Positions 1 to 41,160 of a stretch of DNA of 41,160 nt are shown piece after piece. The first letter of the stretch is position 1. The number at the start of each line of letters is the position of its first letter. Source of the stretch: an uncultured Erythrobacter sp. Its GTDB lineage: Bacteria > Pseudomonadota > Alphaproteobacteria > Sphingomonadales > Sphingomonadaceae. The translations under genes and the position numbers were made by a program. The stretch lies in the NCBI GenBank assembly GCA_938015255.1, contig CALLQC010000006.1:1-41160 (forward strand), read 5' to 3'. The notes beneath the pieces are model-generated. The model had not been told where the DNA came from and searched no databases. It saw only the letters and a program-made list of their open reading frames with translations.

Positions 1-1
1 C

Positions 2-1027
2 TTCTCGGTAACGCCCCGCGTTCTGCTCGTTGATCGGCGCGATACCAGCGAATTGCGGATCAACCTTTCTGCCGGTCTTCGCCAGTTTGTCGATACAAGT
101 TCCGAAGATGCTGAAAAGTTCGGGATCGATATTCGCGGACGTTCGGGAATCGGTACGGGAACTGAGCTGCGCGCGGGCGCCAGCATTAACCGCAACAATG
201 AACGGCGCCGCGACATTGACAGTTTCGGGACCGTTATTGCCCCCATTTCATTCACGGATCTGCGCGGCGATCTGGGTATTACGCAAGATTTCGGGCCGGT
301 GCGCCTGAGTCTTGGCGGCCGAGCCCGTGCGGTTGAGTATGATGGATTTGCCACGATCAATGGCACCCGGTTCGATCTCGCTTTCCGGGATTTCCAGGTT
401 TACGGCGGTTCGGCGCGGCTTTCCTATTCGCGGGCCCGCGATCAGGAAGTTTATGTCCAGCTCACCGCCGATACCCGCAATTATCAGCTTGCCCCTATTA
501 CAAACAATCTGGGCATCACCACCAATTTCCTCGACAGATCGTCAAGCGGCGGCAGGCTGGAAGTAGGATATCGTCAGCAGGTAACCGAGCTGCTCTATCT
601 CGATGTGCGGGCGGGCTATCTGCTGCAGGATTTTGACGATCCTACGCTCGGCCAGGTGGAAGGGTTCGCGTTTCAGACCGATCTTTTATGGAATGTATCG
701 CCGCTCACCTCGATCAAGGTCAGTGGCATCCGGCAAGTCGATGAAACGATCAATCCTCTGCTCAGCGGCCTGGTTCGCACCGAAGGCGTGCTCGTTGTCG
801 AACACGAAGCCTTGCGCAATCTGATCCTGTCTGGCCGCGCCAGTTATGCGGAGCTTGATCAGACCAATTCTCCCTTTGATGGTGACCAGTGGAATGTGGC
901 CTTTCTGGCGGATTACAGGCTAGACAGACATTGGAGCATGGTCGTGGAAGGCGAGTATTACGAACGGACTGGCTTGTTCGATTTTGACCAGACATCGCTG
1001 GCTGTTGGCATTCGGTACAATTTTTAA
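2..1027 (+). CDS. Outer-membrane beta-barrel protein, 5' partial
   Basis: The reading frame is open from the window start and continues beyond it, so the true start lies upstream; the TTG at 53 is only an internal codon. The visible 341 residues consist of alternating amphipathic strands (repeated patterns such as LYLDVRAGYLLQDF and WSMVVEGEYYERTGLF) and finish with the aromatic C-terminus VGIRYNF, as expected for a barrel inserted by the BAM complex. This matches the family of outer-membrane barrel proteins often found in exopolysaccharide/exosortase loci of sphingomonads (established family context, recalled rather than searched). The likely role is in passage or surface retention of the polysaccharide built by the sugar transferase downstream. 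It is followed by a 71-base AT-rich gap with no clear terminator. The barrel assignment is firm; the precise role is inferred. Confidence 0.8.
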   Translation, partial: FSVTPRVLLVDRRDTSELRINLSAGLRQFVDTSSEDAEKFGIDIRGRSGIGTGTELRAGASINRNNERRRDIDSFGTVIAPISFTDLRGDLGITQDFGPVRLSLGGRARAVEYDGFATINGTRFDLAFRDFQVYGGSARLSYSRARDQEVYVQLTADTRNYQLAPITNNLGITTNFLDRSSSGGRLEVGYRQQVTELLYLDVRAGYLLQDFDDPTLGQVEGFAFQTDLLWNVSPLTSIKVSGIRQVDETINPLLSGLVRTEGVLVVEHEALRNLILSGRASYAELDQTNSPFDGDQWNVAFLADYRLDRHWSMVVEGEYYERTGLFDFDQTSLAVGIRYNF

Positions 1028-1098
1028 TGTAGAAATTTGTAAATTGTTAAGGCATCCTCCCCAAAAGGCCGAAAAGAGCCAAAACGGGAGCGAACGCG

Positions 1099-1299
1099 AT
1101 GTTGAAGGCACACGGCCATCAGTTTCACGTCAGTGAAGCGATAAGCAGACATCAAAGCGTAGGAATACGCGTCAAGAGTTCTGCGATACAGCCACACAGC
1201 GACGAAAAGTACAGCCCGGCAGTCAGGCTCGCCATTCTTGCGAGCGGAATGACCCTTGGCTGGGCGATCGTTTTTCAGATCGGATTATTGTTCGTCTGA
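1099..1299 (+). CDS. Small single-pass membrane protein, hypothetical
   Basis: This encodes 66 residues: a polar, His/Ser-rich N-terminal half followed by one hydrophobic segment at about residues 42-66 (from VRLAILASGM onward) that would span the inner membrane. The ATG has a purine-rich GGGAGCG element eight to nine bases upstream, which supports real translation. It lies between the outer-membrane barrel gene and the sugar transferase on the same strand, so it may be a small accessory of the polysaccharide export or assembly machinery. I do not recognise a family. A spurious ORF remains possible because the length is short and no conserved motif is visible. Confidence 0.5.
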   Translation: MLKAHGHQFHVSEAISRHQSVGIRVKSSAIQPHSDEKYSPAVRLAILASGMTLGWAIVFQIGLLFV

Positions 1300-1448
1300 T
1301 TAACGCTGCGGTTTCGGTCGCAACACTTACAAGATTTTACGTTCCAGATTGGGGCGCACCCGTACTGCGCGCCATGAACAGGTTTATAACTTGTTAATTT
1401 TTCGATAAGCCATTACCCATGACGCAGTGCAGCATTGGGGAATCAGCG

Positions 1449-2135
1449 ATGTCGGGGATTACCACTGGCAGATTGGCGCGGTACGAACCGCCTAAGATCT
1501 TACAAAAGCGCGATCTGATCGTGAACGATCCGGTCATGGCTCAAGCCATCGACCGTGTGGGAGCGCTCTTCGTTCTCATTCTTGCAATGCCGCTGATGCT
1601 GCTGGTGGCTCTTGCCATTATGATCGCATCGCCCGGCCCGGTTCTTTTCAAACAGAAGCGTATCGGGCGCGGAGGCAAACTGTTCGATTGCTACAAATTC
1701 CGCACGATGGAAGTCGATGCCGAGCGCCGGTTGGAGGCCCTCCTTGCAAGCAGCGCCAAGGCGCGGCTGGAATGGGCCCGCGACCAAAAGCTGAAAGATG
1801 ATCCTCGCATCCACATGCTGGGCAATTTCCTGCGCAAGAGCAGCCTCGATGAATTGCCGCAGCTGTTCAACGTGCTGCGCGGAGAGATGAGCCTGGTAGG
1901 CCCGCGTCCTATCGTTGAAGCGGAGGCTGAACGCTATGGCCGCTATTTCTCGCATTATTGCGCGGTAAGGCCGGGCATCACGGGCCTGTGGCAGATCAGC
2001 GGCCGTAATGATGTGCACTACCGGCGCCGTGTAGCCTTCGACGTGGTTTATGTACGCAAAGGCCGCGTGGGCGATAATATCCGCATTCTGGCAATGACCG
2101 TGCCTGCCGTTCTCGGCGCGAAGGGCTCCTATTGA
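1449..2135 (+). CDS. Polyprenyl-phosphate sugar-1-phosphate transferase (bacterial sugar transferase)
   Basis: It transfers a hexose-1-phosphate from a nucleotide sugar to undecaprenyl phosphate in the inner membrane, the priming step of exopolysaccharide synthesis. One membrane segment (about residues 35-55) precedes the conserved cytosolic block: GPVLFKQKRIGRGGK, KFRTM, a DELPQL(F)NVLRGEMSLVGPRP block and the C-terminal RPGITGLWQ(I)SGRN motif, all hallmarks of the bacterial sugar transferase family. At about 228 residues it is the short WcaJ/PglC-like form without the large N-terminal region of full-length homologues. I chose the ATG at 1449 because TTGGGGAA stands six bases before it; an ATG at 1419 in the same frame has no ribosome binding site. 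The sugar specificity (glucose or galactose) cannot be read from the sequence. Confidence 0.92.
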   Translation: MSGITTGRLARYEPPKILQKRDLIVNDPVMAQAIDRVGALFVLILAMPLMLLVALAIMIASPGPVLFKQKRIGRGGKLFDCYKFRTMEVDAERRLEALLASSAKARLEWARDQKLKDDPRIHMLGNFLRKSSLDELPQLFNVLRGEMSLVGPRPIVEAEAERYGRYFSHYCAVRPGITGLWQISGRNDVHYRRRVAFDVVYVRKGRVGDNIRILAMTVPAVLGAKGSY

Positions 2136-2234
2136 CGGCGCGTCATTCGACTTGACGGCAGAAGTGGTTTACTAAGTATTAAGCATGCGAATCGCACCCC
2201 GCGATTTGGATGATAGAAACAGGGAACAGGTTAG

Positions 2235-2945
2235 ATGGCGGGCGAAGGCGCTCCAACAGCATCCGGTATGGCGGCGAAAGAGCCGGGCAAGCAGATTCTG
2301 CTTCTCCTTTTCCTCGGCCTGGTCGTGCTGGGAGCATCGTTCCTTACCACGAACAAACGCGGTTTGCTGTTTTATGAGACCAATGGCCTTGCCGCTAACA
2401 AAGCGAACAAGATCCCGGAACACCTGCTGACTGGCGGAAGCGGCAAGCTGATTTACCTGACCGGAAATCCGACGCGCCGCGGATCAAACCCGCGCATTGC
2501 ACGCCGCAATATTCCGCCGCAGCAATCATCACCCGGACCTGGAACAGTTATTGGCCCGGGCCCGTCTGGCCCACCTCAAAACTCCCCGACCGGACCTGGA
2601 ACTCTTCCGCCCGTTGGTGGCGGTATTTCAAATCCGATTGGCGGAGGTGATTTGCCACCCCCAGGTTTGGGCGCACCCGGCAGCTTTGGCCTCGGCCCAA
2701 CCCCGCTTACGCTCATCCCGGTCGCTGGTGATGGCGGCGGCGGTGGAGGCGGAGATCCAGGTGACCCTGGCAATCCCGGAAATCCCGGTGATGGTGGCTC
2801 TGGCGGCGGCGGCGGTGATCCGATCGTTCCCGCAATCCCCGAACCTTCCAGCTGGCTGATGATGATAATGGCGGTGTTTGCCCTTGGCCTGATGCTCCGT
2901 CACCAGGCACGGCTCGCTCTTCGTATCGAACCTGCTGCGGCCTAA
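2235..2945 (+). CDS. PEP-CTERM sorted Gly/Pro-rich surface protein
   Basis: The 236-residue protein has a hydrophobic N-terminal segment (about residues 20-40, LLLLFLGLVVLGASFL). A long low-complexity middle of Gly, Pro and Asn follows, including collagen-like PGDPGNPGNPGDGG and runs of four to six Gly. The C-terminus carries IPEPSSWLMM, a hydrophobic stretch and a basic end, which is the tripartite PEP-CTERM signal recognised by exosortases. It is therefore a probable substrate of the exosortase encoded about 4 kb downstream. Family knowledge says such proteins are cut at the sorting signal and are associated with polysaccharide-rich surface material. The flexible middle suggests a structural or matrix role, not catalysis. 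An AGGGA element precedes the ATG. It converges on the retropepsin gene, whose stop codon is at 2999. Confidence 0.85.
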   Translation: MAGEGAPTASGMAAKEPGKQILLLLFLGLVVLGASFLTTNKRGLLFYETNGLAANKANKIPEHLLTGGSGKLIYLTGNPTRRGSNPRIARRNIPPQQSSPGPGTVIGPGPSGPPQNSPTGPGTLPPVGGGISNPIGGGDLPPPGLGAPGSFGLGPTPLTLIPVAGDGGGGGGGDPGDPGNPGNPGDGGSGGGGGDPIVPAIPEPSSWLMMIMAVFALGLMLRHQARLALRIEPAAA

Positions 2946-2998
2946 CAGCCCTTACTGCTTGCGACTGAAAAGGGGCCGCCTTTGGCGAACCTTGTAAA

Positions 2999-3574
2999 TT
3001 ATCGCTGCGCGTGACTTGCCCTTGGCATGTCATTTCTGCCTGTCAGGGCAAGTTTGGGTCCATCCAGAATTACGGGACCAAACTGTGCAAGAGCCTTTGT
3101 ACCGATCAGCGATGTCTCAAGGTGATTACCGACGATCACGGCTTCGACATGAAGCGCCTCACTGGTCCCCAAGGTCATCATAGGGATACGAGTTTTGGGG
3201 GCGCGGATCTCACCGCCCACCGTCTGCATTCGCACGGTGCCCCTCGGCACAAGGCCGGCCTTGTCTGCGTCAGCTTGCTTGATAACCATCGTATTCGCGC
3301 CGGTATCGATCATGAAACGCGTTGGTACACCGTTGAGCGACGCAGTGACGAAATAGAAACCCTCGGGCGAGCGCTTCACTACTAATGGGCTGGTGCCGGG
3401 CACCTTCTCAACTGCGTCAGGCACAGGTTTTGGTTGATGTGCGACTTCTGCCGCCAGCCAATGTGCCGCAGGAACATACTGCCTCGCGTGGGGCGACCAA
3501 AGATCAGCTGTAAGGGCCAGAGTGCCCAGAACTGCAGAAACTGCGATCGCAAAAAGGGCTTGGAAATCAGCCAT
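2999..3574 (-). CDS. Retropepsin-like membrane-anchored aspartic protease (clan AA, DTGA type)
   Basis: This 191-residue protein has an N-terminal hydrophobic anchor (residues 5-25), a linker, and a single retropepsin fold of about 110 residues. It carries the catalytic motif FMIDTGANTMVI near residue 90 and a later hydrophobic-hydrophobic-Gly segment (SLIGTKALAQFG) in place of the second flap. This corresponds to the TIGR02281-type family of bacterial DTGA proteases; as with retroviral enzymes, the active site would need a dimer. The active domain should face the periplasm. It is the last gene of the minus-strand series epsD-like, membrane protein, protease. Its closeness to exosortase genes makes processing of an envelope protein conceivable, but that is inference. 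No strong ribosome binding site precedes the ATG. Confidence 0.85.
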   Translation of the reverse strand: MADFQALFAIAVSAVLGTLALTADLWSPHARQYVPAAHWLAAEVAHQPKPVPDAVEKVPGTSPLVVKRSPEGFYFVTASLNGVPTRFMIDTGANTMVIKQADADKAGLVPRGTVRMQTVGGEIRAPKTRIPMMTLGTSEALHVEAVIVGNHLETSLIGTKALAQFGPVILDGPKLALTGRNDMPRASHAQR

Positions 3575-3669
3575 ATTCGCGGTGCTATCGCGAAGATGTA
3601 AAATTCACGTAAATTCCCGTAAGCCAGCCTTTGGCAATGCCCAGACCGGCAGTGTGCCGAAAGCCGGTT

Positions 3670-4467
3670 TCAGCCCTTACGTTCCAGTCCCTTAATTCGG
3701 ACGGTCTGCACCAATCCGAACAGGAAGAAAATCAGCGCCAGAAGCAGGAAGTCTACCGCTGCACCGTAGATCGGTGCTTTGGCGGAATCCGCCGATCTGA
3801 AGAGCAGATAGGTTGGCTGGCGCACATTATAGCCAGCATACCCATACAAAGTACGCAGCTCACCCGGCACGCCGGCCTGACGCAGAAAGCCGGTTAGCTC
3901 GGTCGCCTCAGCCGGACCGGAGCGATCCTGATCGATTTCAACAAAAAGCGCGATCTCGCCATCGGATTTTGCACTTGTCGCCGGGGCTACCCACAGCGTC
4001 CTGCCAAACATGAGCAGACGATCTTCGAAAAATCCGATCCGGTCGAGCTGAAGATTGCCCTTTATCCGGACCATGCCTTCCACGTCTGCGCCTTGTTCCA
4101 GCTCGCCCACAGTGACCGTAACCGGCTTTTCCTGCGCGCCGCCAGTGGTCCAACCCATCAGCGCAGTCACTGCTGCGGCCAGCAGCAAACCACCTGAAAT
4201 CGCCCAAAGGAATTTTCGGATCAGCTTTGATCGGCGAATGCCTTCGGCGACTGTTTTGGTTTCTGGCTTCTTGCGTGCCTTATTTATTCGGAACAGCAAG
4301 ATCAGGAGTATGGGGCTCAGCAGCAGAAGGATGAGAACCGACAGGGTGAGAATGGGGAAACTTGTATCGAACCGGGCGAATTGCCATTCGATTATTGAGG
4401 CCATTATCCCGCGATAGGTGACGAACTGCCACGTCAGGACAGCCAGAACGATAACGCCCCATATCAC
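3670..4467 (-). CDS. Multi-pass membrane protein of unknown function
   Basis: About 265 residues with four likely transmembrane segments: residues 1-16, 38-60 (ILTLSVLILLLLSPILLILLF), 88-107 and 233-258. Between segments three and four is a soluble domain of about 120 residues containing GELEQGADVEGMVRIKGNLQ and a Tyr-rich end (LYGYAGYNV). I do not recognise a family. The domain between membrane segments probably lies in the periplasm and looks beta-rich. The start is uncertain: the GTG at 4467 opens directly into the first membrane segment, and the same frame stays open about 50 bases further upstream with a purine-rich AGGGGA but without an ATG, GTG or TTG. It lies 108 bases after the EpsD-like gene and 95 before the retropepsin gene, all on one strand. 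Confidence 0.65.
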   Translation of the reverse strand: MIWGVIVLAVLTWQFVTYRGIMASIIEWQFARFDTSFPILTLSVLILLLLSPILLILLFRINKARKKPETKTVAEGIRRSKLIRKFLWAISGGLLLAAAVTALMGWTTGGAQEKPVTVTVGELEQGADVEGMVRIKGNLQLDRIGFFEDRLLMFGRTLWVAPATSAKSDGEIALFVEIDQDRSGPAEATELTGFLRQAGVPGELRTLYGYAGYNVRQPTYLLFRSADSAKAPIYGAAVDFLLLALIFFLFGLVQTVRIKGLERKG

Positions 4468-4575
4468 CCCGACATACCCAATCGTACGCGTGCTTACATG
4501 TTTGCGATCATCCGAAATGGTCAGTCCCCTATCAAGTCAAACGGGTATACTGCCCGCTCCCCCCAATTGCACTCT

Positions 4576-5298
4576 TTATCGAGCGCTCGGCCCCCAGCCG
4601 TTTTTATATTTTACGACCGACTCTGCCCGATATTCCTGCAGGATCCGGGCCAGTTCTTGGTTAACTGATACCTCCGTTAACTGCTGTTTTGCAAGCTTTC
4701 GTTGGTCAGCCTGCGATACTGCGATCGGTCTGATCTCCGCAATACGCCAGACGCGCTGCGCGACCTCCACATCCTGTCCTACCGCCAATCCGTCAAAAAC
4801 TTCGGCTCTCAGTGTCAGATTTGCAGTATCCACCCATTGGAGGTTTCCACTGGCTCTGTCCTCCAAGGCGATGGCTTTGCGGCGCGAAAAGCTTTGCGGG
4901 TTTGCGGCTATGAAGTTGGCGATCTGCTCTGACGCAGGTTCAGGCGCTTCGTCATTCAGGATGCGTCGTAGCGCCTCGATCAGCAGCTGCTCTTGCGCCC
5001 TTCTTTTGGCGAAATGAAACTCTGCAGTCTTCTCCGCGCCGCGATCCTTGGCCGCTTTTGCCAGCAGTTTGAAATCAACCATCTCCTCGACGGCGCTGTT
5101 TGCTACTGTGCGGGATTCCCCGTCAGCACCGCTCAGCTCATACGCCTGCCGCAATTCTGACTGCGTGATCGCTTCACCATCAACAACGGCAAGCACCTGT
5201 CCGTCTGGCTCAGGGACACCGCATGACGAGATCGCAAGCGCGATGGCGATTACCGGCGAACATTTTCCCGCCTTGCCAACCGCCTTGCGCAAAGGCAT
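4576..5298 (-). CDS. EpsD-like peptidyl-prolyl isomerase / SurA-N lipoprotein
   Basis: The protein starts with a lipoprotein signal (MPLRKAVGK..., hydrophobic AIALAISSC, lipidated Cys at about residue 22). A GQVLAVVDGEAITQSELRQAY segment follows, the typical start of the SurA N-terminal/parvulin chaperone fold, then a helical region and a C-terminal part that matches a parvulin domain only poorly. Proteins of this kind (EpsD family) accompany exosortase loci and are thought to assist folding of exported proteins in the periplasm. I place the start at the ATG at 5298 because the lipoprotein signal begins there; the longer frame to 5415 adds 39 polar residues and would overlap the divergent small gene. 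Only 9 bases separate its start codon from that of the divergent gene. The SurA-N assignment is good; isomerase activity is doubtful. Confidence 0.75.
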   Translation of the reverse strand: MPLRKAVGKAGKCSPVIAIALAISSCGVPEPDGQVLAVVDGEAITQSELRQAYELSGADGESRTVANSAVEEMVDFKLLAKAAKDRGAEKTAEFHFAKRRAQEQLLIEALRRILNDEAPEPASEQIANFIAANPQSFSRRKAIALEDRASGNLQWVDTANLTLRAEVFDGLAVGQDVEVAQRVWRIAEIRPIAVSQADQRKLAKQQLTEVSVNQELARILQEYRAESVVKYKNGWGPSAR

Positions 5299-5307
5299 CC
5301 CTGCCGG

Positions 5308-5550
5308 ATGAAGACACCATATGACTTTGTCACGGTCGCGATTTTTGCCGTCATTGCTCTTGTCTACCTGCAACGCTCGCTCGCTCCCCCGCCCCATAAT
5401 GACCATACGGCTCATTATGTCTTATGCGCCGTCGGCTGCGCTGGCGCAAACTGGCTCGGCAATGAGGGGCACGATCTATTTGCCATTCCTCTTATTCTCC
5501 TGACGATTGCCTATTTCACAGTGAAGCTCAGACCATTTCGCCCGCGATGA
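5308..5550 (+). CDS. XrtV-type sorting system accessory small membrane protein
   Basis: 80 residues with two hydrophobic segments (about residues 6-24, FVTVAIFAVIALVYLQ, and 58-74, FAIPLILLTIAYFTV) flanking a conserved-looking middle with HYVLCAVGCAGANWLGNEG. From memory this resembles the small proteins described as XrtV sorting system accessory proteins, which share a V(T)VAIFA...LQRS start and a GCA.AN.LGNEG core. No search could be run. The placement beside EpsI, exosortase and an EpsD-like protein fits. It is the only plus-strand gene in this minus-strand group: its start lies 9 bases from the epsD-like start, and its stop codon directly abuts the epsI stop. Its role is unknown; a membrane partner of the exosortase is the natural guess. 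Confidence 0.72.
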   Translation: MKTPYDFVTVAIFAVIALVYLQRSLAPPPHNDHTAHYVLCAVGCAGANWLGNEGHDLFAIPLILLTIAYFTVKLRPFRPR

Positions 5551-6204
5551 TTACGGACCGAGAAAAAGCCGCCTTCCATCCGCGCCCGCCTGACTGACCA
5601 ATTCGGCCGCGAACCGCTCCAGCGCAGCAGCATCGGCCGCCAACTCCCCGCCCTGCACCGACAAACGCATCAAAATCCCTTCGGCAGCCTGCCACTGGCC
5701 CGCATTCGCGAGAACGGCGATCCGTTGTTCAGACAGGCTTTGTGGGAAAGCATTCCCTATCCGGGTCCAGAACAGGACGGCTTCCTGCCTTCGGCCCCGC
5801 TTCGCCAGCATGATGTTACCGGGAACGCTCTGTCCTGCGAGGCTGAGCTGCCTACGCTCGAGCGCGCGCAGCCAGAAACCGGACGCTGGATAGCATACCT
5901 CGGGTCGGTGCATCTGAAAAGCATAGTCCTGCTTTGCGCCGTAAGCGAGCACGGCTGTAATCGGCGCCCGGTCTTTTCGTGAATACGATTTGATGACAAG
6001 CGCGTCGTAAAGCCTGCCCGTGAGCGCATCTTCCTGAGGCAGAATGACGTCTTCGGGCACAAATGACCGCCAATCGCCAACTTTGTCGGGCAAAGCAGAG
6101 GCTGGAGTGAAGCCAATCCGGGCGGGCGGTCGGAGACGCGCCGCCCCTGCCATCACGCCTGTGGTCAAAAGCGCACCGCGCAGTAAAAAGGTCCTCCGGT
6201 CCAT
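5551..6204 (-). CDS. epsI: EpsI family exosortase-associated protein
   Basis: 217 residues with an N-terminal signal (DRRTFLLRGALLTTGVMAGAA, twin-arginine in appearance) and a compact periplasmic domain containing the family motif HRPEVCYPASGF (around residue 100) and VLFWTRIGNAFPQS. In other bacteria EpsI is either fused to exosortase as a C-terminal domain or encoded next to it, and it is needed for exopolysaccharide/PEP-CTERM function, though its biochemical role is not settled. Its ATG overlaps the exosortase stop by one base (TGATG), so the two are translationally coupled. The Tat-like signal suggests that it folds, or binds a cofactor, before export; this last point is inference. Confidence 0.88.
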   Translation of the reverse strand: MDRRTFLLRGALLTTGVMAGAARLRPPARIGFTPASALPDKVGDWRSFVPEDVILPQEDALTGRLYDALVIKSYSRKDRAPITAVLAYGAKQDYAFQMHRPEVCYPASGFWLRALERRQLSLAGQSVPGNIMLAKRGRRQEAVLFWTRIGNAFPQSLSEQRIAVLANAGQWQAAEGILMRLSVQGGELAADAAALERFAAELVSQAGADGRRLFLGP

Positions 6205-7106
6205 CAGCCAGCCACCCTGTCAATATGGCGCAGGGTTGCCCGTATCAGCCGGTCACTCGCCAGAAACAGCACGAGCGCCAAGGCAAAGCTGATCAGCCCC
6301 GCAAGCGGATGCAGCACACTGTCCAAAACCGGCAGTCCCATCTGGTCGACAGCGACTATCAGCACGAGAACCCGCAAGATATTGGCAATCAGCGCAATCG
6401 GAATGGCAAGCGCCACACTGATCGCTGTGCGGCGCATATCGCCGCCCCGGTACCAATAGGTAAACAACAGGACAAAGGCGATCAGGCTGATGGTGGTGCT
6501 GGTTCCCGCGCAGGCAGCCTCAAGTGCAAGCCGGTACTGGTTTACAAAGATTGAGCTGCGGTCAAATGCCACGTCCAGGCCGAGCTTGTCGGCCCAAAAG
6601 ACGGCGTGATCGGCCATGAAGACGCGAAGATCGGCATTGGCAACGACGGAGAGCGAATAGGGAAGCGGCACAGCAAGGCCGAGAAATGCGAGCGGGAAAG
6701 CGCAGGCGCGCACCATCTGGCCACCAAAAACGCTCCAGAACACCAGAACACCGCCAACCCATGCACAAAAAGCCATCACAAGCGCCATATTGATGGCGCT
6801 CGCCACCACATAGATCCCGCCCAGAAGAATGGTCAGACCGCCAATCAACCACGACGACACAGGCATTGTCAGATGACGATTGGCAGCCACGGATTGCCAA
6901 AGAGTCCAAAGCCCGAGCAACAGGATCAGCGGGGTATGCGATCCGGCCTCGGTTTGAAAATTCTGCTCGAACAGCGCGAAGAGCGCAGGCAGGCAAAATA
7001 CGAGCAGACAAGCGCCGATGATCGCCGCATTCCTGCCTACGCGGAACTCGGAAACGCGGAATTGGCCTTCATCCCTGTCATATCGCTGGGCTATCGCCTC
7101 TGACAC
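6204..7106 (-). CDS. Exosortase (XrtV-like), PEP-CTERM sorting transpeptidase
   Basis: An inner-membrane protein of about 300 residues with eight or so transmembrane segments. It carries the exosortase triad: Cys in LEAACAGTSTT (residue 199), Arg in ANILRVLVL (residue 245) and His in LHPLAGLISF (residue 266). The enzyme cleaves PEP-CTERM proteins at the membrane, probably including the Gly/Pro-rich protein at 2235-2945. The GTG at 7106 was chosen because the residues encoded upstream are polar and unlike the family, and because a GAAGAG element precedes it; a TTG at 7208 would add 34 residues. The subtype XrtV is inferred from the small accessory gene nearby and from the separate EpsI, not from a profile search. 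Confidence 0.85.
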   Translation of the reverse strand: MSEAIAQRYDRDEGQFRVSEFRVGRNAAIIGACLLVFCLPALFALFEQNFQTEAGSHTPLILLLGLWTLWQSVAANRHLTMPVSSWLIGGLTILLGGIYVVASAINMALVMAFCAWVGGVLVFWSVFGGQMVRACAFPLAFLGLAVPLPYSLSVVANADLRVFMADHAVFWADKLGLDVAFDRSSIFVNQYRLALEAACAGTSTTISLIAFVLLFTYWYRGGDMRRTAISVALAIPIALIANILRVLVLIVAVDQMGLPVLDSVLHPLAGLISFALALVLFLASDRLIRATLRHIDRVAG

Positions 7107-7267
7107 GCTGATCTCTTCACCTCGATGTTCATCAATGCCCCATAATCGAACCAGCTTACCGAAATGCTGGCAAGTTTGCGCCGGATTTGTCAAACGGCAA
7201 TCAGCCAAGTTAGCTAAAACGACGCAATATACAGGGGCGGCGTCTGTTCGGGTGCCGATTAAACAAC

Positions 7268-7876
7268 ATGGAAAAAGCCAGCTTGGTCCATCGGGTGAAG
7301 CGGAAGGTCAAGTCCCTTTTGCAAGCCCGTGCCCAGCGATCTGAATTGCCTGAATTTGTCCGGTCTGAAAGCCGTATTGCTCTCCAAGAAAACGTCGTCT
7401 TCCAGCGCAATTCCGGTGAAGCTGTTATCGGGGCTGGAGTGACCATCTATCGCAACAGTGAGCTTCACGCCCCGCTTCGGATCGGGGAACACACCTTTTT
7501 GAACAGAGATTGCTTTGTTCGGCCGCATTGCAAGATTGGACGCAATGTCTCCATCGGAGCGTTTTCGCGCCTGCTAACGGACAATCATGAGATCGGCGAT
7601 GCGATACGCCGCGCCGGTAAACACAGGTTTGACCCGATAACGATTGGCGATGGAGTTTGGATCGGTGCAAGCTGCACGATACTGGGCGGCGTCGAAATCG
7701 GGGACGGTGCGATTGTCGCCGCCGGCTCGCTTGTCACAGAAAACGTAGCCCCGAACACCCTGGTCGCCGGCGTTCCTGCAAAGCACAAGCGGGACTTGCC
7801 AGAAAAAGTTCAGCCGGCGCTATCCAGCAATGAGCCAAAGCCCGATTTATCGAGCGCACTGGCTACTTCGGAATAG
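7268..7876 (+). CDS. Left-handed beta-helix (hexapeptide repeat) acyltransferase
   Basis: 202 residues. After a basic N-terminus come runs of hexapeptide repeats (IGAGVTIYRNSELHAPLRIGEHTFLNRDCFVRPHCKIGRNVSIG, then ITIGDGVWIGASCTILGGVEIGDGAIVAAGSLV) and the closing VAPNTLVAGVPAKHKR. This is the standard LbH acetyltransferase pattern of the WcaF/maltose-acetyltransferase type. The His in LLTDNHEIG, in the loop between repeats, is a plausible catalytic residue. It probably adds an acetyl group from acetyl-CoA to a sugar of the envelope polysaccharide. The ORF overlaps the convergent sulfotransferase gene by 67 bases, and the last 30 or so residues (Ser/Pro-rich) lie beyond the helix, so the overlap affects no core element. 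Substrate unknown. Confidence 0.85.
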   Translation: MEKASLVHRVKRKVKSLLQARAQRSELPEFVRSESRIALQENVVFQRNSGEAVIGAGVTIYRNSELHAPLRIGEHTFLNRDCFVRPHCKIGRNVSIGAFSRLLTDNHEIGDAIRRAGKHRFDPITIGDGVWIGASCTILGGVEIGDGAIVAAGSLVTENVAPNTLVAGVPAKHKRDLPEKVQPALSSNEPKPDLSSALATSE

Positions 7877-8661
7877 TTCTCGACGACCTCGTTCAAAGGC
7901 ACATTTGTGGTCTTGCCGAATTTGATCGCCGCCTGGTGTGTTTCGACGCCTAGAAAGTCGCACACCCGCGCGCAGGCCACGTTCGGGTCTGTCTCGATGT
8001 CACTTTCGTAACTGAGCTCCAACAGGTCACCGCCGTTCACATTCGCTCGAGCAGCTTCGGCGAAAGATCGGTATTGCTCCAGGACGTTTTGCAAGGTCGT
8101 GAAGGTGTGACCGATATAAATCCGATCGGGATTGATGCGAATCGGATCTACCGTAACCTTGGTTTCAGCGCTGACATGATGCCTGCGCTTTTGTGTCGCC
8201 ACGAGATGCGATACGATCTTGCGCAGATAATTGCGCTCCAGAAGAATGAATTTGGTGAAGCCGACCCGCCGAAGCTGTTCGATCATGTCAGGCAAGGATG
8301 CGCCCAGCATATCGAGATGGTAATCTTGCAGTTCGGTCCCGAATATCCGGTTGCCGCAGCGGGAGCTCATGCGCTGCCGAATTGCCGCCAGTTCCGTCTC
8401 CACATCAAGCTTGCCATACAGCTTGTCGATGCCGACATCCTCGCGCTCGCTGCGTTGATGCAGGCGCTTTTCTATCGTTTCGCCATCCCAGAATATGGCC
8501 GGGTTCTGGTCAAGCATGTCGCCAAGCAACGTGCTCCCGCTTCGGCCGTTGTGAAGCATTACAGCGTGACCATCGCGGCGCATGGGCTGAACGATTGCGC
8601 GCAGACGAGAGGCAGCCAGCCGGCCTCCCCGTTCCCGCAAGAGCTTCAAAACCGAGGTCAA
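7810..8661 (-). CDS. PAPS-dependent sulfotransferase family protein
   Basis: 283 residues with a 5'-phosphosulfate binding loop HNGRSGSTLLGDML at residues 37-50, preceded by a short beta strand, and later FTKFILLERNYLRKIVSH, equivalent to the 3'-phosphate binding region of cytosolic sulfotransferases. The C-terminal half carries the usual YEdie-like segment (LSYESDIETDPNVACARVCDFLGV). The enzyme should move sulfate from PAPS to a hydroxyl of a saccharide or lipid. No signal or membrane segment is seen, so it acts in the cytoplasm. The chosen TTG has GGAG nine bases upstream. It overlaps tail-to-tail with the acyltransferase by 67 bases. Because the neighbours build exopolysaccharide, sulfation of that polymer or its precursor is a reasonable inference, not a proof. 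Confidence 0.8.
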   Translation of the reverse strand: MTSVLKLLRERGGRLAASRLRAIVQPMRRDGHAVMLHNGRSGSTLLGDMLDQNPAIFWDGETIEKRLHQRSEREDVGIDKLYGKLDVETELAAIRQRMSSRCGNRIFGTELQDYHLDMLGASLPDMIEQLRRVGFTKFILLERNYLRKIVSHLVATQKRRHHVSAETKVTVDPIRINPDRIYIGHTFTTLQNVLEQYRSFAEAARANVNGGDLLELSYESDIETDPNVACARVCDFLGVETHQAAIKFGKTTNVPLNEVVENYSEVASALDKSGFGSLLDSAG

Positions 8662-8886
8662 TGAGACTGACTCCGAAAGGGCTTTCTACGCATTAGTCCA
8701 TATAAGCACTCCGGCTCATACGGCTTCAAGCCCCCTTCCGCGAAAGTCCCGCCATGGGAAGATTTGAAAGAATCTGGAAAATCAGCGTAGCGAGGTCAGA
8801 AGTTCTGGCAGATTGGTGGTTACGCGGTTGAAATCGTCCATAATCGTGGGTTCAATCGCGCTAGCGGCTGCGGCGAACTCCAGACA
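8662..8886. other. Intergenic region with in-frame tail after the DUF5060 gene
   Basis: This 225-base gap lies between two minus-strand genes. Directly after the TAG of the DUF5060-type gene the same frame stays open for 34 more codons (minus strand, 8886 to 8782, ending in TGA) and encodes an Ala-rich then amphipathic peptide ending NLPELLTSLR. No clear terminator or operator is present. On the minus strand there is a small hairpin (GGCTT-G-AAGCC), and a TATATG element lies nearer the sulfotransferase start and might be part of its promoter, at low confidence. Confidence 0.35.
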
Positions 8887-10728
8887 CTACTGGCGGTTTG
8901 CATCGAAATTGACGCCGTAGATCAGCGCCACACCATCAATCGTTTCGGTTTTCTCAATCGCCTTGCTCGCTGAGAGGGGGTCGCGCCACTGCACGCTTTC
9001 GGCTCGTTCGATCAATGTCTTATCAAGTGTTTGTCCAGCTGCGACATAGACGATTGCAATATCCGATCGCCCATCATCACTGGGGCCGGACAGACACGGA
9101 AGAACTGTCCATGACTCATCGCATATCTCTGCAGAGCCCAAATCCATCTGTTCAGCTAGCATTTTCCGTGCCGCGCTGCTTGCGCGCCACAACCGTTCCC
9201 GCGATCTGAAATTCTCAGCCGACAGGTCATTGTGGTCGTGATGGGCACCGAAGTACCACTCGACACCTGATCCACCCGCCAGCAAGTGACCCCACAGGGC
9301 ATGCCGAATAAGAGAGCTGTGATTGTCGCTTGCGACATTATCAGGCACAGCGCCATCCTGCCACGGCCCGATTTCATCCATGCTGATAAGCCAGGGCCTT
9401 CCCGCTGCCTGCGAAAGACGCGCCCATTTGACGGTCTCAGCATAGACATCGGTTCGATCCGAAACCTGAAGCGAGAGGCCATCGAGCCCCGGATATCCAA
9501 GCAGGGGTCCGGCAATCCTGTCCTTGTCAGCGCTTTCGGCATGGGTGTGCAGCAGAACCGGATGATCATAGGGATCGATGGCGCTCAACCAGTCAATCAT
9601 GGCCTGGCGCTGTGCGTCATCCTGACCCTCTGGACGCCAGTGAACAGGGCCATTTTCCTCGCCCAGATTCCAGATCAGCGCATTGTGATGGGCGTAGCGC
9701 GCGACCATTTCTGCCATATAGAGCTTGCGAATCCGGCCCGTATTGCCCTCATCCATCGCAAGCTCATTCTCGGTTTCCTGCAACACGACGTGTAGCGCGA
9801 TCCCGCGCGATTGCATGTGAGAGAACACGCTCTCCCATTGATCCAGTTTGCTCACGTCGAAGCGGGTCGGATCGTCAGGATTGAGGAAGGGCCAGACGTC
9901 TTTGCCGTCCCCTCCGACATTCCAGGTCAGAAAATACACCGCATTTACGCCCTGACCTGCCAGATAATTCAGCGCTCCGATCAGGTTTCGTCCGCGCGCC
10001 ACGCCCCATTCAGGATCGCCGGGCTTCCAGTCGAGCCCGTGCGGAGCGAAACTATGGATTACATTTCCACCATCGGATTCTCCATCTCTGGCGTTGTCGC
10101 CGATGCGGTACGTGTTGTCGAAATCAACGAAAGCGAGCAAATTCTCCGGGCTGTTCGCCCCGCTTTTGAGCCAAACCTCGTCAGATCCTGACCGGATGAA
10201 TTTTCCGTCGCGAGCAAGCAGGCGTCCATTGTTCTCAGCGCGCCAATCCGTGCCAACGACAGAGGATGGCACGACCTCGAACTGGCCCGAAGAGATGCTC
10301 AGATCAACCGTCTCGCCGGAGCCGAAATCTCGATCAATGGCGATGTCAGGGGCGCGAGACAGCCTTGCCTCCCATTGCCACTCCCCAAGCCGGTCAGGAG
10401 TGAACATCGCACGCCACACCGGACCGGAAACAGCACCGCTTTCAGCCGCATTGCCATCGGCAGCATAGAAGCCTCTAACCGCAATAGGCGGACCCTTGGC
10501 CGGAGGCTGAAACGTTACGGTCAGGCGATAATCGGTAAAAGGGTTTAAGTCGCCAGTCTCGCTTAAAGTGGGCCCATGAAAATCGAGCGCGAGTGGGACG
10601 TGGCGCTCCACAGCTTCCAGGGGCGGCGCATTGTTGCCCGTCAGGTCGTGATCAGCGATGCAAGCCTGTGCGGCAGCCGCGAATAGGAACAGGGCCCCCA
10701 CCTTCCGAAAGCCCGGAATGCGGCGCAC
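8887..10728 (-). CDS. DUF5060-type putative glycoside hydrolase lipoprotein
   Basis: 613 residues. A lipoprotein signal (FRKVGALFLFAAAAQAC, Cys23) leads into an Ig-like N-terminal domain (about 45-155, with ALDFHGP, DYRLTVTF, RAMFTPDRLGEWQWEA), as in DUF5060 proteins. A TIM-barrel-like region follows (about 165-540), with WNLGEENG (Glu357/358) and ISMDEIG (Glu452) placed like the acid/base and nucleophile of clan GH-A glycosidases. A small C-terminal beta domain follows. It should act in the periplasm or at the outer membrane on an oligosaccharide. The GTG at 10728 was chosen because it opens the signal peptide and lies 26 bases after the stop of the semialdehyde dehydrogenase gene, with which it forms an operon. 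Catalytic residues and substrate are inferences. Confidence 0.75.
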   Translation of the reverse strand: MRRIPGFRKVGALFLFAAAAQACIADHDLTGNNAPPLEAVERHVPLALDFHGPTLSETGDLNPFTDYRLTVTFQPPAKGPPIAVRGFYAADGNAAESGAVSGPVWRAMFTPDRLGEWQWEARLSRAPDIAIDRDFGSGETVDLSISSGQFEVVPSSVVGTDWRAENNGRLLARDGKFIRSGSDEVWLKSGANSPENLLAFVDFDNTYRIGDNARDGESDGGNVIHSFAPHGLDWKPGDPEWGVARGRNLIGALNYLAGQGVNAVYFLTWNVGGDGKDVWPFLNPDDPTRFDVSKLDQWESVFSHMQSRGIALHVVLQETENELAMDEGNTGRIRKLYMAEMVARYAHHNALIWNLGEENGPVHWRPEGQDDAQRQAMIDWLSAIDPYDHPVLLHTHAESADKDRIAGPLLGYPGLDGLSLQVSDRTDVYAETVKWARLSQAAGRPWLISMDEIGPWQDGAVPDNVASDNHSSLIRHALWGHLLAGGSGVEWYFGAHHDHNDLSAENFRSRERLWRASSAARKMLAEQMDLGSAEICDESWTVLPCLSGPSDDGRSDIAIVYVAAGQTLDKTLIERAESVQWRDPLSASKAIEKTETIDGVALIYGVNFDANRQ

Positions 10729-10754
10729 CCAACCACAGGAAAGCTCGACGCAAG

Positions 10755-12317
10755 CTATTTCTGCAGCCCCCCATCGACCAGTCTTACAACTCCACCCGCA
10801 TCGTCTTGCAGTTCTGCAGGCAGCAACTCTTGAGGCATATCTTGATAGGAGACCGGTCTCAGGAACCGTTCGATGGCCATTGTTCCGACCGAGGTGCTGC
10901 GCGGATCGGATGTGGCAGGGAACGGTCCGCCGTGCACCATCGCGTGGGTAACGTCGACTCCCGTCGGCCAACCATTGGCGATGACCCGCCCGGCAAGGCC
11001 TTCAAGCGTAGGCAGCAAAGCCTTGGCGATGTCATGATCCGTCTGAGACATATGGAGGGTGGCGGTGAGTTGACCTTCCATCCGTTTCAAGATTGCATGA
11101 ATCTCATTAATATCGTTGCATTGCACAAGGATCGAAACCGGGCCGAAGATCTCATCAGCCAGCGCCGGGTTAGCGAAGAAATCATCGCCGCTCACCGTGT
11201 AAATTTGCGCCTGCGCGCCTGCCTCACCGTCGCCCTTTCCTTTACCACAAGCCGTGGCGGCGGCATCAGCAGCCAAAGCGCCGACGCCGCTTTCGAAAGC
11301 CTTGCGGATCGCCGGAGTAAGCATGGTTTGCGCCGCGACCTCGGCAAGCGCTTCAATGGCAGAAGTGCGAAAACGGTCGAGTGCCGCGCCCTTGACGCCT
11401 AGAACGATACCGGGATTGGTGCAGAATTGTCCGGCCCCGAGCGAAAGCGAACCAGCATAGGCAGTGCCGAGAGTATCAGCAGCCTCGGCCAGCCGGCCGG
11501 GCAAGAGAATGACCGGATTGACGCTACTCATTTCAGCAAAGACCGGGATCGGCACCGAACGCGCGGCAGCATACTCCATCAACGCCAGCCCACCCCCGCG
11601 CGATCCGGTGAAACCGACTGCCGCGATGCGCGGATCTTTGACCAGGGCCTCACCCAGCGCATTCCCGGAACCGTTCAAAAGCGAGAACACACCGCCTGGC
11701 AGACCACATTCGGCAACAGCTTCACTGATCGCTGTGGCGACCAGCTCGGATGTTCCAGGGTGTGCTGGATGGCCTTTCACCACGACACAGCAGCCCGCCG
11801 CCAGAGCCGAAGCGGTGTCCCCGCCGGCTACTGAAAACGCGAGGGGGAAATTGCTCGCACCGAAAACTGCAACTGGGCCAAGCGGGACCATCCGCAAGCG
11901 CAGATCAGGCTTAGGCGGGGTGCGTTCGCGGTCGGCGTGATCAACCCTCGCGCGCTGCCAGTGCCCTGCTTCGAGGTAGTCGGCGAACATTCGCAGTTGG
12001 CCCACTGTCCGTCCGCGCTCACCGTTAAGGCGCGCCTCTGGCAGTCCGCTCTCACGCATTGCCCGCTGCGTGAGTTGATCTCCAAGCGCATCAATCTTCG
12101 CTGCCGCAGTACGGAGAAATACCGCCCGCTTTGCGGCAGGAAGCGCACCGTAAGAGCCTTGCGCGGCAGCAGCCGCTTCGCAAGCATCGGCCACGTCAGC
12201 CCTGGTCGCTTCATAGAAATCCGGTTCGAAGGTTTGACCGCTGGCGGCGTCCACCGCACGAAAAGTTGAGTCAGATGCGCGGCTAGCACCAGCGATGAAG
12301 TTTTGGCCTGTCAACAT
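10755..12317 (-). CDS. 2-oxoglutarate-semialdehyde (2,5-dioxopentanoate) dehydrogenase
   Basis: 520 residues, NAD(P)-dependent aldehyde dehydrogenase of the KGSADH type. It shows the N-terminal MLTGQNFIAG, the cofactor segment VFGASNFPLAFSVAGGDTASALAAGC, FTGSRGGG, the general base Glu262 in FAEMSSVNP and the nucleophile Cys299 in LGAGQFCTNPG. The SNFPLAFS, EMSSVNP and GQFCTNPG forms are characteristic of the dioxopentanoate branch of the family. It oxidises 2-oxoglutarate semialdehyde to 2-oxoglutarate, the last step of the Weimberg route; the Caulobacter equivalent is named xylA, a name avoided here because it also means xylose isomerase. It heads an operon with the DUF5060 gene and is divergent from the sugar permease across a shared operator at 12387-12402. 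Cytoplasmic. Confidence 0.9.
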   Translation of the reverse strand: MLTGQNFIAGASRASDSTFRAVDAASGQTFEPDFYEATRADVADACEAAAAAQGSYGALPAAKRAVFLRTAAAKIDALGDQLTQRAMRESGLPEARLNGERGRTVGQLRMFADYLEAGHWQRARVDHADRERTPPKPDLRLRMVPLGPVAVFGASNFPLAFSVAGGDTASALAAGCCVVVKGHPAHPGTSELVATAISEAVAECGLPGGVFSLLNGSGNALGEALVKDPRIAAVGFTGSRGGGLALMEYAAARSVPIPVFAEMSSVNPVILLPGRLAEAADTLGTAYAGSLSLGAGQFCTNPGIVLGVKGAALDRFRTSAIEALAEVAAQTMLTPAIRKAFESGVGALAADAAATACGKGKGDGEAGAQAQIYTVSGDDFFANPALADEIFGPVSILVQCNDINEIHAILKRMEGQLTATLHMSQTDHDIAKALLPTLEGLAGRVIANGWPTGVDVTHAMVHGGPFPATSDPRSTSVGTMAIERFLRPVSYQDMPQELLPAELQDDAGGVVRLVDGGLQK

Positions 12318-12386
12318 TGGGGACTGTTCTCCTGGAACTTGTGATGCGGCGCAAATGGCCGCTTGCCTTTTGGCAGAATTCCAAGA

Positions 12387-12402
12387 TAGGTAGCGCTACC
12401 AT
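12387..12402. promoter_or_regulatory. LacI-type operator, site 1 (permease / dehydrogenase divergent region)
   Basis: The perfect 12-base palindrome GGTAGCGCTACC at 12389-12400, with flank AT on the right, matches the shared consensus ATGGTAGCGCTACCAT except for the two outer left bases. The central CG step and even symmetry are typical of LacI-family operators. It sits between the divergent semialdehyde dehydrogenase and sugar permease genes, 44 bases from the permease ATG, so it can control both directions. It is one of four copies in the window. Confidence 0.85.
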
Positions 12403-12415
12403 AACGTGTCCGCAA
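12387..12415 (-). promoter_or_regulatory. Promoter with -10 inside the operator, for the semialdehyde dehydrogenase operon
   Basis: On the minus strand TTGCGG (12410-12415) and TACCTA (12387-12392) are 17 bases apart and can serve as -35 and -10. The -10 hexamer is the distal half of the palindromic operator, so a bound repressor would cover it. The same geometry occurs at the 39.4 kb operon, which strengthens the reading. The strength of each hexamer is only moderate. Confidence 0.5.
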
Positions 12416-12445
12416 GACTGTTGAAGGGCGCATCGGGGAGGAAAA

Positions 12446-13858
12446 ATGAACACTTCGGGTCATCAGGATCAGGCCGCTAATTTAGGCCTGATTTCGGCAA
12501 TTGTCGCGGTTGCGACTTTAGGTGGTTTTCTGTTCGGTTTCGACAGCGGGGTCATCAACGGTACGGTTGATGGCCTGCGGCTCGCATTCGATTCGGACGA
12601 TGTCGGCACAGGCTTCAACGTGGCTTCGATGCTGCTGGGGTGTGCGGTCGGTGCATTTCTTGCAGGCCGCTTGTCTGACATTCTGGGCCGCAAGAAAACC
12701 TTATTGCTTGCTGCTGCCTTCTTTATCGTCAGCGCTTTTGGCTCTGGCATAGCCGGATCGTCGACTGAATTCATCATCTACCGCATCATCGGCGGCTTCG
12801 CAGTAGGCGCAGCCAGCGTTCTTGCGCCCGCCTATGTCAGCGAAGTCACGCCTGCCCATTTGCGAGGTCGGCTTTCGAGTGTTCAGCAGATCATGATCAT
12901 CGTCGGCCTGACGGCCGCGTTTCTTTCGAATTATCTGCTTGCTGAAAATGCGGGCGCGTCGACCAATGCGTTCTGGCTCGGCTTCGAAGCGTGGCGCTGG
13001 ATGTTCTGGATTGAATTGGTACCGGCGACCGTCTTCCTGATCGCGTTGCTTTTCATTCCGGAAAGCCCGCGCTTTCTGGTGAACAAAGGCTTGCCTGAAG
13101 AGGCGGAAAATGTGCTGGGACGCTTGTTTGGTGAAGGTTTCGCAGCACGCAAAGTGGGCGAAATTCAAGAGTCGGTCGCGCAGGATCGCGAACCACGGCT
13201 TTCCGACCTTATAGACAAAACCAGCGGCAAGGTCCGCACCATCGTCTGGGTCGGCATTGGCCTTGCTGTGTTCCAGCAACTCGTCGGCATCAACGTCGTA
13301 TTCTATTATGGCGCCGTGCTGTGGCAGGCGGTTGGCTTTTCTGAAAGCGACGCTCTCAAAATCAACATTCTTTCGGGCACCCTGTCAATTGGCTCCTGCC
13401 TCATCGCCATTGCTCTGATCGACAAGATCGGGCGAAAGCCGCTCTTGCTGATTGGCTCAATCGGTATGGCGATTACACTCGGCATGATGGCTGTCGCCTT
13501 CCAGAGCGGCACATTTGCCGATGGCTCGCTGCAATTGTCGGACAGCGCCGGGCTTACCGCCCTGATCGCGGCTAATGCCTATGTTGCGCTGTTCAACTTC
13601 AGCTGGGGTCCGGTTATGTGGGTCATGCTCGGAGAGATGTTCCCCAACCAGATCCGCGGTTCAGGTCTTGCGGTAAGCGGGTTTTCGCAGTGGATCGCCA
13701 ATTTCGGAATCACCATGACTTTTCCGATCATGCTCGGAACAATCGGCCTTACCGGAGCCTATGGCTTCTACGCCCTAAGCGCAGCCATCTCTGTCCTGTT
13801 TGTGTGGATGATGGTACGCGAGACGAAGGGGATCGAGCTGGAGCAGATGACCGGATGA
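12446..13858 (+). CDS. Sugar:proton symporter, MFS sugar-porter family (xylose-type)
   Basis: 470 residues, 12 predicted transmembrane segments. Sugar-porter signatures are present: GRLSDILGRKK after segment two, the YVSEVTPAHLRGRLSS segment around residue 130, PESPRFLV near residue 205 at the start of the central loop, QQLVGINVVFYYG after it, DKIGRKP, and a C-terminal RETKG(I)ELEQM. These resemble XylE/GalP-type porters that import D-xylose or hexoses with protons across the inner membrane. Context (Weimberg genes, xylanase, common operator) makes xylose the most likely substrate, although other pentoses or hexoses cannot be excluded. A GGGAGG element stands upstream of the ATG. It is followed after 33 bases by a halogenase-family gene on the same strand, probably in one transcript. 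Confidence 0.9.
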   Translation: MNTSGHQDQAANLGLISAIVAVATLGGFLFGFDSGVINGTVDGLRLAFDSDDVGTGFNVASMLLGCAVGAFLAGRLSDILGRKKTLLLAAAFFIVSAFGSGIAGSSTEFIIYRIIGGFAVGAASVLAPAYVSEVTPAHLRGRLSSVQQIMIIVGLTAAFLSNYLLAENAGASTNAFWLGFEAWRWMFWIELVPATVFLIALLFIPESPRFLVNKGLPEEAENVLGRLFGEGFAARKVGEIQESVAQDREPRLSDLIDKTSGKVRTIVWVGIGLAVFQQLVGINVVFYYGAVLWQAVGFSESDALKINILSGTLSIGSCLIAIALIDKIGRKPLLLIGSIGMAITLGMMAVAFQSGTFADGSLQLSDSAGLTALIAANAYVALFNFSWGPVMWVMLGEMFPNQIRGSGLAVSGFSQWIANFGITMTFPIMLGTIGLTGAYGFYALSAAISVLFVWMMVRETKGIELEQMTG

Positions 13859-13891
13859 CGATTGGCAAACCCATTTCGAGGGCTTAGCCTC

Positions 13892-15415
13892 GTGACTATG
13901 GGAGCGAGCAAGCCAGTGCGTGTCGTGGTGCTCGGCGGGGGAACCGCAGGGTGGATGTCTGCCGCAGGTGTTGCAAAGCTTCTCCCCAGCACTGCTTCGG
14001 TCACTCTGGTCGAGAGTGAAGATATCGGGATTGTCGGGGTGGGGGAAGCGACGCTTCCCCATATCCGCGGTTATGTCGAGCGTCTCGGCATCGACGAAGC
14101 GGCGTTCATGAAGGCGACCCACGCGACCTATAAGCTGGGTATCGACTTCCGCGATTTCGGTCGTATTGGCGAGAGTTACATTCACCCCTTTGGCAGCTTT
14201 GGGGAAGAAGTTGCCGGAGTAGGGTTTCATCATTGGTGGCTCGAACAAAGGCGGCGAGGCATGGCAGGCGATCTAGGCGATTACTCGCTTGCGGTAGCCG
14301 CCGCTCGCGCGAACCGCTTCACGCCGCCGGCGCAGGACATGTCGCTCGCTTCGACCTATGGCTATGCTTATCAGTTCGATGCGACCCTATTCGGTCCCTT
14401 CATGCGTGAATTTGGTGTTGCCATTGGAGTGACCCGGATCGAAGGGCTGGTCACGTCTGTTGAGCGTGACGCCGAAAGCGGCAATGTCACCGCTCTCATC
14501 CTGAAGGACGGTCAGCGCGTTGAAGGCGATCTGTTCATCGATTGCTCGGGCTTTCGTTCGATCCTGCTGGGTCAGGAACTCGAAGAAGACTGGCAGGATT
14601 GGACGCATTGGTTACCCTGCGACCGTGCGGCGGCCATGCCCTGCACGCACGAAACAACCGATATCCGGCCCTACACTGTCGCAACCGCCATGCCCGCCGG
14701 GTGGCGCTGGCAGATCCCGCTCCAGCACCGGATGGGCAATGGCTATGTCTTCTCAAGCGCGTTCTGCGACGAGGATCACGCCTGCGAAACCATTCGTAAC
14801 GCCGCAGAAGGCGAACCACTCGGCGATCCGCGCGTACTGCGCTTCCGCCCCGGTCGCCGGACACGGTCATGGAGTCACAATGTCGTTGGCGTCGGGCTTT
14901 CAAGCGGGTTCCTCGAACCGCTTGAATCCACATCGATCTATCTTGCGCAGATGGCAATCACCTATCTGATCGAGCTGTTTCCCGACAACGGCATCGTGGA
15001 TCCCCGCGACCGCGATGAATTCAACCGGTTGGTGGATATGGAATATGACCGCGTGCGCGATTTCCTGATCCTGCACTACAACGCGACGACGCGCGACGAT
15101 TCCGAATTCTGGAATCACGTTCGCACGATGAAACTGCCAGACAGCCTCGAAGACAAGATGGAACTATGGCGCCGCGCTGGGCGGATCGAGAAATATTCGG
15201 ACGGACTGTTCTACGATGCCAGCTGGATCGCAGTCTATATCGGACAGGGTATCATGCCCGAACGTCACGATGCCCGTGCCTCGCTTGGTGATCCCGCACG
15301 GATCGGAGCGGCGCTTGACGGATTGAAGCGCGCGATTGCGAACGAAGTGTCCGGCATGCCGGGCCATCTCGATTATCTCAAAGGCAACATATCGCGGCTG
15401 GCCGAGGCAGCGTGA
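13892..15415 (+). CDS. FADH2-dependent halogenase family protein (tryptophan-halogenase-like), copy 3
   Basis: 507 residues. The FAD-binding GGGTAGW is at residues 15-21, GEATLP at 51-56, the halide/hypohalite channel Lys in TYKLGIDF (Lys81), the signature WRWQIP at 271-276 and the Glu in LEPLESTSIY (Glu345). Lys and Glu correspond to PrnA Lys79 and Glu346, so the protein looks catalytically competent. Known enzymes chlorinate or brominate indoles or phenols using FADH2 from a partner reductase; the substrate here is unknown. There is no signal peptide, so it is cytoplasmic. The GTG at 13892 is chosen because GAGGG lies nine bases upstream; an ATG follows two codons later. Its stop overlaps the GTG of the next gene by four bases (GTGA), and the permease gene precedes it. 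Confidence 0.88.
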   Translation: MTMGASKPVRVVVLGGGTAGWMSAAGVAKLLPSTASVTLVESEDIGIVGVGEATLPHIRGYVERLGIDEAAFMKATHATYKLGIDFRDFGRIGESYIHPFGSFGEEVAGVGFHHWWLEQRRRGMAGDLGDYSLAVAAARANRFTPPAQDMSLASTYGYAYQFDATLFGPFMREFGVAIGVTRIEGLVTSVERDAESGNVTALILKDGQRVEGDLFIDCSGFRSILLGQELEEDWQDWTHWLPCDRAAAMPCTHETTDIRPYTVATAMPAGWRWQIPLQHRMGNGYVFSSAFCDEDHACETIRNAAEGEPLGDPRVLRFRPGRRTRSWSHNVVGVGLSSGFLEPLESTSIYLAQMAITYLIELFPDNGIVDPRDRDEFNRLVDMEYDRVRDFLILHYNATTRDDSEFWNHVRTMKLPDSLEDKMELWRRAGRIEKYSDGLFYDASWIAVYIGQGIMPERHDARASLGDPARIGAALDGLKRAIANEVSGMPGHLDYLKGNISRLAEAA

Positions 15416-16884
15416 GCGAAGCACGCGAGCCTCTGCGCAGAATTGTCGTTGCCGGGTCGGGACAGATCGGCGCGCTTGCAGCGATAGCATTGAAGCGCGC
15501 TTTGCCCGGCTGCGAGGTGATCGTGATCGGGACGCAGCAATCGCCCGGTGCCTTTGCCGACAATGCGAATACCGCCCTGCCCTTCACCAACAAGCTGCAC
15601 GACAGGCTGGGCATATCCGAAGCCCAGATCGTGGGGCAGGCTGGCGGGAGCCACCGGCTTGTTACCCGCTATTTTGGTTGGAGTGGTCAGGGCAGCCACG
15701 GTGCCGCCTCCTATGGCGCACCAAGTGACCCGGGACTGCAAACTGCATTCACGCGCGATTGGGGCGGCGGATCGAAGAATGCGACCACCACGCGTCCGAT
15801 ACAGACAATGGCCGAAGCGCTAGCTGATGCCGGTCGCTTCGCCATACCGCCAGATGACCGCGAAACTCCGCTTTCGCAAATCGACTATGCGCTGAGATGG
15901 AACGTGCCCGCGTACCGACAAATCCTGATCGGAACCGCACAACGGCTCGGTATCGTGCATGTCGATGGGGCAATCGGAGCGATTCGCCTTGATGGCGAGG
16001 GAAACCTGGCCGGACTTACCATTCCGGGGCAGGGCGAGATTGAGGCTGATATGTTCGTCGATTGCGGCGGGCCTGCCGCTCCTTTACTCTCGCAAATGCC
16101 GGGTTTCGGGCGTAAAGATTGGAGCGCTTACCTACCTGTTCGCCGCGTTCATTATGCGCAGCCGGGTGATGCAATGCTCGCGCTAGAGGACAGGGTTACT
16201 TTGCTGTCGGAAGGCTGGCTTAGCGAACATGCCGGCCGCGATGGCTTGCAATCCACACTGGCCTGCCCTGACGCGGTGGACAATATCGCCGTTGCCCGCG
16301 CGCTCGGAAGCCCGCCAGCAATCTCGGTCGATCTGGCCCCGGCGCGGTGCCGCGAGGCGTGGATCGGGAACGTGGTGGCGCTCGGCGATGCGACTGCACA
16401 ATTCGAACCGCTTGCAGGGTTACCTCTGGACCTCGCACACCGCCAGCTTGCGCTTCTGATCGAGACATTGCCGGGTCGTCATATCGAGCCATTGGAACGC
16501 GCTGAATTCAATCGTCGCGCCGCATTGATGATGGATGGGGTGCGCGATGCCTTGGCGCTGCATTATGCCGCGCCGCATGCTGCCAAGATTTTCAGGGCCG
16601 AAGCAACAGACCATGTTGTACGAACAGTGGATCAGTTCACGCGGCGCGGAAGGATGCCATTTCAGGAAGAGGCGCCGTTCCTGACTTTCGAAACCATGGG
16701 CTTGCTCGGCGCGATGGGTTTCGCACCGGGTACGCCTCCGCAATTCTCCGAGATGGACCCGCGACAGATCGAAGCAACACGCCGGACGGCTGCGACCAAG
16801 GCGCAGGCAGCGTTGGAATTTGCACCGCCCTACCCGCAATGGATGGCGTCCACACTCGAGTCTATGAAAGCGCAGACCGGATGA
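15412..16884 (+). CDS. Divergent halogenase-family flavoprotein lacking catalytic residues
   Basis: 490 residues. The overall layout follows the halogenase family (N-terminal VVAGSGQIGALA dinucleotide motif, MFVDCGG at about 214, IGNVVALGDATAQFEPLAG at 318-336, then ERAEFNRRAALMMDGVRDALALHYAA). The active-site markers are missing: the Lys of the channel is Arg82 (HRLVTRYFGW), the WxWxIP block is replaced by unrelated sequence, the second Glu of EPLES is Ala335, and GEATIP is lost. The Rossmann Gly pattern is altered but could still bind a nucleotide. The frame is long, intact and has normal codon use, so it is not simply decayed. It is coupled to the intact halogenase upstream by a GTGA overlap, which suggests a partner or regulatory subunit; a flavoprotein with another activity is the alternative. 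Its 3' end overlaps the convergent cupin gene by 23 bases. Confidence 0.75.
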   Translation: MSEAREPLRRIVVAGSGQIGALAAIALKRALPGCEVIVIGTQQSPGAFADNANTALPFTNKLHDRLGISEAQIVGQAGGSHRLVTRYFGWSGQGSHGAASYGAPSDPGLQTAFTRDWGGGSKNATTTRPIQTMAEALADAGRFAIPPDDRETPLSQIDYALRWNVPAYRQILIGTAQRLGIVHVDGAIGAIRLDGEGNLAGLTIPGQGEIEADMFVDCGGPAAPLLSQMPGFGRKDWSAYLPVRRVHYAQPGDAMLALEDRVTLLSEGWLSEHAGRDGLQSTLACPDAVDNIAVARALGSPPAISVDLAPARCREAWIGNVVALGDATAQFEPLAGLPLDLAHRQLALLIETLPGRHIEPLERAEFNRRAALMMDGVRDALALHYAAPHAAKIFRAEATDHVVRTVDQFTRRGRMPFQEEAPFLTFETMGLLGAMGFAPGTPPQFSEMDPRQIEATRRTAATKAQAALEFAPPYPQWMASTLESMKAQTG

Positions 16885-17878
16885 TGGAGCGCATCCGGTG
16901 AAACAGGTCAGGCCCAGCATCAGCCATGATGCCGCGCGCATGTTCAGGCAGGTGTGACACCGGATCGCCCTTCTGTTCGAACACATAGAAATCCAGAAGA
17001 CCCCGCCAGACCTCCCGCTTTTCAGGCGGCATATGTCGGAAAGAGAGTATCGCGTGAAGCAGAGCATCGTAAGGGCTGCCAATCCCTTCAGGAAGCCCAT
17101 CAGACCACCAGTAGTTCACTAGGATGCTTACGGCTGCGAGCGATTCAACCCCGTGCCACCAGCAATAGGGTATGTAGACCGCATCGCCCGGCTGAAGTGT
17201 TGCGACCTGCGCCTGTGCCCATGCTTGAGCAAACTTTGGATGAGTATCGAGATCAGGACTGGCAAGGTCCACCATGCTGACCGGTGTGCCCGCAGGTGTG
17301 AGATCGAACGGACCGGGATAAAGATTGGCCGTCTGATCCGGAGGGAAAATAGTGAAACGCCTTTGTCCGGCCACGCAACAGGCGATGTTCTCCTTGATAT
17401 CGAAATGCGGCGCGACACGGATGCGGTTGCCGATCCAGATGCGGGGTTCGACACCGCGGAGGAAGGGCAATCGGGTTTCCGCGGCAAGGTGTGGAAGTAG
17501 CTCCGGGATCGACTCCGATTGGATCGCCATACCCGGCGGATCAACAACCTCATCAGCGCGCAAGAGGTCTGCGAGGAAGGTTTCGAGCTGTCCCTTCCCC
17601 TTCATGAAATTCAGCCCCGACAAATTTTCGTTGTAAAAGAAGCGACCGCCTTCGCACGGCGCTGCGGCGATCGCGGAGACCGGACGAGTGCTTCCCCCTC
17701 GCAGGATATGTTCAACGACAGCCTGATCGCTCCGAGTTGCAGCCTGTACCACAGGCCAGTCGTCCACCAGCCCGCGCATCACCACAGGCTGACCCGCTGC
17801 CCTGATTTCGCTGAGCGCCTGTTGCGTTACCTGGCCAGACCATTCCCTGACCAGTGCCGCTTCACCCAGATCCGTCAT
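16862..17878 (-). CDS. JmjC/cupin_8-type Fe(II)/2-oxoglutarate oxygenase-like protein A
   Basis: 338 residues. The N-terminal QPVVMRGLVDDWPVV is the usual start of cupin_8 (JmjC-like) proteins. The core has PRIWIGNRIRVAPHFDIKENIACCVAGQRRFTIFPP (metal ligands His158 and Asp160) and PGDAVYIPYCWWHGVESL (His242), giving the HxD...H facial triad, followed by ILVNYWW. Related enzymes (FIH-like) hydroxylate protein side chains or small molecules using 2-oxoglutarate and oxygen. The protein is cytoplasmic with no signal. Its ATG overlaps the stop of the upstream halogenase by four bases (ATGA), so it is translated with halogenase copies 1 and 2. The xylose pathway encoded here produces 2-oxoglutarate, the expected co-substrate. 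Substrate unknown. Confidence 0.85.
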   Translation of the reverse strand: MTDLGEAALVREWSGQVTQQALSEIRAAGQPVVMRGLVDDWPVVQAATRSDQAVVEHILRGGSTRPVSAIAAAPCEGGRFFYNENLSGLNFMKGKGQLETFLADLLRADEVVDPPGMAIQSESIPELLPHLAAETRLPFLRGVEPRIWIGNRIRVAPHFDIKENIACCVAGQRRFTIFPPDQTANLYPGPFDLTPAGTPVSMVDLASPDLDTHPKFAQAWAQAQVATLQPGDAVYIPYCWWHGVESLAAVSILVNYWWSDGLPEGIGSPYDALLHAILSFRHMPPEKREVWRGLLDFYVFEQKGDPVSHLPEHARGIMADAGPDLFHRMRSIIRSALS

Positions 17879-19410
17879 GCAGTGATTCGTTCGGATGCGG
17901 GGATTGCGCTGCCCTGTTGCGCCAGAAACTGACCCTGCATGGGCATTTGCGAAACCGCCTGAGCTACCACATCGCGAATATGGGCGAGTCTGCGCCCTGT
18001 TTCCGCTTCGTCAAGCAGGTGTGCCGCCGGGTGGTATCCGCCAGCCGGTGCTCCCTGCCCCACCATCACGGAAAGCCAACTCGTTTCGGTGAAAAGCTCA
18101 TTGTGTTCGCGAATGATCCGGCCTGAGCTGGCAAACATTTCGAGCTTTTCGCGCAGGCCGTCAGGCGGAGGCAGCTCGCGGCAATAGCGCCAGAATTCGG
18201 AGTCATCGCGCTCGGTCGCTTTGTAGTGGAGAACGAGAAAATCGCGGATGTCGATATATTCCTGTTCGTTCTCGCTGTTGAAACGCTCGATCTCCTTGGC
18301 GCTGAAGGCATTTGTCGGCCACAGCGTCAGCAGCCGTGCAATCGCTGACTGGACAAGATGGATCGAGGTCGACTCAAGCGGTTCAAGAAATCCGCCCGCA
18401 AGGCCAAGCGCGACCACGTTCTTGTCCCACGCTTTTTCACGATGGCCTGCTTGAAACCGCAAGCGATTTGGTTCCGCGAGCGGCTTGCCGTCGAGGTTGG
18501 TGACAAGCAGCTCTTCGGCCTCTGCCTCGTTCGTATGGGCTGAGGAATAGACATGCCCGTTTCCGATCCGGTGCTGCAGCGGAATACGCCATTGCCACCC
18601 CGCCGGACGAGCGGTCGAACGTGTGAGCGGAACGGCTTCGCCGCCGAGCTCGCACGGAATCGCTATCGCCCGGTCGCAAGGCAGCCATTTGGACCAATCG
18701 GTGAAAGGCACGCCCAGCGTCTGGCCCAGCAGAAGCGAACGGAATCCGGAGCAGTCAATGAACAGCTCCCCTTCCACCCGCATCCCGTTATCGAGCACCG
18801 CCGCCTTGATGAAACCGGTTTCGCCGTGTTGTTCGACACTAACGATGCGCCCTTCGACCCGTTTTACACCCTGTGCCTCGGCCTGCCCCCTCAGATACCG
18901 CGCATAGCGGCCTGCATCGAACTGGAAAGCATAACCCAGTTTTGACAGCGGCGAGTTGGGGTTCGTCCGATCAGGCCAGAAGAACTTGCCCGCTTTCCCC
19001 GCCATAGCAGCAATCGAATAGGCATCGAGATCGGTTGCATCGCCCAAAGCCTGGCCGCGAAGCCAGAAATGGTGGAATTCGATTCCCATCATGTCGATGC
19101 CATACGTGCCAAAAGGGTGCACGTAGCTGTGGCCCTTGCGCAGCCAGTCGACGAATTCGATCCCCAATTTGTAGGTAGCATGGGTTTGGCGCACGAACTC
19201 ATTTTCATCCAAGCCGAGCAAGGCATTGAATGCCTGAATTTGGGGGATCGTCGCCTCCCCCACACCGACGGTGCCGATCACATCGCTTTCGACCAATGTG
19301 AAAGACAGACCGGGCAGGTCGCCAAGCACTTTCGAAAGACCGGCGGCCGCCATCCAGCCAGCGGTTCCCCCGCCGACGATTACGACGCGCCTGATGGGTT
19401 CGCCGCTCAT
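17875..19410 (-). CDS. FADH2-dependent halogenase family protein, copy 2
   Basis: 511 residues with GGGTAGW (13-19), GEATIP (51-56), Lys81 in TYKLGIEFVDW, WQWRIP (272-277) and Glu346 in LEPLESTSIH, all equivalents of the PrnA catalytic and signature positions. It appears active and belongs to the same subfamily as copies 1 and 3. The ATG at 19410 overlaps the stop of copy 1 by four bases (ATGA) and has AAGGAAA upstream; a longer reading from 19437 would run into copy 1. Its own stop overlaps the start of cupin A in the same way, so copies 1 and 2 and cupin A form one tightly coupled operon. No signal peptide. Substrate specificity (indole, phenol or another aromatic group) cannot be read from sequence. 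Confidence 0.88.
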   Translation of the reverse strand: MSGEPIRRVVIVGGGTAGWMAAAGLSKVLGDLPGLSFTLVESDVIGTVGVGEATIPQIQAFNALLGLDENEFVRQTHATYKLGIEFVDWLRKGHSYVHPFGTYGIDMMGIEFHHFWLRGQALGDATDLDAYSIAAMAGKAGKFFWPDRTNPNSPLSKLGYAFQFDAGRYARYLRGQAEAQGVKRVEGRIVSVEQHGETGFIKAAVLDNGMRVEGELFIDCSGFRSLLLGQTLGVPFTDWSKWLPCDRAIAIPCELGGEAVPLTRSTARPAGWQWRIPLQHRIGNGHVYSSAHTNEAEAEELLVTNLDGKPLAEPNRLRFQAGHREKAWDKNVVALGLAGGFLEPLESTSIHLVQSAIARLLTLWPTNAFSAKEIERFNSENEQEYIDIRDFLVLHYKATERDDSEFWRYCRELPPPDGLREKLEMFASSGRIIREHNELFTETSWLSVMVGQGAPAGGYHPAAHLLDEAETGRRLAHIRDVVAQAVSQMPMQGQFLAQQGSAIPASERITA

Positions 19411-20963
19411 GCCAGCATTTCCTTTTCTTGGTGCCATGCACCGGCTTCGCGCAGAAATTGCTCCTGTGTCGGCAAACGCTCTGCCGTCGCGAGATAGGCC
19501 TCGCGCATCTGCTGCATAGCGCCCGCCACCTTCGCGGGGTCAAGTGTATCGGCAATGGGCTCATGCCGGTCGGGCACAATATTCTGTCCCAGCATCACAG
19601 CGACCCAGCTGGGCGTGGTGAAAAGTTCCGCATTCTCGCGGAAAACTCGCCCGCGGGACCGCCACAGTTCGATTTTGTTCGCAAGACTGTCGGGAATTTC
19701 CATTTCGCGGACATAACGCCAGAACTCGCTGTCGTCGCGCTGGGTAGCCTTGTAATGAAGGATGATGAAATCGCGCACATCCTCATAAACCTCTCGCATG
19801 CCGCGATTGTACTCATCGCGTTCGATAGGATTAACGGGATTGTCCGGAAACAGAGCAAAAAGGCGGGCAATTCCGTTTTGTATGAGGTGAATGCTCGTGG
19901 ACTCGAGTGGCTCGAGAAAGCCCGATGCCAAGCCCAGAGCGACAACATTGTGTGACCATGCCTTCTTACGCATCCCGGTCAGGAAGCGAAGCATGCGCGG
20001 CTCGGCCAATGACGGCCCTTCGAGGTTATCGAGCAGAATGCGCCGTGCCTCATCCTCCTCCATGTAGGCACTGGAAAAGACGTGCCCATTACCTGTCCTG
20101 TGCTGCAAAGGTATACGCCATTGCCATCCTGCTGCATGCGCTGTCGCTCTTGTGAATGGGGGCGGACTGGCGCGATTCCCCGTGGGGACCGCGATCGCTC
20201 GATCCATCGGCAACCACCGACTCCAATCCTCATACCCGGTTTCAAGGGCGTCCTCGATCAAAAGGCCCCTGAATCCGGAGCAATCTATAAAAAGATCACC
20301 TTCGACAACCGAACCGTCTTGCAAAACCACGGCCGACACATTGCCGCTCTCGCCGTCGCGCTGCACATTCGTGATGCGCCCTTCACGCCGGACCGCTCCA
20401 TCGGCCTCGGCGCGCCTCCGGAGAAATGCGGCATAGAGCGACGCGTCGAAATGGAACGCGTAAAAGATTTGCGAAACCAGGCTCTTGGCCTGCGAAGAAG
20501 GTCGACCGAAACGCCCTATTGATGCTGCGACCGAACTCATGGAATAGGAAGAAACCGGTCCAACCGCGGCGGGGCCGCTGCGCGCGAGTTCACGCAGGTA
20601 CAATTGGTGGAACGCGATGCCATGCAATTCCTGCCCATAACTCCCGAACGGGTGGAAATAGCGGTCGCCCTGCCTGCCCCAGTTCACGAATTCGATGCCG
20701 AGCTTAAACGTGCCCCGCGTTTCGCGAAGAAACTCGTTCTCATCTATCCCCAACATTGCGTTGAAGTTGCGTATTGGCGGAATTGTCGCCTCGCCAACTC
20801 CAACAATTCCAATTGCGTCGGACTCGACAAGGGTGATCGTCCTTTCGCCATCGTTGAAATAGCGTGACAGCGCCGCAGCGGCCATCCAGCCAGCCGTCCC
20901 GCCACCTACGATAACCACGCGCTTCACTCTGCTGCTGGTAACGGTACCTTCGTTATCAGGCAT
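19407..20963 (-). CDS. FADH2-dependent halogenase family protein, copy 1
   Basis: 518 residues with GGGTAGW (20-26), GEATIP (58-63), Lys87 in TFKLGIEFVNW, WQWRIP (280-285) and Glu354 in LEPLESTSIH. These are the FAD site, channel Lys, family signature and acidic catalytic residue of flavin-dependent halogenases. It is first in the operon with copy 2 and cupin A and divergent from the TonB receptor gene across 152 bases. The ATG at 20963 was chosen because GGGAGG stands nine bases upstream; a frame open to 21128 would overlap the receptor gene and adds residues unlike the family. Family members are often found beside TonB receptors in sphingomonads and xanthomonads (recalled context). No flavin reductase gene is visible in the window. 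Confidence 0.88.
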   Translation of the reverse strand: MPDNEGTVTSSRVKRVVIVGGGTAGWMAAAALSRYFNDGERTITLVESDAIGIVGVGEATIPPIRNFNAMLGIDENEFLRETRGTFKLGIEFVNWGRQGDRYFHPFGSYGQELHGIAFHQLYLRELARSGPAAVGPVSSYSMSSVAASIGRFGRPSSQAKSLVSQIFYAFHFDASLYAAFLRRRAEADGAVRREGRITNVQRDGESGNVSAVVLQDGSVVEGDLFIDCSGFRGLLIEDALETGYEDWSRWLPMDRAIAVPTGNRASPPPFTRATAHAAGWQWRIPLQHRTGNGHVFSSAYMEEDEARRILLDNLEGPSLAEPRMLRFLTGMRKKAWSHNVVALGLASGFLEPLESTSIHLIQNGIARLFALFPDNPVNPIERDEYNRGMREVYEDVRDFIILHYKATQRDDSEFWRYVREMEIPDSLANKIELWRSRGRVFRENAELFTTPSWVAVMLGQNIVPDRHEPIADTLDPAKVAGAMQQMREAYLATAERLPTQEQFLREAGAWHQEKEMLA

Positions 20964-21115
20964 TCGCCATGGCCTCCCTTGTAATGCAAAAATGCAACGC
21001 CCCTTGATAATCGTAAGATTTCGGTCTTGCAAACGCCTGAGTAAGACTTTAGCCAATGCCAATGGGAGAGCGTTACACGCACGAATGGTAGCGCTAACAT
21101 AGGGAGGGGAAACCT
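20964..21115. promoter_or_regulatory. Divergent control region between halogenase operon and TonB receptor
   Basis: These 152 bases carry the start signals of both transcripts. On the minus strand TTGCAA followed after about 15-17 bases by ATTATC/TATCAA is a possible promoter for the halogenase operon. Only one operator copy (21085-21100) is present, on the receptor side. A short inverted element TGCAAAAATGCA lies close to the halogenase ribosome binding site; its meaning is unknown. The exact promoters cannot be fixed from sequence. Confidence 0.4.
21085..21100. promoter_or_regulatory. LacI-type operator, site 2 (TonB receptor / halogenase region)
   Basis: ATGGTAGCGCTAACAT differs from the perfect palindrome by one base in the right arm (C to A). 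It ends one base before the ribosome binding site GGGAGGGG and 15 bases before the GTG start of the TonB receptor. A bound repressor would therefore lie either at the -10 region of a nearly leaderless promoter (GTTACA, 17 bases, TAACAT) or in the 5' leader as a block to elongation. It also lies in the region shared with the divergent halogenase operon. Confidence 0.8.
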
Positions 21116-24100
21116 GTGAAAAAGGCACTTCAGCTTAGCCGCTACGAGAATCGTGGCGTGAATTTTTCTCTTAATTTTCTGAAGACAGGGGCGTCGGTAA
21201 TTGCGGTCGGCACCTTGATTGCGGGGCAATCCGCCTACGCGCAAGAAAGTCAATCGGAAGAACCGGCTCAGGTCGATGACCAGTCCGGTGCTCAAGCTGA
21301 AGGGAACCAGATCATCGTTCGCGGTATCCGGCAATCCCTTGAAAATGCCCAGAACATCAAACGCAACGCCGACACGGTGGTTGATGCAATCACGGCTGAA
21401 GACATCGGCGCGCTGCCTGATCGTTCGGTCACCGAAGCTCTGCAGCGTGTGCCAGGCGTAGCGATCAACCGCTTCGCGGGCTCGAACGACCCCGACCACT
21501 TCTCCGTTGAAGGTTCCGGCGTAGTCGTGCGCGGTCTTAACTTTGTCCGCTCCGAATTTAACGGAAGAACCGCTTTTGCTGCCGGTATAGGTGGTCAAGC
21601 GCTCAACTTTGCCGACGTTCCGGCTGAGCTCCTTGGCTCGGTGATCGTCAGCAAAAACTCGACGGCTGACATGATTGAAGGCGGCCTTGCCGGCACGGTC
21701 AATCTCAATACGCGCAAGCCGTTTGACAATGACGGCTTCAAGATCGCGTTCAGCGCTGAGGCGAATTATGGCGACTTCGTCGAAGAATGGTCGCCAACTT
21801 TTTCCGGCTTGATCAGCAACACCTGGGACACAGAAATCGGACGCTTCGGTCTTCTGGCTTCCGCGTCCTATTCCCGGATCAGAAGCCGCGCAGATGGCCT
21901 CCAGGTCACGAACTTCCAGACGCGTGATGGCCAGTTGGTTGAAGAGGCTAACACTAATGGTCGCCTTGTCTGCCGCAATGCGTTGCCTGGCTCTGGTGAC
22001 GCGACAACGCTGCCTCCTGGACAATCTCCTTGTGGCACCGCGAGCACGCTCGGACCGGATGGATTTGTCGATCCAGCGGACCTGCGCTTTGCGCCGCTGG
22101 GTGGCCAGTTCAGAACTCAAGAATTCGATCGGAAGCGCAACGGCCTGTCTCTTGCTGCGCAATTCGAATCGGTCGACGGCAGGACGCAGATCACAGCGGA
22201 GTTTATTCGTTCACGCACAACCAACGCATGGGGCGAATACACTTTCGAGGCCGCACCCGATCTTGCTGAATATTCGACGCAGCCGCTTGGTTGTCAGCAA
22301 AATGACGCCGGTCCGCGCCGCATTCAGCCCGATGGCTCAGCCGGCGATCCCACCGTGCGTTCTCAATGCGCCGTGGGAGGATTTACCGACTACCAGTATG
22401 ATTCGAACAACCTGTTCCAGTCGGGCTATATCACCAATCCTAATAATGGCTGGCGCGGAAACCCGGGTACATCACCCTTCGTTCCGATTGGCGGTCTCCA
22501 GAACTCTCTGGCACGCCGTCAGGTCGACGAAGCGACGACCAACAATGACTACAGCATCTACATGAAGTCAGAGTTGACAGACCGGCTCACTTTCGAAGCC
22601 GATCTGCACTACGCGACTTCACGCAAGGAAAACCTCGACGTTACGATCTTCGGCTCCAGTTTTGCCGACTATGAGCTGGACATCACTGGTCGCCTGCCCA
22701 GGATCACTCCAAACGTTCCGAATTTCCTGAGCTACTCATGGGCTGGAGACAGCGACGCTCTTGCTCCGTTTGCCAGAGATCCTTCAACACCGGCATCGGC
22801 GGACGCAAACGCCGCCTACTTCTCTGATCCGCGTTTCCAGTTCTGGCGCGCAGCAATGGATCACATCGAGGACAGCACTGGCGAGCAATTTGCCTGGCGG
22901 GCGGACCTTGCCTACGAATTCGATGACGATAGTTTCCTGCGAGAAGTGAAGGCTGGCGTGCGCTTCCAGGATCGTGAGCAGACTGTGCGATACACGACCT
23001 ATAACTGGGGCGTGCTGAGCGAAGTCTGGGCGGGCGATCGTCCAATTAACTTTGCAGACACACCGGCATCGGAGAGCGCACCCTTTGCGTTTGACAACTT
23101 CTTCCGGGGCGACTCGCCTCCGCCTCCGTCTACACTCTACTATTCGGGCGATCTGACAGGCGACTATGCCGGCCTCCAGAACTTCGCTCTCGGTGTCAAT
23201 CAGGCATGGCAAGGCATCGGCGGTAACGCCGGCTGGGTGCCGCTCGACCAGAGGCCGGGGGCTATCGACGGTACGCCCTACATTCTGCCTGACATTCAGC
23301 CCGTCAGCCAGCGGGACGATGCTGCTTATATCAGCCTTCGCTTCGGCTCTGACAATTTTGCCGGTCTGCGTTTGGCCGGCAATATCGGCGTGCGTTATGT
23401 CAACACGAGATTTGACTCGACAGGTTCAATCGATTTGAGCGTTGTGCGGAGCAGTTTGCAGACTGACTTTGACACTCTGTGCGATGTTACCCCGCCGGCT
23501 GGCGCACCACCCGGTACAATCGTCACGCGTCCGGGTATCTGCGAATTGGGTGCTGCATCTTACGCAAACCTTCAGGACTTCGCCAACAGCGACCCAGGCT
23601 TCAACGTAGCCAGGAATAATTACGATTATTGGCTGCCCAGTTTCAACGCCAGAGCTGAACTGTCAGACGATCTACTCTTGCGCCTCGCAGCCTCACGTGT
23701 GCTGACGAGACCGGACAACAGCCTGCTTCGCAACTTCGTCAACGTAGGTGTCGATCTCGGCACAGGCGTACTCAGCGCAGGCGCGGGAAACCCATTCCTG
23801 CTGCCAGCAACAGCATGGCAGTTTGATGTATCGCTCGAGTGGTACTTCGCACCGGTTGGCCAGTTGACAGTCAACGGGTTCTACAAGGCCATCGACAACT
23901 TCTTCTTCAATGACGTTTCGGTCCGTGACATTACCAGTGGAAACCAGACCAACCAAGTTGTTGTAAGGGGTCCGGCAAACTTTGATGGAACCGGCAAGAT
24001 CAAGGGCTTTGAAGTCGCTTACCAACAAACCTATGACTTCCTGCCAGCACCGTTTGACGGACTAGGGGTTGCTGCGAACTACACGTTTATCGACAGTTCT

Positions 24101-24508
24101 GGCCTGCCAAACAGTTTTCTGAACGGCGGAGCTTCATCGACCATTGCGCCGAGCGGAAACCTGCCCCTGGAGCAGCTGTCGAAGCATAATGCAAACGCGA
24201 CGGTCTTTTATGAGAAGGGACCGGTAGCTTTGCGCGCTGCGTACAACTGGCGCTCTCGCTTCCTGCTGACCACCTCGGACGTCATCTTCCCATTCTTTTC
24301 GATCTTCAATGAGCCTACCGGCCAACTGGATGCATCGATCTTTGTGAACGTGACCGATAACATCCGTCTCGGCGTCCAGGGCGTAAACTTGCTCAACGAA
24401 GTAACCGAGACAACGCAGGCCTACACGGGTGACCCCAATGTGTTGGCACCGCGATCCTTTTTCATAAACGATCGCCGGTTCTCCTTCATCCTGCGCGGAA
24501 ACTTCTAG
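21116..24508 (+). CDS. TonB-dependent receptor (TonB-Xanth-Caul type), probable xylooligosaccharide transporter
   Basis: 1130 residues. A signal peptide ends at QSAYA|QES, a TonB-box-like NQIIVRGIRQS follows, then the plug domain (IKRNADTVVDAITAEDIGALPDRSVTEALQRVPGV, GVVVRGLNFVRSEFNGR, NSTADMIEGGLAGTVNLNTRKP) and a large barrel ending in RRFSFILRGNF. This fits the Xanthomonas/Caulobacter-type receptors that import plant oligosaccharides across the outer membrane. Operator and neighbours point to xylan or glucan fragments. The GTG at 21116 has GGGAGGGG before it; a GTG at 21158 would give a more usual signal peptide of about 27 residues and cannot be excluded. The gene ends with a strong terminator at 24554-24591. 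It is the only outer-membrane importer in the locus. Confidence 0.92.
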   Translation: MKKALQLSRYENRGVNFSLNFLKTGASVIAVGTLIAGQSAYAQESQSEEPAQVDDQSGAQAEGNQIIVRGIRQSLENAQNIKRNADTVVDAITAEDIGALPDRSVTEALQRVPGVAINRFAGSNDPDHFSVEGSGVVVRGLNFVRSEFNGRTAFAAGIGGQALNFADVPAELLGSVIVSKNSTADMIEGGLAGTVNLNTRKPFDNDGFKIAFSAEANYGDFVEEWSPTFSGLISNTWDTEIGRFGLLASASYSRIRSRADGLQVTNFQTRDGQLVEEANTNGRLVCRNALPGSGDATTLPPGQSPCGTASTLGPDGFVDPADLRFAPLGGQFRTQEFDRKRNGLSLAAQFESVDGRTQITAEFIRSRTTNAWGEYTFEAAPDLAEYSTQPLGCQQNDAGPRRIQPDGSAGDPTVRSQCAVGGFTDYQYDSNNLFQSGYITNPNNGWRGNPGTSPFVPIGGLQNSLARRQVDEATTNNDYSIYMKSELTDRLTFEADLHYATSRKENLDVTIFGSSFADYELDITGRLPRITPNVPNFLSYSWAGDSDALAPFARDPSTPASADANAAYFSDPRFQFWRAAMDHIEDSTGEQFAWRADLAYEFDDDSFLREVKAGVRFQDREQTVRYTTYNWGVLSEVWAGDRPINFADTPASESAPFAFDNFFRGDSPPPPSTLYYSGDLTGDYAGLQNFALGVNQAWQGIGGNAGWVPLDQRPGAIDGTPYILPDIQPVSQRDDAAYISLRFGSDNFAGLRLAGNIGVRYVNTRFDSTGSIDLSVVRSSLQTDFDTLCDVTPPAGAPPGTIVTRPGICELGAASYANLQDFANSDPGFNVARNNYDYWLPSFNARAELSDDLLLRLAASRVLTRPDNSLLRNFVNVGVDLGTGVLSAGAGNPFLLPATAWQFDVSLEWYFAPVGQLTVNGFYKAIDNFFFNDVSVRDITSGNQTNQVVVRGPANFDGTGKIKGFEVAYQQTYDFLPAPFDGLGVAANYTFIDSSGLPNSFLNGGASSTIAPSGNLPLEQLSKHNANATVFYEKGPVALRAAYNWRSRFLLTTSDVIFPFFSIFNEPTGQLDASIFVNVTDNIRLGVQGVNLLNEVTETTQAYTGDPNVLAPRSFFINDRRFSFILRGNF

Positions 24509-24553
24509 GGGTCTTCGCAAACAAGATAAGTGTTGGACCCTCTCCAACGTTCG

Positions 24554-24591
24554 CCGCCCCGCTTCACACCGAAGCGGGGCGGTTTTCTTTT
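24554..24591 (+). terminator. Rho-independent terminator of the TonB receptor gene
   Basis: A perfect 12-base-pair GC-rich stem (CCGCCCCGCTTC with GAAGCGGGGCGG), a five-base loop and a following TTTTCTTTT. It begins 45 bases after the receptor stop codon. Confidence 0.93.
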
Positions 24592-24619
24592 GATGGGCGG
24601 GCAAGCTTGTCAGGCGCAC

Positions 24620-24644
24620 AAAAAGCCCCGCCCGCGCAGGGCGG
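24620..24644 (-). terminator. Rho-independent terminator of the GH3-GH10 operon
   Basis: On the minus strand CCGCCC-TGCGC-GGGCGG is followed by GGC and five T residues. It stands about 30 bases after the GH10 stop codon. With the plus-strand terminator at 24554 it separates two convergent transcripts. Confidence 0.8.
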
Positions 24645-24675
24645 ATGGAGGCCTTTCCATATCTGGCATTTGCCT

Positions 24676-25842
24676 TCAGACGGCGGTCAACGTCTCGGCA
24701 AGAGCATCGCGCATGGGTTTTGCCACGTAATCGCTCGCATAGGGAGTACCGCGCACCTCACGTCCATCCGCGCGGGTTGCGTATTCGAAATATTGAAGCC
24801 AATTATGAGCGTCGACCATACCCCAGGCCAATATGTCGTCCAGATACACGTCGTAATCGAGCATCAGCTCAAAATACCGGCGGGTATATTCCGCCACCTT
24901 GGCATCGCGAAGCGCAATGTCGGCAGGGAGCGCTTTATCCTTCACATCGAACTCGGTAATCACAAGGCGGTACCCCATCCCCGTCACTTCATCGAGAAAC
25001 CGGCGCCAACCCGCTTCATCATAGCGTCCGACGCCGGTTGAAGGGTCGAGTGCAAACATTTCGATATGCGACTGGATGCCTAAAGCATCGCAGGGTACAC
25101 CACGGGCCTTCATCCCTTCGAGCAACCGAAGAACATCCTCACAATGCCTGGCATGGGCGGGCTCCCAGCTCATGTAATCGTTATAGACGAGCTGCGCGTT
25201 GGGCAGCGTTTCGCGCGCAGTGCGGAAAGCCAAGTCAATGACAGCTTCCGGGCTGCCCATGGCGCGGCTCAGACTGGTTTCAATCGGCGCGCGAGTATCG
25301 TGATCTATGGCTTCGTTGACCACGTCCCAACTGGTAATCACGCCCTCGTACCGCCTGGCGACCGTCTGGATATGATCGGTCAGAATGCGCTCTGCCTCCA
25401 GTGCAGGTGCCGCGCCAAAATCATGGGTGTTGAGCCAATCGGGGAACCATTCGGGCCGATGCCACAAAAGGACGTGTCCTCTAAGTTCCATTCCGTGCTC
25501 GACCGCCCATGACGCAATCGCATCGCCCGCCGTAAAGTCATAACTATCGACCGATGGTCGCAGCTTCTGCCACTTCATCTCGTTTTCGGCGACGATGACG
25601 CCGCATTCCGCCTTAAGCACCGCCGCATATTCGGGATTGCTGACTGACATACCTGTGCCCTGCACGTTCCAGGCGACTGCGCTTCCGAACCGCCTGCCCC
25701 GCGTTTGGGCAAGTTCATCAAGGCTTCCGGAAGGGCCTGAAGCCGTGCCACCCATAGGCATCACACTTTGCGCGCAGCCAATAAGAGGAAGCGCGGTCAA
25801 TCCGCCCAGAACATTTCGGCGTTGTGTAAGCATAGAAAGCAA
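24676..25842 (-). CDS. GH10 endo-1,4-beta-xylanase (lipoprotein)
   Basis: 388 residues. The N-terminus QRRNVLGGLTALPLIGC combines a twin-arginine-like start with a lipobox (Cys23), so the enzyme is probably a lipoprotein facing the periplasm or cell surface. The GH10 barrel shows AVAWNVQ, ENEMKW, GHVLLWH, the acid/base Glu177 in SWDVVNEA, VYNDY, GIQSHIEM and the nucleophile Glu297 in VITEFDV, followed by WGMVDAHNWL. It cleaves the beta-1,4 backbone of xylan or xylooligosaccharides with retention of configuration. It lies 12 bases downstream of the GH3 gene in the same operon, so the pair would convert xylan fragments to xylose. No carbohydrate-binding module is attached, which fits action on soluble oligosaccharides. 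Confidence 0.95.
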   Translation of the reverse strand: MLSMLTQRRNVLGGLTALPLIGCAQSVMPMGGTASGPSGSLDELAQTRGRRFGSAVAWNVQGTGMSVSNPEYAAVLKAECGVIVAENEMKWQKLRPSVDSYDFTAGDAIASWAVEHGMELRGHVLLWHRPEWFPDWLNTHDFGAAPALEAERILTDHIQTVARRYEGVITSWDVVNEAIDHDTRAPIETSLSRAMGSPEAVIDLAFRTARETLPNAQLVYNDYMSWEPAHARHCEDVLRLLEGMKARGVPCDALGIQSHIEMFALDPSTGVGRYDEAGWRRFLDEVTGMGYRLVITEFDVKDKALPADIALRDAKVAEYTRRYFELMLDYDVYLDDILAWGMVDAHNWLQYFEYATRADGREVRGTPYASDYVAKPMRDALAETLTAV

Positions 25843-25854
25843 TCCCTGGGTACG

Positions 25855-28260
25855 CTATTGCGAGACAGTAAGAGTGACTTCCTGGAGGTTTTCTGAATCG
25901 GGGCCGACCATGATGGTAAATTCGCCCGGTTCAACCACACGCTCCATGTCGCGGTTCCAGAAGGCAAAGGCATCCGGACGGATCGCGATATCGACGTGCA
26001 CAGTCTCGCCCGCTTCGACACTCACCCGATCAAAGCCGGCCAATTCTTTAACCGGGCGCGTGACCGAACTGACCACGTCACGCAGATAGATCTGCACGAC
26101 TTCATCTCCGGTCATGTTGCCCGTATTGGTCACAGGTATGCGGACCGTGACGCCTTCACCAGCGCTGATCGAACCAGAAGACAGAACCGGTTCGCCAAAT
26201 TCGAAGGTGGTGTAGGATAGTCCAAATCCGAATGGATAGAGCGGCGCCTTCTCGTCGAACAGGTATCCGCGTCGCGCACTCAGCTTGTGGTTGTAGAAAT
26301 GCGGCAGCTGGCCGGCATTGCGCGCCACGGTTACCGGCAGCTTGCCGCCAGGATTGATCCGACCGAAGAGAGCGTCCGCGATTGCATGGCCCTGCTGTTC
26401 CCCCGCGTACCACGTCTCAAGGATTGCGTCGGACTTCTCTGCGACATTGAGATAACTTGGAGGGCGACCATTCACCAGAACTGAGACAATCGGTTTGCCA
26501 AGAGCTTCAAGCGCGCTGAAAAGCTCATTCTGTTCACCTACAAGATCAAGGCTTGTCCGGTCTCCCAGATGGTTGTTGTCCCAACCTTCACGGCTGGTCT
26601 GCTCGGTGTCACCGATGAAAAGCAGGATCACGTCGGCATCGCGCGCCGCTTCAATCGCATCGGCAATCATGCGGCGGTTTGCGGCAGGATCGGCCAGTTC
26701 GACCTTGTCTTCCCACCAGTCGTCATCAAGCGTAATTTTCACGCCTTCGGAATGAACTATCTTGGCACGGTCGCCCACAAGAGTGCGGATGCCTTCAAGG
26801 GGGGCGACGGTCTTGCGCGGAATTCCGTAATAACCACCCAGGCGCGCTACATTGGCATTGGGACCGATCACTGCGATGGTCGGCTTTTCGGCACCACCTT
26901 CTGGCAGCGCGAGCGGAAGAATTCCGTTATTCTTGAGCAGAATCAGCGACTTTTCCGCTGTCTTTCGAGCGAGAGCCACCCCTTCGGGCCCGTTCGATGC
27001 CAGAGCCGGCTTAATATCAGTCACGAACGGATCTTCGAACAGTCCGGCATTGAACTTCATCGTCAAAATCCGTTCAACCGCTGTGTCGACCTGTTCGACT
27101 GAAATCCGGCCCTCTGCAATCAGCTGTTCGAGGAATTTGAATGACGCTCCATCAGGAAAGTCGATATCAACGCCAGCTTCCACGGCAAGCACCGCGGCGT
27201 CCGGAATATCCGCCGCGATGGAGTGACGCGAAACCATTTCCTCAATCGCAAAGTAATCGGAAACCACTGCGCCTTCGAATTGCCATTCTTCACGCAGTAT
27301 GTCGCCCAACAGCCATGTGCTCGAGTGACTCGGTACACCGTCAATCTCGTTGTAGCTCGCCATCACCGCATCAATTGCTGTGCGCTCGATAACTTGCTGG
27401 AAAGGAGGGAAGAACATTTCGCGCAGATGCCGTTCGGAAATCTGCGCCGGGCCAACATTGGTCCCGCTTTCTGGTTGGCCATGGCCGGTCATATGCTTGA
27501 GAGTTGCCATAACTTGACCAGGCTGCAGCTTGCGGTCGGTGCCCACTCCCTGTAAACCCTCTACCGCCGCCACGCCCATTTCGGACACCAGATACGGGTC
27601 TTCGCCAAAGGTCTCTTCAATCCGGCCCCAGCGCGGATCGCGAGCGACGTCGACAACAGGGGATAGCACCTGATGGACGCCGCGCGCACGAACCTCACCC
27701 GCAATATAATCATTCACTTCACGAACAAGATCGGGATCCCACGTGCTTGCCAAACCGATAGATTGCGGAAAGCTGGTGGCGTCACGCGCAGCAAGACCAT
27801 GGAGCGATTCCTCATGGGTCATGATCGGAATGCCGAGCCGCGTATTCTCGCGGGCCCAACGTTGCAGCGTGTTGACGTAACGGATGCTTTCTTCAATCGA
27901 ACGCGGCGTGTTGACGCGCGGCGATCCCGGCCCTTTCAGGTCTGAAGGGCGCGTAAAAAACCCAAGGCCGTTCGGATACAAGGCGCTGGCTTTCTCTGGA
28001 TCGAAGAAGTTATCGTCATCCTGGATTGAGGATTTCTGAGTCCAGATGCTCACCATTTGAGCGAGCTTCTCTTCCAGGGTCATGCGCGCCATCAGATCAG
28101 CCACCCGTTGCTCAACAGGCAGTTCGGCATTCCAGTATGGTGCATCTGAGATCGGCTGCTCGGCCGCAACTTCTTGCGCCGCAACAGGTACAGATACAGG
28201 TACGGCAAATGCGAATGTGGCGGCACTTGCCAGAAACAACGCCTTAACGACAGTTTTCAT
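25855..28260 (-). CDS. GH3 beta-xylosidase/beta-glucosidase (periplasmic)
   Basis: 801 residues. A signal peptide (residues 1-29, ending VPVAAQE) is followed by the GH3 barrel with EESLHGL, RDPRWGRIEETFGEDPYLVSEMG, the substrate-binding LKHMTGHG and the nucleophile Asp335 in GAVVSDYF. The alpha/beta sandwich follows (AVIGPNA, LFIGDTE...) and a C-terminal fibronectin-like domain (VRIPVTNTGNMTGDEVVQIYL). It releases single sugars from the non-reducing ends of short beta-linked chains. The operon with a GH10 xylanase suggests xylooligosaccharides as the substrate. A promoter and operator site 3 lie 43-82 bases upstream. GH3 specificity between xylose and glucose cannot be decided from sequence alone. 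Confidence 0.92.
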   Translation of the reverse strand: MKTVVKALFLASAATFAFAVPVSVPVAAQEVAAEQPISDAPYWNAELPVEQRVADLMARMTLEEKLAQMVSIWTQKSSIQDDDNFFDPEKASALYPNGLGFFTRPSDLKGPGSPRVNTPRSIEESIRYVNTLQRWARENTRLGIPIMTHEESLHGLAARDATSFPQSIGLASTWDPDLVREVNDYIAGEVRARGVHQVLSPVVDVARDPRWGRIEETFGEDPYLVSEMGVAAVEGLQGVGTDRKLQPGQVMATLKHMTGHGQPESGTNVGPAQISERHLREMFFPPFQQVIERTAIDAVMASYNEIDGVPSHSSTWLLGDILREEWQFEGAVVSDYFAIEEMVSRHSIAADIPDAAVLAVEAGVDIDFPDGASFKFLEQLIAEGRISVEQVDTAVERILTMKFNAGLFEDPFVTDIKPALASNGPEGVALARKTAEKSLILLKNNGILPLALPEGGAEKPTIAVIGPNANVARLGGYYGIPRKTVAPLEGIRTLVGDRAKIVHSEGVKITLDDDWWEDKVELADPAANRRMIADAIEAARDADVILLFIGDTEQTSREGWDNNHLGDRTSLDLVGEQNELFSALEALGKPIVSVLVNGRPPSYLNVAEKSDAILETWYAGEQQGHAIADALFGRINPGGKLPVTVARNAGQLPHFYNHKLSARRGYLFDEKAPLYPFGFGLSYTTFEFGEPVLSSGSISAGEGVTVRIPVTNTGNMTGDEVVQIYLRDVVSSVTRPVKELAGFDRVSVEAGETVHVDIAIRPDAFAFWNRDMERVVEPGEFTIMVGPDSENLQEVTLTVSQ

Positions 28261-28302
28261 TCAGAATCTCTCCCTATGCCGACTTTAAAGCTGCAGCACT
28301 TT

Positions 28303-28318
28303 ATGGTAGCGCTACCAT
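28303..28318. promoter_or_regulatory. LacI-type operator, site 3 (GH3-GH10 / LacI divergent region)
   Basis: A perfect 16-base palindrome, ATGGTAGCGCTACCAT, the best of the four copies. It lies between the divergent GH3 operon and the LacI-family gene, so it may control both and allow autoregulation of the repressor. Confidence 0.9.
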
Positions 28319-28342
28319 TATCGAGGGAAAAGCCAGTGTCAA
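28315..28342 (-). promoter_or_regulatory. Sigma-70-like promoter of the GH3-GH10 operon
   Basis: On the minus strand a consensus -35 TTGACA (28337-28342) is followed after 16 bases by TAATGG (28315-28320). The -10 hexamer overlaps the outer four bases of the operator, so repressor binding would exclude RNA polymerase. Confidence 0.65.
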
Positions 28343-28451
28343 GAATACCTGTAGAGAGTTTGCGCGAGCACCGTCCGATGTTCGATGCCCTATTCTGCCG
28401 ATGGCAAAGTGCAACTTGCCGCTCTTGGTCATCCAAGGCTATGATCGGGTC

Positions 28452-29552
28452 ATGAACCCTGAATTGAAAACGGCAAGGCTACGGAAACGGGTGTCGAAAC
28501 GGGGCAATACCGCCCCGACGATTGCTGATGTGGCTAAGGCAGCAAGGTGCTCACCAATGACCGTGAGCAGGGTTATCAACGGTGAAGGAAACGTTCGCGA
28601 GGAGACCCGTGAGCAGGTCGTCGCCGCGATCAAGCGACTCAACTATGCGCCAAACCGCGCCGCCCGCAACCTCGCAGGTGGATCTCAGCTTCGTATCGCT
28701 CTTATGTTTGACAATCCCTCAGCCTCGTATTTGAGCGAATTTCTAATGGGCGCACTGCAGGAAGCGACCAGGATCGACGCCCATCTGGAAATTCAGAGCT
28801 GCCAGAACCTATCGGAAGCGCCTCCCCTGATGCGAAAGCTGGCCGGAAGCGGAGTTGACGGATTTATCCTCCCGCCACCCTTATGCGACGACCAACGAGT
28901 GCTTGATCTCGCAAGAGATGTCGGGGCGTTTGCAATTGCTGTTGGCCCGGGAAAAGCAGAAGGCACCAATGGGGCGGTGATGATCGACGACTTTGAGGCT
29001 GCGCTGGAAATGACCAAGCACATTATCGGGCTTGGTCATCGAAGAGTTGGTTTCATTATCGGCAACCCCGAACAACTGGCAAGCGAGCGACGCCTGAGCG
29101 GATTTTACCAAGCTATGGACAACGCCGGAATCGAAGTCGACAGCGACCTAGTCGTACAGGGCCGTTTCACCTACCGTTCGGGACTGGCTGCTGCGGAGAA
29201 GCTCCTGTCTTTGCCCGAAAGGCCAACCGCAATCTTCGCTTCGAATGACGATATGGCGGCCGCTGTCGTGGCTGTCGCGCATCGGAATAATCTGGATGTT
29301 CCTATCGACATCACCGTGTGTGGGTTTGATGACACCGCCTTGGCCAGCACAATCTGGCCTGAGCTTACTACGATCCGGCAACCCATCCGTGAAATGACTG
29401 CTTGGGCGGTTGCAGAGATCGCCAGTCTGGTCCGCGGCCAACGACGACTTATTTCGCAGCATTCCGAAAATACGATCATGCCCCACCAATTGATAAGGCG
29501 GGATTCCGATGGCGCTCCAAGTCTGGCCTCCTCCTCGCGCGGGACCCAGTAG
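28452..29552 (+). CDS. LacI-family transcriptional repressor of the xylan/xylose regulon
   Basis: 366 residues. The helix-turn-helix APTIADVAKAARCSPMTVSRVINGEGNV (about residues 21-48) and hinge NYAPNRAARNLAGG (64-77) are typical of LacI/GalR. The ligand-binding domain resembles periplasmic sugar-binding proteins, with VDGFILPPP, LGHRRVGFIIG and PTAIFASNDDMAAAVV. It probably binds the four palindromic operators in this window and is released by a xylan-derived sugar or xylose/xylonate. That is inferred from location, as it lies inside the regulon, next to operator 3, and is coupled to the dehydratase gene: its TAG overlaps the next GTG by one base. The ATG at 28452 was chosen because the extra 17 residues from 28401 do not look like the family; either is possible. 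Confidence 0.88.
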   Translation: MNPELKTARLRKRVSKRGNTAPTIADVAKAARCSPMTVSRVINGEGNVREETREQVVAAIKRLNYAPNRAARNLAGGSQLRIALMFDNPSASYLSEFLMGALQEATRIDAHLEIQSCQNLSEAPPLMRKLAGSGVDGFILPPPLCDDQRVLDLARDVGAFAIAVGPGKAEGTNGAVMIDDFEAALEMTKHIIGLGHRRVGFIIGNPEQLASERRLSGFYQAMDNAGIEVDSDLVVQGRFTYRSGLAAAEKLLSLPERPTAIFASNDDMAAAVVAVAHRNNLDVPIDITVCGFDDTALASTIWPELTTIRQPIREMTAWAVAEIASLVRGQRRLISQHSENTIMPHQLIRRDSDGAPSLASSSRGTQ

Positions 29553-31342
29553 TGGCCTCTCCAGAGGACAAATCGAGACCCCGCCTGCGCAGCCGGGAAT
29601 GGTTCGATAATGCGGAGAGGCTGGACATGACAGCTCTCTACCTGGAGCGCTTCATGAACTACGGTATTACACCGGAAGAGCTTCGCAGCGGGAAGCCGAT
29701 CATCGGCATCGCCCAATCAGGCAGCGACCTGTCTCCGTGTAACCGCATTCATGTCGAGCTTGCCAAGCGCACACGTGACGGCATCCGCGATGCAGGCGGG
29801 GTTCCGATAGAATTTCCGGTGCACCCTATCTTTGAGAATTGCCGCAGGCCCACAGCGGCACTGGATCGCAACCTGCTGTATCTCGGACTTGTCGAATTGC
29901 TTAACGGCTATCCCATTGATGGCGTGGTGCTTACGACTGGCTGCGACAAGACCACGCCCAGCCAGATCATGGCCGCAAGCACTGTTGACATTCCCGCTAT
30001 TGTACTAAGCGGCGGGCCAATGCTCGATGGGTGGCACAAGGGTGAACTTGTTGGCAGCGGCACAGTCATTTGGCGCAGCAGGCGAAGGCTTTCAGCAGGC
30101 GAAATCGACGAGGAAGAATTCCTAGAGCGAGCCACATCAAGCGCACCGAGCGCGGGCCATTGCAACTCGATGGGCACCGCAAGCACCATGAATGCAGTTG
30201 CAGAGGCCTTGGGCCTGAGCCTGACAGGATGCGCGGCCGTCCCCGCACCCTATCGCGAGCGCGGGCAGTACGCTTATCGAACCGGGCAACGGATCGTTGA
30301 GATGGTCCACGATGACCTTAAGCCTTCGGACATTCTGACACGCGAAGCCTTCCTCAATGCCATTGCAACAGTCAGCGTCATTGGTGGCTCTTCGAACGCA
30401 CAGCCGCATATCCAGGCGATGGCCGCCCATGCAGGCGTGCCGCTGGAGCCGGATGTTTGGCAGGAGCATGGCTATGATCTTCCGCTGCTTGTCAATATGC
30501 AACCTGCTGGCGAGTATCTTGGCGAACGATTCCACCGTGCGGGCGGGGTGCCAGCTGCGATGTGGGAATTGATGGAGGCAGGCGTGCTGCACGGCGAGGT
30601 TACCACATGCACCGGCCAGAGCATGGCAGCTAACCTCAATGGCCGCCAAAGCCAGGACCGAGAGATGATCCGGCCTTTCAGCGATCCTTTACAAGAGAAA
30701 GCGGGCTTTCTGGTCCTCTCGGGCAACCTCTTCGATTTCGGAATACTCAAGACATCTGTCATCTCGGACGAATTCCGTCAGACCTACCTGTCGCGTCCCG
30801 GCAGCGAGAATGTGTTCGAAGCACGCGCCATCGTTTTTGATGGATCGGATGATTATCACCATCGCATCAATGATTCCTCATTGAGCGTCGACGAAAATTG
30901 CATACTTGTCATCCGAGGCTCGGGCGTGATTGGGTGGCCAGGCAGCGCGGAAGTGGTGAACATGCAACCACCAGATGCAATGATCCGCGCCGGACAAAGC
31001 TGGCTGCCGACGCTTGGCGATGGACGTCAGTCGGGCACCAGCGACAGTCCCTCAATCCTGAATGTCTCGCCTGAAAGCGCGGTTGGCGGGGGGCTGTCAT
31101 GGCTGGAGAACGGAGACATTATTCGCGTGGATCTAAACGCTGGTACATGCAACGCATTGGTTGACGAGGACGAGATTGCGCGCCGCAAGACAGTATGTCC
31201 TGCACCGCCTGTTCCTGCCTCGAATACGCCATGGGAAGAGCTATTTCGCGAAAAGACAGGTCAGCTCGGCGAAGGCGGCGTGATGGAATTTGCGCTCAAA
31301 TATCGTGGTACGGCGCGCAAGCCACCTCGCCACAATCACTAA
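29552..31342 (+). CDS. xylD: D-xylonate dehydratase (IlvD/Edd family)
   Basis: 596 residues of the IlvD/Edd family. Fe-S cluster and active-site segments are seen: GIAQSGSDLSPCN near the start, TTGCDKTTPSQIMAAS, and APSAGHCNSMGTASTMN, then NAIATVSVIGGSSNAQPHIQA and the C-terminal barrel with GRQSGTSDSPSILNVSPE. It removes water from D-xylonate to give 2-keto-3-deoxyxylonate, the third step of the oxidative xylose pathway. L-arabonate dehydratases are very similar, so arabonate is a possible second substrate. The GTG at 29552 overlaps the LacI stop codon (TAGTG), giving a two-gene unit. It converges on xylC with only 13 bases between the stop codons and no terminator visible. Cytoplasmic. Confidence 0.88.
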   Translation: MASPEDKSRPRLRSREWFDNAERLDMTALYLERFMNYGITPEELRSGKPIIGIAQSGSDLSPCNRIHVELAKRTRDGIRDAGGVPIEFPVHPIFENCRRPTAALDRNLLYLGLVELLNGYPIDGVVLTTGCDKTTPSQIMAASTVDIPAIVLSGGPMLDGWHKGELVGSGTVIWRSRRRLSAGEIDEEEFLERATSSAPSAGHCNSMGTASTMNAVAEALGLSLTGCAAVPAPYRERGQYAYRTGQRIVEMVHDDLKPSDILTREAFLNAIATVSVIGGSSNAQPHIQAMAAHAGVPLEPDVWQEHGYDLPLLVNMQPAGEYLGERFHRAGGVPAAMWELMEAGVLHGEVTTCTGQSMAANLNGRQSQDREMIRPFSDPLQEKAGFLVLSGNLFDFGILKTSVISDEFRQTYLSRPGSENVFEARAIVFDGSDDYHHRINDSSLSVDENCILVIRGSGVIGWPGSAEVVNMQPPDAMIRAGQSWLPTLGDGRQSGTSDSPSILNVSPESAVGGGLSWLENGDIIRVDLNAGTCNALVDEDEIARRKTVCPAPPVPASNTPWEELFREKTGQLGEGGVMEFALKYRGTARKPPRHNH

Positions 31343-31355
31343 GCGGCTCAGTGCA

Positions 31356-32234
31356 TCAGCCCAGCTTAACCTGTGCCTGAGCAAAACCTGCAACAGGCGC
31401 GTCAAACGTATATAGACCACCCGCCAACGGGTAGGTTTCCATGTCTGCCGGCTCCATATTCTTGGTCGCACTGGTCACATAGGCTGTCTTCAGGTCAACT
31501 CCGCCGAAGGCCATCTTGGTGACATCGCGCGCCGGGATTTCGATGGAATCCACAAGATCTCCGTCCGGCGAGAACCGTACAACACGCCCGCCCAGATAAA
31601 GCCCGGTCCAGACATATCCTTCTGCATCGACAACCGGACCATCGGGATAAGCTTCCGGGAACAGAGCCCCCGTATCAACAAAGAGCCGCGCTTCGCCGAC
31701 GCCACTTACACTGAGGTTCGCCACCATGATTTTCTGTGAACTGGTATCGGTGAAATAGATCCGATCACCCTGCGCATTCACCGTCGGACCATTGGTGATG
31801 GTGATACCGGTTGGGCCTGCGGCACGAATTTCGCCTCTATCGAAGACGTAGAAGCGACCGGAGGCATCGCCCTCACCATCATCCATAGATCCAAACCAGA
31901 CGCGGCCCCATGGGTCCGAACAGGCATCGTTGAGACGGTTGGTCGCCGGCTCTCCTGGAACGCCGCGCAGGAACTCAAATTCCTGTGTGTCTGGCGAAAA
32001 CAGGAAAAGGCCGGTCTTCAAGCCGCACAAAAGCTTGCCGCCGTCAGAGGGGATCGCCCAACCGATCTGTTCAGGCGCCTTGCTAGCGGAGTTGCTACCA
32101 GTCGCGGGGTCGAAATGCCACAAAAGGTGGCGTTTGATATCGACGAACCACACGACCTTGCGCGCGGCGTCCCACAGCACACCCTCACCCAGCTGAGATT
32201 GCGTATCAAGTACGCGGTTTACAACGACACTCAC
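31356..32234 (-). CDS. xylC: Xylonolactonase (SMP-30/gluconolactonase family)
   Basis: 292 residues, six-bladed beta-propeller of the SMP-30/gluconolactonase/LRE family. Metal-site residues are recognisable: Glu in QLGEGVLWD near residue 16, Asn/Asp in TNRLNDACSDPWGRVWFGSMDD, the Asn in TNGPTVNAQGDRIYFTDT, and VVDAEGYVWTGLYLGGRVVRFSPDG. It hydrolyses xylono-lactone to xylonate, the step after xylose dehydrogenase. The GTG at 32234 is preferred because GGAGGG lies about six bases before it and it overlaps the stop of xylB as GTGA; a GTG at 32240 is the alternative. It is the last gene of the long minus-strand operon. Confidence 0.85.
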   Translation of the reverse strand: MSVVVNRVLDTQSQLGEGVLWDAARKVVWFVDIKRHLLWHFDPATGSNSASKAPEQIGWAIPSDGGKLLCGLKTGLFLFSPDTQEFEFLRGVPGEPATNRLNDACSDPWGRVWFGSMDDGEGDASGRFYVFDRGEIRAAGPTGITITNGPTVNAQGDRIYFTDTSSQKIMVANLSVSGVGEARLFVDTGALFPEAYPDGPVVDAEGYVWTGLYLGGRVVRFSPDGDLVDSIEIPARDVTKMAFGGVDLKTAYVTSATKNMEPADMETYPLAGGLYTFDAPVAGFAQAQVKLG

Positions 32235-33022
32235 CGCCACCCTCCATCGACCCAGTAATTATGACCAGTGCATAAACGCGCATCATCCGAGGCCAGAAAC
32301 AAGCCCATCGCGGCGACATCCTGTGGTTGAATGCGCCATGGCAGACATTGCGAAGCGACAATCTCTGCCTCACCCTCGGGCGAATACCACTGCTGCTGCC
32401 TGGGCGTCTGCACGTTACCGGGAAGAATGGCATTCACCCTTATCCCGAACGCGCCATATTCGCGTGCCAGACTGCGGGTCAGCCCTTCAATGGCGGCCTT
32501 TGAGGTCTGATAGATAGCCAACTGCTTAAGGCCCAGATGCCAGCTGATCGACCCCAAATTGATAATGCTGCCGCCGCCCGCATCCCGCATTATCGGCGCG
32601 AGGCTTTGCGCAGCAAAGAAATGGTGCTTCAGATTCACCGCCATCCGGTTGTCCCACTCTGATGAAGTGACCTCTCCAACTTCATGTCGATCATCGCTGG
32701 CTGCGTTGTTGATCAGGACGTCGCAACCCCCGAGATGTTCGGTCAATTCTGCCAGTGTTTCCGTGTAGCGATCAATGTCGGTGACATTGCAGTGGCGGTA
32801 GAAAGGTCGATGCTTCCCATGCGCAAGTTTTTCGCACGTTGCCTCACCGGCGCTATCATCAAGATCGACAAATGCTACTTTGGATCCTTGAAGGGTAAAG
32901 GCTTCTACAAAACCGGCTCCGATACCGGAAGCACCACCGCTGATGATGACCCGCTTACCCTCAAGACTGGGATAATTTGCCCGTTCCGTCATTGTGGGCT
33001 TGGTTGCAACTTCATCAGGCAT
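32231..33022 (-). CDS. xylB: D-xylose 1-dehydrogenase (NAD+), SDR family
   Basis: 263 residues, classical short-chain dehydrogenase: GGASGIGAG (29-37), Asp53 in FVDLDD indicating NAD preference, NNAASDDRHEVGEVTS (106-120), the Ser in GSISWHLGL, YQTSK (Tyr171, Lys175) and PGNVQTPRQQQWYSPEGEAEIVASQCL. The segments DDRH, GSISWHLGL, PGNV, QWY(S/T)PEGEAQIVA and ARLCTGHNYWVDGGWR closely match, from memory, the Caulobacter XylB xylose dehydrogenase, which makes the assignment strong. It oxidises D-xylose to xylonolactone. The ATG at 33022 overlaps the stop of xylX (TGATG); the first ten residues are extra, and an ATG at 32992 is possible. Cytoplasmic. Confidence 0.93.
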   Translation of the reverse strand: MPDEVATKPTMTERANYPSLEGKRVIISGGASGIGAGFVEAFTLQGSKVAFVDLDDSAGEATCEKLAHGKHRPFYRHCNVTDIDRYTETLAELTEHLGGCDVLINNAASDDRHEVGEVTSSEWDNRMAVNLKHHFFAAQSLAPIMRDAGGGSIINLGSISWHLGLKQLAIYQTSKAAIEGLTRSLAREYGAFGIRVNAILPGNVQTPRQQQWYSPEGEAEIVASQCLPWRIQPQDVAAMGLFLASDDARLCTGHNYWVDGGWR

Positions 33023-34143
33023 CAGATTTTCTCCACCAATCCACGACGAGCAAGGTTTCGTGTGAACTCCGCGATACCCATTGTCCATGCCGGGGCATCA
33101 CAGGAAGTTGTAACTGTATTTGTGAGAGTGCCTAGTTGCGCGGAACTGATCGTTACGCGATCCCCGACTTTGTGAGTGAACCCCGCACCGGGAACATCGC
33201 GGTCTTGTGTCGGTGCAAAAAGCGTTCCGCAAAAAAGCACAAATCCATCCGGGTAATGGTGTTCGGACAGGCACTGCCTGACAAGTTCGAGCGGATCGCG
33301 ACTGATCTCGGACATGCGGTTGTTACCCTTCAGACGATAGCCTTCTGGACCTTCAATCTCTAGCTCGACCACCGCGCTGCGAACGTCGTCCATACCGAAT
33401 TTCTTGTCGAACAACCTGATAAAGGGCCCCAGCGAGCAGCTGGCTGTGTTGTCCTTAGCCTTGGACAAAAGCAGCGCCGAGCGTCCTTCAAAGTCACGCA
33501 GATTGACATCATTGCCGAGACACGCGCCGACTACCTCGCCGAGGCTGTCGCAAACGAGCACCACTTCAGGTTCAGGATTGTTCCAGCTGGAATCTGACCG
33601 CACTCCAATCTGAGCGCCGTGTCCAACTGAAGAAAGCACGGGCGATTTGGAGAATATTTCTGCATCGGGACCGATGGCAACTTCGAGATATTGTGACCAC
33701 ATGCCCTCGGCAATCATGGCGGTCTTCAGTTCATCCGCTTCTGGAGAACCTGGCACTACCGAGCGGATTCCCGATCCGATTATCTCTTCAAGCTGCGCCC
33801 GGATCGAAGCCGCTGAACCCGCATCGCCGCGCGCGCGTTCTTCAATGACCCGTTCAATCGCCGACAGTGCAAAGGTCACACCGCTCGCTTTGATGCATTG
33901 GAGATCAATGGGTGAGAGCAAGGTCCAGCCTTGGGGCAGACCGTCTGCGGCAGTGCCAATCCTCTCACCGTCAGAAAAGGCCCGCCGCGCCACCGCACCC
34001 GATGTGCTTGAGACCCTCTGCGTAAGGTCAAACAATTCTCCATCGCGTATTGCAATGACCACCGGACCCGCGGGCGACTGTGCCCTGCCAAGAAAAGTGC
34101 TGTCCGCATAATCCGCAGGCAGCGCTTCGACAATCTGTTCCAA
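33022..34143 (-). CDS. xylX: 2-keto-3-deoxy-xylonate dehydratase (FAH family)
   Basis: 373 residues with a C-terminal fumarylacetoacetate-hydrolase fold. Recognisable segments are NPEPEVVLVCDSLGEVVGACLGNDVNLRDFEGRSALLLSKAKDN (Glu and Asp ligands for Mg), GPFIRLFD, VEGPEGYRLKG, PDGFVLFCGTLFAPTQDRD and GFTHKVGDRVTISS. These match, from memory, the XylX protein of Caulobacter, which dehydrates 2-keto-3-deoxyxylonate to 2-oxoglutarate semialdehyde. Its presence with the KGSADH marks the Weimberg route; a Dahms aldolase is not seen. It follows the GH5 gene by 44 bases in the same operon and is coupled to xylB by a TGATG overlap. Confidence 0.92.
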   Translation of the reverse strand: MEQIVEALPADYADSTFLGRAQSPAGPVVIAIRDGELFDLTQRVSSTSGAVARRAFSDGERIGTAADGLPQGWTLLSPIDLQCIKASGVTFALSAIERVIEERARGDAGSAASIRAQLEEIIGSGIRSVVPGSPEADELKTAMIAEGMWSQYLEVAIGPDAEIFSKSPVLSSVGHGAQIGVRSDSSWNNPEPEVVLVCDSLGEVVGACLGNDVNLRDFEGRSALLLSKAKDNTASCSLGPFIRLFDKKFGMDDVRSAVVELEIEGPEGYRLKGNNRMSEISRDPLELVRQCLSEHHYPDGFVLFCGTLFAPTQDRDVPGAGFTHKVGDRVTISSAQLGTLTNTVTTSCDAPAWTMGIAEFTRNLARRGLVEKI

Positions 34144-34187
34144 TCCCTTTCCCCTTTTACTTTGCCAACCGGCTTCCGACGCTCCAG

Positions 34188-35804
34188 TCAGAAAGTGATG
34201 GATGTTGCTCCAACCAGTACAATTGTCTGACCGATCTCAACCGTCTGTTTGACCGATCCCATCTGCATCGCAACGATGGCGTCTTTGCGCCTGATGTTAC
34301 GGTCAGCGACCGCTGAAACCTCATAAAATTGCCACTCACTGCCGATCTTGAGCGTCTGGTCGCCAAAACCGGGATAGGGGTCACTGTTAGCCTGGAAACG
34401 CACCGCAATCTGTCCGCTTCCGTCCGGCACTTCGCTGTTTACGGCTCGCGCCCAAAAACCGATCACTAGACGGCGGCCTTCCTCAATATCGGCAATCAAG
34501 GGCACGTTTGCCCCGGCAGACCACGACTCGCCCGGCTGCCGCACCTCAAACTGTGTGGCGGCCCCGCCACCCGGTATGCTCTCGTCCATGACAGCCTTCG
34601 TTCGTAGGTATGGACCATAGGTTTGCCATTCTAGCGAAGTCGGGTCATTCAATAGCCATCCAGGTAACTGGATCTCGAAGTCGGCCAGACCGGCCGGGAT
34701 CTTCCGCCCTTGAGGCTTTTTGCCGCGGCCTGCCGGTGCGCTGGCTGCGGGTGTCGCAGTCTGTGGGACGCGCTCATAACCTGGCTCTTCCAGCCCGACA
34801 GCATCGCGTAGCCCTTCTAGCCATTGTCCGCTCTCGCGATCGAAGAACGGATAGGTGTTGGCATAGGCCCACATACAAATCCCTATACCGGTCGGCGCAA
34901 ATGCTTCGGTCACTGCACGATGATATTCGACGCGTTCGGGTGTGCTGACATGGAGATCGTAAGCTCCCGTTTCGCCCATGAACGGTACCTTGCCCGTTCG
35001 CGCTATATAGGCGCGGACCTTTTCGACGTCCGCCGCCAAGGCCGCGCGATCGGCGTCGCTGCCAAATTTGCGCCCCGGAGGAGGAATGTTTGGTGCAGTC
35101 CAACTTGCGCCCTGGTGGGTAAAGGCAAACGGATCATAATAATGAAAGGTCGCGTAAATGTTGGGATCATCGGGCAATTCCAGAGTTGCCAGCGAGTTGA
35201 CCCCGCTCCATTCCTCTCCGCCGTAGATAACGGCCCGTGTCGGGTTGCTCGCCCGCACTGCCGCAAGCGCAGGCGCAAGGGTTTCGAGCAGATTGGAATC
35301 GTCGAAATTGTCGTGCGGCTCATTCTCCAGCTCGAACCAAAGGGTTTCCTCCGGATAATCGGCAAACTGGTCTGCGATCTGTTTCCATACGCCGCCATGC
35401 CACGGGGCCGTGCCGAGCGGATCCTCATAGATCGGTTCGAAATGGTGGCTATTGAGGATGACATTGAGTTCAGCTTCAAGCGCCCAGTCTACGACTTCAA
35501 CCACTCGCGCCATCCAGTCCGGATCGACCGTGTACGGGGCATCGCTGAGCGACTTGTTGTACCAGCGCACGGGGATACGCACTGTGTCAAAGCCCGCCGC
35601 CCTGATGCGTTCAAAATCCTCCTTGGAGATGTCCTTACCGCCCCACGAACCTTCCTGCTCGGGCTCCAGCGAATTGCCCATATTGATGCAGGTGCCAACC
35701 GGTAGCGGGGTTTGAATCCTGTCCGTGTCATTTTGCGCCAGAGAGGGACTCGCTATAGCAAGCGCCAGTGCTGACATAGCAGTGAGGGAGAGAATGGTTT
35801 TCAT
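34188..35804 (-). CDS. GH5 endo-beta-glucanase-like secreted enzyme with C-terminal beta-sandwich module
   Basis: 538 residues. A signal peptide (1-23, ending PSLAQ) is followed by a GH5 barrel (about 30-345) with NMGNSLE, the Arg in VRIPVRW, NVILNSHH, acid/base Glu162 in WFELENEPHD, HYYDPF (His221, Tyr223) and nucleophile Glu278 in FMGETGAYD. A Pro/Ala/Lys linker (about 350-370) joins a C-terminal domain of about 160 residues that resembles a carbohydrate-binding sandwich (WQTYGPYLRTKAVMDES..., RLVIGFWARAVNS). The enzyme should hydrolyse internal beta-1,4 bonds of a glucan, glucomannan or xyloglucan. The operon places it after cupin B and before xylX, so its product is metabolised alongside xylose. 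Subfamily and exact substrate are unknown. Confidence 0.88.
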   Translation of the reverse strand: MKTILSLTAMSALALAIASPSLAQNDTDRIQTPLPVGTCINMGNSLEPEQEGSWGGKDISKEDFERIRAAGFDTVRIPVRWYNKSLSDAPYTVDPDWMARVVEVVDWALEAELNVILNSHHFEPIYEDPLGTAPWHGGVWKQIADQFADYPEETLWFELENEPHDNFDDSNLLETLAPALAAVRASNPTRAVIYGGEEWSGVNSLATLELPDDPNIYATFHYYDPFAFTHQGASWTAPNIPPPGRKFGSDADRAALAADVEKVRAYIARTGKVPFMGETGAYDLHVSTPERVEYHRAVTEAFAPTGIGICMWAYANTYPFFDRESGQWLEGLRDAVGLEEPGYERVPQTATPAASAPAGRGKKPQGRKIPAGLADFEIQLPGWLLNDPTSLEWQTYGPYLRTKAVMDESIPGGGAATQFEVRQPGESWSAGANVPLIADIEEGRRLVIGFWARAVNSEVPDGSGQIAVRFQANSDPYPGFGDQTLKIGSEWQFYEVSAVADRNIRRKDAIVAMQMGSVKQTVEIGQTIVLVGATSITF

Positions 35805-35816
35805 GACTTCTCCTTG

Positions 35817-36821
35817 TCAATTGCTCGACAAAACTTGCAGGACAAAGCGACGAATCTGTTCATCGCGTGAGGGTGAGGCGGGGCCGTTGACCCCTTGGGC
35901 GTGAGGCGGAAGATGCGCAGCGGCATCGGGAGCCTCTTCGCCGAAGACGAAGTGATCGAACCACGCACGCCACGCTTTGCGCTGCTCTAGAGGCAGATCA
36001 CGGATCGAAAGCATCGCATGGACAAGCGCGAGAAATCCACCCCCGCGCGTCGCATCGTTATGCCAGTAATTGACCAGAATGTTGATCGGAGCCTGCGCCT
36101 GAACGTGATGCCACCACAAGGTTGGAATGTAGATCGCATCGCCTGGTTCGAGATCGGCGAATTGCGCCTGTTCCAGTGCCTTCGCATAACGCGGATAGGT
36201 TTCGAGATCAGGGTTCAGAGGGTCAACCATGCTAACCGGCTGCCCGGCTAATGTGACGTTGAGCGGCCCGACATAGAGGGCTTTCGTGGCTTCAGGCGGG
36301 AACAGCGTAAATCGCCTTTTCCCCAAAGCCACCACGGCGAAGTTGTCCGAAAGATCAAAATGCGTGGCGACTTGGGTTGCATTGCCGAGCCAGATGCGCG
36401 GGATCGCGTGCGTGTGTGAAACCAGCGGCAACGGGTTGGCCTGCGCAAAGCCCGGCAGGTGCGTGTCAATCGCGGTCGCTCCGGCATAGATGCCGATAGG
36501 GTCCGCGCTATCGGCGATCTCGCGCAAATGCTGTGCCAGACCGGTAAGCGAGAGCTTTTCACGCCGAAAGTTGAACCCGCGCATATCGGGCGAATAGAAG
36601 AATCGCCCCTTTTCAGACTGCGGAGCGAGCATGATGTCGGTCGGCTGACCGCTATCGAATGCCTCGACATAATCGAGTGCCTTGCCGGCGCTTTCACGAC
36701 CTGCGACGATCACAGGCCAATCATGCGCCAATCCACGCATGACGACAGGATTGTGAGCGGGACGGAACTCCCGCTCAAAAACCCCTGCATCAACCGGGCC
36801 TATTTCCTCGACCGCACGCAT
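35817..36821 (-). CDS. JmjC/cupin_8-type Fe(II)/2-oxoglutarate oxygenase-like protein B
   Basis: 334 residues, a paralogue of cupin A: NPVVMRGLAHDWPVI at 24-38, GRFFYSPDMRGFNF near 72-85, PRIWLGNATQVATHFDLSDNFAVVALGKRRFTLFPP with His154 and Asp156, PGDAIYIPTLWWHHV with His238, and ILVNYWHND. The facial triad is complete, so it may be active. The ATG at 36821 is four bases after the stop of the GH3 gene (TGATAGGATG), and its stop is 12 bases before the GH5 start, so it is embedded in a polysaccharide-degrading and xylose-catabolic operon without a halogenase next to it. A reading from 36875 would overlap the GH3 gene. Substrate unknown; no signal peptide. Confidence 0.85.
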   Translation of the reverse strand: MRAVEEIGPVDAGVFEREFRPAHNPVVMRGLAHDWPVIVAGRESAGKALDYVEAFDSGQPTDIMLAPQSEKGRFFYSPDMRGFNFRREKLSLTGLAQHLREIADSADPIGIYAGATAIDTHLPGFAQANPLPLVSHTHAIPRIWLGNATQVATHFDLSDNFAVVALGKRRFTLFPPEATKALYVGPLNVTLAGQPVSMVDPLNPDLETYPRYAKALEQAQFADLEPGDAIYIPTLWWHHVQAQAPINILVNYWHNDATRGGGFLALVHAMLSIRDLPLEQRKAWRAWFDHFVFGEEAPDAAAHLPPHAQGVNGPASPSRDEQIRRFVLQVLSSN

Positions 36822-36825
36822 CCTA

Positions 36826-39381
36826 TCAACTGCAAGGCAGCAAGACTTGCGCGTCAGTCCCAAGGCGCACTTCACCTATGGCGAGATCGGTCTTACCCTC
36901 GACAGTCAGTACAAATGGCTCTGTAAGCGATTTCACATTCGCTCCCTTGCTGCGCAGGCATTTGAGCGGAATTCCGTAGCGCACGAAATCACCACTCTCC
37001 GGAAGATTGACCGACGCCATGCCCTCGCTATCCGGCCCGAATGCACCGAGCATGGCACTATCGGGCGCATCCCAGACCTTGAGCGTGACCAGCATCAGGA
37101 TATCGGCATTGGTTTCCCTGTCGATATCAACCGGCTCGAAATTGCGCAGTGAAATTTGCGCAGACCCGGTTTCGACCCGCACGCGTCGCGCGCCTTCCTG
37201 AACGATGAAGTTCTCGGCTGTGACCAACGCACGTCCACCTAATGCCTCGGCAGGGGTGGTCGTGATGCGGGTCTGACCTCCGGTGGAGCCGTCACCCACC
37301 AACAACGACCAGCGCGCCGCCGGAGCGCCCGCGCTGAACCACAACCGGCTGTCGCCTGCTGCCAGGCCGGGGTCGATTTCCGGCAAGGCCACCCATTCGC
37401 CAGCCGAACTGTCATACGTCATACCATAGCCAAACTCGAACAGCGCTCCATCGGCCATATCCGGCGTACGCGGCCATGCCGCGGGCAGCCTTCCGGTAAA
37501 GTCATACCGTACCTCGCCGCTGGGATCGCCAATCAACACATCGGCAATCCCGCCGCCCTCGCTACCGGGCAACCAAGCGACGACAAAAGCATCTGCGGAG
37601 TTGAGCGCCGGGTTCACATAAAGCGGCCGCCCTGTGATCATCAGCGCGATCACGGGAATACCCTCAGCCTTGAGCTTGCGCATGGTCTCATACGGACCTG
37701 TCAGCTCACTATCAAGAGCGAGCGTGGCGCGGTCGCCCTGAAACTCGGCATAGGGTCTCTCACCGAACACCACAATCGCTGCGTCAGGGCGCTGCGAATA
37801 GCTGCCGTCGGGCGACAGCACCGCACTGCCGCCTGCGGCGTTCACCGCCTCTTGCAACCCGCCGAACACCGATGTGGCCCCCGGGAAATGGCTATTATCA
37901 ACACCCGTACCTTGCCAGGTCAACGTCCAACCGCCCGACTGGCGCGCGATGTCATCCGCTCCGTCCCCAGCGACGAGCAAGCGCCCACCCGGCTTCAGCG
38001 GCAGAATATTCTGATTCTTGAGAAGGACGAGTGATTTGCGCACCGCCTCACGCGAAATAGCGCGATGTTCGGAAGCGCCAAGCAAGTGATACTCACCCGA
38101 CAACAGTCGCTCAGACGGCTTGCCTGCCTCAAACAGGCCGAGCCGCATTTTGACCCGCAGAATCTCGGCGACCGCTTCATCAATGCGCGACATCGGGATG
38201 CTGCCCGCCTGCGCACGCATCAGCAGGTCGTCATAAATGGCCTTCCAGGTGTCGGGAGCCATATACATGTCAATGCCAGCCATCAGCGCCTGCGGACAGC
38301 TGTCATTGGTGCACCCAGCCACCTGACCATGCGCGTTCCAGTCGGAAACGACGAAGCCGCCGAAATCCATCTGTTCTTTGAGCACTCCGGTGACAAGCGA
38401 CCTGTTGCCAGTCATCTTCTTGCCCTGCCAGGCGGAGAAGCTGACCATCACGGTCGAGACGCCTTCGGCAATCGCGGGCCCATAGGGTGCGCCGTGAATG
38501 TCGCGCAGTTCCTCTTCACTGATTGAGGAGTCGCCCTGATCCACGCCGTTGTCGGTCCCACCGTCGGCCAGGAAGTGCTTGGTTGAAGCGATCACATACG
38601 GGCCGGCGAGCAGATCATCGTTTTCCGGCCCGCCCTGAAGCCCGCGCACCATTGCGCCAACGTAGGATGCAACCAGAGCGGGGTCCGAAGAATAACCTTC
38701 GTAGGCACGCCCCCAACGGAAATCCTGCGGCACCGCGACGGTCGGGGCAAAAGTCCACTCCTGTCCGGTAACGCGGATTTCCTTCGCGGTAGCCACCCCG
38801 ATCCGCTCGATCAATTCGACATCTCGCATCGCGCCAAGCCCGATATTGTGCGGGAAGATGGTCGCACCGATGATGTTTGAGTGCCCGTGTACCGCATCGG
38901 TGCCCCAAATCATGGGAATGCCGACACCGCCATCGCTTGTGTCCACTGAGGCTTCGTAGAACTCGTCTGCCGCTTCCAGCCACTTTTCAGCTGGAGCCAG
39001 ATCATCGCCATATGGCCCGCTATTGCCGCCATTGAGGACCGAGCCAAGATTGTATTCGCGCACGTCATCGGCGGTAACGCAGCAAAGATCGGCCTGGACA
39101 AGCTGCCCGACTTTCTCCGCGAGGGTCATCCGACCGATCAGTTCGGCGATTCTGGCTTCATCGGCAGGCTGCACTGGAACCGGATAGTCGTAACGCGGCC
39201 AGATTTCGGGATTTGCGACGCCGCGCGCATCAGCCTGCGCCACTTTTGCAGCGCCTTCACCATCATCCGATGCGACGTCGGATGCTAAGGCAGCCGAAGG
39301 CGCTGACGGCCAAGTGGCGCATCCGCCCAAAACAATACCACAGACAAGCGCAACAAACGCGCAATTCGAAAATTTACTCAA
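36826..39381 (-). CDS. GH3 exo-beta-glucosidase (ExoP-type) lipoprotein
   Basis: 851 residues. The TTG at 39381 follows GGAGGGGAAA and opens a lipoprotein signal (FVALVCGIVLGGC, Cys21). The GH3 barrel shows LIGRMTLAEKVGQLVQ, IPMIWGTDAVHGHSN, RWGRAYEGYSSDPALV, IASTKHFLADGGTDNGVDQG and nucleophile Asp347 in GFVVSDWNAHGQV. The sandwich domain follows (LLVAGDGADDIARQSGGWTLTWQGTG) and a C-terminal galactose-binding-like domain of about 150 residues, as in ExoP-type 1,3/1,4-beta-glucan exohydrolases. It likely removes glucose from beta-glucans or mixed hemicellulose, next to a GH5 endo-enzyme. An ATG at 39426 or the frame to 39519 would include the operator in the coding region and is unlikely. First gene of the six-gene operon. 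Confidence 0.9.
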   Translation of the reverse strand: MSKFSNCAFVALVCGIVLGGCATWPSAPSAALASDVASDDGEGAAKVAQADARGVANPEIWPRYDYPVPVQPADEARIAELIGRMTLAEKVGQLVQADLCCVTADDVREYNLGSVLNGGNSGPYGDDLAPAEKWLEAADEFYEASVDTSDGGVGIPMIWGTDAVHGHSNIIGATIFPHNIGLGAMRDVELIERIGVATAKEIRVTGQEWTFAPTVAVPQDFRWGRAYEGYSSDPALVASYVGAMVRGLQGGPENDDLLAGPYVIASTKHFLADGGTDNGVDQGDSSISEEELRDIHGAPYGPAIAEGVSTVMVSFSAWQGKKMTGNRSLVTGVLKEQMDFGGFVVSDWNAHGQVAGCTNDSCPQALMAGIDMYMAPDTWKAIYDDLLMRAQAGSIPMSRIDEAVAEILRVKMRLGLFEAGKPSERLLSGEYHLLGASEHRAISREAVRKSLVLLKNQNILPLKPGGRLLVAGDGADDIARQSGGWTLTWQGTGVDNSHFPGATSVFGGLQEAVNAAGGSAVLSPDGSYSQRPDAAIVVFGERPYAEFQGDRATLALDSELTGPYETMRKLKAEGIPVIALMITGRPLYVNPALNSADAFVVAWLPGSEGGGIADVLIGDPSGEVRYDFTGRLPAAWPRTPDMADGALFEFGYGMTYDSSAGEWVALPEIDPGLAAGDSRLWFSAGAPAARWSLLVGDGSTGGQTRITTTPAEALGGRALVTAENFIVQEGARRVRVETGSAQISLRNFEPVDIDRETNADILMLVTLKVWDAPDSAMLGAFGPDSEGMASVNLPESGDFVRYGIPLKCLRSKGANVKSLTEPFVLTVEGKTDLAIGEVRLGTDAQVLLPCS

Positions 39382-39424
39382 TTTCCCCTCCAATGCCCGC
39401 CGTTCGCAAGCAATAACGGTAGCC

Positions 39425-39440
39425 ATGGTAGCGCTACCAA
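39425..39440. promoter_or_regulatory. LacI-type operator, site 4 (GH3-cupin-GH5-xylX-xylB-xylC operon)
   Basis: ATGGTAGCGCTACCAA differs from the perfect palindrome in the last base only. It lies 43 bases upstream of the TTG start of the GH3 gene. Confidence 0.88.
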
Positions 39441-39453
39441 TTGTTGCGATCAA
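39425..39453 (-). promoter_or_regulatory. Promoter of the six-gene operon, -10 inside the operator
   Basis: On the minus strand TTGATC (39448-39453), 17 bases, then TACCAT (39425-39430). The -10 is the distal half of the palindrome, as in the dehydrogenase promoter at 12.4 kb. Confidence 0.6.
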
Positions 39454-39739
39454 TCGCGAATTTTCCGAAGCTTTGTTGACCGGGGGGGATAAGTGGGCGC
39501 GCGTACCGCGTTGTCCCAACGGCCCGCAGCATCGCTCGGCCTAACGAAGACATCCATGAGGGGAAACTGACATCAACTGGACCACATAAAATCGCGCATT
39601 GATTTCGATGCTCGCCAGTATCGTGGCCCTGTTGGTACCCCTCATGCACCCACAGATGCGCCCGTCCCCAGCGCTTCTACTCGCGAAACTTGCAGCAGGC
39701 ATGGGGTGGGACTTGCTACGGTCGAAGCGGTAGCGGCAA
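39441..39739. other. Intergenic region between the xylan operon and the fructokinase gene
   Basis: Apart from the -35 element next to operator 4, no convincing gene, terminator or repeat is seen here. A 41-codon plus-strand ORF (39608-39733, hydrophobic start MLASIVALLVPLM) has no ribosome binding site and no recognisable family; it may be a remnant. No second operator is present, so the fructokinase transcript coming from the right is not evidently linked to the xylan regulon. Confidence 0.3.
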
Positions 39740-40681
39740 TCAGCGCTGGCGTGGGTGGGAATTTTTCGATGTTGCTTTCATCATACTTTCCCGCTGCGGA
39801 TAGCCATCGCCCGAAGGCGCGAGCATTAGTGCTCCTGCAAGACCAGCATTTTGGTCCAAGCCCGGTTTGGCGATCTTGTGTTTCGACCCGCCCGGAAAAT
39901 ATGCTGCGCCGAGTTCCGATGCCTTCTGGTTCACACGCTCAAGCAAGCCATCCGTTCTCATGACGCCCCCGCCAAAAACGATGACTTCCACTGCTGTCAT
40001 AGCGATCAGCGAGTGCGCGAGCTGAGATAGGTAAGAGGCGATGATTTCATGCGCGATATGATCTGCCGGTAACTCTGAAAGCGATACTCCCCAACGTGCC
40101 TTGATAGCCGGGCCGCTCGCCAATCCTTCCAGGCAAGCGCCGTGATGGGGACAGATGCCCTTGAAGTCGCGATCATCCTGATGGCGGCGCGGGAAGATGT
40201 GGCCCATCTCGGGATGCGCAGCTCCATGGACTGCCCGTCCGTCAAGCACCAAGCCTCCTCCTATACCGGTACCCACGGTTATGTAAGCCAGCGATGAGGC
40301 GGGTTTACCTGCACCATGCTCAAACTCAGCAAGTGCTGCTCCGTTTACGTCTGTATCGAGGCCGATGGGCACTCCGAAGCGCTCAGCGAAGTAACCGGCC
40401 AAATTGCAATTTGCCCAACCTGGCTTAGGCGTGTTGGTAATGTGACCCCAGAGCGGTGATGACCGATCAAGTTCGACAGGACCGAAGCTCGCAATACCAA
40501 GCGCGCTGATCGATCCCTTCCCCTCAAACCAATCGCCTACCTCGGTCAATGTCGTCGCAGGGTCACGCGTAGGAATTTCATGCCTTTCGATGATCTCGGT
40601 CGGTGAATGTCCCACCGCAAGCACGAACTTTGTTCCGCCAGCCTCGATACCACCCAGTAGGGGTTTGCCTGCCGCACTCAT
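39740..40681 (-). CDS. ROK-family fructokinase
   Basis: 313 residues. The ATP phosphate motif GGIEAGGTKFVLAVG is at the start, LGIASFGPVEL near 60, the sugar-binding LDTDVNGAALAEFEHGAG, ITVGTGIGGGLVLDG, and the Zn site HPEMGHIFPRRH...CPHHGACLEGLASGPA. The His/Cys pattern is that of Bacillus-type bacterial fructokinases. It phosphorylates fructose to fructose-6-phosphate in the cytoplasm. The ATG overlaps the stop of the GH68 gene by four bases (ATGA), so fructose released by that enzyme is the logical substrate. The last 25 residues are polar and beyond the usual fold. The family call is solid; fructose as substrate is inferred from the operon and Zn motif. Confidence 0.9.
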   Translation of the reverse strand: MSAAGKPLLGGIEAGGTKFVLAVGHSPTEIIERHEIPTRDPATTLTEVGDWFEGKGSISALGIASFGPVELDRSSPLWGHITNTPKPGWANCNLAGYFAERFGVPIGLDTDVNGAALAEFEHGAGKPASSLAYITVGTGIGGGLVLDGRAVHGAAHPEMGHIFPRRHQDDRDFKGICPHHGACLEGLASGPAIKARWGVSLSELPADHIAHEIIASYLSQLAHSLIAMTAVEVIVFGGGVMRTDGLLERVNQKASELGAAYFPGGSKHKIAKPGLDQNAGLAGALMLAPSGDGYPQRESMMKATSKNSHPRQR

Positions 40682-41160
40682 GCCTCAACCGTTTCCGCCA
40701 GTTCGCAGCGATCACCATCAATAGTAAGTTTCAGAAGTGGAGCGGGCACGCCGCCAAACAGTCTGTTGGCTTCGTCCGGATTTGCAGGCACAGGCTGACC
40801 CTTGAGTCCGCTAAAATCGACGAAGCTGGAAACCAGAAGCTCGCGCGTCACAAACCAGCTGTAGCTTTGTAGAGGTTCCTCATCAGGATTGGCGAGCACC
40901 AGACCCGTACCGTTCAGGGGACGGTATTCTCCCAACAGACTATCGGAAACCATGCCGTAAAGACCGTTTGGCGCATGGTTCAGGTCAGGTGCGAATGTCG
41001 AGCCCTGAGTGACCCAAAACGCATAGTAGCGGCCTTCGTGATAGACGACATGCGCACGTTCCAGTTCATTGTTGACGCCGTCCGCGTGGATCAACGGGGG
41101 CAACAGCTCCCATCTATCATCGGTTCGCCGAGCGATACCAACGGCGCCGTTATAGTCGCT
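40678..41160 (-). CDS. GH68 levansucrase/invertase-like enzyme, C-terminal part (cut by window end)
   Basis: The frame is open to the end of the window, so only the last 160 residues are present. They begin SDYNGAVGIAR and include LPPLIHADGVNNELERAHVVYHEGRYYAFWVTQGSTF. The ELER segment corresponds to the DEIER motif with the acid/base Glu of levansucrase SacB, and YGMVSDSLLGEYRPLNGTGLVLANP is the usual following strand. Family members split sucrose and transfer fructose to growing levan or to water. The N-terminal nucleophile and transition-state Asp residues lie outside the window. It is coupled to fructokinase, forming a sucrose/levan operon. Confidence 0.9.
   Translation of the reverse strand, partial: SDYNGAVGIARRTDDRWELLPPLIHADGVNNELERAHVVYHEGRYYAFWVTQGSTFAPDLNHAPNGLYGMVSDSLLGEYRPLNGTGLVLANPDEEPLQSYSWFVTRELLVSSFVDFSGLKGQPVPANPDEANRLFGGVPAPLLKLTIDGDRCELAETVEA

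What the first reader, a model, noticed from the sequence alone, without database searches (positions are those of the whole stretch)
13892..20963. Three intact halogenase-family enzymes and two JmjC/cupin oxygenases inside a xylan utilisation locus
Three enzymes keep FAD motif, channel Lys, WxWxIP and catalytic Glu, and are coupled by four-base overlaps to a cupin_8 protein or to a fourth family member. Known relatives act on indoles or phenols, but no indole or phenol pathway is in the window. Possibilities worth testing are halogenation or hydroxylation of ferulate/lignin-type aromatics carried in with xylan, modification of aromatic residues of a protein (for example one made for the TonB uptake system), or a signal molecule made when xylan is present. 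2-oxoglutarate, the co-substrate expected for the cupins, is the end product of the pathway encoded alongside. I recall such halogenase, cupin and TonB receptor groupings in related genomes; their role is, to my knowledge, unresolved.
Basis: partly seen in the sequence, partly recalled or inferred. Interest (0 to 1): 0.82.

Follow-up and report, generated by a model that had tools for sequence, protein, structure and literature searches.

The report
Halogenase cassette that tailors sugar receptors
Next to the gene for an outer-membrane sugar receptor lie three intact halogenase-family enzymes, one degenerate sister and a relative of protein hydroxylases; such enzymes sit beside these receptors in many bacteria and for several sugars, so they likely modify the receptor protein itself rather than plant aromatics, which would give this enzyme family its missing natural target.

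Summary
H1, H3 and H4 keep the FAD motif, channel Lys, WxWxIP and catalytic Glu; H2 is a degenerate sister (Lys to Arg, Glu lost, no WxWxIP). cup1 and cup2 are Cupin_8 proteins nearest to FIH, JMJD5 and JMJD7. All lie in a xylan/Weimberg locus whose operons, halogenase operons included, share an operator-like palindrome. New here: (1) in 31 genomes 68 of 73 halogenase-family genes lie within 8 kb of a TIGR01782 sugar receptor; in a wider sample 54 of 60 clusters lie beside some TonB receptor; (2) in this genome the pairing recurs in maltodextrin and beta-glucan loci, which argues against lignin chemistry; (3) 33 of 34 four-member cassettes hold a degenerate member, nearly always second in its operon; (4) Cupin_8 or DUF6445 genes are in 70 of 143 halogenase loci and 0 of 27 loci of halogenase-free receptors; (5) halogenase-linked receptors are richer in Trp, mainly in predicted extracellular loops. 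Best reading: a receptor-dedicated modification cassette acting on aromatic residues of the receptor before export. Dedication to the receptor is well supported; chemistry and target residues are inferred, and phylogeny and sugar binding confound the Trp signal.

The parts
8887..10971 (-). DUF5060 / apiosidase-like glycosidase
   Evidence: Pfam
10755..12317 (-). Aldehyde dehydrogenase, likely 2-oxoglutarate semialdehyde dehydrogenase of the Weimberg pathway
   Evidence: Pfam Aldedh; substrate inferred from context
12388..12401 (+). Operator-like palindrome AGGTAGCGCTACCA (1 mismatch) upstream of the sugT-H1-H2 operon
12446..13858 (+). sugT: sugar porter MFS, XylE-like
   Evidence: Pfam and NCBIfam
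13862..15415 (+). H1: intact halogenase-family enzyme (ORF start TTG; first Met codon 13898)
   Evidence: PF04820 599 bits; K, E, WxWxIP present
15412..16884 (+). H2: degenerate halogenase-family protein, 4-base overlap with H1
   Evidence: PF04820 176 bits; catalytic Lys is Arg, Glu lost, no WxWxIP; diverges faster than H1/H3/H4
16862..17878 (-). cup1: Cupin_8 / JmjC-like, FIH-related, likely Fe(II)/2OG oxygenase
   Evidence: Pfam; nearest solved structures FIH, JMJD5, JMJD7; HFD and WWH
17875..19437 (-). H3: intact halogenase-family enzyme (likely start at 19410, giving an ATGA overlap with H4)
19407..20963 (-). H4: intact halogenase-family enzyme
   Evidence: nearest solved 9luq, BrvH 6frl, Xcc4156 6y1w
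21086..21099 (+). Operator-like palindrome TGGTAGCGCTAACA between H4 and the receptor gene
   Evidence: motif present in 19 of 19 window-type loci
21116..24508 (+). TonB-dependent receptor TIGR01782; invariant W631, W638 in a long, predicted extracellular loop; proposed substrate of the cassette
24676..25842 (-). GH10 xylanase family
25855..28260 (-). GH3 glycosidase
28304..28317 (+). Operator-like palindrome TGGTAGCGCTACCA
28401..29552 (+). LacI-family regulator
29402..31342 (+). Dihydroxyacid dehydratase family, likely xylonate dehydratase
31356..32240 (-). SMP-30/gluconolactonase family
32231..33088 (-). SDR, likely xylose dehydrogenase
33022..34143 (-). FAA-hydrolase family, likely 2-keto-3-deoxyxylonate dehydratase
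34188..35804 (-). GH5
35817..36875 (-). cup2: Cupin_8, FIH-related
36826..39519 (-). GH3 with C-terminal Exop_C (longest ORF; true start unknown)
39426..39439 (+). Operator-like palindrome TGGTAGCGCTACCA inside the 5' end of the longest GH3 ORF, at the head of the GH3-cup2-GH5 gene run

Best explanation
H1, H3 and H4 with the degenerate H2 and the cupin form what is likely an accessory cassette of the neighbouring TonB-dependent xylan receptor and likely modify aromatic residues, most likely tryptophans of its extracellular loops, on the receptor chain before it is exported. Shown by sequence: adjacency to receptors across genomes and across sugars, operator-like palindromes shared with the xylan genes, three intact active-site motif sets plus one conserved degenerate sister, and motifs of the open-site type that lacks the free-tryptophan-binding segment. 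Inferred: (1) the enzymes work in the cytoplasm, where reduced flavin is available, and meet the receptor as an unfolded or SecB-held chain; (2) each intact enzyme halogenates or hydroxylates an indole (or phenol) side chain; (3) the degenerate H2 acts as a partner or specificity subunit of H1; (4) the FIH-like cupin hydroxylates a further residue of the same chain; (5) the modified loops bind the glycan better or resist damage at the cell surface. Sugar-specific LacI-type control would switch receptor and modifiers on together.
For: Placement: 68 of 73 halogenase-family genes of 31 genomes lie within 8 kb of a TIGR01782 receptor; of the 5 others, 4 are on contigs without a TIGR01782 match and lie at or near a contig end, and 1 has a receptor of another subfamily 2.7 kb upstream. 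0 of 7 genomes without a TIGR01782 match (E <= 1e-60) has such an enzyme. 76 of the 80 loci hold a related receptor within 8 kb. Wider sample: 50 of 60 fetched clusters have a TIGR01782-like receptor within 8 kb and 4 more have another TonB receptor. Sugar-independent: xylan (C6), maltodextrin (C5, C86), beta-glucan (C141) in one genome. Partner-specific: for 56 of 60 enzymes the best match lies beside the same receptor type, and for 0 of 60 in the same genome. Oxygenases: Cupin_8 or DUF6445 relatives in 70 of 143 halogenase loci, 0 of 27 loci of halogenase-free receptors; cup1/cup2 are nearest to protein hydroxylases FIH, JMJD5, JMJD7. Enzyme type: closest to 9luq, BrvH and Xcc4156; the last two take indoles but not free Trp and have an open active site proposed to fit a peptide (PMC7336383, one section read); 0 of 344 intact family rows (duplicates included) has the YHG Trp-binding motif. 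Receptor: Trp 1.41% in 107 linked vs 0.80% in 38 unlinked receptors, Tyr and Phe nearly equal; excess mostly in long loops, 1.42 vs 0.39%; 49 linked receptors of the wider sample at 1.32%; W631 and W638 invariant in 47 linked receptors of 32-67% identity to the window's. W446 in 49 of 55 receptors with three or more family members and 0 of 24 with one. Co-regulation: palindromes at 12388, 21086, 28304, 39426; 0 of 100 shuffles reach the 5 matches; 19 of 19 window-type loci carry it, 0 of 14 maltodextrin-type, 2 of 15 single-enzyme type.
Against: No modified receptor has been shown. On the receptor tree the linked receptors are mostly one clade (6 changes); only 5 independent pairs exist, and the sign test cannot reach 0.05; two of the scattered linked rows (L063, L039) are second receptors of a locus. 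W631/W638 are absent from the maltodextrin-type and some other linked receptors, so there is no universal target residue. Loop tyrosines are enriched too (2.89 vs 1.73%), as sugar stacking alone would give. Total Trp does not rise with the number of enzymes (by eye), and the W446/W372 pattern gives only 4 independent pairs, about 2 in the same direction and the rest without difference. 5 of 60 clusters of the wider sample show no receptor in about 20 kb (their ORFs were judged by profile and by eye, not by Pfam). About half of the halogenase loci (73 of 143) show neither Cupin_8 nor DUF6445. The unlinked receptor set comes only from the window's order.
Confidence: 0.45

Rival explanations
1. 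The cassette is receptor-linked but acts on another envelope protein or peptide (for example a TonB/ExbD partner, a surface lipoprotein or a small secreted peptide) that works with the receptor; loop tryptophans only stack on sugars.
For: Loop Trp and Tyr are both enriched, as for sugar binding; no single Trp is shared by all linked receptors.
Against: The receptor is beside the enzymes in 76 of 80, 68 of 73 and 54 of 60 cases of three samples, and enzymes track the receptor type. A short conserved precursor peptide was not looked for, nor were other neighbours counted systematically.
Confidence: 0.17
2. The enzymes make a halogenated or hydroxylated small molecule (indole or phenol derivative) used as a signal or defence when a sugar receptor is induced.
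For: Close relatives act on free indoles in vitro (PMC7336383, PMC8269204).
Against: A shared diffusible product would not need a separate enzyme set per receptor type in one genome; no family of an indole or phenol pathway appears among the 30 window ORFs scanned (the two ORFs at 39740-41103 were not scanned).
Confidence: 0.17
3. The proteins do not catalyse a stable modification but act as flavoprotein chaperones or redox sensors for receptor assembly.
For: A degenerate sister is kept in 33 of 34 four-member cassettes, so a non-catalytic role likely exists for at least one member.
Against: 344 of 398 aligned family rows keep both Lys and Glu and 312 carry the exact six-residue active-site set (duplicates included).
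Confidence: 0.12
4. The enzymes halogenate or hydroxylate ferulate or other lignin-type aromatics that enter with xylan.
For: Position inside a xylan locus and shared operator-like palindromes.
Against: Same enzyme family beside alpha-amylase and GH16/GH3 loci of this genome and beside receptors of other Proteobacteria; no feruloyl esterase or aromatic-ring pathway family among the 30 window ORFs scanned.
Confidence: 0.05

Closest known systems
BrvH (6frl) and Xcc4156 (6y1w), group C flavin-dependent halogenases
   Same: Best named solved relatives of H4 (519 and 506 bits; 9luq, called only Tryptophan halogenase, 520); H1, H3, H4 have the GxGxxG, Lys, Glu and WxWxIP motifs, HPFG and EPLESTS, and no YHG Trp-binding motif; native substrate of BrvH and Xcc4156 unknown (PMC7336383)
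   Different: Those were studied as single enzymes with no stated link to receptors in the passages read (0 occurrences of TonB in PMC7336383); here three intact members and a degenerate one form a receptor-side cassette with a cupin
MibH (5uao), halogenase of a Trp in a lanthipeptide
   Same: Shows that this family can act on a Trp inside a peptide (passages of PMC8269204 and PMC7336383)
   Different: Distant (189 bits to H4); in a peptide biosynthesis cluster, not a receptor locus (recalled)
QhpG and LodB, flavoprotein maturases of Trp-derived protein cofactors
   Same: Flavoproteins of related fold that modify Trp in a partner protein encoded nearby (function recalled)
   Different: Matches far below the curated cut-offs (QhpG at most 30.5 of 240 bits, LodB 20.6 of 400)
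FIH / JMJD5 / JMJD7 protein hydroxylases
   Same: Nearest solved relatives of cup1 and cup2; HxD...H motif
   Different: At most 64.5 and 58.2 bits, mainly over the catalytic core; substrate of the bacterial proteins unknown
Xanthomonas CUT loci (sugar loci built round a TonB receptor)
   Same: Receptor, inner-membrane transporter, regulator, glycosidases; xylose-regulon palindrome upstream of receptor genes (PMC1790865, passages read)
   Different: The main text held of that paper does not contain the words halogenase or cupin

Membership tests
Flavin-dependent tryptophan-halogenase family (PF04820) | Profile match over cut-off | tested here: met
   H1, H2, H3, H4 at 599, 176, 610, 649 bits against a cut-off of 21
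Flavin-dependent tryptophan-halogenase family (PF04820) | GxGxxG, channel Lys, WxWxIP, catalytic Glu (H1, H3, H4) | tested here: met
   All four in H1, H3, H4
Flavin-dependent tryptophan-halogenase family (PF04820) | Channel Lys, WxWxIP, catalytic Glu (H2) | tested here: not met
   H2 fails all three; it is filed as a degenerate family member, not as a halogenase
Flavin-dependent tryptophan-halogenase family (PF04820) | Halogenates a substrate with FADH2, O2 and halide | not testable with these tools
   No bench data
Free-tryptophan halogenases (PrnA/RebH/PyrH type) | Trp4 motif (YYHGxxxYS-like, PMC8269204 passages) | tested here: not met
   No [YFH]YHG in H1, H3, H4 nor in any of 344 intact family rows
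Group C / BrvH-Xcc4156 type | HPFG-like second motif and Ser instead of Gly after EST | tested here: met
   HPFGS, HPFGT, HPFGS and EPLESTSI in H1, H3, H4; highest scores among named solved structures for H4. In the 344 intact rows EST-S in 308, EST-G in 4, H[PSG]FG in 274
Protein-Trp maturases QhpG/LodB | Score over the NCBIfam equivalog cut-off | tested here: not met
Cupin_8 / FIH-like 2OG oxygenase | Profile match and HxD...H iron motif | tested here: met
Cupin_8 / FIH-like 2OG oxygenase | 2OG-dependent hydroxylation of a protein residue | not testable with these tools
   No bench data
TonB-Xanth-Caul receptor (TIGR01782) | Profile over curated cut-off 310 bits; plug and barrel | tested here: met
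   638 bits; Plug and barrel; model pLDDT 81.8, matches solved TonB receptors

The most novel reading that the evidence does not exclude
An outer-membrane protein modification code: each intact halogenase-family enzyme of a cassette installs a halogen or hydroxyl on its own tryptophan in the extracellular loops of its own sugar receptor, guided by a catalytically dead sister, while the FIH-like cupin hydroxylates a further residue. Bacteria would thus build sugar receptors with halogenated or oxidised tryptophans in the glycan-binding vestibule, a class of bacterial protein modification that none of the papers found here describes.
Probability: 0.25. Interest if true: 0.93.

Novelty: new variant of a known kind. 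Interest (0 to 1): 0.74.

Why it matters
BrvH-type halogenases have been crystallised and assayed, yet their native substrates are unknown (PMC7336383). The close pairing with one receptor class, whatever the sugar, names a concrete candidate substrate that ordinary proteomics can test. If right, it adds a layer of post-translational control to nutrient uptake in a large group of environmental Proteobacteria, supplies protein-directed halogenases for biotechnology, and gives a role to a conserved pseudo-enzyme.

Tried and rejected
Universal target Trp: rejected, since W631/W638 hold only in the window-like clade of receptors. Total Trp count rising with the number of enzymes: not seen (by eye). 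W372/W446 appearing with multi-enzyme cassettes: strong as raw counts (47 and 49 of 55 vs 0 of 24) but too few independent pairs (of the 107 linked receptors 79 were used, those with two members or short flanks were dropped). Formal tree test of Trp-richness: 5 pairs, on average 3.8 to 4.7 of 5 in the expected direction and about 0 against, depending on the Trp threshold; it cannot reach 0.05. Search for repeated palindromes in the other sugar loci of this genome found nothing. Fold search of the receptor only confirmed a TonB receptor; no sugar receptor is named among the 50 best rows.

Literature: nine searches were made. Five gave no paper on the pairing at all or only off-topic ones; four with loose term counts found 73, 113, 35 and 167 papers, of which only the top 30, 20, 15 and 15 were listed, and no listed title or abstract start concerned the pairing. 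Passages were read in PMC7336383 (one section whole), PMC1790865, PMC8269204, PMC4052901 and PMC2996990. The library holds open-licence papers only, so absence from print is not shown; I recall annotation-level mentions of halogenase, SapC and cupin genes in Xanthomonas and Shewanella sugar loci, from no call. That the palindrome equals the Caulobacter xylose-regulon motif is recalled; a paper search for its letters found none.

Rows set aside: 4 of 42 unlinked receptors (L209, L129, L197, L205), because they lie at contig ends or on short contigs. 66 clusters were found in the wider sample after leaving out G000 and G015; 60 were fetched. In one search only up to 7 candidates per genome were scored. 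Receptor types were assigned by hand from the tree. Of the 34 four-member cassettes 29 come, whose bait was H4, so they are not an even sample. Many loci overlap or repeat; only the cassette count and the receptor set were freed of repeats.
Full report
WHAT IS THERE. The window is one whole 41-kb contig of a draft genome with 185 contigs; the closest relatives of H4 are in Erythrobacteraceae and other Sphingomonadales. From 12446 to 24508 it encodes a sugar porter, H1 and H2 (both +), then cup1, H3 and H4 (all -), then a TonB-dependent receptor (+). H1, H3 and H4 are full-length PF04820 proteins with all active-site motifs; H2 is a weak member without the channel Lys, the Glu or WxWxIP. cup1 and, among the glycosidase genes, cup2 are Cupin_8 proteins with an HxD...H motif whose nearest solved relatives are the protein hydroxylases FIH, JMJD5 and JMJD7. 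The rest is a xylan and Weimberg locus by family.

REGULATION. The palindrome TGnTAnCGnTAnCA occurs in front of the sugT-H1-H2 operon (12388, one mismatch), between H4 and the receptor gene (21086), between GH3 and LacI (28304) and inside the 5' end of the longest ORF of the second GH3, at the head of the GH3-cup2-GH5 run (39426). A fifth match, at 20936 with one mismatch, lies inside H4 and is probably chance. No shuffle of 100 reaches five matches; the mean is 0.52. In related loci the motif without mismatch is in 19 of 19 with the window's cassette, 0 of 14 maltodextrin-type and 2 of 15 single-enzyme type. So the halogenase genes here are likely part of the sugar regulon of the receptor. 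That the motif equals the Caulobacter xylose-regulon site is recalled; PMC1790865 reports a 20-bp palindrome upstream of xylose-induced receptor genes (passage), and the letters of ours are not in its text.

RECEPTOR PAIRING. In own genome and 30 relatives there are 73 halogenase-family matches (E <= 1e-20) and 78 TIGR01782 receptors (E <= 1e-60, two split matches joined). 68 of 73 lie within 8 kb of such a receptor. Of the other five, four are on contigs without a TIGR01782 match and at or near contig ends, and one has a Plug+barrel receptor of another subfamily 2.7 kb upstream. 37 of 78 receptors have a halogenase within 8 kb; 0 of 7 genomes without a TIGR01782 match has one. Of the 80 loci, 76 hold a related receptor within 8 kb; L046, L047, L090 and L102 do not. 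Among 199 Proteobacteria genomes, 26 carry the family at E <= 1e-60. Of the 66 gene clusters outside G000 and G015, 60 were fetched: 50 have a TIGR01782-like receptor within 8 kb, 4 more a receptor of another subfamily (L248, L258, L262, L266), in one (L269) the receptor lies in the overlapping locus L268, and 5 show none in about 20 kb (L227, L233, L239, L245, L246, by profile and by eye).

NOT XYLAN-SPECIFIC. The same genome has halogenase-receptor pairs beside alpha-amylase and LacI genes (C5, C86) and beside GH16, GH3 and LacI genes (C141). A role in ferulate or lignin chemistry is therefore unlikely. Enzymes follow the receptor: for 56 of 60 the best match is beside the same receptor type, and for none in the same genome (types assigned by hand). 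Relatives of Cupin_8 or DUF6445 are in 70 of 143 halogenase loci of at least 17 kb (51 and 28, 9 with both) but in 0 of 27 loci of halogenase-free receptors; the 27 come from the window's order only, and the 143 include repeats.

THE DEGENERATE SISTER. After removing repeats there are 174 loci with the family, 34 of them with four members. 33 of the 34 hold a member that has lost the Lys, the Glu or both; 31 have exactly one, and in the two that count two (L037, L040) the second is a gene with a gap at the Lys position; one (L057) has none. Of the 35 such members 25 lost both residues, 4 only the Lys, 3 only the Glu, and 3 have a gap at the Lys. In 30 of the 31 the degenerate gene is second in its operon, directly behind an intact one. 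29 of the 34 loci come. Orthologues of H2 are 52.5% identical to H2 (median of 16 loci), against 79.4, 71.9 and 73.4% for H1, H3 and H4. A fast-evolving yet retained pseudo-enzyme fits a partner or specificity subunit; that role is inferred.

RECEPTOR FEATURES. Linked receptors hold more Trp than unlinked ones (1.41 vs 0.80%; 107 vs 38; Tyr 3.28 vs 3.05, Phe 6.0 vs 6.5). The excess is mainly in the long, predicted extracellular loops (1.42 vs 0.39%; Tyr 2.89 vs 1.73), less in strands (2.07 vs 1.42%) (using strands of the AlphaFold model, pLDDT 81.8; which loops are outside is inferred from their length). 49 linked receptors of the wider sample average 1.32%. W631 and W638 are invariant in 47 window-like linked receptors and nearly absent from the unlinked (0 and 3%). 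Against this: the linked receptors are mostly one clade, only 5 independent comparisons exist, W631/W638 are missing from the maltodextrin-type linked receptors, and sugar-binding loops are expected to be aromatic anyway. I count this as suggestive only.

MECHANISM. The intact enzymes belong with BrvH and Xcc4156. Those do not act on free tryptophan, take indoles, have an open active site, and have been proposed to act on a peptide; their native substrates are unknown (PMC7336383; PMC8269204). None of the 344 intact rows here has the Trp-binding YHG motif. No signal peptide is apparent in the four proteins and cup1 (by eye), so the likely meeting point with the receptor is the cytoplasm before export. 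Together with a hydroxylase-like cupin this points to a receptor-dedicated modification cassette. Shown: pairing, sugar independence, motif state, shared palindromes. Inferred: protein substrate, residue, chemistry, partner role of H2, and benefit.

VERDICT. Observation confirmed; interpretation narrowed from three options to one favoured option, with about 0.45 on the specific mechanism. That the cassette serves the receptor in some way is much better supported than which atom is changed.

Noticed in passing
L212:2931-10422 (G006): A gene run with a TonB receptor of another subfamily, a sulfotransferase with TPR repeats and a BrvH-type halogenase; the pairing extends beyond TIGR01782.
   Followed up: partly
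L233:9203-14083: Halogenase followed by two small ORFs and two ORFs that look by eye like an ECF sigma factor and its regulator, with no TonB receptor seen within about 20 kb; may serve a receptor elsewhere through surface signalling.
   Followed up: no
L181:6783-7475 (own genome C5): DUF6445 protein (PF20043) between halogenase and receptor in the maltodextrin-type locus, where no Cupin_8 lies; relatives in 28 of 143 halogenase loci.
   Followed up: partly
window 2235-7208: Exosortase, DUF3485 and a weak PEP-CTERM protein near a bacterial sugar transferase, unrelated to the finding.
   Followed up: no
window 7810-8661: Sulfotransferase family gene next to a hexapeptide-repeat transferase.
   Followed up: no
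L048, L049: Sphingomonas-type cassettes with only three members (H1, degenerate, H4) whose receptors also lack W372 and W446.
   Followed up: partly
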